Assembly: GCA_020433455.1 (NCBI GenBank)
Contig: JAGRCP010000077.1
Coordinates: 1-64,000, forward strand
Source: Caldilineaceae bacterium
GTDB lineage: Bacteria; Chloroflexota; Anaerolineae; Caldilineales; Caldilineaceae
DNA: 64,000 bases
Reading direction: 5' to 3'
Each line of letters starts with the position of its first letter. Position 1 is the stretch's first letter. The notes beneath the pieces are model-generated. The model saw only the letters and a list, made by a program, of their open reading frames with translations. It did not search any database and was not told where the DNA came from. The translations under genes were made by a program, and so were the position numbers. This document shows, one piece after another, positions 1 to 64,000 of this stretch.

Positions 1-215
1 AGACCAAAGTCTCGTTGTAGTACTAAAACCTACACTTTTTTAAAGTAACACGATATAAGCCCAACAGGCGTATCTGGAGATATGTGCCGGAAGCATTATC
101 CATACAAAGTTCGACTGCTTTGCGATTTACATGCACAAGGGGGAACTTACGGAAGCGCCTTTTCTGTAATCCCTTGCTAAAGCGGGCGATTTTTCATGAT
201 AAGGAAAGGCACACA

Positions 216-2915
216 ATGCGTTCTAACCATTGCAGCACAAGCAATAAACAGCAATTCAGGATCGTGACGATTCGCTTAATGTTGGGCATGATTTTGTTCG
301 GTCTATCTTTGAGCATACACAACCCGTCCGCTCTCTATGCCCAAAGCGGGGTAGGAATCAGCGGAAACGTATACGAAGATTTGGACGAGCTAACGGATAA
401 TCAAGTTGACGGCGCCGGTATCGGCAAGGTCAGCAATGTTCAACTCTACGTAACGTTGCTAGATTCTTCAGGCATTGTCGTGCAGAGCGTCCCGGTAGCG
501 CCAGACGGAACATATACGTTACCGGACGTCGATCCGGGCGGCTATACTTTGCAGCTCGGTATTTATGACGAAACCTTCAAGATCGGAAGCCCGCCCAGTA
601 TTGGGGCAAGCCTGCCGCCCAACTGGTACAACACGGGGGAGAACCTGGGCGCCGGCCTGGGGAGTGACGGTACGGTCAATGGCCTGATTTCCGTGACCAT
701 GGGCGCGTCCGATATCGCGGACGCAAACTTTGGCGTCAAGCAATTGGATACCGACGGCGACGGCATCCCAGACACTGTGGATACGGATTACAACGGCAAC
801 GGCATTCTTGATGTCGATGAAGGTATTTGCTACGACGTCGAGTTTGGCGGTGACGGGACCTATCCTATATCGACGCTGATTCAGCGCACCTGGTTCATGC
901 ATTCCGGAAAAACGGAATTTGCCGACGACAACAACTTTAATATCACAAGAATCGTCAATAATCCGGGACCGGATGTCAGCAATCTTATCCCCAACAATGT
1001 GACGGTGACCTATTGGCCCGGCCCCCAATCCTATTTAGTAACCGATGTTTCATCAACGACATTGGAGGAGGCCAAAGCCAATGGCGAGTATATCGAGGTC
1101 ACCTTTACCACAGACTCAAGCTATGCATACGCCTATATTGACTGGGTCGGCTTCTTGAATCGTGCGGATACGGGGCCCGGTTTCTCCATCACCTACAGCA
1201 TCTCGTCCGACGGCGGCAATAACTTCACCGATTTGGAAACCTTTGTGGAAGCAACCGATGCAGGCGGCGGCACCTATCCGGCCGGTCGCAGGGATCGCAG
1301 GGTTGCCTCCTATCCGGTCGCCCACGGCACAACCTATACCGTACGTTATTATTTTTATGCAATTGAGGGCGGCGCTACTGCCGAGATCGAGTTTGACGAC
1401 CCCTATGTAGCCTTTGACGTATGTCGCCTGGACCTCAGGGGCAATGTCTATCACGATGCCAATGGTTTGGAAGACGGCAACGTGGATGGGACGGGGCTCA
1501 GCAATCCTGACGGCGCCCAACTCTATGCGGTCCTGGTTAACACGTCGGGCAACGTAGTCGCCAGCGTACCGGTCAATGCTGACGGCAGCTATCTATTCAC
1601 TAATGTTGAAGCGGGCAATTACGCCGTGAACCTCAGCGCTTCAGATCAGAGCGCCAATGTCGGCAGTCCATATTCAGGCGCCCCTCTGCCCGCGGGTTGG
1701 GAAAATACGGGTGAGGATTGTTGTGACACGATTGGAGATGACGGTACTGTAGACGGTATCGTTACTTCAGTCAGCGTCGGGAATCCGACAGAAGCGCAGA
1801 TTGCCGCCGGCGATTATTACGGCACGCCGGAGGAGGTAAATTTCGGCATTCAGCAGCTGCCCGTCGCCAACAACGTCTCTGAACCGAGTCAACTCAATCC
1901 GGGCGGAACGACTCAGGTACAGGTTCCCGCGCTGAATGTATCCGACCTGGAAGACGGTACGCCTACGACCATTGTGATCGATACGCTACCCACCTCCGGC
2001 ACGCTCTATTACGACGGCGTGCCGGTAACGGCCGGTCAGCAAATTGACAATTTCGATCCAACCAAGTTGACCGTCGATCCGGACGACGGTGCGGTGACGG
2101 TTGAATTCACCTATAGCGTCATCGATTCCGCCGGAGCCCAATCCGGACCGGCTACGGTTGACATGCCCTTCTCTGGGTTAAATATCAATGGTACGGTTTT
2201 CAAGGATGACGATGGAAATGCCAATATCAACGGTACAGGTATTGGCAGCCCAGGCGGCAGCCAAATTTACGCCACCTTGGTTGACAGCGGTGGAAACGTG
2301 GCGGCCAGCGTACCGGTTAATGCAGATGGAACCTATTCGTTCTCTGACGTTACCCCCGGCAATTACACCGTCCGACTGGGCATTTCGGACGAAAGTACGA
2401 ATGTGGGCAGTCCGGCAGGTACGTCGAGCTTGCCCGGCGGCTGGTTTAATATCGGCGAAGATTGTTGCGACAACACAGGCAACGATGGGACGGTCGATAG
2501 CAGCGTAAGCATCACATTAGAAACAGCCGACATAACCAGTGTAAATTTTGGAATTAATGACGCGCCGCTTGCCGTGAGCATTTCTTATGTTGCAAGTACG
2601 CAAAGCGGTGATCAGGTGACGTTTATCTGGCAGACGGCCACCGAGGTTGGTAACGCGGGTTTCAATATTCAGAGCGAGACATCTGACGGATTGGCACAAC
2701 TAAACGAGGAGATGATCGCATCTCTGGTTATCGATTCGCTTGAATTGACCGAATACAGCGCGGCGCTACAGGCTTCGGTCACTGTCTTCTACATTGATGA
2801 AGTCGGGGTCAACGGCGCCGTTAAGCGCAACGGCCCTTATCGGATTGGTGAGAGTTACGGGGTTGATTCGGGAGACATTGATGCGCAAATTTTCCTGCCC
2901 ATGATCCAACGATAG
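216..2915 (+). CDS. Secreted SdrD B-like repeat protein
   Basis: Large exported, probably surface-attached structural protein of unknown partner. The ATG at 216 is preferred over one at 84 because AAGGAAAGG lies 6 bases upstream and a signal peptide follows (hydrophobic stretch, cleavage near Ala-Tyr-Ala-Gln, about residue 43). Three SdrD B-like (prealbumin-type) modules start near residues 48, 407 and 656. They share GNVY or GTVF at the start, the core D(G)TYxF/LxDVxPGxYT, and an ending with N(T/I)GE..G.DGTVD. Between modules 1 and 2 is a calcium-type segment (DTDGDGIPDTVDTD, about 177) and a roughly 200-residue beta-rich insert. Near residue 786 begins the segment VTFIWQTATEVGNAGFNI, followed by the tail IFLPMIQR. 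That tail type recurs in secreted Chloroflexota proteins (general knowledge) and again in the next gene. Function is structural by inference only. Confidence 0.85.
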   Translation: MRSNHCSTSNKQQFRIVTIRLMLGMILFGLSLSIHNPSALYAQSGVGISGNVYEDLDELTDNQVDGAGIGKVSNVQLYVTLLDSSGIVVQSVPVAPDGTYTLPDVDPGGYTLQLGIYDETFKIGSPPSIGASLPPNWYNTGENLGAGLGSDGTVNGLISVTMGASDIADANFGVKQLDTDGDGIPDTVDTDYNGNGILDVDEGICYDVEFGGDGTYPISTLIQRTWFMHSGKTEFADDNNFNITRIVNNPGPDVSNLIPNNVTVTYWPGPQSYLVTDVSSTTLEEAKANGEYIEVTFTTDSSYAYAYIDWVGFLNRADTGPGFSITYSISSDGGNNFTDLETFVEATDAGGGTYPAGRRDRRVASYPVAHGTTYTVRYYFYAIEGGATAEIEFDDPYVAFDVCRLDLRGNVYHDANGLEDGNVDGTGLSNPDGAQLYAVLVNTSGNVVASVPVNADGSYLFTNVEAGNYAVNLSASDQSANVGSPYSGAPLPAGWENTGEDCCDTIGDDGTVDGIVTSVSVGNPTEAQIAAGDYYGTPEEVNFGIQQLPVANNVSEPSQLNPGGTTQVQVPALNVSDLEDGTPTTIVIDTLPTSGTLYYDGVPVTAGQQIDNFDPTKLTVDPDDGAVTVEFTYSVIDSAGAQSGPATVDMPFSGLNINGTVFKDDDGNANINGTGIGSPGGSQIYATLVDSGGNVAASVPVNADGTYSFSDVTPGNYTVRLGISDESTNVGSPAGTSSLPGGWFNIGEDCCDNTGNDGTVDSSVSITLETADITSVNFGINDAPLAVSISYVASTQSGDQVTFIWQTATEVGNAGFNIQSETSDGLAQLNEEMIASLVIDSLELTEYSAALQASVTVFYIDEVGVNGAVKRNGPYRIGESYGVDSGDIDAQIFLPMIQR

Positions 2916-2918
2916 CAT

Positions 2919-2961
2919 CGCCTGAAGAGAGAGTCTGCTTAACCGACTCATTCTTCAGGCG
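2919..2961. terminator. Hairpin after the SdrD-like gene
   Basis: A 10-bp perfect stem, CGCCTGAAGA at 2919-2928 pairing with TCTTCAGGCG at 2952-2961, begins just after the stop codon of the SdrD-like gene. No T-run follows, so it may be an RNA 3-prime end stabiliser or a weak terminator rather than a standard intrinsic one. Confidence 0.4.
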
Positions 2962-2976
2962 ACGCTGTTCACATAG

Positions 2977-3225
2977 TTGGAGCGAAGAGCAGTACCTCTA
3001 CTCGTTTGGATCGTCCTGCTGGGGCTTGGCCTATTGGCGGGAGGGAGAGCCAAGGTAGTCCAGAGTCAGGCAGGCGGCGCGTATCAGCTGACCGTCATTC
3101 TGGGGCAACCCGAAGCGGGTGAACAGCAAGGCGGGGCGTATGCTTTAGACAGCGGTTACTATGGCATTGTCCCGGAGGCGGGCGCGACCGCGCAGGATAT
3201 CTATCTGCCTTTTGTCTATCGATAA
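2977..3225 (+). CDS. Small secreted protein with LPFVYR tail
   Basis: A protein of 82 residues reading from a TTG at 2977. It has a typical export signal (Glu-Arg-Arg, then the hydrophobic run VPLLVWIVLLGLGLLAGG), a short mature part rich in Gly, Gln and Tyr (GGAYQLTVILGQPEAG, then GGAYALDSGYYGI), and the tail IYLPFVYR. The GGAY.L motif and short length resemble a trimmed secreted domain. The tail is of the same type as in the preceding gene, suggesting one sorting or anchoring route. No catalytic motif is visible. It lies 61 bases after the preceding gene and may be co-transcribed. The start is uncertain because no good ribosome site was seen. Confidence 0.6.
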   Translation: MERRAVPLLVWIVLLGLGLLAGGRAKVVQSQAGGAYQLTVILGQPEAGEQQGGAYALDSGYYGIVPEAGATAQDIYLPFVYR

Positions 3226-3238
3226 AGTAATAGGCTCT

Positions 3239-3294
3239 CACCAAGCGGGAAAGGAGCGCCGGTAAATCCGGCCGTGTTCCTTTCCCGCTTGGTG
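3239..3294. terminator. Strong bidirectional hairpin between convergent genes
   Basis: Perfect 17-bp arms (CACCAAGCGGGAAAGGA at 3239-3255 and its complement at 3278-3294) enclose a second small stem GCCGG/CCGGC. It lies between the plus-strand small secreted gene and the minus-strand peptidase, 13 bases past the first stop and 4 before the second. It can fold on both transcripts and most likely ends both. Confidence 0.75.
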
Positions 3295-3298
3295 CAGG

Positions 3299-4675
3299 CT
3301 ACGCATCCTCTTCAGCCAGACGCTGGAAGAGCATGGCATAGGCTCTCTGGCCGCGTCGGAAATTATGCAGGCGGAAGAATTCGTTGGGCGAGTGTTGACG
3401 CTCGTCGCTCAAGGCAAAGGCGAAGTTGACGGTATAGACGCCCAGGGCATCGTAGAAAAGGCTGCAAAAGGGAATGCTGCCGCCGCTGCGCGCGTAAAAC
3501 GGCTCCTTGCCGTAGAGTTGCAGATGCACGTCCCGCGCGGCCTGGTTGCCGGGATGATCAGCGGGCATGAGGTAAGGCTTGGCGACGCTCTCACCCGGGC
3601 GCACGGTGACGCGGACGCCGGGCGGCGCGTGCTGCTCAATGTGCGCGGTGATGCATTCGATAATCTCGACCGGATTCTGGTCCGCGACCAGACGACAGGT
3701 GATCTTGGCGTGGGCCGTGCTGGGCAGGACTGTTTTGCTGCCCTCGCCCTGGAAGCCGCCCCACATGCCGTTCACCTCCAGCGTGGGGCGGGCCCAGCGC
3801 CGCTCCAGCGTGGTATAGCCCGGCTCGCCGAAAGCCGCGTCCACGTTCACGCCGGCCAGGAATTGCGCCTCGTCAAAGTCGATGGCGTCTATACGCGCCC
3901 GATCTTCGGGCGTGAGGTCCTGCACGTCAGCGTAGAAGCCGTCAACGAGGATCTTACCGTCGGCGCTGCGCATAGAAGCCAGCAGCGCGGCCAGTGCGTG
4001 AATGGGATTCTGGATCGCGCCGCCGTAGCTGCCCGAATGAACGTCGTGATCGGGACCGGTGACGTCGATTTCCAGACCGGCCAGCCCGCGCAGGCCGATC
4101 ATAAGCGCAGGCTGATCTTCGCTCCACTGCCCGCCGTCGGCGCTGATCACCATGTCGCAACGAAACATTTCCCTGTGTCTGGTCAGAAAGTCGGGTAAAT
4201 TAGGGCTGCCAATCTCTTCTTGACCCTCGAAGAAAAACTTCACGTTAACGGGCAATGCGCCCTCCGTTTGTAAAAGCGCCTCTACGGCCAGGATGGGCGG
4301 CAGCATGTTGCCCTTGTCATCGTTTGCGCCCCGGGCATAAACCCGATCGTCGATAATCGTCGGATCAAAAGGCGGGTTGTTCCAAAGCGGCAGCGGATCC
4401 ACGGGCTGAACGTCATAGTGACCGTAAACGAGGATGACGGGCGCATCGCCTGCATGGAGCCAATCCGCATAGACCACCGGATGCGCGCCCGTTTCCAGAA
4501 CGGCTACGTTTTCCATCCCCGCGGTCCGGCACCTGTCCGCCACCCACTCGGCCGCGCGGCGAATATCGGGCATATGCTCGGACAGGGAAGAGATGCTGGG
4601 GATGCGCAGAAAATCGAGCAATTCCTCGGTAAATTGCGCCTGATTTTCATCGAGATAGGTTTGCCAGGTGGTCAT
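3299..4675 (-). CDS. M20 family dipeptidase
   Basis: Cytosolic di-zinc metallopeptidase of the M20 family (carnosinase/CNDP-like dipeptidases), expected to hydrolyse dipeptides or N-acyl amino acids. Visible metal and catalytic residues are H86 and D88 in GHYDVQP, D119 in ARGANDDKG, and E153-E154 in FEGQEEIGSP; DGG near 180 fits the fourth ligand region. The length of 458 residues is normal. A second member of the same subfamily with nearly the same length lies at 35382-36761. The start ATG at 4675 has AAAGG about 7 bases upstream. It follows a methyltransferase by 46 bases on the same strand and may be the last gene of that unit. The exact substrate is not predictable. Confidence 0.9.
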   Translation of the reverse strand: MTTWQTYLDENQAQFTEELLDFLRIPSISSLSEHMPDIRRAAEWVADRCRTAGMENVAVLETGAHPVVYADWLHAGDAPVILVYGHYDVQPVDPLPLWNNPPFDPTIIDDRVYARGANDDKGNMLPPILAVEALLQTEGALPVNVKFFFEGQEEIGSPNLPDFLTRHREMFRCDMVISADGGQWSEDQPALMIGLRGLAGLEIDVTGPDHDVHSGSYGGAIQNPIHALAALLASMRSADGKILVDGFYADVQDLTPEDRARIDAIDFDEAQFLAGVNVDAAFGEPGYTTLERRWARPTLEVNGMWGGFQGEGSKTVLPSTAHAKITCRLVADQNPVEIIECITAHIEQHAPPGVRVTVRPGESVAKPYLMPADHPGNQAARDVHLQLYGKEPFYARSGGSIPFCSLFYDALGVYTVNFAFALSDERQHSPNEFFRLHNFRRGQRAYAMLFQRLAEEDA

Positions 4676-4709
4676 AGAATGCCTTTCAAATCAATTTGAT
4701 GATAGGAGA

Positions 4710-4725
4710 ATAGGGCGCGCCCTAT
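4710..4725. repeat. 16-bp perfect palindrome at a stop codon
   Basis: ATAGGGCGCGCCCTAT is a perfect 16-bp palindrome that overlaps the TAG stop of the methyltransferase and lies in the 46-base gap before the M20 dipeptidase. It would form a stem only with a very small loop, so it could be a protein site or a weak RNA hairpin between the two genes. Confidence 0.5.
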
Positions 4726-5492
4726 CCTTTTTCCGCCAGCGTAGCGATATAGGGTTCCATCCACTCAGAGAGGGCCTGTCCCGTCCAGCGGTCTTCATAG
4801 AAGCCGACGAGCCGGAAGCCTGCGTCAAGCTGACCGCCGATCTGGTCGGTCAGGGTGTGACCGAACTCCAGCGCGCTTAGTTCCTTGATATAATCGTCCC
4901 GCTCCTTGGGCGGCAGGCTGTCAACGTCCGAGTAGGGCAGTTCATAACGCACTTCGTACTGACCTCTGTCAGCCAGCTTGGCGTCAAAGAGATAAAAAAC
5001 CGGGTTCATGAAGCCGGCCATAATCCGGCCGCCGGGGCGCAGAACGCGATGGGCCTCGCGCCAGACAGGGCGCACATCGGGTACAAAAAGATTGGAGCAG
5101 GGATGAACGATGAGGTCAAACTGCGCGTCATCGAAAACGCTGAGGTCGGCCATGTCTCCCTCTACCGGCGTAATCGTCAATCCCTCCCGCCGGGCGACCA
5201 GGCGATCCTGGGCAAGCTGGCCGGGCGAGTTATCGAAAACCGTAACGGTCGCGCCCGCCGCCGCCAGAAGCGGGCCCTGCTGTCCGCCGCCGCTTGCCAG
5301 GCAGAGGATGTCCACGCCCTGCAGGTCAGCCGGAAACCAGGTGCGGGGCGCGCACTTCTCGGGCGTGAGGAGAATGCACCACTCGCCGCGGCGTGCCGCG
5401 GTAATCTCATCCGGGCCTACTGGCACGGTCCAGACGCTTTTTTCCTGAACGGCCTTGTCCCAGGCTTTGCGGTTGTGCTCGGTGACGTTCAT
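4722..5492 (-). CDS. Class I SAM-dependent methyltransferase
   Basis: Predicted S-adenosylmethionine-dependent methyltransferase of 256 residues. The glycine-rich SAM site is [17 protein letters not shown], about residues 65-81, followed by the acidic strand end VTVFDNS and by GDMADLS and FDLIVHP (motifs II-IV), typical of the Methyltransf_11 group. The N-terminus WDKAVQ and the segment W.VPV resemble small-molecule methyltransferases. The substrate is unknown. Its start overlaps the galT stop by four bases (ATGA), so the two are translationally coupled. Confidence 0.85.
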
Positions 5493-6487
5493 GTACTATC
5501 TATGCTCCGTAGAAACGCCGCGCTCTCTTCGGGCAGCGTGGGGTTGATAAACATGTCTGCGCCCAACTCGAAACCCGCCAGCCGCGTGACTCGGGGCACC
5601 ACCGTCACGTACCAATGAACGTATTCGGGATGAGCTTCTTTGACGGGAGACGTGCGCACAACATAATTGAAGTCAGGATTGCCTACGCCCTTATAGAGCT
5701 TGCGCAGGATGCCGTGCAGGACGGTCGCGACGCCGGCGCACGACTCGGGATCGGCGTACCGAAAATGGGCCTGATGCCGATGGGGCACAATCCAAATGTG
5801 AAAGGGCGAAAACGCGGCGTAGGGGATAAAGGCTGTCGCGTGCTCGCCTTCAATGATGATGCGCTTTCCGTCCTCCCGCTCCCGGTCCAGCATGGTGCAG
5901 AGGCCGCAAGCGCCTGTGTTTTCGTAGTAGCGGCGCACTTCCTCCAGCCGGGCGCGGATATCCGTGGGGACGATGGGCAGGCCGATAATTTGGGCGTGGG
6001 GGTGGTGCATGGAGCTGCCCGCCATGCTGCCGTGATTTTTGAAGCAGACCACGTGCTCCATGCGCACGTCCTGGGCTATCGCCCGACTGCGCTGCTGAAA
6101 TGCAGTGAAGACCTCAACCAGTTCCGCCGCCGGACGCAGCGCGGAAATCGCATTGTGGAGCGGCGATTCTACCACGATGTCATGGTATCCGATTGCGCTG
6201 CTGCTGCGGTAAATGCCGTCAAACGTGTAGACGCTCTCGCCGTCAGGCTGGAGCGCCGGATACAAATTATCCACCACCCGCACCTGCCAATTCCGGGCCT
6301 TAGGCAGGCGCAAGCGCTCCAGGTCCAGTTCCTCATTACCGGGGCAAAAGGGGCAATCGGCGTCATAAGCAGGCAATGCAGTCGGATCGGTCGTCGAAAG
6401 GGGCGTCAGTTCACTGGGCCGTTTGGCTCGTTCCGTAGCGATAATCACCCAGCGCTTGGTGACCATATTTTGGCGCAACTCGTTCAT
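5489..6487 (-). CDS. galT: Galactose-1-phosphate uridylyltransferase
   Basis: Leloir pathway enzyme that exchanges UMP between UDP-glucose and galactose 1-phosphate. The N-terminus [20 protein letters not shown] is characteristic of the HIT-superfamily GalT. C45 and C48 in CPFCPGNE are the expected zinc ligands, and H162-P-H164-A-Q carries the nucleophilic histidine (H164). At 332 residues it has full length. No galK or galE lies next to it; downstream is a coupled methyltransferase. A role in NDP-sugar supply rather than galactose use is possible. Confidence 0.93.
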
Positions 6488-6623
6488 CGTAGCGAGATCA
6501 CCTTTCAGATAGCCGATTGAAGTCGTTCGCCAACAGCAAAATTTCGTTTCAGCGCTTTCTGCATTTGGGATTCACATCAGATAGCGCTTTTCATGGGGTA
6601 GAAAATAAACTAAAAAGATTTTC

Positions 6624-7061
6624 TTATTCTACCGGCAGCCCCGCCGCTTCCCAAGCCACGATGCCGCCCTGCATGTTGTGGACGTTGGTGTAGCCCTGAT
6701 CGCGCAGGAAGCTGGTTACCTGACCGCTGCGGTTGCCGCTGCGACAGGTGACGATAACCGTTCCGTCGGTGGGGATTTCGCTCAGGCGCGCCGGCACCTC
6801 GTTCATGGGGATGAGCACGACGCCGGGGATGTGCCCTTCGTCATACTCCCACTGCTCGCGCACGTCTAACACCACCACGCCATCCATGTCCTTGACGTCG
6901 GAAACGGTTTGGGGGTCTACCGTATCGGACAGCTCAGCCAGGGCGATGGCCGGTGCGGCGTCCGCGGGGGCTTCAGCAGCCGGCGCGGCCGGCGCGCTGC
7001 ATGCAGCCAATAGCAAGATGAGGACAAGCGCCCCCATTAGTCGATAGGTTTTGCGTTCCAT
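6624..7061 (-). CDS. Rhodanese-domain lipoprotein
   Basis: Single rhodanese domain on a lipid-anchored exported protein of 145 residues. The ATG at 7061 is chosen because AAAAGGAGT lies just upstream and a lipoprotein signal follows (MGALVLILLLAAC, lipid-modified Cys near residue 21). A longer reading from 7124 would put the signal inside. The active-site loop CRSGNRSG (Cys about residue 106) is the standard six-residue loop of PspE/GlpE-like sulfurtransferases, and GHIPGVVLIP is also typical. It acts outside the membrane on thiol sulfur, partner unknown. Its transcript stands alone, with an imperfect AT-rich hairpin just after its stop. Confidence 0.9.
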   Translation of the reverse strand: MERKTYRLMGALVLILLLAACSAPAAPAAEAPADAAPAIALAELSDTVDPQTVSDVKDMDGVVVLDVREQWEYDEGHIPGVVLIPMNEVPARLSEIPTDGTVIVTCRSGNRSGQVTSFLRDQGYTNVHNMQGGIVAWEAAGLPVE

Positions 7062-7275
7062 ACTGGATACTCCTTTTATGATAAGAATCTCACGCAGGTA
7101 CGTTAGGGGCGGTCGCGAGGACATGCTCTCAGCGCAGCCCGCGAAATTACGAAGAAAAGCGCCGCAAGGCCCTTCGCCGGTCAGTCGTCAGGTCCGGAAA
7201 ATTGAGGACGATCCAATCAGAGTAACAATTGTTGTTCGGCATCGGACGCGCAGAGAAGCGCGGGCGTCCTGCCTG

Positions 7276-7896
7276 TCAGATGCTGCGCCGCGCCAGAGCC
7301 AGGCCGAGCCCGGCGACAATCATGAAGCCTCCGGCTCCGCGCTGGGCTGATTGAACCGCACGGCGGCTCTTGAGCAAGCCGCCGGCTTTCCCGGCGGTGA
7401 TTGCCCAGATGGACGTAACGATAAATGTAATCGCCAGGAAAGTCGGCACAATCAGCATAAATTGCACGCCGACAGGACGTGTGGTATCGATAAAATGGGG
7501 CAAAAACGCCGCAATAAAAATTAGGCTTTTGGGGTTAGGGATCGTGACGGTCAAGCCTTGGACAAACAGCTTCGTCCCGCTTCCGGAAGGCGAATCCAGT
7601 GCGAGGGGCGCATCAGCATTCCGCCACTGCATAATCCCGAGGTATACCAGGTAGGCGGCCCCGGCCCAACGAATCCAATCAAAAGCACCGGCAACCGTAT
7701 TCAGGAGGGAAGCAAGGCCAATAGCAGCGATCAGGAGTTGAAAAGCGACCCCGACGGTCCCCCCGGCAACTGTCGCAAGGGCGCGTCGCCAGCCAAACGA
7801 GATGCTGTGCGCGATGGTCAACAGTACACTCGGCCCCGGCAGTAAAATCAGAAGCGCCGTAGCCAAAACAAATGCGGCATATGTCTGCATATCCAT
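7276..7896 (-). CDS. LysE/RhtB family amino-acid exporter
   Basis: Inner-membrane efflux protein of the LysE/RhtB family with about six membrane segments in 206 residues. The N-terminal motif LLPGPSVLLTIAHSISFGWRRAL is the family signature, and the conserved NPKSLIFIAAFLPHFID follows near the middle. Such proteins export amino acids or homoserine lactones; the substrate cannot be told. It lies between the rhodanese and cyclotransferase genes on the same strand with more than 70 bases on either side, so it is probably its own unit. The ribosome site is weak. Confidence 0.9.
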   Translation of the reverse strand: MDMQTYAAFVLATALLILLPGPSVLLTIAHSISFGWRRALATVAGGTVGVAFQLLIAAIGLASLLNTVAGAFDWIRWAGAAYLVYLGIMQWRNADAPLALDSPSGSGTKLFVQGLTVTIPNPKSLIFIAAFLPHFIDTTRPVGVQFMLIVPTFLAITFIVTSIWAITAGKAGGLLKSRRAVQSAQRGAGGFMIVAGLGLALARRSI

Positions 7897-7968
7897 AAAT
7901 TCGTCGCCGTTCCTCCGTCTTCTCAGCGTTTAGGACACGCCTCCTTAAAAGGGTAAGCTGTCCGCCCC

Positions 7969-8877
7969 CTACTCCACCAGGTCAATTTCGTAGATCTTCG
8001 GCCACAGCTTCCCCGTAACGAAGAGGCGATCGGTTGCCGCGTCGTAGGCGATGCCGTTGAGCGTCCCCTGCGTTCGCAGGAAATTCGCCAACGCGGCCTC
8101 ATTGGCCAGACCATGAAGGCCCATCAATTCGGTCCGGGCTTCCTCATCCGGCAGGCCGGCCAGATCGATATACGCGGTTACGCGGCCGGTTGCGGGATCA
8201 ATGATTGCAATGCGCTCCGTCTGCCAGATATTGGCGTACACCCGGCCGTCGATGTACTCCAGCTCGTTGAGCATGGTCACCGGGCCCTCATCGTCGGTCA
8301 CCGCAACCTGGCCGGTTATCTCCAGGCTCTCAGGATCGATGAAGTACAAGGTCGCCGTACCGTCGCTCATGATCAGGCGCTCGCCGTCATGCGTCAGGCC
8401 CCATCCTTCCGTGGGATAGCTGAACTGTCCTTCGGCTTGCAGCGTCTCCTTATCAAAGACGTAACCGAGATTGGACTGCCAGGTGAGTTGATAAATCTTG
8501 TCGCCCAGCACGGCCACGCCCTCGGCAAAGATATCCGGCGGATAGCGCACGCCCTGAATCACTTTGCCCGTCTCCGGATTCACCTTGCGCAGGGTGGATT
8601 GGCCGCGCAGTCCTGTCCCCTCGTAAAAAATGTCGTCGGCGTAAACCAGCCCCTGGGTAAAGGCAGCCGGGTCATGAGGAATCGCATTTTCCACCACGTA
8701 GCTGAACTGCTTGACGCCCGCCTCCGCTTCCGGCGTAGCGGTTGCCGTGGGAGCAGGCGTCTCTGTCGGTACGGAGGATGAGGTAGAAGCAGGCGCAGCG
8801 ACCGGCGCGGCCGCGCCGCTACAGCCCGTTCCCCAAAGCGCAACCAAAAAGAGCAGGCTCAATAAGCGTAATCTCAT
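7969..8877 (-). CDS. Glutaminyl-peptide cyclotransferase lipoprotein
   Basis: Beta-propeller glutaminyl cyclase of the plant/bacterial type (PF05096), which turns N-terminal Gln into pyroglutamate on exported peptides or proteins. Family motifs are FTQGLVY, FYEGTGLRGQSTLRKV, LTHDGERLIMSDGT and, near the C-terminus, TLNGIAYD followed by FVTGKLWPKIYEI. The N-terminus is a lipoprotein signal (LLFLVALWGTGC), so it is anchored outside the cell membrane, followed by a Ser/Thr/Pro/Ala-rich linker. It has its own ribosome site (AAGGAAA). A pyroglutamate-forming enzyme in a genome with several oxoprolinase-family genes is of interest, but the two are 30 kb apart. Confidence 0.93.
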   Translation of the reverse strand: MRLRLLSLLFLVALWGTGCSGAAAPVAAPASTSSSVPTETPAPTATATPEAEAGVKQFSYVVENAIPHDPAAFTQGLVYADDIFYEGTGLRGQSTLRKVNPETGKVIQGVRYPPDIFAEGVAVLGDKIYQLTWQSNLGYVFDKETLQAEGQFSYPTEGWGLTHDGERLIMSDGTATLYFIDPESLEITGQVAVTDDEGPVTMLNELEYIDGRVYANIWQTERIAIIDPATGRVTAYIDLAGLPDEEARTELMGLHGLANEAALANFLRTQGTLNGIAYDAATDRLFVTGKLWPKIYEIDLVE

Positions 8878-9053
8878 TCCGTTTCCTTACCCCTGGCTCG
8901 TGACCGTCTGACCAAATTGTCAGAATTCATTCTATCACGAACGTATGATAAGCTTAGATCGCACATTCAATTTGTAGGTATCTCCCCTTTCCTACGATTC
9001 GTTTCTGATTCTTTTTTTTCGTTCTCATTTCTCACCCCATCTCTATTACGATC

Positions 9054-10814
9054 ATGAAACGTATCAACACCGAAATTCTCGTTATCGGCGGCGGGGCAAC
9101 CGGAACCGGCATAGCCTGGGACGCGGCCCTGCGCGGCTTTGCTGTGGCGCTGGTTGAACGTCGGGACCTGACCCACGGCACCACCGGACGCTACCACGGC
9201 CTGCTCCACAGCGGCGGCCGCTACGTTGTCAAAGACCCCCAGAGCGCGGTCGAGTGCATCCAGGAAAACCGCACCCTGCGCCACACCCATGCCCACTGCA
9301 TTGAGGAAACGGGCGGGCTATTCGTCGTCACGCCGGAAGATGAAGGCGATTTCCCCGATCTCTTCGTACAGGGCTGCGCTGAGACCGGCGTACCCTGTAA
9401 CGAGATTTCCGTGGCCGCGGCCCTGCGTCGGGAGCCGCTCCTCAATCCCCGCATCAGCCGGGTCTTCGAAGTGCCTGACGGCTCGGCCGACAGCTTCCTG
9501 GCGACCCACGCTACGGCCCAGGCCGCGCGTCAGGCCGGCGCGCGAATTCTCACCTACCACGCGGTGACCGGCCTGCTGGTGACCGGCGGCGACGGCGACA
9601 AGCGGGTTGTGGGCGCGCGGGTGATGGACGCGGTGAGCGGCGAAGAGATCCACATTCACGCGGCCATGGTCATCAACGCGACGGGCGCCTGGGCGGGCAG
9701 GATTACCGGTATGGTGGGCATTCCCATCAGCGTCATCCCCGGCAAGGGGACCATGGTGGCCATGAATCACCGGTTGGTCAACACGGTTATCAACCGCTGC
9801 AAAATGCCCGCGGACGGCGACATCATTGTGCCCGTGCATACGGTCGCGGTCATCGGCACCACGGACGAGCGGGTAGCCGATCCCGAAAACCTGCGCATCG
9901 AACCGTGGGAAGTGCAGCTTATGCTGGACGAGGGTGAGAAGCTGGTCCCGGGCATCAGCCGGGCCCGGGTGGTGCGGGCGTGGGCGGGCGTGCGGCCCCT
10001 CTACCAGGAGGACTACACGGGCGACAGCCGAGACGCGACCCGCAAGTTTGCCCTGCTGGATCACCAGCGTGGTCACGGCGTGGCCGGCCTCATTACCATC
10101 ACCGGCGGCAAGTGGACCACCTTTCGCCTCATGGCCGAGAAAACGGTGGATTTGGCCGTCGATTACCTGGGCGAACGCCAACCCTGCCGTACGGCTTCCA
10201 CCCAGGTTCCGGGCGCGGAACAGGGCCACTACTGGCTGGGCCATCGCCTCCATGAAATTGAGGAAGAGCATCTCCAGGGCGAGTTAATCTGCGAGTGCGA
10301 GCTGGTCACTCGTACCATGATCGAGAATGCGGCCAAGCGCAATCCTACCGTCACGCTGGACGACATCCGCCGGGACGTACGCCTGGGCATGGGACCGTGT
10401 CAAGGCGGCTTCTGCACCTATCGGGCCGTGGGCATTCTCCACGAACTGGCCCGCCAGGCTGAAGGAGCCGGTCCCACAGAAGAAGAAACAAAAGAGGGCA
10501 CGGAGCGGGATGCAGCCTGGGAAGTCGCCTATCTCCAGTCGCCCAGGCACAACCTGAGCGCGGATGAAAGGCCCGCGCGCGATGAGGCGGGCCTACAGCC
10601 CAATCTTCTGCTGCGCGACTTCCTGCAAGAGCGCTGGAAGGGCGTCACGCCCATTTTGTGGGGCCGCCAGCTCAAGCAGGAGCGGCTGGACGAGCTGATT
10701 TACTTGAATCTCATGAATGCGGATCACCTGCCCCAGACGGGCGAAAAGAGTCCGCTGACCGATTTTTACCTTTACGACGCCACGCCCAACGAGCAAACGG
10801 AGGCCCCGGCATGA
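9054..10814 (+). CDS. glpA: Anaerobic glycerol-3-phosphate dehydrogenase subunit A
   Basis: Catalytic FAD subunit that oxidises sn-glycerol 3-phosphate to dihydroxyacetone phosphate and passes electrons through GlpB and GlpC to quinone. The FAD site is VIGGGATGTGIAWDAALRG (residues 8-26), followed by THGTTGRYHGLLHSGGRY. A BFD-type [2Fe-2S] domain lies near residues 410-465 with CECE and GPCQGGFC giving the four cysteines. The C-terminal LLRDFLQERWKG..PILWG is typical of bacterial GlpA. At 586 residues it is somewhat longer than the E. coli protein (542), partly through a charged linker after the BFD domain. First gene of glpABC; its stop overlaps glpB by four bases. Confidence 0.95.
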   Translation: MKRINTEILVIGGGATGTGIAWDAALRGFAVALVERRDLTHGTTGRYHGLLHSGGRYVVKDPQSAVECIQENRTLRHTHAHCIEETGGLFVVTPEDEGDFPDLFVQGCAETGVPCNEISVAAALRREPLLNPRISRVFEVPDGSADSFLATHATAQAARQAGARILTYHAVTGLLVTGGDGDKRVVGARVMDAVSGEEIHIHAAMVINATGAWAGRITGMVGIPISVIPGKGTMVAMNHRLVNTVINRCKMPADGDIIVPVHTVAVIGTTDERVADPENLRIEPWEVQLMLDEGEKLVPGISRARVVRAWAGVRPLYQEDYTGDSRDATRKFALLDHQRGHGVAGLITITGGKWTTFRLMAEKTVDLAVDYLGERQPCRTASTQVPGAEQGHYWLGHRLHEIEEEHLQGELICECELVTRTMIENAAKRNPTVTLDDIRRDVRLGMGPCQGGFCTYRAVGILHELARQAEGAGPTEEETKEGTERDAAWEVAYLQSPRHNLSADERPARDEAGLQPNLLLRDFLQERWKGVTPILWGRQLKQERLDELIYLNLMNADHLPQTGEKSPLTDFYLYDATPNEQTEAPA

Positions 10815-12055
10815 TCGACTACCTGGTCATGGGCGCGGGTCTCAGCGGCTTGATGAGCGCCTATGCCGCGGTCCAATCCGGCCATCGCGTCAAGGTCATC
10901 GCCAAAGGACTGGGCGCGCTCCACTGGGGTGCAGGCTCTATTGACGTTCTGGGCTACTTGCCCCAGGCGCGTGACGCGGTTGTTCGCCGTCCGCTGGAAC
11001 GTCTGGCCGATCTGCCGGCAAATCATCCTTATACCATTCTGGGGCCGGCTGCGGTACAGGACGGGCTGGACAAATTTATGCGCCTCACCGAGGAATTGGG
11101 TCTGCCCTATTACGGTGCGGAAGCGGCCGGCGAGAATCTGCTGCTGCCGTCGCCGGCAGGTGCGTTGCGGCCGGCATTCCTGGCCCCGGCAGCCCAGTCG
11201 GCCGGCACGGCGAGCGACGACGCCCCCATGCTTATCGTCGGCTTCGAGAGATTGCGCGACTTCTATCCCGAACTCATCGCCGAAAATTTGACCCGCCAGG
11301 GGATTGCCGCACGCGCGGTCAAGCTGCCCTATGAGCTGCTTAGCGACCGGCGAGACGCCAACACGGTGCAGTTGGCCCAGGAACTGGACGATGAAAACCG
11401 GACCGAACGTCTGGCGGAATTTCTGCGCGAGGCCGTCCGTCCCGGCGAGCGGATTGGTCTGCCCGCGCTCCTGGGCCTGGCGCGGCACGCTCAGGTCGTG
11501 ACCCGGTTGGCCCTTGCTGCGGGTGCGCCTGTCTTCGAGATTCCCACCTTACCGCCCAGCGTGCCGGGCATTCGCCTCTTCAACACCCTGCGCGCCGGGT
11601 TGGAAGCCCGGGGCGTCCGGGTTGAGGCGGGCATGGAAGTGATCGAGATGAACGCCGAAGAGGGCGTCATTCGCTGGGTGGCCAGCGAAACCAGCGCCCG
11701 GCCCCTCAGGCACAGCGCCGAACGCTTTGTTTTGGCCACGGGCGGCATTTTGGGCGGCGGCTTTATGAGCGACCACACCGGGCGGATATGGGAAACCGTC
11801 TTCGACCTGCCCTTAACCACGCCCCAATCGCGCAGCCAATGGTTCCGACCCGCCTTTCTGGCCCCGGACGGACATCCGGTCTTTCAGGGCGGCGTACGCG
11901 TCAACGCCGCGTTCCAGCCCGTGGATGCACAGGGAGCGCCCTGCTTCGCCAATCTTCACGTCGTAGGCGGCGCGCTGGCCGGATGCGATCCCCTGGCGGA
12001 GAGAAGTTTGGAAGGGTTGGCGATTGCGACGGGGATGAACCTACTGAAAGAATAA
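10811..12055 (+). CDS. glpB: Anaerobic glycerol-3-phosphate dehydrogenase subunit B
   Basis: Flavin-binding subunit of the membrane-associated GlpABC complex. The ATG at 10811 overlaps the glpA stop (ATGA) and is directly followed by the dinucleotide-binding start DYLVMGAGLSGLMSAYAAVQSG; an earlier in-frame start at 10658 would lie inside glpA and is rejected. The 414-residue length matches GlpB (about 419). C-terminal motifs RFVLATGGILGGGF and LHVVGGALAGCDP fit the family. It is followed after 108 bases by glpC, with a strong inverted repeat that starts within its last codons. Confidence 0.93.
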   Translation: MIDYLVMGAGLSGLMSAYAAVQSGHRVKVIAKGLGALHWGAGSIDVLGYLPQARDAVVRRPLERLADLPANHPYTILGPAAVQDGLDKFMRLTEELGLPYYGAEAAGENLLLPSPAGALRPAFLAPAAQSAGTASDDAPMLIVGFERLRDFYPELIAENLTRQGIAARAVKLPYELLSDRRDANTVQLAQELDDENRTERLAEFLREAVRPGERIGLPALLGLARHAQVVTRLALAAGAPVFEIPTLPPSVPGIRLFNTLRAGLEARGVRVEAGMEVIEMNAEEGVIRWVASETSARPLRHSAERFVLATGGILGGGFMSDHTGRIWETVFDLPLTTPQSRSQWFRPAFLAPDGHPVFQGGVRVNAAFQPVDAQGAPCFANLHVVGGALAGCDPLAERSLEGLAIATGMNLLKE

Positions 12056-12143
12056 AGATTGAGTGGAGCGCCTTTTCGGATAAAAACAGACCGTCAGGAA
12101 AACCCCAAGGCTGACGCCCTTCCAATCCTCAATCTTTATTCTT
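12048..12143. repeat. Long inverted repeat between glpB and glpC
   Basis: Perfect 16-bp arms (AAGAATAAAGATTGAG at 12048-12063, complement at 12128-12143) enclose a second dyad CGTCAG/CTGACG (12092-12097, 12111-12116). The left arm contains the glpB stop codon; the right arm ends 20 bases before the glpC ATG. It fills most of the 108-base gap and is AT-rich in its arms, unlike the flanking genes. It could be an mRNA processing or attenuation hairpin or a small inserted repeat. Confidence 0.7.
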
Positions 12144-12163
12144 CAATCATCACAAGGTGAGCC

Positions 12164-13444
12164 ATGCACACAACCTCCTGGCATTCCGTCGGCCCTTCGC
12201 TGGACGAATGCATCAAGTGCAATATCTGCACCAGCTACTGCCCCGTCTCCGCGGTGACGGACCTCTTTCCGGGGCCCAAATACTCGGGGCCTCAGGCCCA
12301 ACGCTTCCGGGAGAGCGGCCAGCCCGACACGCCCGACCAGGCGGTGGATTACTGCTCGGGCTGTCGCGTTTGTAACGAGGTCTGCCCCACGGGCGTGAAG
12401 ATTGCGGAACTGAACGCGCGGGCCCGGGCCCAGATAGCCAAAGAAAAAGGCATCCCCCTGCGCAATCGCCTTCTGGGGCGCAATGAGCTAATGGGGCGGA
12501 TTGGTCACTACGCGCCGCGGCTGGCCAACTTCGGCCTTCACAATGCGGTGAGCCGCTTCCTGGCGGAAAAGGTCATGGGCATCGCCCGCCAGGCGCCCCT
12601 GCCCTACTGGAGCACGGACGGCAGCTTCGGAGCCTGGTTCAAGCGTACGCAGAAGGAGCGATTGCACGCGCGCCAAAAAGTCGTCTACTTCCACGGCTGC
12701 GCAACCATGTACTACGAGCCCTTTATCGGCAAGGCCGCGGTGGCCGTGCTGGAGCATAACGGCTACGAGGTCATCGTGCCGCCCCAGAACTGCTGCGGTC
12801 TGCCCATGCTCAGCAACGGCGAGTTTGCCGCGGCGGAAGGCTATCATCAGCGCAACGTGAATTCCATGGCCGGCCTGGCCCGGGGCGGCTATCCTATCGT
12901 GGGAACCAGCACCAGCTGCACCCTCACGCTCAAGGAGGAGGCGCCCGAGCTGCTGGACATGCACAGCCCTGACGTAACCGCGCTCAAGATGGGCGTGTGG
13001 GACATCTTCGAGTGGCTGCGGGAGCTGCATGAAGAAGGCAAACTGCGGACCGACTTCCGGCCCATCAACCTGAAGCTGCCCTATCACGCGCCCTGCCAAT
13101 ATCGGGCCCATCGGGTGGGCAAGCCCGCGCTGGAGATCATGGCCCTGATCCCCGAGTTGGAAATCCCTGAAAGCCACGCGCGCTGCTGCGGCATCGCAGG
13201 CACCTACGGCTACAAGACGGAGAAGTACCAGATCGGCATGGATGTAGGCGAGGAACTCTTTCAGTTCGTGCGCGAGCAGGGTGATGACGTCACCATGACG
13301 GCCTGCGACTCGGAGACCTGTCGCTGGCAACTGGAGCACGGCACCGATCTGCCCAGCCGCCACCCCATCGAAGTGCTGGCCGCGGCCTACGGGCTGTATG
13401 ATTTGGAGACGCGGGAATTGACGAGCCAATCGAATAGCATGTAG
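12164..13444 (+). CDS. glpC: Anaerobic glycerol-3-phosphate dehydrogenase subunit C
   Basis: Iron-sulfur membrane-anchor subunit that links GlpAB to the quinone pool. Two 4Fe-4S motifs occur near the N-terminus (CIKCNICTSYCP, about residues 15-26, and CSGCRVCNEVCPTG, about 64-77). Two CCG domains follow (CCGLPML near 210 and CCGIAGTYG near 344) of the kind that bind non-cubane clusters in heterodisulfide-reductase-like proteins. Length of 426 residues is normal. Last gene of the operon, convergent with the hypothetical gene on the other strand 30 bases away. Confidence 0.94.
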   Translation: MHTTSWHSVGPSLDECIKCNICTSYCPVSAVTDLFPGPKYSGPQAQRFRESGQPDTPDQAVDYCSGCRVCNEVCPTGVKIAELNARARAQIAKEKGIPLRNRLLGRNELMGRIGHYAPRLANFGLHNAVSRFLAEKVMGIARQAPLPYWSTDGSFGAWFKRTQKERLHARQKVVYFHGCATMYYEPFIGKAAVAVLEHNGYEVIVPPQNCCGLPMLSNGEFAAAEGYHQRNVNSMAGLARGGYPIVGTSTSCTLTLKEEAPELLDMHSPDVTALKMGVWDIFEWLRELHEEGKLRTDFRPINLKLPYHAPCQYRAHRVGKPALEIMALIPELEIPESHARCCGIAGTYGYKTEKYQIGMDVGEELFQFVREQGDDVTMTACDSETCRWQLEHGTDLPSRHPIEVLAAAYGLYDLETRELTSQSNSM

Positions 13445-13474
13445 CTGCTGCATGCACACATCACCGCGTCCGGC

Positions 13475-14020
13475 TCATTCATGGGCGATCCAGGTCTCTG
13501 AAAAGGCTAGAAACGCTGAACTGGTCTTCTCGCCTTCGGGCAGGCGCACCTCACCCGGCAAAGGAACGCCGTTAACGGTAATCGTTCCGGCGCGGCAAGG
13601 GCAGATCACCGTCACCACATCAAAACGCGCCGAACCGCTCTGATTGTCAAAGTGCTCCAGCGCGGCATCCAAGACATCCCGCCACACGATTTCGATGCTT
13701 AGCCCGTCGGCGGCGCAGGTAACGCGGTGGAGACGCGGGCCATCAAACTGTTGCAAAAAACGTGCCTGTTGGGGCGCGGCATCTGCCAGGCCGAGGTCCT
13801 TGTAGCCAGTAAAATGCTGGTTAAAACGTGTCATCACCATGCGCCCCAGCGCGGCGTTATCGGCGAAGACGGCAAACGAAGGCAAGTCGGCCATCCCCAC
13901 TGCTCCAGGATCAGACCAGAAGGCAAGCGCAAACCCCTCGCCCTGGGTCGAATAGGTGGAGCGCCAGCAGCTAATCCCTGCTACAGCCGCTTCGCCGTCA
14001 GGCGCGTATAACGTGAGCAT
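13475..14020 (-). CDS. Hypothetical protein
   Basis: A protein of 181 residues that I do not recognise. AGGTGAG about 6 bases before the ATG supports the start. No signal peptide, membrane segment or metal motif is seen. Segments such as FALAFWSDPGAVG, RMVMTRFNQHF and VICPCRAGTITVNGVPLPGEV suggest a mixed alpha/beta or beta-sandwich protein; the single C-P-C is not a recognised site. It is a single gene between glpC (convergent) and an MDR oxidoreductase. Codon use looks like its neighbours. Confidence 0.7.
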   Translation of the reverse strand: MLTLYAPDGEAAVAGISCWRSTYSTQGEGFALAFWSDPGAVGMADLPSFAVFADNAALGRMVMTRFNQHFTGYKDLGLADAAPQQARFLQQFDGPRLHRVTCAADGLSIEIVWRDVLDAALEHFDNQSGSARFDVVTVICPCRAGTITVNGVPLPGEVRLPEGEKTSSAFLAFSETWIAHE

Positions 14021-14074
14021 GTGGTTCTCACCTGCGAATACGACCGGACGTTGTCTCCATCATAATTAACAATT

Positions 14075-15058
14075 TTACGCTGTTGCAATTGTGAGGATGA
14101 CCTTGCCCCTGACGTGTCCTTCTTCCACATAACGAAACGCGTTGACCGCATCGTCAATGGGGAAAGTACGGTCGATGACGGGCTTCAGTTGGTCAGCGGC
14201 AAGCAGGGCGCAAAGCTCAGTCAGGTCTTGCTGTCTTTTGCTGTCGTCAACTGTGAGCATGACAACCCGCTTCCTGCCAAACATGAAGCGAAATCGACCA
14301 AAAAGCAGCGCATCAAAGATCTGTTTGTTCTTGCCGCCCACCATGACGTAGATACCGGCCGGTTTCAGGCTATTCCTATATTCCGGCAAGGAATGGTAGC
14401 CATTGATGCCGAAGATAACGTCATAGCGTGCCTCTTCGCGGGTAAAATCCTGAACAGTATAGTCAAGTATGCGATCGGCGCCCAAAGACGCAACCAGCTC
14501 CCGGCTATTCGGCCCGCAAACGGCCGTCACCGTGGCGCCGTACGCTTTGGCGATCTGGACGACATATGTCCCGACGCCGCCGCCCGCTCCCTGGATCAGG
14601 ACGGCCTGGCCGGGTTGGATTACCGCCGCATCCCGGACGGCCTGCAACGCGGTGATTCCGGCCAGAGGAATGGCCGCAGCTTGTTCGAAGCTCAAATCGG
14701 AGGGCATTTTTGCAACTGATTTTTCATTGACGCAGACATATTCAGCAAATCCGCCCAGGTCGTCCTGAAACGTATCGCCAAATACGGCGTCCGAAACGGC
14801 GTGGAGGGTAACGCCGGGGCCAACCGCTTCAACCGTGCCCGCGATGTCGAGGCCAAGAATCCGTTTTTTTGGCTTTGTCAGGCCATTATTAAGCCGCGCC
14901 AGGAATGGATCGGCGCGCATGAGGCGTACGTCGGCCGAATTGATGGACGCCGCGTTGATTTTTACCAGAATATCCCCATCCCCCGGAATGGGTTTCTCAA
15001 CATCGGTAATACGAAGCACTTCGGGGCCGCCGTACTGATCATAAACAACTGCCTTCAC
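14075..15058 (-). CDS. Zinc-free MDR family NAD(P)-dependent oxidoreductase
   Basis: Medium-chain reductase of the quinone oxidoreductase type, expected to reduce quinones or alpha,beta-unsaturated carbonyls with NADPH. The GTG at 15058 is chosen: GGAGAA precedes it by 6 bases and the family N-terminus KAVVYDQYGGPEVL begins right there. A reading from 15184 would add 42 residues, including a low-complexity (Tyr-Pro-Asp)x3 stretch, and is not credible. NADP site GAGGGVGTYVVQIAKAYGA lies near residues 150-170. The structural zinc cysteines of alcohol dehydrogenases are absent. 327 residues. Its own transcription unit. Confidence 0.88.
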   Translation of the reverse strand: MKAVVYDQYGGPEVLRITDVEKPIPGDGDILVKINAASINSADVRLMRADPFLARLNNGLTKPKKRILGLDIAGTVEAVGPGVTLHAVSDAVFGDTFQDDLGGFAEYVCVNEKSVAKMPSDLSFEQAAAIPLAGITALQAVRDAAVIQPGQAVLIQGAGGGVGTYVVQIAKAYGATVTAVCGPNSRELVASLGADRILDYTVQDFTREEARYDVIFGINGYHSLPEYRNSLKPAGIYVMVGGKNKQIFDALLFGRFRFMFGRKRVVMLTVDDSKRQQDLTELCALLAADQLKPVIDRTFPIDDAVNAFRYVEEGHVRGKVILTIATA

Positions 15059-15453
15059 AATATCTTCTCCATAATCCGGGTAGTCAGGGTAGTCAGGGTA
15101 AGTCCTACAATGAGGCGCTAGCTCATGTTCGATAACGCGACCCTGAGGAAAGAACGCATAATGATGGACAGGTATGTCCTTCATCCATTACGCTATCGCG
15201 CTCTTTTGGTTTCGGCAAAAGAAGCTTGACGGCACGACTTTTTCGGGCAAAGTGGAAGGTTGACAGGCGTTAGATCCAGTCCCCTGCGGCGGCTGAAAAA
15301 CGAACAGTCGCCCCGAATGGAGCACGGGATATATGGACGTCGAGAAATGACTTGATGATTGCCCGCGCATAAGATCGCAACTGCAAGCCGGAGCCCGGGA
15401 GCGCCGGCCAAAATAACAGATCGAGAACTTGAATGGGGTGTTTATCTGCCTAT
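15059..15453. other. Gene-free stretch with a short tandem repeat
   Basis: No credible gene. Short open frames here lack ribosome sites and family motifs. Two perfect copies plus a partial copy of GGGTAGTCA lie at 15078-15104, just upstream of the MDR gene's GTG start. The rest is presumed to hold the promoter of the MDR gene and the 3-prime end of the SDR gene; no clear terminator was seen. Confidence 0.5.
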
Positions 15454-16404
15454 TCAGCCGGCGGGAAGTTCGTCCAGGTAGCGCACGCCCGTCAGCTCTT
15501 CGGAAACGCGCCAAAGTCGTTTGGCATCCGCCTGGTTATGCGACGCAGCGCTGGACTTGACGCGCACCGGGTAGCCGCGCATGCCCGCAAAGCCGCCGGG
15601 GCCGTAATAGTCGCCGCCCTGGACCGCGGGATCGACTGCGGCGCGAAGAACGGGCAGCGCGCCCATGGCTGAACTTTGGGCAAGAAACGGCAGAATGCTC
15701 ACCGATAAGCGCATGTACCAATTTCGCTCGCTCAGATGGGTGGACAAATTGGTAGCGGCCAAACCCGGATGCGCGGCCACGGAAATTGTCTTCGCGCCAA
15801 CTGCCGTCAGGCGTCGCTGCAGCTCATAGGCAAAGAGCAGGTTCGCCAGCTTGGAGCGGCCGTACGCACGGGTCGGACCGTAGCCCGCGCCGTCCGCATA
15901 CATGAGGTTGTCAAAATCCATGTTTCCCTGGGTATGAACCATGCTGCTGACCGTCACCACGCGTGAGCCGGGCGCAGCCAGCAGCGCATCCAAAAGCAGA
16001 CCGGTCAACGCAAAATGGCCCAGATGATTGGTCCCTAACTGAAGCTCAAAGCCGTCCTGGGTGGTCCCGTAGGGGGTCATCATGATGCCGGCATTGTTCA
16101 CCAGAATGTCCAACCGGGTATAGGCTTGTTTGAAAGCCCGGGCGAATTCGTGAATAGAGGCGAGGCTGGACAGATCAAGGGGCATGACCTGAGCCCGGGC
16201 AGCGGGGACTTCCGCTTCCAGCGCATCCAGCGCGGCCTGGGCTTTCTCCCGATTACGGCAGGCCATGATCACCTGCGCGCCCCGGCGGGAAAACTCCTTG
16301 GTCTCTTCAAGACCGATGCCGCTATTGGCGCCGGTAACGACGATCAGTTTTCCACCGAGATCGGGCATATCGGCAACGGTCCAAACTGTCGATTTACGGG
16401 GCAT
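15454..16404 (-). CDS. SDR family oxidoreductase (retinol-dehydrogenase-like)
   Basis: Short-chain dehydrogenase of the retinol dehydrogenase/WW-domain oxidoreductase-like type, 316 residues. Coenzyme site TGANSGIGLEETKEF (about residues 19-33) with a following ACRNREKA suggests NADP preference. NNAG (about 104), the catalytic Ser in VTVSSM, and YGRSK (Tyr and Lys, about 176-180) are in place. AHPG..ATNL after the active site is typical of this subgroup. A clear ribosome site (GAGGAGAA) supports the ATG at 16404. The substrate is unknown; the upstream GNAT ends 26 bases before it, so the two may be co-transcribed. Confidence 0.9.
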   Translation of the reverse strand: MPRKSTVWTVADMPDLGGKLIVVTGANSGIGLEETKEFSRRGAQVIMACRNREKAQAALDALEAEVPAARAQVMPLDLSSLASIHEFARAFKQAYTRLDILVNNAGIMMTPYGTTQDGFELQLGTNHLGHFALTGLLLDALLAAPGSRVVTVSSMVHTQGNMDFDNLMYADGAGYGPTRAYGRSKLANLLFAYELQRRLTAVGAKTISVAAHPGLAATNLSTHLSERNWYMRLSVSILPFLAQSSAMGALPVLRAAVDPAVQGGDYYGPGGFAGMRGYPVRVKSSAASHNQADAKRLWRVSEELTGVRYLDELPAG

Positions 16405-16430
16405 GGGGATTTCTCCTCAATGGTCATGGA

Positions 16431-16910
16431 CTACTCCAACGTCTTGCTCATCTTGCGACTAAGTGTAGCGTAGCCGAGCCCCGCGTAAAAGGCGCGCGCC
16501 CCCTGGTTGAACTCGTATACGTTCAACTCTACGGTCGTCGCGCCCTGGGCCGTCGCCCACGCCTGCACCCGCTCCATGAGGGAACGCCCTACGCCTTGCC
16601 CCTGGGCCGCGGCTGCTACGCCGATGTCCTCCACCACGGCGTAGCAGCGAGGCGTAAAAATGGGCAGAGCAGGCGCAATGCGCAGTACGGCATAGGCGTA
16701 GCCCGCGGGCCTGCCGTCGATCTCAGCGAGGAAGAGCACAACATTTTCATCATCGAGCCAGGCGCGATAGCGCTCCTCGTCCCAAACGGGACCCTCGGGC
16801 GCTTGAAAAATGCGGGGAAGGCGTGCGCGGTGCAAAGCATGGACTGCTGCGGCCAGCTCGCAAAGGAGAACGAAGTCACCGGCAGTCGCGGGGCGAATAT
16901 GTAGATTCAT
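16431..16910 (-). CDS. GNAT family N-acetyltransferase
   Basis: Acetyltransferase of 159 residues with the acetyl-CoA loop AAAQGQGVGRSLMERV (Q-x-x-G-x-G/A type) near residues 98-113, the preceding strand YAVVEDIGV, and the C-terminal beta-bulge region ELNVYEFNQGARAFYAGLGY, all typical of RimI-like GNATs. The acceptor is unknown. It lies 26 bases upstream of the SDR gene on the same strand. Confidence 0.88.
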   Translation of the reverse strand: MNLHIRPATAGDFVLLCELAAAVHALHRARLPRIFQAPEGPVWDEERYRAWLDDENVVLFLAEIDGRPAGYAYAVLRIAPALPIFTPRCYAVVEDIGVAAAAQGQGVGRSLMERVQAWATAQGATTVELNVYEFNQGARAFYAGLGYATLSRKMSKTLE

Positions 16911-17081
16911 GGCGGGTTCGTTGGTTGGCGCGAGGCGTCAGGTTGTTGCGGTCGATATAGGCTTTTCTACCGCAGCCCGGAGGGGTCGGTTTTCGGACTC
17001 ATGGTCGACAAAAGCTGAGTGAGGAAGTAAAGTTTGAGCAATACGTTACCGGCCGTTATTTGACAAAACGGTTGCATCTTC

Positions 17082-17525
17082 CTAGGCTCCTGTCGCTTCC
17101 AGGTTTAGCGGCGTAGCCATCAAATCGCCGCCGACCGATAATGCGTCCGCCCCATGCGCAGGCATGGACGCCTCCCGCCCGACAGCACGCGCCAGTTCCG
17201 TCGTCACATATTGATTCAGGCTTACGCCTTCGCGGCTTGAAGCTACTGCGAGATCACGATGCAACGATCTGGTCATGCGCACCACAAACCTACCGCTAAA
17301 TTCTTCGAGGGGACGCGGCTCAGGAATCGTCTGGGCATCCTCAAGTGCGACCTCGATCCACAATGCCATTGCCTCCTGAATCAAATCGGCGGCTTCCTTA
17401 GCCGTTTCCCCCTCTGTCATGCAACCCGGCAGTTCAGGGACGCGGGCAAACCACGTATTTTCGTCCTCGCGCACTAACTCGATGCGATAAGGGAGAGAAA
17501 GATAATAATTTAATGTTTTATTCAT
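17082..17525 (-). CDS. hicB: HicB family antitoxin
   Basis: Antitoxin of the HicAB type II system. Residues about 1-65 form the degenerate RNase-H-like HicB domain (YRIELVREDENTWFARVPELPGC with the following EGETAKEA), and residues about 75-120 look like a ribbon-helix-helix DNA-binding part (RFVVRMTRSLHRDLAVASSREGVSLNQYV). It is expected to bind HicA and to repress its own promoter. It lies 42 bases downstream of hicA on the same strand, the toxin-first order common in this family. Length of 147 residues fits two-domain HicB proteins. Confidence 0.88.
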   Translation of the reverse strand: MNKTLNYYLSLPYRIELVREDENTWFARVPELPGCMTEGETAKEAADLIQEAMALWIEVALEDAQTIPEPRPLEEFSGRFVVRMTRSLHRDLAVASSREGVSLNQYVTTELARAVGREASMPAHGADALSVGGDLMATPLNLEATGA

Positions 17526-17567
17526 CGCTGTTTTTTCTGCTTCAATCCAGATCTACAATCAACAACA

Positions 17568-17813
17568 TCAACCATTTTCGAGTTGTTCAATCAGTGCCAG
17601 CACCCACCTCACATAGGTCGCGCCCACATGCGGCCGCTTGAACGGCACCGTTATGCGAAGCTCAAGATACTCAGTGTGTGAATAGATATGGTGACTACCG
17701 CGTGAACGTCGCAGTTCAAACCCATAGGCGATTAAGAGGCTATCCAAGTCCGCAAACGAAACAGATTTGGGGCTATTGCGAACTCTCTGAAGAAGTTTAT
17801 CTGACTTACTCAT
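17568..17813 (-). CDS. hicA: HicA family mRNA interferase toxin
   Basis: Small double-stranded-RNA-binding-fold toxin that cleaves mRNA. The ATG at 17813 is preferred: GGGAG lies 6-7 bases upstream and HicA proteins begin just before the KLLQRVRNSPKSVSF segment. A longer reading to 17855 would be encoded by the promoter palindrome. The catalytic histidine is H41 in RGSHHIYSH. The final part has V.VPFKRPHVGATYVRWVL in place of the usual H.G.E...G.LR..L, a small variation. 81 residues, normal length. First gene of the hicAB unit. Confidence 0.88.
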   Translation of the reverse strand: MSKSDKLLQRVRNSPKSVSFADLDSLLIAYGFELRRSRGSHHIYSHTEYLELRITVPFKRPHVGATYVRWVLALIEQLENG

Positions 17814-17823
17814 AGTTCGCTCC

Positions 17824-17855
17824 CGTATGATACTATATATAGTATCATACGTCAA
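17824..17855 (-). promoter_or_regulatory. hicAB promoter with 28-bp palindromic operator
   Basis: On the minus strand TTGACG (17855-17850), a 17-base spacer and TATCAT (17832-17827) form a sigma-70-type promoter. A perfect 28-bp palindrome at 17824-17851, whose half is CGTATGATACTATA, covers the last two bases of the -35, the whole spacer and the -10. The hicA ribosome site follows within a few bases, so the leader would be very short. Placement fits an autorepressor site for the HicB ribbon-helix-helix domain (inference). A smaller dyad TTGACT/AGTCAA lies upstream at 17874-17890. Confidence 0.8.
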
Positions 17856-18008
17856 TGGGCACTTTTTGATTCATTGACTTACAAAGTCAAGCAGCTATCT
17901 AAAAAATACCACAGCGACCAAAGCATGGACAACATAATTATTAGGGAAGAAGATGCTCCTCAACTAAGCTTGCACAGATCATAGACAGAAAGAGCTTTTA
18001 CTCTTCTC

Positions 18009-19529
18009 TCATGCCCGGCCCAGCGCTGCAAACAACCCCCGATTATTCACATACCCGGCGCGGAAATGCTCGATCCACCCGGCATAGAAGCGCTGCGTGG
18101 CGGGATTGGGCTGTACGACCTCGCCGTAGCTAACCCACTCATCTGCAAATGAAGCGGCTTCCACCAGGCCCGCGCCCAGCCCGGCCGGCAGGGCCGCGCC
18201 CACGGCCGACTGCTCCGCGACCTGCAAGGGACGCACGGGCAGGCCGAAGACGTCGGCCACGATCTGTCGCCAGAGGGGACTGCTTGCGCCGCCGCCGGCC
18301 AGGACGATCTCGGCCGGGTGCGCGCCCAGCTCGGTGAGGACGGCCAACGCGTTGGCCAGGGCGAAGGTCACGCCCTCCATGACGGCGCGCACCATGTCGC
18401 TGCGCCCGTGGCTGAGGGTCAGGCCCAGGAACGCGCCCCGGGCCAGGGGGTCCATGTGGGGCGTGCGTTCGCCCGCGAGGTAGGGGAGGAAGATGAGACC
18501 ATTGCTGCCCGGGGGCGACTCCCCGGCCCAGGCGCTCATACGCGTGTAGGCGCCCCCCCCGCTGAGTACGAAGACGTTGTCCCGCAACCAGCGCAGGGCC
18601 ATACCCGCGGAAAGGATCGCGCCCATCTGATACCAACCCGCGTAGCCCATGCCGTTATCCGGTTCGAATGCGCTGCAAAAGGTGTGGATGCGCCCGGCCG
18701 GATCGACGATGGGATGGGCCACGGGCAGGACAAGCTGGCCGCCCGTGCTCAGGGTGAGGAGAAGGGTGCCGGGACGGACCGCGCCCGCGCCCAATGCGCT
18801 GCACGCGGTATCGGCTGCGCCTGTCATCACGGGCAGACCGGCCGGCAACCCCAACGCGGTTGCGGCGTCCGGCTGGAGTTCGCCTGCGATGCTCACGGAG
18901 GGCTGCACCGGCGGCAACCGGCGCGGATCAATCGCAAGCGCATCCAGCAGTACGGGCGACCAGTCCCGCGCCGCGACGTCCAGCAGGAGCGCGCCCGAGC
19001 CGTCGCTGGGGTCGCCGGCAAAGCGCCCCGTCATCCGCCAGCGCAGGTAATCTTTGGGCAGCAGAATTTTGGCCGTGCGCGCCCAGCGATCCGGCTCCTC
19101 TTCCTGCAGCCAGGCTACGGTCGCGGCCTGGAAGCCGGTCGCCACAGGGCTGCCGGCGATCTCGATCAGGCGCGCTTTGCCCATGCGTCGGGTGATCTCA
19201 TCAACCTGGCGACTGCTGCGTCGATCCGGCCAGATAACGGCATCGCCCAGCAGCCCGTTCTCCTCATCCAGCAGCACCGTACCGTGCATCTGGCCGGAGA
19301 GACCAATCGCGGCGATGCGGTCGGCGGCTAGCTCGCCGGTGACGGAGCGTACGGTTGCACAAACTGCGCGCCACCAATCGTCCGGCCGCTGCTCGGAATA
19401 TGTGGGCTGGGGATGGAAAATGGGATATTCGGCCGAGCCGCTTGCCACGATCCGGCCGCGGGGCGTTACTGCAATAACCTTGACCGAAGAAGTGCCCAGA
19501 TCGACACCCAACAGTAGCGGGTCATTCAT
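18009..19529 (-). CDS. FGGY family carbohydrate kinase, xylulokinase-like
   Basis: ATP-dependent sugar kinase, 506 residues, two actin-like domains. [14 protein letters not shown] (residues 8-21) is the phosphate-1 loop, and [14 protein letters not shown] near 80 is the signature of xylulokinases. [14 protein letters not shown] (about 243) and [21 protein letters not shown] (about 405) complete the ATP site. It is the last gene of the unit aldolase, binding protein, two permeases, kinase, kinase, and starts 3 bases after the upstream kinase stops. D-xylulose is the likely substrate by family, but two kinases in one operon suggest a different or branched pathway. Confidence 0.9.
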
Positions 19530-19532
19530 AAT

Positions 19533-21062
19533 TTACTCGCGATATTTGTACGGATAATTGGCGTGATTGATGGGCTGCAACGCGGCGCAAAGGGGTTGAT
19601 ACACATCCCGATAGATGCCCGCATAGAGTTCACTCCACGCCGCTATCGGCTCCACGGACGTAACCGGCGCGTCCACGTGGGCCGCGGCGTCGGCGATGTC
19701 CCGGTAGACGCCTGCGCCCACACCGCCCAGCAGGGCCGCGCCCAGAGCGGTGGCATCGGCCAACTCGGCTACATAGATGGTTTGCTCCATGAGCGTCGCC
19801 TTGATCTGCATGAGGAGCCGGTTGCGCGTAACCCCGCCGATGGCGTAGATCTGCTGAATGGGCGGAACGCCGTCATAGGCAAAGAGGGGATCCAGCGTAG
19901 CCCGCATCTCGAAAACCAGACCTTCCAGCACGGCCCGATAGAGCGCGCCCCGGGTCACGTCCGTGCTCAGGCCGATGAAGGCGCCCCGGGATTTGGGATC
20001 GTTGTGGGGTGAATGGGGCAGGCGCAGGTGGGGTAAAAAGCGCACGCCCGCCGCGCCCGGGCCGACAGTTATCGCCTCTGCATCCAACGTAGCAAAATCA
20101 ACCTGGGGCGCGCAGGTATCCCGGAACCATTCGATGCAGGCGCCGGCCGTACGATAGGAAGGAATAGCGTAGTAGCCGCCGCTCACGTGGGCGCCCATTT
20201 CGTACCCCTGCCGGCCGGCAGCGGGATCGGTGACGGGGCGGGACAGGGGCATGAAGAGCGCCTCGGCCGTGCCCATGGAGTCCAGGAGCGTGCCCGGCTG
20301 ATTGATGCCCAAAGCCATTGCGCCGACGATGTGATCGTGGCCGCCCACCGCAACCGTGACCGACGCAGGCAAACCGGCTGCTGCCGCCACGTCCGCGTCA
20401 AGCGGACCCAAAGGCGTGCCGCTGGGCGTCAAGGGCGCAAATAACGCGGGATCAACTTCTACCGCGCGGATGAGGTCCTCATCCCAAGCCAGACGATCCA
20501 GGTTGAGGGCCAACGTCCGGGAGGCAAGGGAGCGATCGGTGGCGGGCACGCGGCAGAGGCGATAGGCGATATAATCGGCCGTGTTCAGCCACGTGCGGGC
20601 CCGGGCATAAACGTCCGGCTCATTTTGCTTGAGCCAGAGCATCTTGCAAAGGCCAAAGATGGAGGAGACGGGAAGGCCGATAATCGCAAAGGCGGCGTCC
20701 GCGCCCACGGTTGCTTCGATCTGCCCGGCCTGGGGTTCCGTGCGGTTATCGAACCAGGCCAGGCCGTCATAAAGCGCGTTACCCGCTTCGTCCAGAGGGA
20801 AGCCGGTCTCGCCGATGCTGGCGACGGCCACGCTCACGATGCGCCGGGGGTCGGGCGTTCGGGCTACGGCCTGGCGCAGCGTAGCCAGGGTTTGGTCCCA
20901 CAATTCATCCGGGCGATAGAAAGCCCAGCCGGGGCGAGGATGGTGAGTAGGCGTACGCGCCGACGCTTCGGCCGCCACCCTGCCATGGAGATCGAAGACA
21001 ATGGCTTTGATATTGGTCGTGCCCACATCCAGGCCGACCAGCAGCGGATCACTGCCGGACAT
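19533..21062 (-). CDS. FGGY family carbohydrate kinase
   Basis: Second FGGY kinase of the operon, 509 residues, clearly diverged from the first. GLDVGTTNIKAIVFDLHGRV (residues 9-28) and VAVGGHDHIVGAMALGI (about 235) are phosphate and hinge segments; YAIGGVTRNRLLMQIKATLM (about 405) is the adenine-binding segment. It lacks the GLSGQMHG motif of xylulokinases and has VAVASIGETGFPLDEAG in that place, resembling unassigned FGGY kinases for polyols or less common ketoses. It lies 6 bases downstream of a permease gene and is surely co-transcribed. Substrate unknown. Confidence 0.9.
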   Translation of the reverse strand: MSGSDPLLVGLDVGTTNIKAIVFDLHGRVAAEASARTPTHHPRPGWAFYRPDELWDQTLATLRQAVARTPDPRRIVSVAVASIGETGFPLDEAGNALYDGLAWFDNRTEPQAGQIEATVGADAAFAIIGLPVSSIFGLCKMLWLKQNEPDVYARARTWLNTADYIAYRLCRVPATDRSLASRTLALNLDRLAWDEDLIRAVEVDPALFAPLTPSGTPLGPLDADVAAAAGLPASVTVAVGGHDHIVGAMALGINQPGTLLDSMGTAEALFMPLSRPVTDPAAGRQGYEMGAHVSGGYYAIPSYRTAGACIEWFRDTCAPQVDFATLDAEAITVGPGAAGVRFLPHLRLPHSPHNDPKSRGAFIGLSTDVTRGALYRAVLEGLVFEMRATLDPLFAYDGVPPIQQIYAIGGVTRNRLLMQIKATLMEQTIYVAELADATALGAALLGGVGAGVYRDIADAAAHVDAPVTSVEPIAAWSELYAGIYRDVYQPLCAALQPINHANYPYKYRE

Positions 21063-21068
21063 AAGCCG

Positions 21069-21914
21069 TTATCCCTTCACCGCGCCCAGGGTCAGGCCGC
21101 GGATGATGTAGCGCTGGGCCAGGAGCGCGAAGATGGTGGGCGGCAGCATGGTGAGCATGGTGCGAACGCCCACAAACCAGAACTGAACGCCCCGCGTATG
21201 TTCTGCGCCGGCAATAATCACCGGCATGGGGATGGCCTTGTTCGATGTGAGGGAGAGCGCGAAAAGAAATTCGTTCCAGCTAAAAGCCATGCATATGATC
21301 CACGTGGCCACCAGACCGGGCACCACCAAAGGCAATGCCACGCGAAAGAAGGCCTGCAGGCGGGAGGCGCCGTCAACCAGGGACGCTTCTTCCAGTTCGA
21401 TGGGCAGTTCCCGAAACATCTGGCTCAGGATGATGACCGGAAAAGGCAGCAGGAAGGTCGCATTAAGCAAAACCAAAGCCCAGACTGAATCCAACAGCCT
21501 GACCTGACGCATGATCAGGAAGAAGGGAATCACGACTACCACCGGGGGCATAACCCGCTGGGAAAGGAACCAGGTGGTAAAGAAGCTGTTGTCGGGCCTG
21601 TTGAAGCGGAAGCGGGCCAGCGCGTAGGCGGCCAGCGTACCCAGCGCGACGGAAAGCGTCGCCGCGCCCACGGAGATGACGGTGCTGTTGCGCAGCGCAC
21701 GGCGAATTTCCGGCGTGTCCAGTTCCTGCCGCCAGTGATCCAACGTGGGCTGGAATTGCACCCAGGGAATCCAGACAGAGCGGAAGGTGTCAGCCGGCTT
21801 TTTAATGGAATTGACAAAGGCCCAATAGAAGGGAAAGAGCACCCAGGCGACCGCAATGACGATGAGGCCGGTCAAGAGCACCTTTTGCACGGGCGAAAGT
21901 GAGTTTGTGCGCAT
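21069..21914 (-). CDS. Sugar ABC transporter permease, MalG type
   Basis: Inner-membrane permease of a carbohydrate ABC importer (CUT1, MalG/UgpE type), 281 residues with about six membrane segments. The cytoplasmic loop EEASLVDGASRLQAFFRVALPLVVPG near residues 182-207 is the EAA motif that docks on the ATPase. The C-terminal RYIIRGLTLGAVKG is typical of MalG-like proteins. No ATPase gene is in the operon, so a shared MsmK/UgpC-type ATPase elsewhere is expected, as is common for CUT1 systems. The 78-base gap to the upstream permease contains a repeat hairpin. Confidence 0.92.
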   Translation of the reverse strand: MRTNSLSPVQKVLLTGLIVIAVAWVLFPFYWAFVNSIKKPADTFRSVWIPWVQFQPTLDHWRQELDTPEIRRALRNSTVISVGAATLSVALGTLAAYALARFRFNRPDNSFFTTWFLSQRVMPPVVVVIPFFLIMRQVRLLDSVWALVLLNATFLLPFPVIILSQMFRELPIELEEASLVDGASRLQAFFRVALPLVVPGLVATWIICMAFSWNEFLFALSLTSNKAIPMPVIIAGAEHTRGVQFWFVGVRTMLTMLPPTIFALLAQRYIIRGLTLGAVKG

Positions 21915-21936
21915 GATGATTACTCTTGCATGGTTG

Positions 21937-21996
21937 CGTAAATACCACGACGAAAACAGAAACGAAACCGGACAATCTGCCTCCGTTGGGATTTAC
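21937..21996 (-). repeat. Intercistronic hairpin repeat, copy 1
   Basis: Left arm CGTAAATACCACGACG (21937-21952) and right arm CCGTTGGGATTTAC (21983-21996) form an imperfect stem within the gap between two permease genes; the right arm includes the TAA stop of the upstream permease. A second copy at 43894-43967 has the same layout, with base changes in one arm matched by changes in the other (GTAAAT/ATTTAC against GTGAAT/ATTCAC). Both copies follow a stop codon in the same orientation. Confidence 0.6.
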
Positions 21997-22907
21997 TCGT
22001 AGAGTTCGCTGATGCGGCCGTAAAGGATGGTCACAATAAACATGACGATAAAGAGGAGCAGAAAGCCCTGAGCCGCGGCATAGCCGTGGTCGAAGAAGCG
22101 CAGGGCCGTGCGATAGGTGAAGAGGCTGTAAACTTCCGTCGCGCGTCCCGGTCCGCCCGATGTAAGGCTGGTAGGAATATCAAAAACCTTGAACGCCTCG
22201 ATCATGCGCAGGAGCAGGATGAGCCAGAGCGTAGGCGCCATAAGGGGCATGGTAATGCTGCGGAAGAGTTGCCGGCCCGATGCGCCGTCCACTTCCGCAG
22301 CCTCATAGACATCCTGGGGCAGGCCCTGCAACCCGGCCAGCGAGACCAGAAAGACGAAGGGCGTCCACTGCCAGACTTCCAGAATCATCATGGAGACGGG
22401 CGCCCATTTGGGACTGGATAGCCAAGGGATGCCCTGACCGCCCAAAGCGCGAATGGTATCGTTGATGGGGCCATTGGTTTCAAAGAAGATGGTAATGCCC
22501 AGATAGCCCATGGCCACGGGCGTAGCAAAGAGAGGCAACACCATGATGGCGCGCAGGATATTCTTGCCCTGCATCTCCCGATTCAGGAGAAGCGCCAGGC
22601 CAAACCCCACCAACATTTCCACCGTTACCGTGACGAGGACGAACCACAGCGTCACCTGCAAGCCGTTGCGCAGGTTGGGATCGGTGAAGAGGCGGCCGAA
22701 GTTGTCCAGGCCAACGAACTGGTTGCGCTGCCCGAAGCGAAAGCTGTAAAAAGAATTATACAGGGCGAAGAGCAGCGGAAAAATGGTAAAGAGGATGATC
22801 CAGACCACGGCAGGGGCCAGAAACCAGGCGCCCGTGCGGTCTTTGCGCACCCGCGGCGTCACCGGCTCGATCGCAGCGGGCGGGGGAGAATCGAGTTGGG
22901 CGCTCAT
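21993..22907 (-). CDS. Sugar ABC transporter permease, MalF/UgpA type
   Basis: Inner-membrane permease partner of the preceding MalG-type protein, 304 residues, about six membrane segments after a basic N-terminus ([21 protein letters not shown]). The EAA loop [26 protein letters not shown] lies near residues 202-227. The segment [21 protein letters not shown] is typical of the MalF/UgpA start. It lies 104 bases downstream of the binding-protein gene, with a hairpin between them that may set a higher level of the binding protein. Confidence 0.92.
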
Positions 22908-22940
22908 GACAGATATATGCCTTCCTTACAAAAGGAGAAA

Positions 22941-22991
22941 GAACGCGGACGGGATTAACCGTTGCCAGCGACGATCGCCCCCTCCGCGTTC
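22941..22991 (-). terminator. Hairpin between binding protein and permease genes
   Basis: A 9-bp stem GAACGCGGA (22941-22949) / TCCGCGTTC (22983-22991) lies between the stop of the sugar-binding protein gene and the permease start. No long T-run follows. In ABC importer operons such hairpins often protect or partially end the transcript so that the binding protein is made in excess (established for malE-like operons); this role is inferred here. Confidence 0.45.
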
Positions 22992-23011
22992 CATCCAATC
23001 AGACTATCAGA

Positions 23012-24673
23012 CTATTCGAGACCGAGAGACGAGACGTAGCTCTGCTGCTGCATGTCCCGGCCCAGGCGGTCGGTAATCTGCTCGAACTCGTCCGCCGTGG
23101 CCTGGAGGGCTTCCTCTGCCGTAGCCTGGCCGGTGGCCGCTTCCGACAGATGGATATCCAGGGAGGTCCAGTATTCAAACGCGCCGGGGATGCGCAGATA
23201 GGGGAACTGGAGTTCAGCGTTGAAATTTTCGTAGTAGGCGTTGGAGTAGTCCTGAATGTCCTGCTCATCCCAGCCGGCAGCCAGATAGTCGTCCATCGAG
23301 GCATCGCCGTTGGGCGGAAGGAAGTGGCTGTAGCGACCCGGGTCCACGCCATCCCAGCCGCGCGCCGCATAGACCGAAGATTTGGGCTTGGAGGCCATCA
23401 GCGCCAGCAGGAAGTAGGTGGCTTCAGGCGCATCAGAGTCCTTGGAGATGACGCCGGACCATGAACCGCCGGTAGTATTACCCACCCGGTTGACGCCGTC
23501 TACCTGCTTCCACTCGCCGGCGGTCACGTCATAGTACTCGGTGGTGCCGGGGATGGGCGCGGCGCCGGTAAGACCCCGGACCTGACTGCCTTCTTCCTGG
23601 GCCAAAGCGCCCAGATCGCCCCAGGTAAAGGTAAGCGCAGCCTCGCCGCGCAGGAAGTGGTCCCAGCTTTCGCCCAGGTTCCAGGCCATCATGGCCTCGG
23701 GACCGAACTGGACAAGGTCGATCATGGTTTCCATGGCGCGTACGTGGCCGGGGCTGTCAACCAAGGCATCCATGGTTTCGGGATCAAACCAGTACAGGTT
23801 GGGGTTATCGGGGCCGATGACAAAGGGCGCCGAGAAAGACATAAAGTGGAACATGCCCTGATTGGCCACCTTGAGGTGCATGGTCAGGCCGTCATCGGGC
23901 TGGCCGTCGCCGTTGAGGTCCTTGCCGTCAAAGTACTCGGCCACATCGCGGAACTGGGCCCAGGTTTCCGGCACGGCCAGCGGATAGCCGTACTCGGCTT
24001 CAAACGCGGCCTGGTGATCGGGATCTTCGAGCAGGTCCCGCCGGTAGTACATGACCTGGCCGTCGTGATCGTTGCCGACCACATATTTCTGTCCGCCGTA
24101 CTCCAGCAGCGAACGGGGACCGGGCAATACATCCTCAAAGTCCCATTCGGGGAAGCCTTCGGCGTTGTACATATCGTCATAGGGAAGAATGAAACCGCCC
24201 TCCACCAGATCGCCCAGCCACCATGCGCCGGCAATCGACGTGTCGTACTGGCCGGAGCCGGTCGTCAGGTCGGTCATGAGCTTGGGGAAATGTTCAGCAA
24301 AGGGAACTTCGACAATTTCCAGAGTCGCGCCGGTAGCGGCCTCAAATTCATCGCGCACTTCGTAGATGGGGCCGGAGATGGGACCTTTTTCGCCTGCGGT
24401 ATTGACGATGACGGTTACGGTCTGGCCTGTGTAGGGACAATCATCGCCGCAGGGTTCGGCCACAATGGGCGGAGCCAGATCGCTGGCCGTGGTGACCGAA
24501 GCGGCCAGGCCTTCGTCGCCGACGGGCGTAGCTTCTCCGCTGTCGGCATCAGACGCAGCCGTATCGGAGGACCCGGCGCTATCGGCCGGCGTCGTCGTCC
24601 CGCCGCAGGCCGATAGCGCCAACACGCCAATCAGCAGCAGGGACAGCAGTAACAAAAGCCGAGACTGTTTCAT
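23012..24673 (-). CDS. Sugar-binding lipoprotein of ABC transporter
   Basis: Extracytoplasmic solute-binding protein of the SBP_bac_1 (MalE/UgpB) family, 553 residues, longer than the usual 420-450. The N-terminal lipoprotein signal is [17 protein letters not shown] (lipid Cys about residue 23), followed by an Asp/Ser/Ala-rich linker. Family features are [26 protein letters not shown] (about 118-143), [24 protein letters not shown], and the later [23 protein letters not shown] precedes the ATG by 9 bases. Ligand unknown; with two FGGY kinases in the same operon a pentose, ketose or polyol is likely. Confidence 0.92.
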
Positions 24674-24762
24674 GGAACTCTTCTCCTTTGCTTATCTGAG
24701 GAATGGGGAGCGGAACAAAAAACCAAAGCAAAACGAAAGAGATGGGCTGGAGCAGACTCCTT

Positions 24763-24852
24763 TCTAATGGTTAATGGAGAATAAATAATGCAGAATGATT
24801 AATGTACACTACAAACCATTAACCATTGAGAATTATCTATTCTCCATTAATT
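24763..24852. repeat. AT-rich short-repeat element, copy 1
   Basis: The gap between the aldolase and binding-protein genes holds repeated heptamer-like units (TTAATGG, GGTTAATG, GATTAATG) arranged as inverted arms: AATGGTTAATG against CATTAACCATT, and TTAATGGAGAATA against TATTCTCCATTAA. A related run occurs at 31228-31280. This resembles short-tandem-repeat elements seen in intergenic regions of some bacteria. Confidence 0.5.
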
Positions 24853-24855
24853 GAT

Positions 24856-25638
24856 TTATGCAAACGCCTCCATGGCTTCGGCAACGGTGGCGTCGTCATG
24901 GATGATCATCTTGAGCGCGGTGACCATGTTGTGGGGATGGGGGTTCTGCCAAATGTTGCGGCCGAAAACGACGCCCTTGCAGCCGGCCTGCATGGCCCCG
25001 TACACCACTTCCAGCGTCTCCTCAGTGGTATCCATCTTGGCGCCCCCGGCAATCAGGGTGGGGACAGGACAGTTGTCGATGACCTTGCGGAAGCTTTCCG
25101 TGGAGCCGGTGTAGTAGGTTTTGATGATGTCTGCGCCATGTTCAAAGCCCAGCCGTGCGGCCGAAGCCATGGCGCCTGCATCCTTGGCATCAGGAATGCG
25201 GGGGCTTTCACCGGGCAGCGCTTCCACCATGACGGGCAGGCTGCACTTCATGGCCTCCCGGCTCACGTCGGCAACGATCTTGAAGGTCTCCAACTCCACG
25301 GGAATGCCCACGAAGGCCATGAGGCAGACGCCGTCCACGCCCAGCATCAGGGCGTCTTCCACCGTGTGCAGGAGCTTCCATTCCGTATAGGCCAGCCAGT
25401 CCTCCCGATAGAGGCTCGGCCCGCCGTCCAGGCGCATGAGCGTGGGAATGCGGCCGATAAGCCGATCGCGGTAATGCTTGATCACGCCATAGCTGGTCAT
25501 AATGGCATCGGCGCCGGCATCGATTACCGTGTCGATGACCTTGCCGGGATTTTCCAGGCCCTCGATCACGCCGTGGGTCCGCGCGTGATCCATCGCGACG
25601 ACCAGCGCCTTACCGTCAGGACGAAGTACAGTTGACAT
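24856..25638 (-). CDS. Class I aldolase of the DeoC/FbaB/LsrF type
   Basis: TIM-barrel Schiff-base aldolase, 260 residues. [22 protein letters not shown] matches the N-terminal segment of FbaB/LsrF-like enzymes; [17 protein letters not shown] and RLDGGPSLY follow, and [10 protein letters not shown] near residues 175-184 contains the likely Schiff-base lysine. [15 protein letters not shown] and [15 protein letters not shown] form the phosphate site. GGAGG lies 5 bases before the ATG. It is the first gene of the sugar operon, so it probably cleaves the phosphorylated product of the kinases downstream. The exact substrate (ketose 1-phosphate or a 3-oxo-sugar phosphate) is not determined. Confidence 0.88.
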
Positions 25639-25743
25639 TGCGCCTCCGATACTGTGGGTATGTCGTTTTATAGATTGAGTTTTCGCAGTTGATTACTAAA
25701 GAGGAACCGCTCGCATCTGTTGCGTGCAAACCCTGCCAAAACA

Positions 25744-25772
25744 ACTGTAACGAATTTTCAAAGTCTTGTCAA
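25744..25772 (-). promoter_or_regulatory. Predicted promoter of the aldolase/ABC/kinase operon
   Basis: On the minus strand TTGACA (25772-25767), 17 bases and TACAGT (25749-25744) form a sigma-70-like promoter about 105 bases upstream of the aldolase ATG. The -35 is perfect, the -10 matches four of six positions. The 105-base leader leaves room for an operator, but no clear dyad was found in it. Confidence 0.55.
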
Positions 25773-25830
25773 TCGCCCAATTTTCGCCTTTTTAGGGCTT
25801 TCCCAAAGTCATCCAAAATCAAAAGAACTT

Positions 25831-25868
25831 TTCACAATATACACATACTGGCTTAACATTAAGCGTAT
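25831..25868 (+). promoter_or_regulatory. Promoter region and dyad before the HtrA-like gene
   Basis: TTCACA (about 25831) and TAACAT, 17 bases apart, are a possible promoter. Overlapping it is a dyad GCTTAA-CA-TTAAGC (25851-25864), extended by outer ATAC (25845-25848) and GTAT (25865-25868). It is 40 bases upstream of the lipoprotein protease ATG and could be a regulator site. Both readings are inferred from pattern only. Confidence 0.4.
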
Positions 25869-25907
25869 AAGATGACAAGAAGGTTAGACAAAAGGAGCTT
25901 TCTTCTC

Positions 25908-27071
25908 ATGCACACAAATCATGCAAAAATGCGTTATCTTCTGGGGGCGTCGCTCGTATTTGCGCTGCTCCTGATGGGCTGCAATATGTCGGCGGCGCTG
26001 GATGACTTCATCCAGACGACAACGCCCCCTTCGCCGCAAAGCGCCGGCGCAACGGACGTGATCCTGGCCCCCACGCCTACGCCTGCACTTGTGGCCCAAT
26101 CGATTCCCGCCCTGGCCGAAGGCGGCCTGGAAGAGATATTGATGGCGCTCTACCGGCGGGCCAATCCCGCGGTCGTCTACATTCTCACGCCGCCGGCCTC
26201 CAGCGGCAGCGGTTTTGTCTACAGCCGTGATGGATACATCATTACCAACAATCACGTTATCTCGGGCAGTAGCCAGTACGAAGTCGTTTTCGCCAACGGC
26301 GAACGTCGCGTCGCGCGCCTGGTCGGTCAGGACCTGGATAGCGACCTGGCCGTCATTCAGGTGGATTCCCTGCCTGACGGCATAGAGCCCCTGCCTCTGG
26401 CCCCGCCGGGCGATATCCAGGTCGGTCAATTTGCCGTCGCCATCGGCAACCCCTTCGGCGAACAAGGGTCCATGACGCTGGGCATTGTCAGCGGACTGGG
26501 CCGCAGCCTGCCGTCTCAGCGCTCAAGCAGCGGGTCGACTTATTCCCTGCCTGAAGTAATTCAGACCGATGCGCCCATCAACCCGGGCAATTCGGGCGGA
26601 CCTCTGCTCAACCTGCAGGGAGAGGTGATCGGCCTCAATGCCGCCATTGCTTCGTCTACCGGGGTGGGCAGCGGCGTAGGGTTTTCCATTCCTGTGGCCG
26701 CAATCCACCAGGTGGCGCCCAGCCTGATTGAAGACGGCGCGTACACCTATTCTTATCTGGGCGCCAGCTTCGATAACGAGGTTTCCCTCTCCGAACAAAA
26801 CATTTACAACCTGCCCCAAACTCAGGGGGCTTACGTTTTGGGCATGACGAGCCAGGGGCCGGCCGCGCGTGCCGGGTTGATTGCCGCCAACCCGTCCAGC
26901 GGTCGGGGCGGCGATCTCATCATCGCCATCGACGGCTGGTCAGTCAATGATTTTGGCGATCTTAACCGCTACCTGGTCTTTAATACCCAACCGGGTCAGG
27001 TGATTAAGTTGACGCTGATCCGCAATGGTACGACAATGGAGTTACCGCTGGAGTTAGGCGCACGGCCATAG
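25908..27071 (+). CDS. DegP/HtrA-like serine protease lipoprotein
   Basis: Trypsin-like protease with one C-terminal PDZ domain, expected to act on misfolded proteins outside the membrane. The ATG at 25908 follows AAAGGAG by about 10 bases and gives a lipoprotein signal (LVFALLLMGC, lipid Cys about residue 25) in place of the usual HtrA membrane anchor. The triad is H116 in TNNHVIS, D146 in DLDSDLAVI and S229 in NPGNSGGPLL. PDZ residues about 285-385 include GAYVLGMTSQGPAARAGL and GGDLIIAIDG. 387 residues. Divergent from the sugar operon and followed by an AEC transporter. Confidence 0.92.
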   Translation: MHTNHAKMRYLLGASLVFALLLMGCNMSAALDDFIQTTTPPSPQSAGATDVILAPTPTPALVAQSIPALAEGGLEEILMALYRRANPAVVYILTPPASSGSGFVYSRDGYIITNNHVISGSSQYEVVFANGERRVARLVGQDLDSDLAVIQVDSLPDGIEPLPLAPPGDIQVGQFAVAIGNPFGEQGSMTLGIVSGLGRSLPSQRSSSGSTYSLPEVIQTDAPINPGNSGGPLLNLQGEVIGLNAAIASSTGVGSGVGFSIPVAAIHQVAPSLIEDGAYTYSYLGASFDNEVSLSEQNIYNLPQTQGAYVLGMTSQGPAARAGLIAANPSSGRGGDLIIAIDGWSVNDFGDLNRYLVFNTQPGQVIKLTLIRNGTTMELPLELGARP

Positions 27072-27167
27072 CCAAGCATTTTGATACGTGATTCATGGCG
27101 GAGTCTACCACGCCTCACGCATCAAATATTCACATATCCACGCCCCAATCAACAGGCGAGGGTTGTT

Positions 27168-28076
27168 GTGGGTCAACTACTGTCTATCTTTTTCAACACG
27201 CTGGCGCCGGTCTTCAGCCTGGTGCTCATCGGATATATTGCGGGACCGCGCCTGGGTATTGAGGCGCGGTCTCCGTCGCGCATGGCCTACTACATCCTGG
27301 TTCCGCCTTTTATCTACAATATTTTCAAAGATGCTGAGATCGAACCGGGCCTGGCGTTGCGCATGTCCCTCTACATTCTGGCCGTGACGCTCGTTACCGT
27401 TGCCGCGGCCCTGGTGATCGCCCTGGCGATACGGCGCACTGCCCCGCCTATGACCGCCGCCTATGTGCTTCTGGCCGTCTTCGGCAACGTGGGCAATTTC
27501 GGCCTGCCCATCATCGAGTTCGGCATGGGGAAAGAGGCGCTTGTGGCCGCATCCCTCTACTTCATCGTCATCCTCTCCCTGGGCTTCATCGTCGGCGTCA
27601 TGGCCGCCAACTGGTACCGGGGCGGCGGCCTGCAGGCCGTATGGAAAGCCTTCACCACCCCGGCTATTCTGGCCCTGCCGCCCGCCCTGATTGTGAACTA
27701 TTTTGACTTGACCACGCCCCTCTTCATCGACCGCGCGGTCACCCTGATGTCCGGCGCGCTTATCCCCGTCATGCTCATCACCCTGGGCGTGCAGCTTGCG
27801 GCAATGGGCCGGGTGCGGATATCGCTGGACGGCGCGCTGGCCGGATCCGTGCGCCTGGTGATCGGGCCCCTGGCGGCCATTGCCCTGGCCGCGCCGTTCG
27901 GCATTACCGGCGTAGAGCGAGGCGCGGGCATTCTCCAGGCAGGCATGCCTGCCGCCGTGCTTACCACCCTCATCGCCATGGAGCACGATCTGCTGCCCGA
28001 CTTCGTAACCACGACGGTGCTCTTTGCCACCCTCTTCAGCTCGGTGACGCTGACGCTGGTCCTGGCGTTGATATAG
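27168..28076 (+). CDS. AEC family (auxin efflux carrier) transporter
   Basis: Membrane protein of the auxin efflux carrier/bile-acid-type permease family (PF03547), 302 residues, with about ten hydrophobic segments in a two-bundle layout. The GTG at 27168 is chosen because GCGAGGG lies 5 bases upstream and the typical start LLSIFFNTLAPVFSLVLIGYI follows; the ATG at 27081 lacks such support. Family motifs are FGNVGNFGLPIIEFGMGKEA and the C-terminal GAGILQAGMPAAVLTTLIAMEHDLLPDFVTTTV. It probably exports organic acids or similar anions. It lies 96 bases after the protease gene. Confidence 0.9.
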   Translation: MGQLLSIFFNTLAPVFSLVLIGYIAGPRLGIEARSPSRMAYYILVPPFIYNIFKDAEIEPGLALRMSLYILAVTLVTVAAALVIALAIRRTAPPMTAAYVLLAVFGNVGNFGLPIIEFGMGKEALVAASLYFIVILSLGFIVGVMAANWYRGGGLQAVWKAFTTPAILALPPALIVNYFDLTTPLFIDRAVTLMSGALIPVMLITLGVQLAAMGRVRISLDGALAGSVRLVIGPLAAIALAAPFGITGVERGAGILQAGMPAAVLTTLIAMEHDLLPDFVTTTVLFATLFSSVTLTLVLALI

Positions 28077-28374
28077 AAGAGTCGCGCTTTGCGGGATTCA
28101 TGCGGTTCCCGCCGGATGCGTGAAGAGGTGAGGCATGAAGCCGATCCATGGCGGCCGCATGGTATTCGGTCGAATTAGGGGGGCGACAGAGACTTTGGCA
28201 ATGGCCGCGCCGATACCCCGGGCGGGACACGCCCATTGCGACGGCTGCTTTGTCAACCAGTGGAAAATCGGAAAAGGCGGAGTGCGATACGATTCCGATA
28301 TGGTTCAGCGAGGAAGCCCCGCGGCGCGACCTTCGGCAGGCGTCGTACGCTGATTTTGTGTAGGAATGTAGAAA
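28077..28374. other. Gene-free stretch between convergent genes
   Basis: 298 bases without a convincing gene. Small open frames lack family motifs. A short stem GCGGGA/TCCCGC lies just past the AEC gene (about 28097-28118) and may help end its transcript. Because the neighbouring zinc-ribbon gene is next to rnpB in some bacteria, both strands were searched for the RNase P RNA core (GAGGAAAGTCC-like) and it is absent. Confidence 0.5.
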
Positions 28375-29073
28375 TCAGGGGCGATAGAGGAGACGCCCGC
28401 AACTGGGACAGTAGACGCGATCCCGGCCGTGGAGTGCAGAGATCGTTCCCGTGGGCAGAGAGACGTGACACGCGCCGCAATTGCCGTTCTCGACCTTGGT
28501 CACGGCAACGCCGCCCTTGCGCTTGCGCAGTTGCTCATACTCGCGCAGGCTTTCCTTGTCCATGGCGGCTTCCGCGGCTTCGCGCCTGCGCTTAAGGATG
28601 ACGTAATTGCGCTTCATCTTCTCTTCCGCGGCCGTCAATTCCTGTTGTGAGTTGCGCCAAGCGTCATTGAGTTCCGTGTAGCGCTGCTCGGCCGCGTCCA
28701 GGCTTTTGGTCGTTTCCTCCACCTGCAAGAGGGCTTCAACGGCCTTATCCTCCACGCCGACGCGCTGACGACGCAGGGCGTCCAGGCTGGCCTGCAGCGA
28801 CTCCAGTTCCTTGGGATTGGTTATCTTGCCGCTCATGAGGCGCTTCTCCGTATCGGCAATGCGCTCCTTGAGGGTTTTCGATTCCAGCTCGGCGTCGATT
28901 TGGCGCCCCTGCCACTCATGGAGCGCCTTCTCCACCGCATCCGTCTGGGAGCGGGCTGCGGAAACTTCCTCGCTCTCGCCCAAATTTTTGCGGATGGTGA
29001 TGAGGCGGCGGCGCACCTGCTCCCACATGGTGTCGGTCTGTTGCAGTTCGTAAAGTTCAGAAACGGTAGCCAA
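28375..29073 (-). CDS. Coiled-coil C4 zinc-ribbon protein
   Basis: Protein of 232 residues with a long N-terminal coiled coil (about residues 1-180, charged heptads such as LKERIADTEKRLMSGKITN) and a C-terminal zinc ribbon (CGACHVSLPTG...YCPSCGRLLY, four cysteines), the arrangement of the zf-RING_7 / CdsZ family found widely in bacteria. Proposed roles include nucleic-acid or ribosome binding; not settled. The start is TTG at 29073 with GGGGG 6 bases upstream. A single gene that meets the AEC gene tail to tail. Confidence 0.9.
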   Translation of the reverse strand: MATVSELYELQQTDTMWEQVRRRLITIRKNLGESEEVSAARSQTDAVEKALHEWQGRQIDAELESKTLKERIADTEKRLMSGKITNPKELESLQASLDALRRQRVGVEDKAVEALLQVEETTKSLDAAEQRYTELNDAWRNSQQELTAAEEKMKRNYVILKRRREAAEAAMDKESLREYEQLRKRKGGVAVTKVENGNCGACHVSLPTGTISALHGRDRVYCPSCGRLLYRP

Positions 29074-29231
29074 TGTAGCCCCCTGTAATCACAGATCAGA
29101 TGCGGCTTGCCCTCGGATTATAACATCGGGCGTTTGCGCACTCCAAGAGAGATATGATACAACAGCAGGGAGTCTTGTTCGCGCGGGAAGTGGGCCGTTA
29201 TTCGTCATCCGTCATGAAAGGAGCGCCGAAC

Positions 29232-29426
29232 ATGTCAAATATGCCGTCAAACCGAAGCGGGCAGAGCTTTGTGGAATACGCGCTCATTATTATCCTCTTC
29301 GCCATTGTTCTGCTCTCTATCCTGCTAATCCTGGGCGATGACCTGCGTTCATTTCTCAATGACTTGCTCCAGACCTGGTTCCCGACCCAAGGCGGAGCCA
29401 TGATCGCACTTCGCCTGTTTGCCTGA
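29232..29426 (+). CDS. Flp-type pilin-like protein
   Basis: Small prepilin of 64 residues. The ATG at 29232 has AAGGAG about 9 bases upstream. The motif GQSFVEY near residues 10-16 is the Flp prepilin signature G-x4-E-Y, with cleavage expected after the Gly, directly followed by the hydrophobic stretch ALIIILFAIVLLSILLIL. No tad assembly genes lie nearby, so the secretion machinery would be elsewhere. It is followed 44 bases later by comF, a competence-associated gene, on the same strand. Confidence 0.82.
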   Translation: MSNMPSNRSGQSFVEYALIIILFAIVLLSILLILGDDLRSFLNDLLQTWFPTQGGAMIALRLFA

Positions 29427-29470
29427 TACCTTTGTCTAATGCCTTAACCTAACGCCAACGGATTCTCCCC

Positions 29471-30223
29471 ATGCAACAGGTTTCCCCCGACCTCGTTTTC
29501 CGTCTTCGCACGCTTGCCAATCACGCCCTGGACCTCCTTTTCCCGCCCGCGTGCGTGGCCTGCGGTCACAGCGGATCCCCATTGTGCTCCGCCTGCGCCC
29601 AACGCGCGGAGCCGGTCACCGCGCCGATCTGCACGCGGTGCGGCCGCCGCACAACGCATCCCCGGACTTCCTGCCCGCTTTGCGCCGAAGAGCGTTCGAC
29701 AGCCTTGACCATGGTGCGCAGCGCAGCGCTCCACACCTCGCCCCTGCGCGAGGCGATCCACGCCTTCAAGTACGAGGCGCGGCCCGATGCCGCGCGCCCG
29801 TTGGCCCGCTATCTCGTTGCGGCCTTCATGGCAGCGGAGTGGCGTGGATTGGATCCAGCGGTGGAGGTCGTGGTTCCGGTTCCCCTGCACGCAGAGCGCA
29901 GGGCGGAACGGGGCTACAATCAGGCGGAGCTGCTGGCGGAAGCGTTCTGCCGACGCGTGGGGCTGCCTTGCCGGCCGGACTGGCTGGAACGGCATCAGTT
30001 CACGCGCCCGCAAGTCGGCCTCAACGCCGAAGAGCGTCAGCAGAACGTCGCGGCCGCTTTTGCCGCGGCTTCCGAGGTAAGCGGCCGCACGCTGCTCCTG
30101 ATCGACGACGTCTATACCACCGGCTCAACCTTGCGGGCGTGCGCTGATGCCGCGCGCCAAGCAGGCGCCCGCGGCATCTACGGCCTGACGCTGGCTCAGC
30201 CGGCCGGATCACGCGTGATGTGA
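29471..30223 (+). CDS. comF: ComF family phosphoribosyltransferase-like protein
   Basis: ComF-type protein of 250 residues needed for DNA uptake or single-strand DNA handling in competent bacteria. The N-terminal double zinc ribbon has paired cysteines (CVACG, CSAC, CTRCG, CPLC; residues about 22-77), followed by a type I phosphoribosyltransferase domain with the PRPP motif [13 protein letters not shown] near residues 213-225. [11 protein letters not shown] segment and [15 protein letters not shown] fit the family. It overlaps the 3-prime end of the convergent alcohol dehydrogenase by 28 bases. The pilin gene directly upstream supports a surface or DNA-uptake context, though no other com gene is seen. 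Confidence 0.93.
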
Positions 30224-31215
30224 ACTTTGAGCGTGTCGCCCCGGGCGAACGCCTGGAAGCCGGTCTCAAACTCCTCCAGCGGATAACGATGGCTGACCAG
30301 ACGGCTAACGTCAATGACGCCATTGGCCAGCCAGTCGATGGCCGGCTGAAAGGTGTAGCAGAGGGCGAAGCTGCCCACAATGGTCCAGTCTTTGTGAAAA
30401 AGATCGTAGGGCCGCAGGCGAATCTCTGCGTTCATGGGCGTGACGCCGAACTGGAGATACCGGCCCCGGGGCGCAAGGTAATCAAACGCGCTTTCGATAA
30501 CCCGAGGCAGGCCCGTCGCGTCAATCACGACGTCAAAGCCCCGGGGCGAAAGTTCCTCCAGTCGCTCCTTCTGATCCGCGTCCGCGGGGACGGCCACGGT
30601 CGCGCCCAACTCTTGCGCCAGGGCCAGGCGGGCAGGCTGCCGCTCTGTGACGGCCAGCAAGGATGCGCCGCTGTGGCGCAGGGCCTGGACCAGCAACAGC
30701 CCCATGGGTCCCGCGCCCAGGATGAGCGTCCGATCCGCCGGGTGAACGGGGAAACGCCTAAGCGCATGAACGACGCAGGCCAGGGGTTCGATAAAGGCGA
30801 CCTGCGTTGCATCCAGCGCCGCGGGCAGATGATAGCAGGCCCGGGCCGGCGCGGCCACGTACTCGGCAAAACCGCCGCTGCGGGTGATGCCGATGCCCTG
30901 CCAGTTTGCGCAATGATTGGCCTGCTCGTTACGGCAGAAGTCGCAGCGACCGCAATAGAGGTTCGGATCCACGGCGACCCGATCACCCACCGCCACGTCG
31001 GTTACATCCCGCCCGATCTCCACCACCGTCCCGCCAAATTCATGGCCGGGAATCAAGGGAAAATCAGACATGTACTCGTTGCGGTAGATGTGGAGATCGG
31101 TTCCGCAGATGCCGCAAGCATCCACCTGCACCACGACTTCATCACGTGCGGGTGCGGGATCGGGCACGGTTTCCAGAGCGATAGTTTCAGGAGCGGGGAA
31201 GACGATGGCGCGCAT
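30196..31215 (-). CDS. Zinc-dependent alcohol/polyol dehydrogenase
   Basis: Medium-chain zinc dehydrogenase of the sorbitol/threonine dehydrogenase type, 339 residues. Catalytic zinc ligands occur in [10 protein letters not shown] (Cys about 37) and GHEFGG (His-Glu about 58). The four structural zinc cysteines are in [16 protein letters not shown] (about 86-101). NAD site [16 protein letters not shown] near 165-180. Likely oxidises a polyol or threonine. AGGGGG precedes the ATG. It lies downstream of the aldehyde dehydrogenase gene behind a hairpin and may partly share its transcript. Its stop end overlaps comF by 28 bases. Confidence 0.92.
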
Positions 31216-31227
31216 GGGAAGCCCCCT

Positions 31228-31280
31228 GGAATGGTTAATGGGTAGTTGTGAATGGTGAATGGGTAATGATGAATGATTAA
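31228..31280. repeat. AT-rich short-repeat element, copy 2
   Basis: Degenerate tandem units such as AATGGTTAATGGGTAG, GAATGGTGAATGGGTAATG and GAATGATTAA fill the gap just upstream of the alcohol dehydrogenase. The units and their order resemble those at 24763-24852. No coding potential. Confidence 0.5.
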
Positions 31281-31318
31281 CGGGTAGCGGAGCGGCGCGG
31301 GCCGCTCCGTCACCCGTT
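31279..31318 (-). terminator. GC-rich hairpin after the aldehyde dehydrogenase
   Basis: Arms at 31279-31296 (AACGGGTAGCGGAGCGGC) and 31301-31318 pair over 16 of 18 positions with a 4-base loop. It begins 6 bases past the stop of the minus-strand aldehyde dehydrogenase and is followed on that strand by AATCATTCATCATT. It is a probable terminator or a barrier that reduces read-through to the alcohol dehydrogenase. Confidence 0.65.
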
Positions 31319-31323
31319 ACGTT

Positions 31324-32904
31324 TCACCCAATCACCGTGCGGCTCTGTTCGTGCATGTAGAGCGGCAGCGTGTAGAAGGAGCCGATGGCTTTGCCGCTGA
31401 CGCCGCTGGCCTTCCAGCCGCCAAAAGCCTGGATGCCGGGCCATGCGCCGGTGGTCGCGCCGGCGGCCCGATTGCTGTAGGTGGTTCCGGCCTGTATATT
31501 GTCGTAGAACCACTCCACTTCCTCAGCGTTCTCGCTGAAGAAGCCGGCCGTCAGGCCGTACATGGTGTCGTTGGCAAAAGCCATGCCTTCTTCCAGGGAG
31601 GCGACGGGCGTCAGGTGCACCACGGGCAGAAAGAGTTCGTTACGCACCAACTCATGCTCTTCAGGCAGCCCCTCAATAATGGTAGGCGTGACATAATAGC
31701 CTTTAGCAAAATCCCCTTCGGTCAGCACCTTACCGCCGGTCACGATGACGCCGTCCTGACTTGCCTTCTCGGCCACGTCCTTGAAACGGTCGTAGGCGCG
31801 CTGGTTGATGACCGTGCCCATGAATGGCTCCCGTTCAGCGGGATCGCCCACAAGGATGCCCTCAGTCTTGTCCAGCAAGCGCGCTCTAAACTCAGCATAA
31901 ACCGGCTCTTCGATGTAGACCCGGGAGCAAGCGGAGCACTTCTGACCGTCCAGGCCGAAGGCAGCACGCATGACGCCCGTGGCGGCCATGTCCAAATCGG
32001 CATGGCGGGAAATGATGGTGGGATTCTTGCCGCCCATTTCGATAACGGTCGGACGCGGGATCGGTCCCTGGTGTGCGGCCTCAAGCACCTTCATGCCCAC
32101 GGGATAGGAGCCGGTGAAGGTAAAGCCGGCCACGTCCGGGTTATCCAGGATGCGTTGAGCCAGGGTATTGTCCGGCCCCAGGATGCTGTTGAAGACGCCC
32201 GGGGGCAGGCCCGCATCGGCAAAGAGTTCGGCCGTCTTCCAGCCGTTGAAGGGCGTGTCGGGCGCGCCCTTGAAGACGACCGTATTGCCTGTAACCAAGG
32301 CCGCGGCGATGGGCGCACCGGCCAGGGCCATGGGAAAATTGAAAGGCGAAATTACTGCCCAGACGCCATAGGGGCGCAAAATGCTATAGTTATTTTCCTG
32401 CTCGTCATCGGGGTTGAGACGGCCGAGACGACGGACATAGCCCTCGTTCTTCTCCATGTCGTCGGCATAATAGCGCAGGAGATCGGCCGTTTCCTCCACC
32501 TCGCCCAAGGCTTCCAGGCGGCTCTTGCCTACCTCCAGCGTCATGAGCGCGCTCAGCTCAAAAATGTCGCGGCTGATGCGGTCGGCAATCTTGCGGATAA
32601 TGGCGACGCGCTCCTGCCAGGGCGTACGCTGCCACGCCGGGAAGGCGCGCTTGGCCGCGGCCACGGCCCGATCCGTGTGGCCGGCGTCGCCCTGCTGCGC
32701 CGTAGCGATCAGCACATCGGTATTGATGGGGCTGTAGCTTTCCAGCTTGGCGTCGGTATAGACTTTTTGGCCGTCGATAAACATGGGCGCATCCGCGCCC
32801 AGCCATTCATTGCGCACCGTCTCCAGCGCATGGTCAAATGACGATTGCAGGTCTTCGTTGTCGGCGGATAGGGTGGCATAAGTGACCTTGAACTTCTCGG
32901 CCAT
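31324..32904 (-). CDS. 1-pyrroline-5-carboxylate dehydrogenase (aldehyde dehydrogenase family)
   Basis: NAD-dependent enzyme that converts glutamate semialdehyde/P5C to glutamate in proline breakdown. The ATG at 32904 follows AAAGGAGAG and gives 526 residues, the usual length for RocA-type enzymes; a reading from 33015 lacks a ribosome site. Motifs are VISPFNFPMALAGAPIAAAL (coenzyme site), EMGGKNP with the general-base Glu, and FGLDGQKCSACSRVY with the catalytic Cys; NRAAGATTGAWPG near the C-terminus is characteristic of P5C dehydrogenases. No proline dehydrogenase is next to it. Confidence 0.93.
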   Translation of the reverse strand: MAEKFKVTYATLSADNEDLQSSFDHALETVRNEWLGADAPMFIDGQKVYTDAKLESYSPINTDVLIATAQQGDAGHTDRAVAAAKRAFPAWQRTPWQERVAIIRKIADRISRDIFELSALMTLEVGKSRLEALGEVEETADLLRYYADDMEKNEGYVRRLGRLNPDDEQENNYSILRPYGVWAVISPFNFPMALAGAPIAAALVTGNTVVFKGAPDTPFNGWKTAELFADAGLPPGVFNSILGPDNTLAQRILDNPDVAGFTFTGSYPVGMKVLEAAHQGPIPRPTVIEMGGKNPTIISRHADLDMAATGVMRAAFGLDGQKCSACSRVYIEEPVYAEFRARLLDKTEGILVGDPAEREPFMGTVINQRAYDRFKDVAEKASQDGVIVTGGKVLTEGDFAKGYYVTPTIIEGLPEEHELVRNELFLPVVHLTPVASLEEGMAFANDTMYGLTAGFFSENAEEVEWFYDNIQAGTTYSNRAAGATTGAWPGIQAFGGWKASGVSGKAIGSFYTLPLYMHEQSRTVIG

Positions 32905-33036
32905 GGGGCTCTCTCCTTTGAGAATGAGGATGGAAATCAGAAAACAGAAATAGAGTATGGTGCAGTCAAATCGTGCCTGTGCGGGTACGATACACGATTC
33001 GATGCGGCGTGACAAACAAGAAGGCCCATGAAGGGA

Positions 33037-33708
33037 TCAACCCCCATTCCGCATGCGGATCAAATCCGTCACGTAGGGCGGGACGGGCGCATCCGTGGTC
33101 ATGGCCGGATCCGTGACGGGCGGGAGATAGCGCGTCGTCATGGGCACGACGCCCGCCCAGACGGGCAACGCGTAATCCTCGGCATCATCTTTGGGCCCGC
33201 CGGTGCGCACCTTGGCCGACGCCAGGTCGATGGGTACAGCGACCACGGCCGTGGCCTTGAGTTCGGTGGAATTGGGCAGGCGCGCATCGTCCCACCGACC
33301 GGGAACCAACTTCTCGGTGAAGCGAGCCAGTGCATCCATTTTCCCCGCATCGTCCAGCTGCCGGCCCCGACCAAAGATCACTGCCGAGCGATAATTCACC
33401 GAATGATGGAAGACCGAGCGGGCCAGAACCAGACCGTCCACCAGCGTCACGGCTATGCTGACCTCGTTGCCCGCGGCGACATGCTTAATCAAGCGGCTGG
33501 TCGTCGCCCCGTGGAGCAGCAGCCGGTCTCCGTCCCGGGCGTGGAGTGTGGGGATTACAAAGGGCTGGTCATCCTGAATGAAGGCGACGTGACAGATGAG
33601 CGCCGCGTCCAGGATAGCGTAGACGTCTTCTTTTTCATACTGGCCGCGCTCGGGCACGCGCTTCACGCGGTTGCGATCAACGGCGGAAAACTGGGTAGAT
33701 TCGGTCAT
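33037..33708 (-). CDS. Pyridoxamine-5-phosphate-oxidase-like flavin-binding protein
   Basis: Split-barrel FMN-binding protein of the Nim/PNPOx-like group, 223 residues. ILDAALICHVAFIQDDQPFVIPTLHARDGDRLLLHGATTSRLIKH matches the conserved beta-barrel start of flavin-nucleotide-binding proteins, and SVFHHSVNYRSAVIFGRGRQLDD follows. A functional pyridoxamine oxidase is unlikely because the C-terminal substrate segment is different. AGGAGT lies 6 bases before the ATG. Single gene; the repeat at 33741 is just upstream. Confidence 0.88.
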   Translation of the reverse strand: MTESTQFSAVDRNRVKRVPERGQYEKEDVYAILDAALICHVAFIQDDQPFVIPTLHARDGDRLLLHGATTSRLIKHVAAGNEVSIAVTLVDGLVLARSVFHHSVNYRSAVIFGRGRQLDDAGKMDALARFTEKLVPGRWDDARLPNSTELKATAVVAVPIDLASAKVRTGGPKDDAEDYALPVWAGVVPMTTRYLPPVTDPAMTTDAPVPPYVTDLIRMRNGG

Positions 33709-33740
33709 GATTGACTCCTGGCTTCGGTTGTTACTGCACA

Positions 33741-33798
33741 GCCTCCGGGAGGATTCTCCCTGGGAGCGGCGTATTCCCGCTACCCCTCCCGGAGAGGC
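33741..33798. repeat. Dispersed CCTCCGGGAGG hairpin element, copy 1
   Basis: Arms GCCTCCGGGAG (33741-33751) and CTCCCGGAGAGGC (33786-33798) face each other across about 34 bases. A second copy with the same arms and spacing occurs at 63303-63361. Both lie between genes and look like REP-type palindromic units. Confidence 0.6.
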
Positions 33799-33818
33799 CC
33801 GTATAGATGCCTCTAATT

Positions 33819-34601
33819 TTATGCCGCCGGATTCTTGCGCCCGATGACAATCGCCTCGCTCAACTCAAACGTCAGATCATCACCCTCGCCTTGAAGCTGC
33901 AAAAACTCCAGTACGGCCTGGGGCGCATGCGCCAACATCCCGTGCAGGGCAATTACGGTTTCAGGCGTCGCGCCCAGACGCACGGCCCACGGCGCAAACG
34001 CCATGCGCTTGGGTGCGATTTCGGTTGTGATCGCGCCGAAGCCGGCCGCGGCCAATTCATCGCACCATTCCCCCAGGGTCAGGCAGCGCACGTGGCTGGG
34101 ATCGCGCAGGATCTCGAATTCATTGACGAAATCGCCCGTCGGACCCGGCGGCACAATGTTGTCTACTACGGCAAAGAGCCCGCCGGGCTTGAGCACGCGC
34201 CAGGCTTCCCTCACAAAGCGGGACACGTCAGCAAAGTGGTGGGGCGCAATGCGACAGGTGACCAGATTGAAGCGTTCGTCGGCAAAGGGCAGGTTCTGCG
34301 CGTCGGCGATTTCAAACGCAACGTTATCGATGCCTTTTTCCGCGGCCAGCCCGGCCGCCACGTCCAGCATCTCCGGCGTGATGTCTGTGACCAACATATG
34401 AGCCACGTGGGGCGCAAGGATAAAGGCCGTGTGGCCTGCCGCGGCGGCCACATCCAGCGCCGTCCACTCCGCCTGAGGCTGGAGCAATTCCACCAGCCGG
34501 GCCAGGCTGGCGCCCTTGGCGTGGACGCGGCTGGTCGCGTACTTGGCCGCGTTAGGGCCGAATTGGGATTGAACCGTTGCTTTGGGTGATGAATCGGGCA
34601 T
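33819..34601 (-). CDS. Class I SAM-dependent methyltransferase, UbiE-like
   Basis: Methyltransferase of 260 residues. SAM motif I is ALDVAAAAGHTAFILAP (about residues 48-64), followed by VTDITPEMLDVAAGLAAEKG, NVAFEIADAQNLPFADERFNLVTCRIAPHHFAD (motifs II-III) and RVLKPGGLFAVVDNIVP, the order of UbiE/COQ5-type enzymes. The AAAAGH form of motif I replaces the usual D.G.G.G, a mild oddity. The substrate is unknown and no quinone synthesis genes are nearby. Confidence 0.88.
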   Translation of the reverse strand: MPDSSPKATVQSQFGPNAAKYATSRVHAKGASLARLVELLQPQAEWTALDVAAAAGHTAFILAPHVAHMLVTDITPEMLDVAAGLAAEKGIDNVAFEIADAQNLPFADERFNLVTCRIAPHHFADVSRFVREAWRVLKPGGLFAVVDNIVPPGPTGDFVNEFEILRDPSHVRCLTLGEWCDELAAAGFGAITTEIAPKRMAFAPWAVRLGATPETVIALHGMLAHAPQAVLEFLQLQGEGDDLTFELSEAIVIGRKNPAA

Positions 34602-34747
34602 GAGACAGACCCCCCTGGGTAGAGCGAATTTGACGTATCGACGCGGATACCTCCGCAGGGCGTTGATTGGCTACATTCTATCCTCTTCCTTACAATGGGA
34701 TCAAGCGGGTGACTCTTTGAAATAATCAGGTGCGGAGAGGTAAACGA

Positions 34748-35227
34748 ATGCAAATCCAATTTTTGGCCGATCGCCCCGAGGTAACCCCCGTCATCGCACA
34801 ATGGTACTTTGAAGAATGGGGGCGCAAGAACCCCGAGAATTCGGTTGCAGCCATCCACAGACGTCTTCGCCGTGAGACGAGCCGGGAGATTCTTCCCCTT
34901 CAGATCATCGCCATCGGTGAAGATGGGGCTCTTTTGGGCACGGCCCAGCTCAAACTGCGGGAGATGACGATTTTTCCGGAGCGGAAATTTTGGCTCGGCG
35001 GGGTCTACGTTTCCCGCCAGGTCCGGGGGCGGGGAATCGGCGCGGCGCTGGTCAACCGGGTCATAGAACTCGCCCAACGCCGGGCGATTCCTGAGCTGTG
35101 GCTGCAAACCTATGCAAAAGACGGCGGCCTGTACGCACGGCTGGGCTGGATCATTACGGATCATCTTCTCTACAAAGGCGAAGAGGTCACGGTAATGGTG
35201 CGCAAGATAAATGATGGAGCGCCGTGA
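34748..35227 (+). CDS. GNAT family N-acetyltransferase
   Basis: Acetyltransferase of 159 residues. The ATG at 34748 is preferred with GGAGAGG 7 bases upstream. WLGGVYVSRQVRGRGIGAALVNRVIELA near residues 82-109 holds the acetyl-CoA loop RxxGxGxxL, and LWLQTYAKDGGLYARLGW is the usual C-terminal strand and helix. Acceptor unknown. Divergent from the methyltransferase and followed by the M20 dipeptidase. Confidence 0.88.
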   Translation: MQIQFLADRPEVTPVIAQWYFEEWGRKNPENSVAAIHRRLRRETSREILPLQIIAIGEDGALLGTAQLKLREMTIFPERKFWLGGVYVSRQVRGRGIGAALVNRVIELAQRRAIPELWLQTYAKDGGLYARLGWIITDHLLYKGEEVTVMVRKINDGAP

Positions 35228-35381
35228 GCAGCGGGCGCCTTTGCGGCTATGCACCATGCCCCAAACGAACGAATCCTATCTCCGATTCTGTGCTATAATT
35301 TCGTCATCCCCATTCAAACTAAAGCAGGGCCGCCACCGAACGATCTTCCGCGGCCGTGCCGCCACCACCGGAGTTATTTCT

Positions 35382-36761
35382 ATGCAAGATATTTACGCCT
35401 GGATTGACGCGCAAGAAGATGCCTGCGTCGCAGAACTGCAAGCGCTGTTGCGCCAGCCCAGCATCAGCGCGCAGCAGATCGGGCTGGACGAGTGCGCCGC
35501 GCTCCTGAAGCAACAAATGCTCGACAACGGCATTGCCGATACGCGCATCCTGCCCGTGCCGGGCGGACCGCCCATTGTATACGGCACGCTGGCCGCCGCG
35601 GACCCGGACGCCAGAACGCTGCTCTGCTACGGCCATTATGACGTCCAGCCGCCCGAACCGCTGGAGAAGTGGATCGATCCCCCCTTCAGCGCCGCGATCC
35701 GCGACGGGGTCATCTACGCGCGGGGCGCGACGGACAACAAATCGGGCGTTCTGGCCTTTGTGCGCGCGGCCCGGGCCTTTCAGGCTATGCGGGGCGAACT
35801 GCCTGTCAATCTCATCTTCTTTTTTGAGGGCGAAGAAGAAGTCGGCAGCCCCCATCTGGCGCCCTGGGTGGCGGACCACACGGAACTCTGCGCGTGCGAT
35901 GCCAGCATCGGGCTGGACGGCGGCGTCAATCGCACTTCCTTCAAGCCGGAAATTCATCTGGGCATCAAGGCAATCCTGGCCGTAGAGCTGCGGGTCAAGA
36001 GCCATGCAATTGATTTCTGGAGCGGCCGCGCCCAGCTTCTGCAGAGCAAGAGCGCGTCCTGGCGACTGGTGCATTGCCTCAACACCATTTTTAGCCCCGA
36101 CGGACGCATTCTCATCGACGGTTGGTATGATGACCTGCTGCCGCCTGATGAGGATGATCTCTACTATCTGGGTCAGGAATTAGCCCATTTCGACCGGGCT
36201 GAGCTGGCGCGCCAACTGGGCCTGAGCGCAGACTTCCCCTATGATGATGATCTGGAATTGCTCAAGGCCATCCACTACGGCGCGTCATGCAACATCGCGG
36301 GGCTGGCAGCCGGCTACGCGGGCGAAAACATGAAGACCATCGTGCCGGCGGAAGCCGTCGCCAAGCTGGACTTCCGCTGTCCGCCCAAGCTGGAGCCGAT
36401 CGATCAACTCGTCAAGCTGGAGGCCCATCTGGAGAAGCACGGATTTGACGATGTGGAAATCACGGTCCACACCGCACGAGGAAATCCCTACAAGACGCCT
36501 GTAGCCGAGGACATCAGTCAGGCCGTCATCCGCGCCGCCGATGCGGTTTGGGGCGAAGAGCCGCTGGTGATGGGCGTGAGCACCCAGGGCGTTATCATGG
36601 TCAGCGTTCCCCACCCCGCGGTGCTCAGCGGTTTCGGGGCCGCGGAAAACAATCTCCACGCGCCGAACGAAAATATGCCCATTACGCGCTATCTGCAAGG
36701 CATCAAATTTGCGGCGACGATCTTTGAGAATTTTGGGGAAGAAGCGAAGCTGATCGAGTGA
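35382..36761 (+). CDS. M20 family dipeptidase
   Basis: Second M20 di-zinc peptidase of the carnosinase/dipeptidase type, 459 residues. The ATG at 35382 is preferred over an upstream start at 35211 because it matches the family N-terminus (IDAQEDACVAELQALLRQPSIS) and follows CCGGAG. Metal and catalytic residues: H85 and D87 in GHYDVQP, D118 in ARGATDNKSG, E151-E152 in FFEGEEEVGSP. It has the same architecture and almost the same length as the product of 3299-4675. No operon partner; a strong terminator lies downstream. Confidence 0.92.
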   Translation: MQDIYAWIDAQEDACVAELQALLRQPSISAQQIGLDECAALLKQQMLDNGIADTRILPVPGGPPIVYGTLAAADPDARTLLCYGHYDVQPPEPLEKWIDPPFSAAIRDGVIYARGATDNKSGVLAFVRAARAFQAMRGELPVNLIFFFEGEEEVGSPHLAPWVADHTELCACDASIGLDGGVNRTSFKPEIHLGIKAILAVELRVKSHAIDFWSGRAQLLQSKSASWRLVHCLNTIFSPDGRILIDGWYDDLLPPDEDDLYYLGQELAHFDRAELARQLGLSADFPYDDDLELLKAIHYGASCNIAGLAAGYAGENMKTIVPAEAVAKLDFRCPPKLEPIDQLVKLEAHLEKHGFDDVEITVHTARGNPYKTPVAEDISQAVIRAADAVWGEEPLVMGVSTQGVIMVSVPHPAVLSGFGAAENNLHAPNENMPITRYLQGIKFAATIFENFGEEAKLIE

Positions 36762-36784
36762 GGCGTAATGGGAAAACCGTACGG

Positions 36785-36898
36785 ACACGAGGTGCGGCGA
36801 AAGAACCCTGCGCCCAGCGCACGTTCGACTAATAGCCGCACCTCGTGTCTCTGCTGCCAAGCTCCAGCTTGGCAAGGTTTGCCGGACTGGAGTCCGGC
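36785..36898. repeat. Cluster of three palindromic units
   Basis: Three inverted repeats follow the dipeptidase: arms ACACGAGGTGCGGC (36785-36798) and their complement (36835-36848); a 20-bp palindrome built on TGCCAAGCTC (36855-36874); and GCCGGACT-GG-AGTCCGGC (36881-36898). The last two are REP-like units of a kind found widely between bacterial genes. They lie before the intrinsic terminator. Confidence 0.6.
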
Positions 36899-36946
36899 GC
36901 TCCCAGGCGGGCATTTGACAAGGCCGAAGGTGTATTAGCGACACAG

Positions 36947-36978
36947 GGGACCGGCACGGCAGCCGGTCCCTTTTTATT
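36947..36978 (+). terminator. Intrinsic terminator of the M20 dipeptidase gene
   Basis: Stem GGGACCGGC (36947-36955) / GCCGGTCCC (36962-36970) with a 6-base loop, directly followed by TTTTTATT. A classical rho-independent terminator on the plus strand, 22 bases before the stop of the convergent amidohydrolase. Confidence 0.85.
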
Positions 36979-36999
36979 GGCCGGAAAAGATCGTCGGTT

Positions 37000-38373
37000 C
37001 TACGGTCGTACGAAACGACCCGTTCCCGGCTCCGCCGTGATCACCCCATCGCGATAGGCAATGATGCCGTTGATAATGGTGGTCTGGACGCGACCCTGCA
37101 CAAACCGTCCGTTGTACAGCCGTTCGACGGCCTTCGCTTTGGAAAACCACTTGCTCGAATCAAACGTCCCGCTGGGCCGCGGGTCATAGACGACCACATC
37201 GGCATCGGCCCCGACCCGGATGACGCCCTTGCGCGGATAGAGGTTAAAAAGCTGCGCGGGCTGCGACGAAAGAAAGCGCACTGCATCCGCCACCGTCAAG
37301 CGGCCGGTCAGGGCTTCAGTCATAACGCCGGGAAGCAGGGCCTCCACGCCGGGAGCGCCAATCGCCCCCTGCCAGATATTGTTCAGCCCCCGCTCCTTTT
37401 CCGCCAGGGTAAAGGGGCTATGATCGGTGGTGATGGCGCTCAACGAGCCGTCGAGCAGTCCGCCCCACAGCGCCGCCTGGTCCGCTTCGCTGCGCAAGGG
37501 CGGCTTGATCATGGCAAAGGGACCGTGCCGGTCCATATCCTCAGCCGTGAAGAAAAGATAATGGGGGCAGGTTTCACCGGTCATGGGCAGGCCCGCCTGC
37601 TGCGCACGCCGCAGCACATCCAGCGCGGCCGCGCTGGAGACATGGGCGATATGCACGTGGGTGTTGACCGCGTCGCAAAGTACGGCCAGCTCCGCCACGG
37701 CCATGGCTTCGACAACCGGCGGTCGGCTCTCCACAAATGCCGCGGGGTCGGTGCGTCCGGTCCGGCGGATACGGTTGCCGAAAAGCTGGATCAACCGCTC
37801 ATTTTCAGCATGGAAAGAGACGAGAAGCCCCGTCTCCTTGACCATTTCCAGCACCTCGTACAGTTCCGACTCATCCTCCAGGCAGAGCCCCTCAAACTCA
37901 TCTTCCCGCCCGGGCTGGATGGCATGGGTAAAAATCTTGAACCCGCAGGCGCCGGCTTCCGCCATCCCGAGGATTTCATCCTGCTGAAGCAGGCCGGGCG
38001 CGCCGTAGAGGCCAAAATTGACCAGGCTTTCCGCTTCTCCCAGTCGCCTCCTGCTTTCAAACACATCCACCGTAGCGCAACAGGGGTTGCTGATGGGCAT
38101 CTCCAGTACGGTCGTAACGCCTCCGGCAGCGGCTGCGCTGCTCTCAGTGACGAACGTTCCGCGTTCCGGATAAGAGGGCGCGCGCACGTGAAAGTGGATG
38201 TCGATGACGCCGGGCATCACCAACATCTCATCCGCTACGATCTCGGTGCGAGCCGGCGGCAATGCGCCGGTTTGTGCGACAATTGCAATCTGGTCGTTCT
38301 CAATCCCGACATCAGCCGGGAAAAGACCGTCCGCCGATGCGACAGTGCCGCCTTTGATGGCAATATCAAGCAT
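37000..38373 (-). CDS. Dihydroorotase/allantoinase family cyclic amidohydrolase
   Basis: Metal-dependent hydrolase of the cyclic amidohydrolase superfamily (dihydroorotase, allantoinase, hydantoinase), 457 residues. H60 and H62 in DIHFHVR, K146 in CGFKIF (the carboxylated lysine), His in THVHIAHVSS and ETCPHYL, and the catalytic Asp in ITTDHSPF are all in place. The start LDIAIKGGTVASADG and the PRKGVIRVGADADVVVYDP segment resemble allantoinase more than dihydropyrimidinase. It opens a ring amide such as allantoin or a hydantoin. It is separated from the long cluster by a terminator (38444-38479) but fits its chemistry. AAGGAAA precedes the ATG. Confidence 0.9.
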   Translation of the reverse strand: MLDIAIKGGTVASADGLFPADVGIENDQIAIVAQTGALPPARTEIVADEMLVMPGVIDIHFHVRAPSYPERGTFVTESSAAAAGGVTTVLEMPISNPCCATVDVFESRRRLGEAESLVNFGLYGAPGLLQQDEILGMAEAGACGFKIFTHAIQPGREDEFEGLCLEDESELYEVLEMVKETGLLVSFHAENERLIQLFGNRIRRTGRTDPAAFVESRPPVVEAMAVAELAVLCDAVNTHVHIAHVSSAAALDVLRRAQQAGLPMTGETCPHYLFFTAEDMDRHGPFAMIKPPLRSEADQAALWGGLLDGSLSAITTDHSPFTLAEKERGLNNIWQGAIGAPGVEALLPGVMTEALTGRLTVADAVRFLSSQPAQLFNLYPRKGVIRVGADADVVVYDPRPSGTFDSSKWFSKAKAVERLYNGRFVQGRVQTTIINGIIAYRDGVITAEPGTGRFVRP

Positions 38374-38439
38374 AAAAGGGTTTCCTTACTTTGTATGAGA
38401 AATAATAATCACCCATGCTTGCTTGCGCAGGGAGATCAT

Positions 38440-38479
38440 AAAAGCAAGAGATTCAGGGATTTCGCCCTCAATCTCTTGC
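38440..38479 (-). terminator. Intrinsic terminator after the M20 deacylase
   Basis: On the minus strand a near-perfect 15-bp stem (38465-38479 with 38444-38458; GCAAGAGATT/AATCTCTTGC plus AGGG/CCCT) has a 6-base loop and is followed by TTTTATG. It lies 17 bases past the stop of the M20 deacylase and marks the likely end of the long cluster transcript. Confidence 0.8.
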
Positions 38480-38495
38480 AAAAAAGCTGTATCTA

Positions 38496-39668
38496 TTACT
38501 GAAACAATGTTTGATCCAGGAATCGCCGTAAGATTGCGCCGGTTGCCGCCAGTTCCTGAACGTCCGTGTATTCGTCGGTAGAGTGGGCAACCTGATAAGA
38601 GCCGGGGCCGAAGACCACCATGCCGCCGGTCACAACGTCAACCAGGTGTTTGGCGTCGCTGCCGGGCAGATAGCCGATGGGCTCAGCAGGCGTAGCGGTT
38701 AATTCGGCGCTAATGGCGAGAAAGCGCTGAGTATATTCATTCTCAGCATCGGTTTCAAACCAATTGCTTACCAAAAAGCTATCGACGGTATACGTGCGCT
38801 CATCATCCTCAGCTTGACGCCCCGCGGCCAGCGCACGCAGTTCGTCCATGACCACACGGGGATCTTCCCCCGGGATCATGCGCCGATCGACCCGGATCGT
38901 GCAGTGATCTGCCACTACGTTGCTGCCCACGCCGCCCTCGATGAGGCCCACGTTGATGCTGGCCGGTCCCAGCAGCGGATGGGGCCGGCTCTCCAGAACG
39001 TCGCGTTGATATCGCTCGATGTCCAGAATGAGGTGCGCCATGCCGTTGATGGCGTTGCGCCCGCGCCAGGGATCCGTGGCGTGGGACGTACGCCCGGCCA
39101 CGTGGAAGGCGGCGCGCAGCACGCCCTTGTGGGCAGTCGCCACGCGATTGTGGGTTTGTTCGCCGACTACGGCGAAGTCCGCCGGGGGCAAGTAGCCGTT
39201 GTCGGCCAGCCACTTGGTGCCCAGTTGACCGCCCACCTCTTCATCCGCCGCACAGACGATCACGAACCGTCCGTGCAGGTCATCCGCCCGCTCCGCCAGG
39301 AAGGAACCGGCGTAGAGCATGGCCGCGAGGGGCGCTTTATCATCCACGCTGCCCAGGCCGTAAATGCGGCCGTTGTCGATCTCGCCGGCAAACGGATCGT
39401 AGGACCAGCGTGCATTGCGGCCCAGCGGCACCGTGTCAATGTGGGCATGGTAGATAATGGTTGGTCCGTCATCGTTGCCGATCTCACCGATGACGCTCCA
39501 GGCCCGTTCGTCGGGCGCGACCAGTTGGGTCGTAAAGCCCGCTTTTTGCAAAAAATGCTCGCAAAACTCAGCTACGGCCCGCGTTTCCCCCGGCGGGTTC
39601 GGCGACGGAATCCGGATGAGGTCTTGCAGCAATCCGGTTAGGGTGTCTAACGACAAAATGAACTCCAC
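38496..39668 (-). CDS. ArgE/DapE-type M20 deacylase
   Basis: M20 family amidohydrolase of 390 residues, of the acetylornithine deacetylase/succinyl-diaminopimelate desuccinylase/N-carbamoyl type. Metal sites are HAHIDTVPLG (His and Asp near residues 75-77), GLGSVDDKAPLA (Asp about 109), and ADEEVGGQLGTK (Glu pair about 143). The start is GTG at 39668, just before EFILSLDTLTGLLQDLIRIPSPNPPGE. In its context it is a candidate for removing an N-acyl or N-carbamoyl group after ring opening by the Hyu proteins (inference). Last gene before the terminator. Confidence 0.88.
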   Translation of the reverse strand: MEFILSLDTLTGLLQDLIRIPSPNPPGETRAVAEFCEHFLQKAGFTTQLVAPDERAWSVIGEIGNDDGPTIIYHAHIDTVPLGRNARWSYDPFAGEIDNGRIYGLGSVDDKAPLAAMLYAGSFLAERADDLHGRFVIVCAADEEVGGQLGTKWLADNGYLPPADFAVVGEQTHNRVATAHKGVLRAAFHVAGRTSHATDPWRGRNAINGMAHLILDIERYQRDVLESRPHPLLGPASINVGLIEGGVGSNVVADHCTIRVDRRMIPGEDPRVVMDELRALAAGRQAEDDERTYTVDSFLVSNWFETDAENEYTQRFLAISAELTATPAEPIGYLPGSDAKHLVDVVTGGMVVFGPGSYQVAHSTDEYTDVQELAATGAILRRFLDQTLFQ

Positions 39669-39696
39669 TTCCGATGATAATGATGAATAAAGTCTT

Positions 39697-40908
39697 CTAG
39701 CCTTCGCGCTTCAGGCGTCCCAAAACCGCTTCCATCCGCCACAGCGCCTTCTGCAACTCCTCAGCGGGCTGCAGGTAGCTGATGCGTAGCCAATCGCGCC
39801 ATTTTTCGCCGAAAGCCGTCCCGGGGAAGATGAGCACATGCCCTTCCTTAAGCAGACGATAACTAAGCTCAAAGGCGCTCAGCCCGCTGGATGCTGCATT
39901 GGTGTAAACGAAGAAGCCGCCCTGCGGTTCGCTATAGGTCAGACCAATCGCAGTCAGCCCCTCCATGAGCAGTTGGCGTCGCTGGGCATAGATCGCGTAG
40001 AAGGCGTCAACCGCGTCCTGGGGACCGGCAATAGCGGCCAGGGCCGCGTACTGGCCGACGGCAGCCGTGGGACCGGTGGTCGCCGTCTTGAGTGCGGTCA
40101 ATGCAGCAATGAAGTCCGGCGGAGCCGCAACATAGCCCACGCGCCAGCCCGTCATGCAGTAGGCCTTGCTGACGCCGTTCAGGGTGATGGTGCGCTCGAA
40201 CATATCGGGCAGCGCGGCCATACTCAGACGCCGGGCGGGCGGATAGACGAATTTTTCGTAGATTTCATCGCTGATGACGATAAAATCGTGTTGCTTGGCC
40301 AGCTCGGCAATCGCCCGGCGGCTCTCTTCACTCACCACGCCGCCGGTGGGATTGTTGGGCGAAACAATCAACAAGGCCTTTGTCCGGGGCGTAAGCGCGG
40401 CCTCTACCGCGGCGGGCAACAAATCGAAGTCGTCCTCCGGCTCCGTGCCCACCATGACCATCTTGCCGCCGGCCTGCTCAATCGCCTGATCGTAGCTGGT
40501 ATAGCGGGGGTCGGGCACGAGCACCTCATCCCCCGGATTGAGCAACGCCTGCATGATCAGGAAGAGGGCCTCCTGACCGCCGGACGTGACGAGCACGCAA
40601 TCATCATCCGCGGGAATGTTATTATCCCGGCGCAGTTTTTCGGCGATTGCCGCGCGCAGTTCGGGCAATCCGCTGGGCGGCGCAGGCCGATCGGCCAGAC
40701 CGCTGCGTACGGCCTCCTGCGCGGCGGCAATGATGTGCTCGGGCGTGTCCATATCCGGATCGCCTCGCCCCAGGGCGATGACGTCGGGCGTCTCCGCGGC
40801 CAGCTCCATGAGGGCGTAGCGCAAGGCCGTCCCATCGTTGGCAACGCGGCGCAATTCAGTCAGATCTACCGGCTCGCCGGGAATCTCCTGCTGGGTATGA
40901 GCGCTCAT
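39697..40908 (-). CDS. PLP-dependent class I/II aminotransferase
   Basis: Fold-type I aminotransferase of 403 residues that converts an amino acid to its 2-oxo acid. The start at 40908 follows AAGGAG by 7 bases. PLP residues are N185 in SPNNPTGG, D214 and Y217 in SDEIYEKF, the Schiff-base lysine K248 in NGVSKAY and R256 in GWRVGY. It is close to aspartate/aromatic aminotransferases of the AspC-like Ib group. Its ATG overlaps the stop of the upstream pseudo-aminotransferase (ATGA), which has the same fold but lacks those residues, so the pair is made together and may form a heterodimer. Confidence 0.92.
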   Translation of the reverse strand: MSAHTQQEIPGEPVDLTELRRVANDGTALRYALMELAAETPDVIALGRGDPDMDTPEHIIAAAQEAVRSGLADRPAPPSGLPELRAAIAEKLRRDNNIPADDDCVLVTSGGQEALFLIMQALLNPGDEVLVPDPRYTSYDQAIEQAGGKMVMVGTEPEDDFDLLPAAVEAALTPRTKALLIVSPNNPTGGVVSEESRRAIAELAKQHDFIVISDEIYEKFVYPPARRLSMAALPDMFERTITLNGVSKAYCMTGWRVGYVAAPPDFIAALTALKTATTGPTAAVGQYAALAAIAGPQDAVDAFYAIYAQRRQLLMEGLTAIGLTYSEPQGGFFVYTNAASSGLSAFELSYRLLKEGHVLIFPGTAFGEKWRDWLRISYLQPAEELQKALWRMEAVLGRLKREG

Positions 40909-41642
40909 GCGGTTACTCCTTCCAACACCGCCAGGGCGGCATATTGTCCCGGCGCGGGCGTACAAATAGTCATGGCCTGCTTGAGGGCGCCTACTTCGGC
41001 CGTCAAGCGCTTGCCGCCGGCAAACCAGGCGACGTTCCAGGCAGCGAGGCCGGATTCTGTACCAAACGCCCCCAGGATCAACAGACGCCCGGCGTCATGC
41101 AGGGAAGCCAAACCGCGCAGGCTTGACGGAGCGGGCGCAGAGGCGTCCAGCACATCGGCCAGAACCACCGCATCGGGGGCAATCTCTTCAGGCAGGGGAC
41201 CGACAGCAGGATGCCAAATCCAGATGCCCGCTTCGCCCGCGAACGGCGTGGCGGGATCCCACTCGATCAACGTCGCGCCCGCGACCTGGGCGGGCAGGCG
41301 ATAGGCGTCAACCAGCGCGGCAGGGAGACAAACCGTTTTGCCCGTCGCCAGCGCACGCAAGACGAGATAGCGGGTTTCATAGGGACCGCCGCTGATGACG
41401 ACTTCCTCATCGGAATCGACGGCAACGCCCGCCGCGTCCAGTGCCGCGGCGACGGCTCGACAGAGCGGCGCAATGCCGGGGCGTCGCGTGTAATGATCGC
41501 AGCGATGCTCGGCCATGGCCTCCGCCACTGCGTCGCGTACGTCCGCGGACGTAGCGACGGTTGAAGATGCAGTGAACGGGTCAAATGTAAGGTTGCGGAC
41601 TCGCTCCGCTACGGCCCGCCCCGCGGGCGATACGTTACTCAT
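40905..41642 (-). CDS. Aminotransferase-like pseudoenzyme
   Basis: Protein of 245 residues that aligns by eye with the large domain of the following aminotransferase: HYTRRPGIAPLCRAVAAALDAAG with LRAAIAEKL; EEVVISGGPYETRYLVLRAL with DCVLVTSGGQEALFLIMQAL; and the end AWNVAWFAGG...LKQAMTICTPAPGQYAALAVLEG with GWRVGYVAAP...LKTATTGPTAAVGQYAALAAIAG. Where the partner has K248 it has T195; R256 is N203; N185 in SPNNPTGG is replaced by A146-V147; Tyr of the SDEIY segment is lost. The C-terminal small domain is missing. The frame is continuous, so this is a maintained catalytically dead relative, coupled by ATGA to the active one. A regulatory or structural partner role is inferred. Confidence 0.75.
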   Translation of the reverse strand: MSNVSPAGRAVAERVRNLTFDPFTASSTVATSADVRDAVAEAMAEHRCDHYTRRPGIAPLCRAVAAALDAAGVAVDSDEEVVISGGPYETRYLVLRALATGKTVCLPAALVDAYRLPAQVAGATLIEWDPATPFAGEAGIWIWHPAVGPLPEEIAPDAVVLADVLDASAPAPSSLRGLASLHDAGRLLILGAFGTESGLAAWNVAWFAGGKRLTAEVGALKQAMTICTPAPGQYAALAVLEGVTA

Positions 41643-41754
41643 AAATTACTCCATACAGATCTCGGGCGAACAGGTTCAGCGCCCGGTTAGTCGGTTTCTG
41701 AAATCAAAAGAAGCTTTGGCGCAAAACGCCGGCCACGATTGGTTTTCCCATCCG

Positions 41755-42849
41755 TTATCCGTCAAACGGCCACGCCACATCCCGCGCTTGAGCCAGATCA
41801 CGCAACTCGAAAAAGATTTCGGGATCCAGCGGCACGCCGGACGCCCGTTTCTCCTGCATGCGCCGCCATTCCAACTCGCCAGGCAGGAGAATCTCCGCCA
41901 CATCCGGCCGGGTGGCGCTCTGCTTGATCATGGTGATGAACTCCTGCAGGCGCGCATAAAATTCAGCCCGGGGCATAAACCAGTCAATAGCGTAGGCGAT
42001 GAACTGATGGCTCACGTCCTGATGCGCGGGATTCGCATAGGGGAGCGTACCAAAGCCGCCGCCGCCCAGCACGCCCGTAATGACGTCGGTAATGAGGCTC
42101 AGCCCATAGCCCTTGTACTCGCCCATGGGCAGGAGCGTGCCGTCCATGGCCGCGGCCGGATCGTCGGTAAAGCGGCCGTCCCGGGTGATGGCCCACGAGA
42201 GCGGCATCTTTTGGCCGTCACGCATGAGCCAGCGCATCATGCCCTTCCCCGCCATGGTGATGGCCATGTCCAGAATAATGGGCATATCGTCCGGACCGTC
42301 GCCCGTGGGAATGGCCACCGCCCAGGGATTGGTGCCCAGCACGGGGTCAATCCCGCCCCAGGGCGCCATTTCCGGTCCGGCGTTGGTCATGCTGACGCCG
42401 ATGCAGCCGGCGGCAAGCGCCTGGCTCGCCGAGTAGGAGGCCGATCCGAAGTGGGTGCTGTGACGCATCAGGGTTGCGCCGATGCCGCAAACGCCGGCTT
42501 TTTCCACGGCCCGGCGCATGGCCTTGACGGCCACCACGGTGCCGGGACCGTTATGCGCGTCGGCGAAGGTTAAAGCAGGCGACTCCTTGATCACCTCAAA
42601 GGGTGCGGTCGGGTCCAACAATTGCTGATCGATGCGCTCCAGATAAGCCTTGACCCGGCGCACGCCCTGGCCCTGGCCCTGCAAATTGCGCAATTCGCTG
42701 GTAACGAGCGCATCGGCAATAATATCCGCGTCTTCTGCGGTCAGACCGCTGGTGCGCAGGAGTTCACGCGTCAAGTCGTGGAGCGGCTCAATCGCCACAT
42801 ACTGGAGCGGGATCTGCTGGGTTGTGTAATCTCCTGTATATCTGGTCAT
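41755..42849 (-). CDS. Ldh2/ureidoglycolate-type NAD(P)-dependent dehydrogenase
   Basis: Dehydrogenase of the malate/L-lactate (Ldh2, PF02615) family, 364 residues, oxidising a 2-hydroxy acid or reducing a 2-oxo acid. VAIEPLHDLTRELLRTSGLTAEDADIIADALV is the typical N-terminal helix region, LMRHSTHFGSASYSA holds the catalytic His, and SMTNAGPEMAPWGGIDPVLGTNPWAVAIPTG is the coenzyme loop. Members include AllD (ureidoglycolate dehydrogenase), malate and delta1-piperideine-2-carboxylate reductases. The ATG at 42849 overlaps the stop of the upstream D-2-hydroxyacid dehydrogenase (ATGA), so two dehydrogenases of opposite type are coupled. Confidence 0.9.
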   Translation of the reverse strand: MTRYTGDYTTQQIPLQYVAIEPLHDLTRELLRTSGLTAEDADIIADALVTSELRNLQGQGQGVRRVKAYLERIDQQLLDPTAPFEVIKESPALTFADAHNGPGTVVAVKAMRRAVEKAGVCGIGATLMRHSTHFGSASYSASQALAAGCIGVSMTNAGPEMAPWGGIDPVLGTNPWAVAIPTGDGPDDMPIILDMAITMAGKGMMRWLMRDGQKMPLSWAITRDGRFTDDPAAAMDGTLLPMGEYKGYGLSLITDVITGVLGGGGFGTLPYANPAHQDVSHQFIAYAIDWFMPRAEFYARLQEFITMIKQSATRPDVAEILLPGELEWRRMQEKRASGVPLDPEIFFELRDLAQARDVAWPFDG

Positions 42850-43865
42850 GCCGGCACGCTCACGTCGATTTGGGGCGCTTCACCGTTGAGGACGCGCTGC
42901 ACTTCCGTCAGCGCCTTCCGCAGCTCATCCGCCCACGTTGTGCCCGATCCGCCGCCGATATGGGGCGTGAGGATCACGTTATTCAAGTCGCAAATTGGAC
43001 TGTCCGCGGGCAGGGGCTCATAGGCAAAAACATCCAGCCCCGCGCCGCGCAGTTGCCCGCTCGCCAGCGCTGCGATGAGCGCCTCTTCATCCACGATGCC
43101 GCCGCGCGCAATGTTCACCAGGCAGGCGCCCGGTTTCATTTTCGCCAGCGCGGCCGCGTCGATAAGCTTATCCGATTCGGGCGTATGGGGCAGCGCGATG
43201 CAGACGTAATCGCTTTCCGCCAGCAGCGCATCCAACTCGCGATAGTGGGCCGAGAAGCGCCGCTCCAGCTCGGGCGAGAAGGGCGTACGCTTATGGTAGA
43301 GAATGCGCATGCCCATGACCTCGGCGCGGCGAGCCAGTTCACAGCCGATCTCGCCCATGCCGATGATGCCCAATGTGGCGTCCGTCACTTCACGCACATT
43401 GACGTTGCGCATCCAGTGAAAGGCGAATTTGCGCTCCGCCGTCAACTCGGGCGTCATCCCCCGATAGCGATAGGCGCCGTCGATCACGCCGGCATGGGAG
43501 ACGGCCAAATCCTTGCTCAGCGCCAGGACCAGCGTCATGGCCAGTTCCGCCACGCAATTGGGGCCCTTGCGCGGCACGCAGGCAAGCGTCAGCCCCCGGG
43601 CGCGCACGGCCTCCACATCCACATTTTGATAGTTGCGCCCATTCTTGACCACCGCGCGTAAGCCCGGCAGCGCATCAAGCAGACGGCTATCAACCTTTCC
43701 CGCCAATACCAACAGTCCCTGCACATCATCAACTGTTGACACTCCTGCAATCGCATCTTCCGTGGCGCAAATTAATTCCAAATCGGGGAAATCGGAAGCA
43801 ACCGTCGCCACATGATCCGCGTATTTCGGTTCAGTAATCAGCACTTTCGCGCGTAAGTTTGTCAT
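42846..43865 (-). CDS. D-isomer-specific 2-hydroxyacid dehydrogenase
   Basis: NAD-dependent dehydrogenase of the D-2-hydroxyacid (phosphoglycerate dehydrogenase-like) family, 339 residues. The Rossmann loop is GIIGMGEIGCELARRAEVMGM near residues 168-188. The catalytic Arg is in NIARGGIVDEEALI, the Glu in DVFAYEPLP and the His in LTPHIGGG. A GTG precedes the ATG by one codon; the ATG at 43865 is taken. It probably interconverts a 2-oxo and a D-2-hydroxy acid made by the cluster's aminotransferases. It follows the VOC gene after 101 bases that contain a repeat hairpin. Confidence 0.9.
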   Translation of the reverse strand: MTNLRAKVLITEPKYADHVATVASDFPDLELICATEDAIAGVSTVDDVQGLLVLAGKVDSRLLDALPGLRAVVKNGRNYQNVDVEAVRARGLTLACVPRKGPNCVAELAMTLVLALSKDLAVSHAGVIDGAYRYRGMTPELTAERKFAFHWMRNVNVREVTDATLGIIGMGEIGCELARRAEVMGMRILYHKRTPFSPELERRFSAHYRELDALLAESDYVCIALPHTPESDKLIDAAALAKMKPGACLVNIARGGIVDEEALIAALASGQLRGAGLDVFAYEPLPADSPICDLNNVILTPHIGGGSGTTWADELRKALTEVQRVLNGEAPQIDVSVPA

Positions 43866-43893
43866 CACGATACTCGTTTCCAGTACAGTTCGG

Positions 43894-43967
43894 CGTGAAT
43901 GCCACGGCGAAAATCAGAGCCTTCTACCTCTGGTAGGGACCATCAGCTTATTTCCGCCGGGATTCAC
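43894..43967 (-). repeat. Intercistronic hairpin repeat, copy 2
   Basis: Arms CGTGAATGCCACGGCG (43894-43909) and CCGCCGGGATTCAC (43954-43967) form a stem like copy 1 at 21937-21996, with matched changes in both arms. An internal stem CTACC/GGTAG (43924-43936) sits in the loop. The right arm runs into the TAG stop of the VOC gene. It lies within the cluster, between two cotranscribed genes. Confidence 0.6.
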
Positions 43968-44425
43968 TAGACGCCTTGGGGCCGGTCGCCGCCTTCGCCC
44001 TCTTTATAAACCTGCATAAATTCGATCTCGATGCCGCTGACTTCGTCCTGCAGAAATGCGACCCACCCTTCGGGGTGAACATGACTGCCCGTCACCTTAC
44101 AGGCAGAGCATTCTTTGAGGGTTGCGCCATTGGCCTGGGCCTCGGCCAATGCGGCGTCAATGTCCTCTACGGCAAAGCAGATATGATGCAGGCCCTCATG
44201 CCCGCGCTGATCGATCCAGGCGGCAAATCGACCGTCGGGATCCATAGATTCAGTAATCTGAAATTCAATTCCGCCCAGATCAAAGACCGCGGCCTTGTTG
44301 CGGCTTTTGGCGAATTCCTGAATCTTCGTCGCCTGGGGTACGCCCAGCAGGCGCTTATATGCTTTCAACGACTTTTCCGCATCGCGTACGGCGAAGGTCA
44401 TATGCTTAATTTGGGTAACGTCCAT
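43967..44425 (-). CDS. VOC family protein (glyoxalase/epimerase-like)
   Basis: Vicinal-oxygen-chelate protein of 152 residues, similar in layout to methylmalonyl-CoA epimerase. Likely metal ligands are His in IKHMTFAV (residue 8), His in HHICFAVEDID (about 83) and Glu in SGIEIEFMQV near the C-terminus; the expected Gln/Glu in IEFQITE is also present. It acts on a small oxygenated metabolite. In the cluster it may epimerise or isomerise a 2-oxo acid or its CoA ester; not determined. Follows the SDR gene by 56 bases. Confidence 0.88.
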   Translation of the reverse strand: MDVTQIKHMTFAVRDAEKSLKAYKRLLGVPQATKIQEFAKSRNKAAVFDLGGIEFQITESMDPDGRFAAWIDQRGHEGLHHICFAVEDIDAALAEAQANGATLKECSACKVTGSHVHPEGWVAFLQDEVSGIEIEFMQVYKEGEGGDRPQGV

Positions 44426-44481
44426 TGAATGAATTCCTCTTCCTGTTGATGGTTATCGGTTTAGGTTCGAATGCGCCTTGC

Positions 44482-45309
44482 CTATTCCTGGCGGCGCCTC
44501 TGGCGCGCGACAAAGTCGTCCACATAGAGCGTGGCTTTTTCCGGCGCAAAGGCAAAATCATAGCCTTCGGCGGCAATCGTATCGGCCAGCGGACCGGCAT
44601 CGAAACGCAGGCCGGTGAAGCGCGCCGGCGGTTGGGCGGCCAGCCAGACAAACGCCTTGCCCAGCTCAGCCGGGTCCGCGTAGCGCGCCTGTTCCGCCTG
44701 GGAGAATTGGGCGAATTCGGTGCGCGAGACGGATGTGGGCTTGATGATCTTGCCCGGGCCCATGGTGTTGACGGCAATATGACGCGGTTCCGCTTCCATG
44801 GCCAGCGCCTTGGTAAACCCTTCCAGGCCGTGCTTGGCCGTACAGTAGGCAACCTCGTTATAGGAACCGCGCACGCTGGCTCCGCTGGCAATGGCAATGC
44901 AATGTCCGCCCTGCACTGTGAGCCACGGCCAGGCTGCTTTCACTGTGTTGTATACGCCGGTCAGGTTGATGCCCAAAATTTTGTGCCACAGTTTCGGCGT
45001 CGTCTCCTCGAATGAGATCAAGGGCAAAATTGCGGCATTGCTCACGACAATATCCAACCGTCCCCAGCGTGCAACAATCTGCTGCACGACGTTTTCCATG
45101 GCGGCAAAATCGCTGACGTCGCCAGGGCAGCGGATGGCCTGACCGCCCGAAGCGGCAATTTCGGCAACGGCCTGATCCAGTTCCGGCGAGTCCAGATCAT
45201 TGACGCCGACGCTTGCGCCGGCCGCGACAAGGGCCTGGGCAATTCCCGTGCCAAAGCCGCGGCCGGCGCCGGTTACCAATGCGATCTTCCCGTCCAGCAG
45301 GCGACTCAT
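44482..45309 (-). CDS. SDR family oxidoreductase
   Basis: Classical short-chain dehydrogenase of 275 residues. TGAGRGFGTGIAQALVAAGA near residues 13-32 binds NAD(P), and VNDLDSPELD after it suggests NAD preference. NAAI (about 91), the Ser in AIASGAS and YCTAKHG (catalytic Tyr and Lys, about 161-165) are in place. The ATG at 45309 overlaps the stop of the upstream DUF4438 gene (ATGA); an earlier in-frame start at 45498 lies inside that gene and is rejected. Works on an unknown hydroxy or oxo compound in the cluster. Confidence 0.9.
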   Translation of the reverse strand: MSRLLDGKIALVTGAGRGFGTGIAQALVAAGASVGVNDLDSPELDQAVAEIAASGGQAIRCPGDVSDFAAMENVVQQIVARWGRLDIVVSNAAILPLISFEETTPKLWHKILGINLTGVYNTVKAAWPWLTVQGGHCIAIASGASVRGSYNEVAYCTAKHGLEGFTKALAMEAEPRHIAVNTMGPGKIIKPTSVSRTEFAQFSQAEQARYADPAELGKAFVWLAAQPPARFTGLRFDAGPLADTIAAEGYDFAFAPEKATLYVDDFVARQRRRQE

Positions 45310-46187
45310 GCGGCCGCCGCTTCCATGAGGGTCGCTAAATTGGCGCCGTCGCTCTTCACCGGCTCGATGCTGTGATTGCGGCTGGTCATTATAACGGCAA
45401 TGCCCGGCCCGTACCCGCTGCGGAAGCTGCCGCCCTGGCACACCACGCCGATGACCACGGAGCCGCGCCGATAGCCGTGACCGTAGCGGCTGTCCCAATC
45501 GGTGACCGCGACGATATCGCCGAAGCGCAGATCGTCCAATCCTGCTTGGGCAAAGGCTGCGGGGTCCGAAGTCTGAAGATTCAGTGCGCCGTTCTCGCTG
45601 CCCAGGCCGGCGCCGGCGCCGGCCAGCACGCTGGGGGCGACGCCCTTCACGGGGACAACCAGCTTCCCGTCGCCGTTCACGTCCGGGCTGAGGGCCTCCA
45701 GCAATTCGGGCGAGCAGCTTTTTAACTCTATATCCGGGAAATCGGTGAGCTTCATGCCCACGCCGTAGGCTTGAACCTGGACTTTGTCGCCGGGCGCCAT
45801 GCGCTCCATATCGGCGGCGTCAAAATGACAGATAACGTGCTCGGCAAAGCGGCCGCTCTTGCCGGTAACCATACCGGCCGCGCCCTGGGCGGCCCCGCTC
45901 ATGACGCGCGCCCGATTGCCCAGGCAGGCGTAAACGCCCAATGCAGTGTTGACGTTGCCGCTGCCGTGCTTGATGGAAACGCCCGGCTGGATGAGTTCAC
46001 CCGCCCAGCCCAGCGCGCGATCGCCGATTCGGACGTTGTAGACCAACCCCCCGAACGCGGGCACCAGCAGGGGATTGCCTTCGGCGGATACAAAATACGG
46101 ACTTGCCGGCAAACCCGGCATGGCGGGATTGGAAATCTCGCCCAGTACGGAAATTTTTACCAATGAGGATAGGTTTGTGTTAAGCAT
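45306..46187 (-). CDS. DUF4438 family protein A
   Basis: Protein of 293 residues matching the DUF4438 family by pattern (TM1086-like): start MLNTNLSSLVKISVLGEI, GGLVYNVRIGDRALGWAGELIQPGVSIKH, ACLGNRARVMSGAAQGAAGMVTGKSGRFAEHV, and PGDKVQVQAYGVGMKL. The function is unknown. No catalytic residue pattern can be named; many Gly-rich loops and few Cys suggest a beta-rich fold. It is a paralogue of the next upstream product and is coupled by ATGA to the SDR. Confidence 0.85.
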   Translation of the reverse strand: MLNTNLSSLVKISVLGEISNPAMPGLPASPYFVSAEGNPLLVPAFGGLVYNVRIGDRALGWAGELIQPGVSIKHGSGNVNTALGVYACLGNRARVMSGAAQGAAGMVTGKSGRFAEHVICHFDAADMERMAPGDKVQVQAYGVGMKLTDFPDIELKSCSPELLEALSPDVNGDGKLVVPVKGVAPSVLAGAGAGLGSENGALNLQTSDPAAFAQAGLDDLRFGDIVAVTDWDSRYGHGYRRGSVVIGVVCQGGSFRSGYGPGIAVIMTSRNHSIEPVKSDGANLATLMEAAAA

Positions 46188-46311
46188 ATCAATTCCGGTA
46201 AGTTAATTATAAGAAGTAAAAGATTGAAGAAGGAAAACTACCGATCATCAACCTTGCGCGCCAAAAGAAAAAGAACAAAACACGGCGCATAAACTGGTCT
46301 TCAACTGCTGT

Positions 46312-47163
46312 CTATATCTCCAATATTTCCTTAATATTTGCGCCGGCTTCCAGCACCGGCTCGATCTCGCCATGGGCGCAAACGAGGATATCCTGACAGC
46401 CGGGGCCATGACCGTTCCAGGCTGAATCTCCATGCATGATCAGGCCGATGGTCACGCCGCCGGGCTTATAGCCCCGGCCATAACGATGGTCCGTGTCCAT
46501 CACCGCGACCAGGTCCCCCAGCTTCAGATTGTCGATCCCCAACTCGGCCAGCGCGGCCCGGTCGCCGGTCATCAGGTCCTGATCCACAAACTCGGGCGTC
46601 AGCTCCGCGCCGCTGCCCATGATGTGAGCCGGAATGGTTGCGACGACGGGAACCTGCAATTTGCCGTTATCGCCCTTGCGTAAATTCCAGCGCTTGATCA
46701 GATTGGGGCCCGCCTTTTTGACCAACACGCCCGGAAAATCCAGCAGCTCCATGCCCCGACCGCAAGTCTTGATGAGGATGCGGTCTCCGATACAAAGTTG
46801 CTCCAAAATGTCTGGAGCAAAGTCAATCAGCAGGCGTGCATGTTCGCCGGTGATAATGCCCCTGGCGCCCAGAGCCGGCCCGCTCATGACGACGGCTTCA
46901 TTGCCCACGCAGGTGAGGTAGTGCATGGCATGATCCACGTCGCTGTCGGGGTGGGCAAGGCTCACGCCCGGCTCGACGTGATCTCCCTCCCAGCCATAAG
47001 CGGGATCGCCTACACGGGCGTTATACACGATGCCGGACATGCCGATATGCACAGCCGCATGCCCCTCCGTGTCGGGGCGATAGGGCTGGCGGTCCAGCGT
47101 AGGCGGGCTGATAAAACCGGTAACAGCCAGCTCGACTAAGTCATTGATATTCGTACGGATCAT
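46312..47163 (-). CDS. DUF4438 family protein B
   Basis: Protein of 283 residues, paralogue of DUF4438 A with the same order of motifs: MIRTNINDLVELAVTGFI, GIVYNARVGDPAYGWEGDHVEPGVSLAH, CVGNEAVVMSGPALGARGIITGEHARLLIDF, IGDRILIKTCGRGMELLDFPGV, and DTDHRYGRGYKPGGVTIGLIMHG. The last motif recurs as DSRYGHGYRRGSVVIGVVCQG in A. GGAG lies 6 bases before the ATG. No function is known; the tandem copies may form a heteromer. A 124-base gap separates it from A. Confidence 0.85.
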   Translation of the reverse strand: MIRTNINDLVELAVTGFISPPTLDRQPYRPDTEGHAAVHIGMSGIVYNARVGDPAYGWEGDHVEPGVSLAHPDSDVDHAMHYLTCVGNEAVVMSGPALGARGIITGEHARLLIDFAPDILEQLCIGDRILIKTCGRGMELLDFPGVLVKKAGPNLIKRWNLRKGDNGKLQVPVVATIPAHIMGSGAELTPEFVDQDLMTGDRAALAELGIDNLKLGDLVAVMDTDHRYGRGYKPGGVTIGLIMHGDSAWNGHGPGCQDILVCAHGEIEPVLEAGANIKEILEI

Positions 47164-47187
47164 AAATTCTCCATCATTACGGTGAAA

Positions 47188-48360
47188 TCAGAGTTTTGTA
47201 TCCAACAGAAACGCTTCGCGCAACTTTTCAACCACATAATCGACCTGCTCCTCCGTCATCCCGGGATAAATGGGCAAGGCCAGGAGAGAATCCGCCAGCG
47301 CTTCGACGACGGGAAAGCTTCCTTCGCCCAGGCCCAGATGTCGGTAGACAGGTTGGAGATGAATCGGCGGCGCATACATAACCGATGTCGTCACGCCGTT
47401 TTGCGCCAGATAATGACGAATTGCATCGCGTTTCGCCGGCGGAACCAGGATAACGTAGTTGCGCCAGGCATGACGGTCTTCCCCAATCGGGGCAGGCAGC
47501 GTTACGCCCGGAACGTCGATCAACCCTGCAGCGTAGCGCTCAGCCACGGCCTGGCGCAGTTCGCCCCAGGCATGCAGATAAGGAAATTTGGTCAGAACAA
47601 CAGCCGCCTGAATGCCATCCAGCTTGAAGTTATACCCTTCGGCAATGCCCGCCATGCCGTTCTGCTGATGACGTTCGTGGATAGGCTTCTCCATGATTGA
47701 CGGGTCCTGACCATAACCTCGCAGCAACCGCACCCGATGCGCAACATCAGGATCCCGGGTCAACACCAGCCCCCCGTTGGAAAATCCACCCAACACTTTG
47801 CGCGGCGCAAAAGAGAAGAAAGCTGCATCACCCCACAATCCCGCCTTAACGCCCCGATGTTCCGCGCCCAGGGCCAGGGTCGCATCTTCGATAACGAGCA
47901 AGCCGCGCGCATGCGCCAGTTCGCGGATCCGCGTCATATCAGCAGGGCGACCAAACATGTGTACGGGCACAACCGCGCGGGTAGAAGGCGTGATGGCGGC
48001 CTCAATCAGGGCCGGATCGAGATTGTGGGTCGCCGCCTCCACATCCGCCAGCCGAAAAGTCGCCCCCGTATGGCTGATGGACGAAGTTGTGGGCAGGTCG
48101 CTATTGGGCACGGTGATAACCTCATCGCCCGGCCCGATGCCCAACGCTTTCAGAGCCAGAAACTGGGCGGACGTTCCGGACTGGACCGTAATCGCACAGC
48201 CTTCCGGCACGCCGAAATACGCGGCCAGCATCGGTTCCAATTCCCGCGCGTACGTCAAATCATCAGCATACGGATCGGCCAGAATGCGCTGAAAAATCGC
48301 GTTCAGCTCATCCTGCACAAGGCGATGCTGCCACCTCAAATCGACCAGCGGAATCTGCAT
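47188..48360 (-). CDS. DegT/DnrJ/EryC1/StrS family aminotransferase
   Basis: PLP-dependent sugar-aminotransferase-type protein of 390 residues. The ATG at 48360 is chosen because GGAGG lies 5 bases upstream. IPLVDLRWQHRLVQDELNAIF is the typical start, VQSGTSAQFLALKALGIGPGDEVI the phosphate loop, VIEDATLALGAE the Asp of the cofactor site, and FFSFAPRKVLGGFSNGG contains the internal aldimine lysine. Members act on keto-sugars or as amino donors in secondary metabolism; its presence in a degradative cluster is uncommon. It starts 14 bases after the M24 stop. Confidence 0.9.
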   Translation of the reverse strand: MQIPLVDLRWQHRLVQDELNAIFQRILADPYADDLTYARELEPMLAAYFGVPEGCAITVQSGTSAQFLALKALGIGPGDEVITVPNSDLPTTSSISHTGATFRLADVEAATHNLDPALIEAAITPSTRAVVPVHMFGRPADMTRIRELAHARGLLVIEDATLALGAEHRGVKAGLWGDAAFFSFAPRKVLGGFSNGGLVLTRDPDVAHRVRLLRGYGQDPSIMEKPIHERHQQNGMAGIAEGYNFKLDGIQAAVVLTKFPYLHAWGELRQAVAERYAAGLIDVPGVTLPAPIGEDRHAWRNYVILVPPAKRDAIRHYLAQNGVTTSVMYAPPIHLQPVYRHLGLGEGSFPVVEALADSLLALPIYPGMTEEQVDYVVEKLREAFLLDTKL

Positions 48361-48374
48361 GAGAACCTCCGTCA

Positions 48375-49532
48375 TCACATGACGCGCCAGCGATGGCTCC
48401 AGCCGTTGCCAAAGCGCTCCAGCCCCTGCTCGGTGATCAACACATCTTCATTGATACCGGTTGACCAGCCCGGAGCCGGCTCAACGATACGGCGCGGATG
48501 ATAGGAAAAGACCATACCCGCCTCCAACACCCAATCCTGCGACTGTCCCCAAGGCGATTCTGCCGCGTGCCACGGACGTTCGATGGTGTCCATGCCCTGT
48601 CCATGGAAGTCAAAGTGAGTCGTCGGTGAACCGATATCCCAACCATCAGCACGCAGCGTCTCCTCAAAAAGTGAAGCCAGTTCACTGAGGCGAGCGCCGG
48701 GTTTTGCCATTGGCGTTATGGCATCCAGCGCGCGCAATTCGCTCTCTACCAGCTTATATTCCATATCCGTCGGCTCACGGAATGCACAATTGACAGTAAT
48801 CTCCGACCAGTGACCACTCTCGCCGCAGATTTCCATATGATAGCGTAAGATATCGTCACACCGCACCGGAACGTCGCGGGGCGGATCGAGTTCATCCGGT
48901 CGTTCGCCGATAAAGACCAGCATATCCCGCGCACCGCCGGCCAAAGCTACGGCCGATGCCTCGGCAGCCAGCTCACGCTGGCTCTTGCCCGGTTCTATCG
49001 CCTCCACGAAGCGCTCCATTGCCGCTTTGGTCAACACCCAATGTTCACGAATCTGTCGCACCTCCAGCGCACTCTTAACGGAACGCACGCGATCCATCAG
49101 ATCGTCGGCATCTACAAAATCGACTTCCGGCAGCCCATCGGCCAAAATATCGTAATTGCCCGCCGACAGGATGTAACGCCGTCCGGCAATTCCTATACGC
49201 CCGCGGGTTACCCCCTTTTGCCGCATCATCTCTACCAAGCGCGGAGCCTGATAAACATCACCCCGAACATCCGTCACCCATCCCCGAGCCGCGATTCGCT
49301 CGGCGACAGCATAGCTGGAAAAGACCATAAACGGCTCATCGTTCAGCGGAATGCAAAGCAGCCCATCATGGCCCCAGATGTGAAAATCTGTGAAGTAGCG
49401 TATATAGCCCCGCCCTGTCCACCAATGACCTTTGCCCACAACGATTAGCGCATCTAATCCGGCGGCTTCCATGGCCGAACGCGTTCGGGCTAAGCGACGG
49501 TCACGTTCGGCGAGGTCTGCATATTCACCCAT
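48375..49532 (-). CDS. M24 (pita-bread fold) protein lacking most metal ligands
   Basis: Protein of 385 residues with the creatinase-type N-terminal domain (residues 1-160) and the M24 pita-bread domain. Set against Xaa-Pro aminopeptidases, the five metal ligands are only partly kept: the first Asp is M233, the second is E244 (SEIT in place of SDMT), the His is H310 (DFHGQG), the Glu after it is H345 (FSYHP in place of the TIEPG segment), and a late Glu in NEDVLIT remains. Creatinase also has Glu at the second position and no metal. It may therefore be an amidinohydrolase or lyase rather than a peptidase. Start ATG at 49532; 21 bases from HyuB. Confidence 0.8.
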   Translation of the reverse strand: MGEYADLAERDRRLARTRSAMEAAGLDALIVVGKGHWWTGRGYIRYFTDFHIWGHDGLLCIPLNDEPFMVFSSYAVAERIAARGWVTDVRGDVYQAPRLVEMMRQKGVTRGRIGIAGRRYILSAGNYDILADGLPEVDFVDADDLMDRVRSVKSALEVRQIREHWVLTKAAMERFVEAIEPGKSQRELAAEASAVALAGGARDMLVFIGERPDELDPPRDVPVRCDDILRYHMEICGESGHWSEITVNCAFREPTDMEYKLVESELRALDAITPMAKPGARLSELASLFEETLRADGWDIGSPTTHFDFHGQGMDTIERPWHAAESPWGQSQDWVLEAGMVFSYHPRRIVEPAPGWSTGINEDVLITEQGLERFGNGWSHRWRVM

Positions 49533-49553
49533 AAATATCTCGCTTTCAATGAA

Positions 49554-51278
49554 TCAATCTGCAAATCTGTTCTCTACACACGCTCGAATCGCCTCCAGCT
49601 GTAACTCCTCGGGATCAAATCGAACGTCCAGACCATATATATCGCGGGCGGCTTCCAGGCTGACCAGGCCACTGGTAACATCCGCCTGTACATCGGCGCG
49701 TTCTCGCTCCAGGGGATCGCCGTAGCCTCCGCCGCCGGGCACGCGCAGCACAACCTCTTCGCCCGGCTGCCACTGAATGGGGACAAAACGTTCCAGCCGG
49801 ACGCCCTCGAAAAATACGTCCCCTAATGCTCCAGCGTCTCCGCCATGGAGGCCAGGAGCAGGATATTTCATTAGATCCGGCCGAATCGTCAACATGATCG
49901 GCTCCCGGCCGATATGACGCAGCGCAATTTCCTGACCCGGTCCGCCCCTGCGCTTTCCCGCTCCCCCCGAATCCGTCAGCATGGCCTTACGCGTCATAAC
50001 AATGGGGCACTGTTTTTCAATAATCTCCGTCGGCGTAACGGTGCTGTTGTGGGGATAAGCAGCGGGAAGAAGACCATCCGCATCCTGCGTCGCGCCCAGC
50101 CCGCCATGGGGCAGCATATGGACGGCGAATCGTCCATAACGGGCGTCCTGGCCCACGATATGGAAGGGGAAAATGCCGCCGGCCGCGGCAATTACCTCAT
50201 CCGGCAGGAGGTCCGCCAAGGCGCCGAAGATGAGCGGCGGAATATGCTTGATCACCTTGGCCCGGGCCTTCACCGGGGCCGGAAAGGTGCAGTTGACGAT
50301 GGAGCCTTCCGGAGCCGTAATATGCAACGGTCGTACCAGCCCATCGTTATTAGGGATATGCGCAGCCAGCATGCACTTAATCGGGTAGACGGCGGTTGAA
50401 TAGGAAATATTAAACGCCGCATTAATAGCCGAATGCCACTGTTGGGGCGAACTGCCGGCAAAGTCCATGTACAGATCGGAACCGCGGATTTCTAGACGAA
50501 TGCGTAAGGTAAAAGGCTCCAGATAGCCGTCAGCCGTTATTTCATACTCGCTGACGCCGTCAGGCAGCGCGGCGATGGCCTCGCGCAGAGCGCGCTCCGA
50601 TCGCCCCTGGATCGCATGGGAAAGCGACTCGATATCATCCAGGCGATAATCGTCCAGAAACTCCTGGATCCGCTTGATGCCGATACGGTGAGTGCCGACG
50701 ATAGCATGAAGATCGCCTAATACCATTTCCGGTACGCGGCAGTTGGCGGCAATAAATTCTTCGACAATCGGGACGACCTGACCTCGGGCATAAAACTTAT
50801 TGGGCATGAGGCGCGTGCCCTCCATAAACATATCCGACGCCTCTAAATCCCCCAAGTGCCCTCCTACATCCGAAACGTGGGCGACAGTTCCCAAAAATGC
50901 AACGAGTTTTCCCTTATGAAAAACGGGGGAGACCAGGTTATAGTCGGGGAGATGGGTGCTGCCAATCCACGGATCATTGGTTGCCAGAACGTCCCCTTCT
51001 TCCAGCGCGGCAGCCGGAAACTTCTTGAGCATATCGCGCGTGGTGCGCGGCAGCATGGTGCAGAACTGGGGCGGACTCCACTGGGCTTGCGTAAGGCCTG
51101 CGCCTGAGGCGTCCATGATGGCGCACCCGAAATCATGACTCTCTCCCACAATCGTAGAAAAGGAAGTTCGGATAACAGCCGTATCGATCTCGTCGGCAAT
51201 GGCCACTAAACGCTGCCACTGAATTTCCAGGCTAATGGGATCAATGTCCGTCACGTCGCCTGCAATATTGCTCGTCAT
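49554..51278 (-). CDS. Hydantoinase/oxoprolinase subunit B (HyuB), copy 1
   Basis: HyuB-type subunit (PF02538) of an ATP-dependent cyclic amidohydrolase such as N-methylhydantoinase, 5-oxoprolinase or related carboxylases; 574 residues. PISLEIQWQRLVAIADEIDTAVIRTSFSTIVGESHDFGCAI is the family start. ATNDPWIGSTHLPDY and HVSDVGGHLGDLEASD are conserved, and FAHNST-type segments with GRGAGKRRGGPGQEIALR-like glycine loops occur near the C-terminus (SGGAGKRRGGPGQE). It is the most diverged of the three HyuB copies in the window. It forms one line with HyuB copy 2 (26-base gap). Confidence 0.92.
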   Translation of the reverse strand: MTSNIAGDVTDIDPISLEIQWQRLVAIADEIDTAVIRTSFSTIVGESHDFGCAIMDASGAGLTQAQWSPPQFCTMLPRTTRDMLKKFPAAALEEGDVLATNDPWIGSTHLPDYNLVSPVFHKGKLVAFLGTVAHVSDVGGHLGDLEASDMFMEGTRLMPNKFYARGQVVPIVEEFIAANCRVPEMVLGDLHAIVGTHRIGIKRIQEFLDDYRLDDIESLSHAIQGRSERALREAIAALPDGVSEYEITADGYLEPFTLRIRLEIRGSDLYMDFAGSSPQQWHSAINAAFNISYSTAVYPIKCMLAAHIPNNDGLVRPLHITAPEGSIVNCTFPAPVKARAKVIKHIPPLIFGALADLLPDEVIAAAGGIFPFHIVGQDARYGRFAVHMLPHGGLGATQDADGLLPAAYPHNSTVTPTEIIEKQCPIVMTRKAMLTDSGGAGKRRGGPGQEIALRHIGREPIMLTIRPDLMKYPAPGLHGGDAGALGDVFFEGVRLERFVPIQWQPGEEVVLRVPGGGGYGDPLERERADVQADVTSGLVSLEAARDIYGLDVRFDPEELQLEAIRACVENRFAD

Positions 51279-51304
51279 ATCAAGAAGTTCTCCGCTGCGA
51301 AATC

Positions 51305-52963
51305 CTATGGCAATTCGTCGCTCTCAACTACGAAACCGTACTCGCTCGCCGCGTGGGCAAGCGTAATGTAGCCCATCTCTATGTCCCGCCGCACACTCTC
51401 AAGCGGGCGTTCGCTTACCGGACCAAAACCTGCGCCTCCGGGCATACGCATCTCAATCTCGTCTCCGGGCTTAAATTCCAATGACGGAAAGCGGGTAATG
51501 AGTTCGCCGTTGAAGCGTACTTCCCCCACTTTGCCCGGCTGTCCGCCGTCGATGCCCGGCGGCTCACAAAACATTTTGTCAGGCCGAACGCGTGCAGCAA
51601 TTGACTCATCTCCGATATTACGGAAAGTGATGACCTGACCAATTCCCCCGCGACTTCGTCCTGCACCGGCTGTATCAGGCAAAAACTCCTTGTGCAGCAT
51701 CAGAATGGGCGCTTCCGTCTCCATAATTTCGGTTGAGGTGACGGAACTGTTGTGAGGAAAAGCGATGGGAGGCAGCCCGTCCATATTGCGCATCGCTCCT
51801 CGACCGCCGTGGGGCAGGATATGAACTGAAAATGCGCCATAGCCCTCCAGTTCGCCACTCACGCTAAAGGGCCAAATCGAGCCGCTTCCGGCCTGGGCGT
51901 GTTCTCCTAATATAGGCCAGACGGCGCCGAAGAGCGCCTGGTTGATATTATTGGTCGTCTTTGCCCGTGCTTGCACAGGATAAGGATCGGTGCAATTGAG
52001 GATGCAGCCCTCGGGAGCCGTCACATGGACCGGGCGAAAGAGGCCCTCGTTGTTAGGGATGCCCGGCACAAGCGCGCACTTGAAAGGATAGAGGGTGGAC
52101 GCATAGGTTGTGTTGTAGACGCAATTGATTGCGCCCAATCGCGTCTGGGGCGAGGTGCCGCTGTAATCCACATAAATATCCGAGCCGCGCACTTCGATCT
52201 TTGCGTGAAGATGAACAATTTCGATGTAGCCGTCTATATCCAGGCCGAATTCATAAACCCCGTCGGGCAGCGCCTCAATCCGTTCACGCATCAACCGCTC
52301 TGAGCGGGTATGAATTTCGTACGAGAGTTCGGCAATGTCGTCCATGTTGTAGTCGGTGAGAAACTCCTGAAGCCGCCGAACGCCGATTTGGTGCGTGCCG
52401 ACAATGGCGCGCAGGTCGCCTAATACCATATCAGGTACGCGACAATTGTTGCCGATAATTTCGAAGAGCAGTTCATTTTCCCGGCCGGCGCGATAGAGTT
52501 TGGCCGGCGGCACGCGTATGCCCTCCGTGAAGACGTCATATGCCTCAATGTCGCCCCGATGACCGCCCACATCAGCCAAATGCGCTACCGTACCGATAAA
52601 AGCAATGGGGGCGCCGCCGACGAAAACCGGCGTCAATACAACGTAGTCGGGAAGGTGCCCTGTACCGATCCACGGATCATTCGTGCAAAGCACATCGCCT
52701 TCCTGCAGCGTGTGTAAGGGGAACTTGGCAAGCAGCGCCTTAGCCGTACGCGGCAATACCACACAGAAATTAGGCGGACTAAAGCTCGATTGACACAGGG
52801 ACGAACCATCCTGATCAACGAGTATGCAGGCAAAGTCACGGCTTTCCCCGACGATAGTCGAGAACGAGGTGCGCACGGTAGCGTTATCCACCTCATCCAT
52901 GATGCTGATGAGGCGTTGCCACTGAATTTCCAGGGCAACAGGATCAGCGACATATTGATTCAT
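51305..52963 (-). CDS. Hydantoinase/oxoprolinase subunit B (HyuB), copy 2
   Basis: HyuB-type subunit of 552 residues. The ATG at 52963 lies 7 bases after the regulator stop and starts the family segment DPVALEIQWQRLISIMDEVDNATVRTSF. It is highly similar along its length to copy 3 at 59853 (for example IVGESRDFACILVDQDGSSLCQSSFSPP against the same segment with few changes; EFGLDIDGYIEIVHLHA in both). Other family motifs are CTNDPWIGTGHLPDY and HLADVGGHRGDIEAYDVF. GAGRSRGGIGQ near the C-terminus is a conserved loop. First structural gene after the GntR gene. Confidence 0.92.
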   Translation of the reverse strand: MNQYVADPVALEIQWQRLISIMDEVDNATVRTSFSTIVGESRDFACILVDQDGSSLCQSSFSPPNFCVVLPRTAKALLAKFPLHTLQEGDVLCTNDPWIGTGHLPDYVVLTPVFVGGAPIAFIGTVAHLADVGGHRGDIEAYDVFTEGIRVPPAKLYRAGRENELLFEIIGNNCRVPDMVLGDLRAIVGTHQIGVRRLQEFLTDYNMDDIAELSYEIHTRSERLMRERIEALPDGVYEFGLDIDGYIEIVHLHAKIEVRGSDIYVDYSGTSPQTRLGAINCVYNTTYASTLYPFKCALVPGIPNNEGLFRPVHVTAPEGCILNCTDPYPVQARAKTTNNINQALFGAVWPILGEHAQAGSGSIWPFSVSGELEGYGAFSVHILPHGGRGAMRNMDGLPPIAFPHNSSVTSTEIMETEAPILMLHKEFLPDTAGAGRSRGGIGQVITFRNIGDESIAARVRPDKMFCEPPGIDGGQPGKVGEVRFNGELITRFPSLEFKPGDEIEMRMPGGAGFGPVSERPLESVRRDIEMGYITLAHAASEYGFVVESDELP

Positions 52964-52970
52964 AACTGAT

Positions 52971-53657
52971 TTACGCTTCTTCTGATGCATCATCCGGCGG
53001 GAGGTTGACCAAAATATGTGAAAGTGATTCCATGATGTGTTCGTTAAGGGCGATACGCGCCAACTCCAGATTGCGCTCCGCCAGCGCCGTAACCAGCGTC
53101 GGGTGACTGCCGACTACCTCATCCAGGAACGTGTAAATCTTGTGCCGCGTGTGCAAACAGCGACGCACGCCGACTTCCACGACCCGCCACAGCTTTAAAG
53201 CCAAGTGATGATCGGCTATCTGCAGAAGATATTCGTGAAAATGCAGATCCAGATCAAGCATCCGGGTTTTATCGTCCCGGCGCGCCGCGCGCCGCATCTC
53301 TTCGATAATTTCATTAAAGTAGGCTAGGTGTTCATCAGTAATCCGTTCAATCGCGCGCTCGACGGCCAACTCCTCCAACGCTATGCGTACGGAATAGAGT
53401 TCTTCCACATAGCGCCGCGTCATGCGCGTGATGACGACTACCTTGTAAGGCGTGCTCTCAATAAGTCCTTCCTGCTCGAGTTGAGCCATGGCCTCGCGTA
53501 CGGGACCGCGACTAATGCCGAGGCGTTCGGCAATCTGCGCCTGATTAAACTCAGTGCCGGGCGCCAACGATCCGTCAATAATCGACTGGCGCAGGATTTC
53601 TAAGACGTTGGCCTTTATGGTCCGCGGCTCAATGGGGGTAAGATTTTGTAATTCCAT
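52971..53657 (-). CDS. GntR family regulator, FCD subfamily
   Basis: Transcription regulator of 228 residues. Winged helix-turn-helix near residues 15-80 (IKANVLEILRQSIIDGSLAPG, QIAERLGISRGPVREAMAQLEQEGLI). The FCD ligand domain follows with the metal-binding pattern Asp/His in DLDLHFHEYLLQ, His in GSHPTLVTAL and His in LNEHIMESL. FCD regulators sense organic acids or amino acids. It lies between the two hyuA genes upstream and the hyuB genes downstream in the same direction, so it probably controls this cluster in response to its substrate. Confidence 0.92.
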   Translation of the reverse strand: MELQNLTPIEPRTIKANVLEILRQSIIDGSLAPGTEFNQAQIAERLGISRGPVREAMAQLEQEGLIESTPYKVVVITRMTRRYVEELYSVRIALEELAVERAIERITDEHLAYFNEIIEEMRRAARRDDKTRMLDLDLHFHEYLLQIADHHLALKLWRVVEVGVRRCLHTRHKIYTFLDEVVGSHPTLVTALAERNLELARIALNEHIMESLSHILVNLPPDDASEEA

Positions 53658-53911
53658 AGCAATTCGCTCGCCTGCAGATAAAATGAGAGGAGGTATTGGT
53701 TACGTGCATTCCAACCCGACTCTCACAACATATCAAAATATCAAAAATAAAGGTCTCAATGCCCACAACAGACATTCGTCCGATTTTATATAACAACCAG
53801 GAATCGAAGTCGGGTAGACACTCTAATCTCCAGATAATAAATGATGAAGGAATGAAAAAATAATATTCACTTGGACGAAAAAACTTTGGCGGCCCAATTC
53901 GCCGGCGCAAT
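53658..53911 (-). promoter_or_regulatory. Region upstream of the GntR gene
   Basis: A 254-base gap between hyuA copy 1 and gntR. Two tandem direct 8-mers ATATCAAA lie at 53730-53737 and 53738-53745 (TTTGATAT on the coding strand). It is AT-rich compared with its surroundings and probably holds a second promoter for gntR and the hyuB genes, but no clear -35/-10 pair was assigned. Confidence 0.4.
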
Positions 53912-56044
53912 CTATTCCGAATAATCTAAAATTACAACCAAATTAGCGGTTTTATCTACGACGGCCGTTGCAGACGGGCCGATCACGGCAGTAGAGTTTT
54001 GCTCTTCGACGACAGCCGGACCGGCAATGCGCATACCAACGGTTAGGCGATGACGATCATAAACGGGCGTCTCGACAAAATCGTTCAGCTCATCAAAGTA
54101 AACGGCCCGCGTCTCCTTGAGCGCACGCGCAGCAGACAGATCAGGAGCAACTGCATCGTCAGACATATCCGGGTTGGACAGGCGAATATGCGGCACGGGC
54201 CCGCTGGCCCGCAAACGGCAGGCGGTCACCTCTACCCCTAAATGGCGGTGGGCGTACCCGTAAATGTCGGCATAATGGGCATAGAAAAAAGGACGCAGTT
54301 CCTCATCGAGATCGACATCAGCCAGACGCGCATAAGGAAGAACAACGGAAATCTCATGTCCCTGTCCCATATGCCGCAGATCTGCCGACCGGGTAAATTC
54401 GATTTCCTGGGCGGGTATACCCGCCTTGAGCAAGGTCGAGCGCCCCTGGGCCTCCAGCTCAGCATAAATTTCGTCCATTTCGGCCAGCGTCGCCGGCTTA
54501 ATCTGCGCAATAAAGGTGCGCACGAAGTCGAAAGCGACCGGAGCGGTAAGGAAGCCCAACGCAGACGTGACGCCCGCGCCGGGCGGACAAATATACCCCT
54601 GCATCTTCAACGCACGCGCAATCGGATACGCATGAACCGGCCCCGCCCCGCCAAAGGCAATCAGCTTAAGCCCGCGGGGATCAACGCCGCGCTCGGCAAC
54701 ATGGACCCGCGTAGCGGAAATCATATTCTCATTAACAACCTGATAAATGCCTGCCGCGGCTTGAGTTATGGACACGCCAAGCGGCTCAGCCACATGGCGT
54801 TCAACGGCCCGCGCAGCGGCATCTCGATCCAAGGTTATGCGCCCGCCCAGAAAATAGTGCGGATTCAGATACCCAAGCAGCAGATCTGCATCGGTTACGG
54901 TGGGTTGGTCCCCTCCCTGACCATAACAGGCGGGTCCGGGATCTGCACCGGACGATTCGGGGCCGACCTTAAGCAGGCCTAACTCATCAACGTACGCAAT
55001 ACTGCCGCCGCCCGCACCAATCTCGATCAGTTCGATGGTGGGCACGCGCACCGGCAGGCCGCTGCCGCGCTTGAACCGATGCACGCGCGCGACCTCGAAA
55101 TTGTCGGCCATGGCCGGACGACCGTCTTCAATCACGCACATTTTGGCCGTTGTGCCGCCCATGTCAAAAGAAACGAGATTGGACTCCCCTAACATTTCAC
55201 CATAGAAAACAGCCGCCAACACGCCGGCCGCGGGGCCGGATTCAATCATGCGCACCGGATACTCGCCGGCTGTTTTCAAAGCAGTAATGCCGCCGCTGGA
55301 GAGCATCAGGTAGAGATCTTTCTCCAATCCCGCCTGAGTAAGCTCGCGATAAAGGCGGGCAAGATAGCGCTCCGTCAACGGCTGCACATAAGCATTGCAG
55401 ACAGTAGTGGACATACGCTCATACTCACGAATTTCGGGCGCGACCGCAGAGGAGGCGGAGATGGCTGCCTGGGGAAAGCGCGCTTTCAGCCAGTCGCAGG
55501 TCGCCTGTTCGTGAGCAGGATTGGCGTAAGCGTGAAGAAAGCAAACAGCAATCGCTTCGATCCGATCGGTAACGCCGGCCTTCTCAAGCGTTTCCGACAA
55601 TTGCTCAAGACTCGTGACATCCAATGGTTCCAATTCGTTACCCAAGCCGTCCAGCCGCTCGTCAATCTCGAAGCGAAGCGGTCGAGGAACCAAATGGGTT
55701 ACCGGCGGCGCATGGAGATCGTATATGTCGTAACGCATCTCACGCTGGGTATCGAGCACGTCGCTAAACCCCCGCGTCGTGAGCAGGATAGTCACGGCGC
55801 CTTTACGCTCAATGAGGGCGTTGGTGATAAGCGTCGTCCCATGGATGGCGGACACGACTTCGCTGCCCGCAGCATTTGCCTCACCCAGCAACTGATGCCA
55901 ACCCTCGAGCACGGCCCGGGCCGGCTGCCGGGGCGTCGTCAATGTTTTGTAACTCCGAATTTCACCTGAGACGACATCAACCAGCACAAAATCCGTAAAG
56001 GTGCCGCCGATGTCAAAACCGAAACGATAACGCTGGGTGGACAT
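53912..56044 (-). CDS. Hydantoinase/oxoprolinase subunit A (HyuA), copy 1
   Basis: ATPase-domain subunit of the hydantoinase/oxoprolinase family, 710 residues. Actin-like domain: RFGFDIGGTFTDFVLVD (residues 7-23), IHGTTLITNALIERKGA, ESGPAAGVLAAVFYGE, LVSFDMGGTTAKMCVIEDGRP. A metal/substrate region ELIEIGAGGGSIAYVDELGLLKVGPESSGADPGPACYG follows, and FGGAGPVHAYPIARAL is the second conserved loop. It hydrolyses ATP to drive opening of a cyclic amide ring, with a HyuB partner. It starts 5 bases after hyuA copy 2 stops. Confidence 0.93.
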   Translation of the reverse strand: MSTQRYRFGFDIGGTFTDFVLVDVVSGEIRSYKTLTTPRQPARAVLEGWHQLLGEANAAGSEVVSAIHGTTLITNALIERKGAVTILLTTRGFSDVLDTQREMRYDIYDLHAPPVTHLVPRPLRFEIDERLDGLGNELEPLDVTSLEQLSETLEKAGVTDRIEAIAVCFLHAYANPAHEQATCDWLKARFPQAAISASSAVAPEIREYERMSTTVCNAYVQPLTERYLARLYRELTQAGLEKDLYLMLSSGGITALKTAGEYPVRMIESGPAAGVLAAVFYGEMLGESNLVSFDMGGTTAKMCVIEDGRPAMADNFEVARVHRFKRGSGLPVRVPTIELIEIGAGGGSIAYVDELGLLKVGPESSGADPGPACYGQGGDQPTVTDADLLLGYLNPHYFLGGRITLDRDAAARAVERHVAEPLGVSITQAAAGIYQVVNENMISATRVHVAERGVDPRGLKLIAFGGAGPVHAYPIARALKMQGYICPPGAGVTSALGFLTAPVAFDFVRTFIAQIKPATLAEMDEIYAELEAQGRSTLLKAGIPAQEIEFTRSADLRHMGQGHEISVVLPYARLADVDLDEELRPFFYAHYADIYGYAHRHLGVEVTACRLRASGPVPHIRLSNPDMSDDAVAPDLSAARALKETRAVYFDELNDFVETPVYDRHRLTVGMRIAGPAVVEEQNSTAVIGPSATAVVDKTANLVVILDYSE

Positions 56045-56049
56045 GGGAT

Positions 56050-58212
56050 TTACTCGTATTTCAGGGTCACGAGAAGATTGGTATAGATATCTACATGCAC
56101 ATCCGCATCGGGACCAATAACGGCAGTAGAATCCCGCTCCTCAACAATGGCCGGACCGGCAAAATTCATCCCGGCGCGCAGCTGATACCGATCGTAGACG
56201 GGAGTATCAACAAAGCCGCCGAGTTCCCTGAAATAGACCGGTCGTTCTCCCTTAATCGCCTGGGCGGCGGAAAGGCTCTCCGTAGCCGTCTCGGCTTTTT
56301 CCAGATTAATCTGCGGCCGGAGACCGCTTGCGGTTAGACGGCAGGTCGTGATCTCAACCCCCAAATGACGGTGGGCATATCCGTAAATCTGCTCATATTC
56401 ACTGTAAAAGAGGGGACGCAATACGTCATCGAGCGCGACATCGGCCAACTGATCGAAAGGCAACTCCACCACAATTTCGTGACCCTGTCCGATATGACGC
56501 AGGTCGGCTTTCCGGACAAAGCTCATCTGCTCTTCAGGCACGCCGGCCTCAGCCAGCCGCGCGCGGCCTTCCCGCTCCAACTCAGCATAGATGACGTCCA
56601 GGTCTTCCAACTTCTCCTGGGTGAGATGGGCGATGTGGGTACGTGCGAACTCAAACGCGACAGGCGCGGTAAGGAAGCCGAGGGCAGACGCCACGCCCGC
56701 GCCGGCAGGACAAATATACCCCTGCATTTTGAGTTCCCGCGCGATCTGATGCGCATGGACCGGACCTGCCCCGCCAAAGGCGATCAGCGTAAACTTGCGC
56801 GGGTCTGCGCCGCGTTCAGCTACATGAACGCGCGTGGCGGAAATCATATTCTGATTGACAACCTGGTAGATACCGTACGCCGCCTCAATCAAGCTCATCC
56901 CCAGAGGTTCGGCCAACTTACTCTGTACCGCTCGTTCGGCGGCTGCCCGGCCCAGGGACATGCGCCCGCCCAAAAAGTATTCGGGGTTTAAATAGCCGAG
57001 CAACAAATCCGCATCGGTCACGGTGGGCTGGACGCCGCCCTGACCGTAACATGCGGGCCCCGGGTCCGCGCTGGCGGATTCGGGACCGATCTTAAGGAGG
57101 CCCAATTCATCAACCCGCGCAATACTGCCCCCGCCCGCGCCAATCTCGATTAGCTCAATCGTTGGGACGCGCACCGGCAAACCGCTGCCTCGCTTGAAGC
57201 GATGGACGCGGGCGACCTCAAAGTCATCGCTCATAATCGGCCGGCCGTCTTTAATAACGCACATCTTGGCAGTTGTGCCGCCCATGTCGAAAGAGACCAG
57301 GTTGGACACCCCCGTCTTCTCGCCATAAAAGACAGCCGCCAAGACGCCGGCTGCCGGACCTGACTCGATTAGGCGCACGGGAAATTGTGCGGCCGTCTCC
57401 ACCGTGGTGATGCCGCCGCTGGAGAGCATCAAATAGAGTTGCTTGCGAAAACCGCTGTCAACGAGATCCCGCTGGAGGCGCGTGAGGTAGCGCTCAGTCA
57501 GCGGCTGCACATAGGCATTGCAGACGGTTGTAGACATGCGCTCGTACTCACGAATTTCCGGCGCGACCTCGGATGATACCGAGACGCTCACCCCGGGCAA
57601 TTCATTTTTGAGCCAGGCAACCGCCTGCTGCTCATGTTCCGGGTTCGTAAAAGAGTGGAGAAAACAAACGGCAACCGCATCAATATCACTCTCTTCCAAA
57701 TGGGGCTTAAGCGCAACCAAATCCGCCACCGCCAATGGCTCGACGACCCGACCGCGGCCATCCACCCGCTCGGCCACCTCGTAGCGCAGCAGGCGAGGAA
57801 CAAGCGGCTCCGGCAAAACCATGAGGAGATCATATATATCGTACCGCATCTCCTTGGCCATTTCCAGAATATCCCGGAAGCCCTTCGTCGTAATAAGCGC
57901 CGTCTTGGCGCCTTTCCGCTCGATAAGCGCGTTGGTGATGAGGGTCGTACCATGAATAGCCGTTTCGATATCATCACCGGCAGCTTGTGCGTTGCGCAGC
58001 AATTCCTGCAAGCCGGCGATAACCGCTTTTGACGGATCCTGCGGCGTGGTCAGGGTTTTGTAGCTGGTAATCTGTCCGCTATCGGTTTCGATCAGCACAA
58101 AGTCGGTGAAGGTGCCGCCAATATCAAAACCCAGGCGATAGCGACCGCGACGAGACGTTGATGACAAGGAAAAAGCTAATTCGGCAGAAGAGAGATTTAA
58201 CTGAGCAGGCAT
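56050..58212 (-). CDS. Hydantoinase/oxoprolinase subunit A (HyuA), copy 2
   Basis: HyuA-type subunit, 720 residues from the ATG at 58212; an in-frame TTG at 58245 is possible and no ribosome site clearly decides. Motifs are YRLGFDIGGTFTDFVLIE, AIHGTTLITNALIERKGA, ESGPAAGVLAAVFYGE, SFDMGGTTAK and GAGGGSIARVDELGLLKIGPESASADPGPACYGQGG, nearly the same as in copy 1, so the two arose by duplication. First gene of the long minus-strand cluster, transcribed from the shared symmetric promoter at 58348-58376. Confidence 0.92.
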   Translation of the reverse strand: MPAQLNLSSAELAFSLSSTSRRGRYRLGFDIGGTFTDFVLIETDSGQITSYKTLTTPQDPSKAVIAGLQELLRNAQAAGDDIETAIHGTTLITNALIERKGAKTALITTKGFRDILEMAKEMRYDIYDLLMVLPEPLVPRLLRYEVAERVDGRGRVVEPLAVADLVALKPHLEESDIDAVAVCFLHSFTNPEHEQQAVAWLKNELPGVSVSVSSEVAPEIREYERMSTTVCNAYVQPLTERYLTRLQRDLVDSGFRKQLYLMLSSGGITTVETAAQFPVRLIESGPAAGVLAAVFYGEKTGVSNLVSFDMGGTTAKMCVIKDGRPIMSDDFEVARVHRFKRGSGLPVRVPTIELIEIGAGGGSIARVDELGLLKIGPESASADPGPACYGQGGVQPTVTDADLLLGYLNPEYFLGGRMSLGRAAAERAVQSKLAEPLGMSLIEAAYGIYQVVNQNMISATRVHVAERGADPRKFTLIAFGGAGPVHAHQIARELKMQGYICPAGAGVASALGFLTAPVAFEFARTHIAHLTQEKLEDLDVIYAELEREGRARLAEAGVPEEQMSFVRKADLRHIGQGHEIVVELPFDQLADVALDDVLRPLFYSEYEQIYGYAHRHLGVEITTCRLTASGLRPQINLEKAETATESLSAAQAIKGERPVYFRELGGFVDTPVYDRYQLRAGMNFAGPAIVEERDSTAVIGPDADVHVDIYTNLLVTLKYE

Positions 58213-58325
58213 GAGATATTGTCTGTGTACTATGCGGCAATTCAACCGCGGCGGAAGATGGCTAGGACGGGCAGACGGACGAGAGCAACTTTAGGCGCAA
58301 TGTAAAAAACCGCCCAAAACACCTA

Positions 58326-58354
58326 TTGACAACCAACATGATATGTGATAATAC
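58326..58354 (+). promoter_or_regulatory. Promoter for the MLE/HyuB3/Opp unit
   Basis: TTGACA (58326-58331), a 17-base spacer, then TAATAC (58349-58354): a near-ideal sigma-70 promoter with start expected near 58361 and a 140-base leader. Its -10 shares six bases with the opposite-strand -10 at 58353-58348. Downstream within 58381-58405 lie GTTAAC and AACAGT/ACTGTT dyads that may be operators. Confidence 0.75.
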
Positions 58355-58376
58355 TATACGCACAAACATTTGTCAA
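58348..58376 (-). promoter_or_regulatory. Promoter for the hyuA/gntR/hyuB cluster
   Basis: On the minus strand TTGACA (58376-58371), 17 bases, then TATTAT (58353-58348). Both promoters have perfect -35 boxes and the same spacer, and their -10 boxes coincide, so only one polymerase can bind at a time. The start would be near 58341 and the leader about 130 bases. Confidence 0.75.
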
Positions 58377-58502
58377 CCGTTAACAGTTGACTCTTGACTG
58401 TTGTTTCATCGCCTTGAAGGACCGACAAGTTTAGCGTTAGCGCCTTCAAGTTATACCCTTCATCCGCCGACCATAACCCAGACAGACAGCCGAGCGCCTT
58501 CT

Positions 58503-59591
58503 ATGAAAATCTCACATCTCACCATTACCGCGATTGATATCCCCCGCGCGAGCGTATTGACGACCGCATATGGCAGCCTCGACTCCGCCACAACGCTGCT
58601 CATCGAAATCCACACCGATGAAGGCGTCACAGGTATTGGTCAAGTCTCGGTGGACGCTCCCTTTTATGGGGAAACGGCAGAGGGCATGCTCGCCAACATT
58701 CGCACGCATATCGCCCCCGCACTGATCGGGGAAAACCCGTTTGATATCGTGCGCCTCAACCACGTCATGGAAGCCGTTTTACCCCATCACTGGGGCTCCC
58801 ATTCCGGCGTTGATATGGCGTTATGGGACCTGAAGGGCAAAGCCCTGGGCGTACCGGTCTATCAGCTTATGGGCGGCAAGGTGCGCGAGGGAGTCGATCT
58901 GATGGGATTCGTTCACTTTGGACCGCCTGATCAAATGGCGGCCGAAGCGGTTGAGAAGTTAGATGAACACGCGTATCCGGTGCTGAAGATGAAAATCGGC
59001 CTCAACCCCCAGGAGGATGTTATCCGATATCGGGCGGTAGCCGAGGCGGTGGGAGATCGGGCGGTTATTCAGGTTGACGGCAACACCGGCTATACCATTG
59101 CCCAGGCGCTCCAGGCCTTGCCCGCGATGGAACGCATCGGCTCGCTGGGCGCGATCGAGCAGCCGGTTGCCCGCATGAGCGATCTCGCCGAGCTGGCTCG
59201 CCGCCTTAACACGCCAATCATGGCGGACGAAGCCATCTATCCTCCGGAAGATGCCATTCGGGTGGTAGAGAAGCGCGCGGCATCCATCGCACTGATGAAG
59301 ATAAACAAACACGGCGGCCTGACGAACGTTTACCGAATCGGCACGATTTTTGGCGCAGCAGGGCTCTCGCTTTCGATTGCCATTTACTATGACCTAATCG
59401 GCGTCGCGGCCGCCCATCTCGCCGCGGCCATCCCCTGCGTCACGTGGCCTTCGCCGGCAACGGCCATGATGGACACCATTGTGGCTACGCCCTTTGCGCC
59501 GGATGGACTCCTCCTCAAGGCGCCCGACGCTCCCGGGCTTGGCGTTGAGCTAGATTGGGACAAAGTGCGGCACTACGCGCGAACAGAATAA
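58503..59591 (+). CDS. Mandelate racemase/muconate-lactonizing-enzyme family protein
   Basis: Enolase-superfamily enzyme of the MLE subgroup, 362 residues. The ATG at 58503 starts the family N-terminus MKISHLTITAIDIPRA; an earlier frame start at 58401 is rejected. Catalytic lysines K162 and K164 form the KxK motif (VLKMKIG) and K266 lies in LMKINKHGG. Metal ligands are D192 (QVDGNTG), E219 (AIEQPV) and D242 (MADEAIY). MLE-subgroup members include dipeptide epimerases, N-acyl amino-acid racemases and cycloisomerases; here racemisation of an N-acyl or N-carbamoyl amino acid would fit. First gene of the plus-strand unit. Confidence 0.9.
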   Translation: MKISHLTITAIDIPRASVLTTAYGSLDSATTLLIEIHTDEGVTGIGQVSVDAPFYGETAEGMLANIRTHIAPALIGENPFDIVRLNHVMEAVLPHHWGSHSGVDMALWDLKGKALGVPVYQLMGGKVREGVDLMGFVHFGPPDQMAAEAVEKLDEHAYPVLKMKIGLNPQEDVIRYRAVAEAVGDRAVIQVDGNTGYTIAQALQALPAMERIGSLGAIEQPVARMSDLAELARRLNTPIMADEAIYPPEDAIRVVEKRAASIALMKINKHGGLTNVYRIGTIFGAAGLSLSIAIYYDLIGVAAAHLAAAIPCVTWPSPATAMMDTIVATPFAPDGLLLKAPDAPGLGVELDWDKVRHYARTE

Positions 59592-59852
59592 GCGGCCCCT
59601 TTGCCCGCCGGTTCCGACCTAAATCCCACTAAAAATCTCTGGGAATGGATACGAGAGGAGGTTACCCAAAGCCATCCCGCTTCAACCATACGCGACCTTT
59701 TTCCGGCCAGTAAGAACTTCGTGAGTTCAAATCAATTTTGCGCCCGAGGCGCTTGTCCAAAGGCCCTGGCCAAAATTTGAATCCGATCCCGAATTTTCAA
59801 GCAAGCCATTGGTCCCGCAAAAACTACGGTTCAGCCTTTTCATCTGATATGT
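59592..59852 (+). other. Gap between MLE and HyuB copy 3
   Basis: 261 bases without a recognisable gene or clear hairpin. A stretch GAGAGGAGGTTACCC looks like a ribosome site (59652-59666), but no matching start follows in a coding frame. It may be a decayed gene end or leader. Confidence 0.35.
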
Positions 59853-61532
59853 ATGGAACTCATGAACAATAATCTCTCATCTCCCTCTGACCGGACCACG
59901 ACGATCGATCCGGTAACGTTAGAAATCCAGTGGCAGCGCCTTATAAGCATCATGGACGAAATTGACAATGCTACGGTGCGCACCTCCTTCTCCACGATCG
60001 TGGGTGAAAGTCGGGACTTTGCCTGCGTGCTGCTGGACCAGAACGGCTCCTCCCTCTGCCAATCCAGCTTTAGCCCGCCCGACTTCTGCGTAATCCTGCC
60101 GCGCACGACGCGGGCCATGCTTGAACGCTTTCCCGCGCATACGCTGCGAGAAGGCGATGTCCTCTTTACGAATGATGCATGGCTGGGCGCAGGCCATTTA
60201 CCTGACTACATTATCGTTACGCCGGTTTTTTGGCAGGGAAAGGTCGTCGCTTTTATGGGCACAATCGCCCACGTATCCGACGTAGGCGGTCATCGGGGAG
60301 ATATCGAATCGTACGATGTCTTTACAGAGGGGCTGCGCATGCCTCCCTGCAAGCTTTACGCAGGGGGTGAGGAAAACGCCCTTGCCTTTGAAATTATCGC
60401 CGCCAACTGCCGCGTCCCCGAAATGGTATTGGGCGATGTGCGGGCGATTGCCGGTACGCACAAAATCGGCGCGCGCCGCATTCAGGAATTCCTGACCGAT
60501 TACGAATTGCCCGACATCACGACGCTGGCTGACGAGATTCATAATCGTTCCGAAGCCCTTATCCGTGAACGCATCGCGGCCCTGCCTGACGGCGTTTATG
60601 AGTTCGGGTTGGATATTGACGGCTATATTGAAATCGTCCATCTTCACGCTACGGTGGAGGTGCGCGGTTCAGACATCTATGTAGATTATACGGGGACGTC
60701 TCCCCAGACGCGGCTGGGCGCGATTAACTGCGTCTACAACGTCACCCACGCGGGCACCATGTATCCGTTTAAGTGCGCATTAGCCCCGCGCATCCCGAAC
60801 AATGAAGGACTTTTCCGCCCGATTCACGTCTCGGCGCCCGAAGGGTGCATCCTCAACTGCACCTTTCCCTTCCCCGTGCGCGCCCGAGCCAAAGTCACCA
60901 ACAACATTAACCAGGTGCTGTTCGGCGCGATTTGGCCTATTCTCGGCGAACATGCCCAGGCCGGAAGCGGATCCATCTGGCCCTTCAGCGTCACCGGCGA
61001 CCTGCCCGGCTACGGCAACTTCGCGGTCTTCATTCTGCCCCATGGCGGCCGCGGAGCAATGCGCGCAATGGATGGGCTCCCCCCTATTGCATTTCCGCAC
61101 AACAGCTCGGTAACCGCCACGGAAATTATGGAGGTGCAGGCGCCCATTCTTATGTTGCGCAAGGAGCTGTTACCTGACTCGGCCGGCGCAGGACGGCAGC
61201 GCGGCGGAATCGGCCAGGCGATCTCTTTCCGCAGCATTGCGGATCAACCGATGAGCGTACGCATTCGGCCCGACAAGATGTACTGCGAACCGCCCGGAAT
61301 TAAAGGCGGCAGCCCCGGCAAGGTAGGCTCCGTCCGCATGAACGGTGAGCTAATTACGCGTTTTCCCCCCATTGATTTCCTGCCGGGAGATGAAATTGAC
61401 CTCTATCTGCCGGGCGGTGGCGGCTTCGGCCCTGTAAGCGAACGAGAAACTGCGCTCATCAAGAGGGACCTGGAGCTGGGCTATATCACGCGCGAAAGCG
61501 CACGCCGAGACTATGGCTATGATCCCGCATAA
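59853..61532 (+). CDS. Hydantoinase/oxoprolinase subunit B (HyuB), copy 3
   Basis: HyuB-type subunit of 559 residues. DPVTLEIQWQRLISIMDEIDNATVRTSFSTIVGESRDFACVLLDQ is almost the same as in copy 2, and the paralogy extends over the full length (EFGLDIDGYIEIVHLHA, IDFLPGDEIDLYLPGGGGFGPVSERE). The start could be the ATG at 59853 or at 59862. It has no hyuA partner on this strand; it must pair with a hyuA product from across the divergent promoter, or act with different specificity. It lies 130 bases before the Opp-type binding protein. Confidence 0.92.
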   Translation: MELMNNNLSSPSDRTTTIDPVTLEIQWQRLISIMDEIDNATVRTSFSTIVGESRDFACVLLDQNGSSLCQSSFSPPDFCVILPRTTRAMLERFPAHTLREGDVLFTNDAWLGAGHLPDYIIVTPVFWQGKVVAFMGTIAHVSDVGGHRGDIESYDVFTEGLRMPPCKLYAGGEENALAFEIIAANCRVPEMVLGDVRAIAGTHKIGARRIQEFLTDYELPDITTLADEIHNRSEALIRERIAALPDGVYEFGLDIDGYIEIVHLHATVEVRGSDIYVDYTGTSPQTRLGAINCVYNVTHAGTMYPFKCALAPRIPNNEGLFRPIHVSAPEGCILNCTFPFPVRARAKVTNNINQVLFGAIWPILGEHAQAGSGSIWPFSVTGDLPGYGNFAVFILPHGGRGAMRAMDGLPPIAFPHNSSVTATEIMEVQAPILMLRKELLPDSAGAGRQRGGIGQAISFRSIADQPMSVRIRPDKMYCEPPGIKGGSPGKVGSVRMNGELITRFPPIDFLPGDEIDLYLPGGGGFGPVSERETALIKRDLELGYITRESARRDYGYDPA

Positions 61533-61662
61533 AGCGCCGTCGGCTCGGATACGATAGACCGAATCAGCTTTTCGGATATTCGCTCATATTCGGCCGCGCA
61601 ACGCCGTGCAGGATTTTGCACAACCGATTTCTGTAGGATTTATGTCCAAGGAGGCAACCACT

Positions 61663-63288
61663 ATGCTGGAACGCATTAAACTGAGTCGGAACTTTATGCT
61701 ATTCCTCCTCAGCATGATTGTTATGGTGATTCTATCGGCCTGTGCGGCTTCCGCACCGGCGGGGGATGCGCAGACCACCGCAGCCGGTGGCGAGGCGGAT
61801 GCAAGCAGTGAAATCGCCGCGGATAACGGAACTGTAGTCATTGGAATGAATGAACTCCCCACTTCACTCGATCCGCCGACGGATTGGGCCATTGCCGCGA
61901 CCTGGATTCATATGAACATCTTTGACTGCCTGGTATGGCGGGATCGGGAGACGGCCGAATTTGAACCGTGGCTGGCGGAATCGTGGGAAAACATTGACGA
62001 CACGACATGGCGCTTCAAGCTGCGTGAAGGCGTTACGTTCCACAACGGAGAAGAGTTCAATGCCGATGCCGTAGAGTGGACCTATCGACGCATTCTCGAA
62101 GACGACACGATGATCACCCACGGCCAGTGGACATTCATTGACTCAATCAATATCCTGAGCCCGTATGAAGTCGAGATTAAAACCGTAGCGCCTGAACCCG
62201 CATTTCTGAGCAAGATGTCCGGCACCGGCTGCGGCATCCAGGCGCCGCAACAGGGGATGGCCCAGGCTGAGAGCGGCGCAGAGTATACGCCCATAGGCAC
62301 GGGACCGTTCCAGTTCGTGGAGTGGGCGAAAGATGACCACGTTACCATGTCCGCGAACGAAAGCTATTGGCAGGGCGCTCCCGAAATCAAGACATTGATC
62401 TGGCGCTCAATGCCCGAAGTTTCCACTCGGGTTGCCAGCTTGCTCACCGGCGATGTTGATCTGGTAATCAGCGTACCGGCTCAGGATTGGGATCGCGTCA
62501 ACAATAACGAAGGCACCAGCATTGAGCAGTTCCTGACTACGCAGGTCATGCTGTTGGCGCTGCGTACCGGTCCTTCAGAGAAGAATCCGGATTGGACAGG
62601 CGTGACTGAGGATATACGCGTGCGCCAGGCCATTAGCTACGCGATCGATCGTCAGGCGCTAATCGACCTGATCGACGGCATGGGAATTCCGGTGCTGTCG
62701 CGCGTGACGCCGCCAACGCTGGGCTGGAGTGACGAGTTCGTCAATCAGACGGGCGATTACGATCCCGAACGGGCTAAGGAATTGCTGCAGGAGGCGGGCT
62801 ATAACGGAGAAGAGCTTACCTTCAACTCCAGCACATCATGGCTGAACCAGAAAGAGGTCGCCGAAGCCATTACCGCCATGCTGGAGGCCGTCGGCCTGAA
62901 TATCGACCTGCAGGTAATGGATGTGACCACCTTCCGCGAGCAGATATACTTCCCGTATAAAAACGAAGAACTCTACATGGATTCGTTGGGGAATTCATTC
63001 TTCGACCCGTGGATCACGGTCCTGTCCGAACGCTCCGACCGCCGGGAAAGAAGCGGATGGAGCGGCGAGAATGCCGACCGCGTCGATGAACTCATCCGCG
63101 AAGCGGCCGTCAATATGGATCCGGCAGCCCGCGCTGAGCAATATCTTGAAATTCAGCGCCTGATTAACGAAGATGCCCCGTACATCTACCTCTATCAGAT
63201 GTACGACACCGTAGGCCTGAGCGATCACCTGAATTGGAATCCGCCTCTGGACGGCTTCCTCTGGATGGGGGATGCGAAAATAGAATAA
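61663..63288 (+). CDS. Peptide/opine-type ABC transporter binding lipoprotein
   Basis: Extracytoplasmic solute-binding protein of the SBP_bac_5 (OppA/DppA/NikA) family, 541 residues. The ATG at 61663 follows AAGGAGG by 8 bases and a lipoprotein signal (FLLSMIVMVILSAC, lipid Cys near residue 28). Family features are LPTSLDPPTDWAIAATWIHMNIFDCLV near residues 65-91, AESWENIDDTTWRFKLREGVTFHNGEEFNADAVEWTYRRIL, and IGTGPFQFVEWAKDDHVTMSANESYW. The ligand could be a peptide, cyclic dipeptide or amino-acid derivative, matching the Hyu enzymes of the cluster. Confidence 0.92.
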   Translation: MLERIKLSRNFMLFLLSMIVMVILSACAASAPAGDAQTTAAGGEADASSEIAADNGTVVIGMNELPTSLDPPTDWAIAATWIHMNIFDCLVWRDRETAEFEPWLAESWENIDDTTWRFKLREGVTFHNGEEFNADAVEWTYRRILEDDTMITHGQWTFIDSINILSPYEVEIKTVAPEPAFLSKMSGTGCGIQAPQQGMAQAESGAEYTPIGTGPFQFVEWAKDDHVTMSANESYWQGAPEIKTLIWRSMPEVSTRVASLLTGDVDLVISVPAQDWDRVNNNEGTSIEQFLTTQVMLLALRTGPSEKNPDWTGVTEDIRVRQAISYAIDRQALIDLIDGMGIPVLSRVTPPTLGWSDEFVNQTGDYDPERAKELLQEAGYNGEELTFNSSTSWLNQKEVAEAITAMLEAVGLNIDLQVMDVTTFREQIYFPYKNEELYMDSLGNSFFDPWITVLSERSDRRERSGWSGENADRVDELIREAAVNMDPAARAEQYLEIQRLINEDAPYIYLYQMYDTVGLSDHLNWNPPLDGFLWMGDAKIE

Positions 63289-63302
63289 CGGCAGCTAGAC
63301 AA

Positions 63303-63361
63303 GCCCCTCCGGGAGGATCCGCGGAAAACGCGCCGGTTCCAGCGAGAAACCTCCCGGAGGC
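63303..63361. repeat. Dispersed CCTCCGGGAGG hairpin element, copy 2
   Basis: Perfect 11-bp arms CCTCCGGGAGG (63306-63316) and CCTCCCGGAGG (63350-63360) with 33 bases between, the same layout as 33741-33798. It lies between the binding-protein gene and the permease, where it may act as an RNA hairpin protecting the 5-prime cistron or reducing read-through. Confidence 0.6.
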
Positions 63362-63487
63362 TGTACGGTAAAAGTAAGGCAAAAAGTTACGATGAAAGAT
63401 CGGGCGCTTCAACAGGCTATTTACGTCCGAAGCGCCTGATCCGCTTCATCTAATCTTCCAATATTCACCGCACACTTGTGACCCGCC

Positions 63488-64000
63488 ATGACTCGCTATA
63501 TTTTCTCGCGTCTTCTCCAAATGATTCCGCCCCTGATTGGCTTAACGCTGATCCTATTTGTGCTGCTGCGTATCGGCGGCGATCCCGTGGCCCATCTTGT
63601 AAGGCCGGAAGCTACACAGGATGAAATCGCACAAGTGCGTGCGGCCTATGGGTTCGATCAACCTCTTTATAAACAATATTTCCGCCAGCTGGGGCTAATC
63701 CTGCGCGGCGACTTCGGCGATTCCTTTCGCTTTCGAACCGCAGCTATGCCTTTGGTTTTGGAGCGCTTGCCCGCCACGCTGGAGTTGGCGCTCGCCTCGA
63801 TGATCGTGGCGTTGATTATTGCGATCCCCGCCGGAATTTTAGCGGCGGTCTATCAAAACACGCCCATTGATCTTTTTGTTACCACAGGATCAACACTAGG
63901 ACGCGCAATGCCCAATTTCTGGATCGGCATCATGCTGATCCTCATCTTCTCCGTACAACTGCGTTGGCTGCCCGTATCGGGCCGGCTGGAACCGTTCTCC
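63488..64000 (+). CDS. Peptide-type ABC transporter permease, DppB-like (partial)
   Basis: Permease of the DppB/OppB type (BPD_transp_1); only the first 171 codons are in the window and the frame stays open to its end. RYIFSRLLQMIPPLIGLTLILFVLLRIGGDP is the conserved N-terminal segment, FGDSFRFRTAAMPLVLERLPATLELALASM follows, and the window ends at LPVSGR, just before the EAA loop. The ATG at 63488 is the likely start though no ribosome site is obvious. It follows the binding-protein gene by 199 bases and would be followed by dppC and ATPase genes beyond the window. Confidence 0.9.
   Translation, partial: MTRYIFSRLLQMIPPLIGLTLILFVLLRIGGDPVAHLVRPEATQDEIAQVRAAYGFDQPLYKQYFRQLGLILRGDFGDSFRFRTAAMPLVLERLPATLELALASMIVALIIAIPAGILAAVYQNTPIDLFVTTGSTLGRAMPNFWIGIMLILIFSVQLRWLPVSGRLEPFS

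Follow-up and report, generated by a model that had tools for sequence, protein, structure and literature searches.

Introduction

The active sites of fold-type-I aminotransferases are each built from residues of both subunits, and the division of such a symmetric site between two genes is known among PLP enzymes mainly from serine palmitoyltransferase. The P-protein of glycine decarboxylase (GcvPA/GcvPB, alpha2beta2, in many bacteria) is likewise composed of two homologous fold-type-I halves, only one of which binds PLP. In serine palmitoyltransferase LCB1/LCB2 (SPTLC1/SPTLC2), one subunit lacks the Schiff-base lysine and other catalytic residues, further residues predicted to be catalytic are kept, and each heterodimer has one active site at the interface (PMC3794620). 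The residues exchanged between subunits have been described for human kynurenine aminotransferase I (KAT I), in which Tyr63, Phe278 and His279 reach the active site of the other subunit (PMC4926479, PMC12808825), and the PLP phosphate is bound by Tyr70 of AspAT and the equivalent Tyr149 of AroH (PMC6715241, PMC6279937).

Here we analysed a gene pair from a Caldilineaceae bacterium, located in a stretch of 64,000 nucleotides referred to as the window. A preliminary description had interpreted one of the two genes as an aminotransferase paralogue without catalytic function, kept as a subunit or regulator of the active enzyme encoded next to it. We name the lysine-less kind PSE (pseudo-aminotransferase) and the lysine-bearing aminotransferase kind CAT.

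Results

The gene pair and its products

39697 to 40908, minus strand: CAT, full-length PLP aminotransferase-family protein of 403 aa, proposed catalytic subunit (Pfam, NCBIfam and PDB matches)
40905 to 41642, minus strand: PSE, aminotransferase paralogue of 245 aa lacking the lysine and the small domain, proposed non-catalytic subunit (Pfam, AlphaFold2)
40905 to 40908, minus strand: ATGA stop/start overlap of the PSE end with the CAT start, kept in genomes G020 (L003) and G321 (L021)
41058 to 41060, minus strand: PSE Thr195 in place of the Schiff-base lysine (sequence alignment)
41034 to 41036, minus strand: PSE Asn203 in place of the GWRVG arginine that binds the phosphate (sequence alignment)
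41490 to 41492, minus strand: PSE Tyr51 codon, equivalent to KAT I Tyr63 and AspAT Tyr70, proposed to act in trans (HMM alignment)
40962 to 40979, minus strand: PSE loop Q222-AMT-I226-C227, with I226 at KAT I Phe278 and C227 at His279, proposed to act in trans (HMM alignment)
40165 to 40167, minus strand: CAT Lys248, the Schiff-base lysine (sequence alignment)
40684 to 40686, minus strand: CAT Pro75 at the position of Tyr70/Tyr63, trans residue lost (alignment)
40069 to 40074, minus strand: CAT Gly279-Pro280 at the positions of Phe278/His279, trans residues lost (alignment)

The PSE reading frame is intact, and Shine-Dalgarno-like GGAG/AAGGAG sequences precede the starts of both genes. PSE is homologous to the neighbouring CAT (BLASTP, 27% identity, 36 bits, E=4e-7) and passes the cut-off of 19.7 bits of Pfam Aminotran_1_2 (PF00155) with 32.1 bits; CAT reaches 253.9 bits. 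A single-chain AlphaFold2 model of PSE, built on an alignment of six rows, has a pLDDT of 74.8 and a pTM of 0.75 and resembles class I aminotransferases in their large domain (about 212 residues, Z about 20); the loop around Tyr51 (residues 49-53) has a pLDDT below 50. The protein stops just after QYAALA, so that the C-terminal small domain is absent, the segment SPNNPTGG is replaced by HPAVGP with a deletion, and Thr195 stands in for the Schiff-base lysine of functional class I aminotransferases. The preliminary description had thus read the likeness to the large domain, the threonine, the asparagine, the Ala-Val exchange, the missing domain and the ATGA junction correctly. Asp163 of PSE, the aspartate facing the pyridine nitrogen (codon 41154-41156, minus strand), is kept in 26 of 27 PSEs, and the T-x-G phosphate loop in nearly all; since both are retained, the residual pocket may still hold a ligand.

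In CAT the set of cis residues is complete (Lys248, Asn186, Asp214, Tyr217, Arg256 and the small-domain Arg). The trans residues that are typical of unpaired relatives and expected of a homodimer are missing, their places being taken by Pro75, Gly279 and Pro280. When membership in the alpha-oxoamine synthases was considered, the best NCBIfam and PDB matches, among the matches listed, were class I aminotransferases, to which the pair belongs as judged from its sequences. The highest-scoring NCBIfam model for CAT was the PLP-dependent cyclodehydratase GntC (NF041364), although the 317.6 bits obtained do not reach its curated cut-off of 415; PSE scored 41.2 bits, also below this cut-off. We know of no pseudo-subunit described for GntC.

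Distribution of the pairs

A CAT profile search followed by extraction of all aminotransferase ORFs yielded 27 tandem PSE-CAT pairs in 19 Chloroflexota genomes, mostly draft assemblies, of six families, four in the class of the window (f1, f15, f20, f32) and two elsewhere in the phylum (f83, f99); the sequences from f20 are related, so that these counts do not equal independent events. Classes were assigned from profile score and lysine and not from the trans residues. The counts refer to corrected sets, in which the lysine-bearing protein of G172 is counted as PSE and the L086 CAT as paired, its PSE being de-duplicated under L052. A scan of genome contigs with the single sequence gave no match, and a two-sequence profile recovered two loci. 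Profile retrieval could favour PSEs with conserved motifs, yet many PSEs came to light solely through their position next to a CAT match. In a phylum-wide search of 400 genomes with the PSE profile, apart from the PSE of the window itself, only the best matches of G452 and G713 clearly exceeded ordinary aminotransferases, and the system is therefore sparse outside the class of the window.

Related pairs are present in G020 (46% identity) and G321. Two pairs occur in several genomes: type A lies near DUF4438/Ldh_2 genes, type B near Ldh_2/AspA-like genes. The type B pairs lie in a separate neighbourhood of the same genomes (L086:1748-4016 in G172, L089:3110-5430 in G321, L127:7566-9920 in G020), and the trans loop of their CAT is rich in glycine (SGG). 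The length of PSE varies: short forms of about 240-300 aa occur in the clade of the window and in an f20 clade, and full-length forms retain the small domain with its Arg. This distribution makes two independent truncations likely, the branching order of short and full-length PSEs having moderate support only. In G452, PSE is full-length with His in place of the lysine. The gene at the PSE position of G172 (L052:7614-8900) encodes a full-length protein of the PSE clade with Lys and Arg still present, and its CAT partner has Met for the trans Tyr; it is a possible intermediate in which heterodimerisation would have preceded the loss of the lysine.

Complementary loss of cis and trans residues

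In an HMM alignment with KAT I, Tyr63, Phe278 and His279 correspond to Tyr51, Ile226 and Cys227 of PSE and to positions 75, 279 and 280 of CAT. The Schiff-base Lys is present in every CAT (27/27) and every unpaired aminotransferase (69/69), and in a single PSE of 27, that of the G172 type A pair. Asn186 and Tyr217, universal in CAT like Lys248, are lost in nearly all and in 27/27 PSEs, respectively. The trans residues behave inversely. PSE has the Tyr and the Ile in 27/27 and the Cys in 26/27 sequences; the Tyr is found in 69/69 unpaired aminotransferases and in only five of 27 CATs, all of a single genus. Since the pairs are not phylogenetically independent, the Fisher p of 6e-15 is only indicative. 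Position 75 of CAT is occupied by P (7), Y (5), A (4), V (4), L (2) and one each of I, M, F, H and D, the second trans position by G in 24/26, and the third by G (11), P (7) and A (5), with C in 1/26.

Near-invariance in PSE combined with loss in CAT was confined to five of 234 large-domain columns (75, 79, 275, 279 and 280). These include all three KAT I trans positions, an overlap with a chance of about 5e-6 under random placement, and the other two columns (79 and 275) lie in the same two loops. The Tyr75 column has zero entropy in unpaired aminotransferases and 2.93 bits in CAT, the highest value among the columns conserved in unpaired enzymes. This is the decisive feature that the preliminary description had missed: CAT itself has lost the residues exchanged between subunits, and PSE keeps them. 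Relatives of PSE in other genera and families share the losses of its own site, so that the observation on PSE is more than chance.

Evolution and selection

PSE and CAT each formed a monophyletic group (support 99.7/100 and 85.5/97, respectively), and the distances between pairs were mirrored in the two proteins (r=0.949; best of 5000 permutations 0.379), a correlation that partly reflects species history. Given the separate monophyly and the mirrored distances, the sequences are most simply explained by a single origin of the pair among those sampled and its inheritance as a unit. Within the PSE clade, G452 with its His branches first, followed by the lysine-bearing type A protein of G172 (92.8/98), so that at least two losses of the lysine are probable; Tyr51 was retained throughout. 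Between close relatives, omega was 0.17-0.32 for PSEs without the lysine (dS<1.1) and dN/dS 0.05-0.13 for CAT; both genes are under purifying selection, which is weaker on PSE. The clade of the window is near saturation (dS 1.6-2.0), and pN/pS was 0.58 in the most divergent PSE comparisons.

Gene neighbourhood

41755 to 42849, minus strand: Ldh_2 family oxidoreductase, conserved neighbour upstream of PSE
42846 to 43868, minus strand: D-2-hydroxyacid dehydrogenase, conserved neighbour
43967 to 44425, minus strand: glyoxalase-fold protein, conserved neighbour
44482 to 45306, minus strand: short-chain dehydrogenase (SDR), conserved neighbour
45306 to 46187, minus strand: DUF4438 protein, second copy, conserved neighbour
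46312 to 47163, minus strand: DUF4438 protein, first copy, conserved neighbour
38496 to 39668, minus strand: M20 ArgE/DapE-type hydrolase, conserved neighbour downstream of CAT
37000 to 38373, minus strand: allantoinase/hydantoinase-like cyclic amidase, conserved neighbour

The order DUF4438-DUF4438-(SDR)-glyoxalase-Ldh_2-PSE-CAT-M20-cyclic amidase recurs, with rearrangements, in all six families, in each of which tandem DUF4438 proteins accompany the pair. They likely catalyse steps of the same pathway; a search of open-licence papers found no mention of DUF4438. Beside the cluster, the window contains three hydantoinase-B ORFs (49554-51278, 51305-52993 and 59853-61532), a hydantoinase-A ORF (53912-56044) and a GntR/FCD regulator (52971-53657), so that 49554-61532 represents a multi-copy hydantoinase/oxoprolinase locus. 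A DegT-like ORF (47188-48378) considered as another lysine-less protein was rejected as a misalignment, its Lys being present in FAPRK.

Because these neighbours comprise hydantoinases A/B, a cyclic amidase, an M20 hydrolase, Ldh_2 and hydroxyacid dehydrogenases, they suggest a pathway in which an amino acid would be released from a cyclic amide and converted to a 2-oxo acid and a 2-hydroxy acid.

Discussion

We consider it very probable that the two proteins are obligate partners in a heterodimer that has one composite active site; the complex, its stoichiometry and the single site are what we infer from the conserved pairing and the complementary losses. CAT would bind PLP through Lys248 and contribute all cis residues including the small domain, while two loops of PSE would cross the dimer interface, that of Tyr51 (HYTRRPG) contacting the PLP phosphate and QAMTIC lining the substrate pocket. 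The mirror image of this site, in PSE, would be dead, leaving its lysine and other cofactor residues free to go, and the PSE small domain, which would close over this site, would be dispensable and was lost in the lineage of the window. The trans loops of CAT would serve the dead site only, so that their residues could decay. Once one site is dead, the cis residues of PSE and the trans residues of CAT are thus both free to decay, which matches the observed pattern. The enzyme probably transaminates, or converts by other PLP chemistry, the amino acid delivered by the cyclic-amidase and M20 steps, and the 2-oxo acid would be handed to the hydroxyacid and Ldh_2 dehydrogenases. Non-transamination chemistry is possible because the best NCBIfam model for CAT, though under its cut-off, is a cyclodehydratase. 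Tyr70 of AspAT is important but not strictly essential, and since five CATs keep the Tyr, a CAT homodimer of reduced activity is also possible.

Retention of PSE as such, as proposed in the preliminary description, is supported by its recurrence and by purifying selection, and the complementary losses specify the role further as that of a heterodimer subunit. PSE might instead be a conserved paralogue with a regulatory or chaperone-like function: it would bind CAT or a ligand, and CAT would work as a homodimer whose site PSE does not complete. Asp163 and the phosphate loop could form a sensing pocket, the small domain with its Arg persists in full-length PSEs, and the Tyr-bearing CATs would fit such a role; we nevertheless regard it as unlikely, as it would not lead one to expect that precisely the published trans residues are kept by PSE and lost by CAT. 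The same pocket, together with Lys and Arg in the G172 type A paralogue, could also indicate that catalysis in the full-length forms involves both subunits, with PSE performing PLP chemistry without a lysine or binding another phosphorylated ligand. The loss of the Lys in 26/27 PSEs, of Tyr217 in all and of Asn186 in nearly all, and the lack of the small domain in the short forms, make this highly improbable.

It is hardly credible that a decaying duplicate, or an artefact of assembly or frameshift, accounts for PSE. Its truncation, the missing active-site residues and the elevated pN/pS of the most divergent comparisons point in this direction, but the open frame with its ribosome-binding site and ATGA coupling, the purifying selection, the invariant motifs and the recurrence in 19 genomes argue against it. 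The separate clades and the dN/dS values rule out a recent duplicate or decay, and conservation together with the distinct clades rules out a gene fragment or frameshift. Of the three objections that the preliminary description had named (a lack of homologues outside this genome, elevated non-synonymous substitution in relatives, and a recent duplicate in decay), none was borne out.

More tentatively, the heterodimer can be regarded as a split aminotransferase, whose dead subunit has shrunk in two or more clades to one domain of about 240 residues that would act as a trans-loop donor and complete the site of its partner, and the residual pocket, with Asp and phosphate loop but no Lys, may be allosteric or ligand-sensing. 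We hold this for possible rather than probable; if true, the single-domain trans-loop donor would be a previously undescribed architecture of PLP enzymes. The pair would place a two-gene division of the active site in the large family of class I aminotransferases with all stages visible, from the lysine-bearing paralogue of G172 over full-length lysine-less PSEs to one-domain PSEs. The complementary loss provides a residue-level test of the trans-acting parts of fold type I and of the route from homodimer to obligate heterodimer. For annotation, CAT homologues called aminotransferases would probably show little activity when expressed without their partner, and PSE genes would end up labelled as fragments.

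The preliminary description knew of no system with such a pairing. This holds for aminotransferases, as no description of a pair of this kind was found in the open-licence literature, but not in general, because the same logic is described for LCB1/LCB2 (PMC3794620). The homodimeric class I aminotransferases, such as human KAT I, Thermus AspAT and prephenate aminotransferase, share the fold of the pair and have two shared sites that use residues of the neighbouring subunit (in KAT I, Tyr63, Phe278 and His279); however, one gene provides two identical sites in these enzymes, whereas in PSE-CAT one gene carries the cis part and the other the trans part. GcvPA/GcvPB is an analogy that differs in family and reaction and shows no one-domain truncation. 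Serine palmitoyltransferase resembles the present system as a pair of homologous fold-type-I PLP proteins, one with and one without the lysine, the heterodimer being inferred here. It is, however, a membrane-bound eukaryotic alpha-oxoamine synthase with a full-length dead subunit, whereas PSE-CAT is a bacterial, operon-coupled pair of the class I aminotransferase family, in two clades of which the dead subunit has about 240-300 aa and no small domain.
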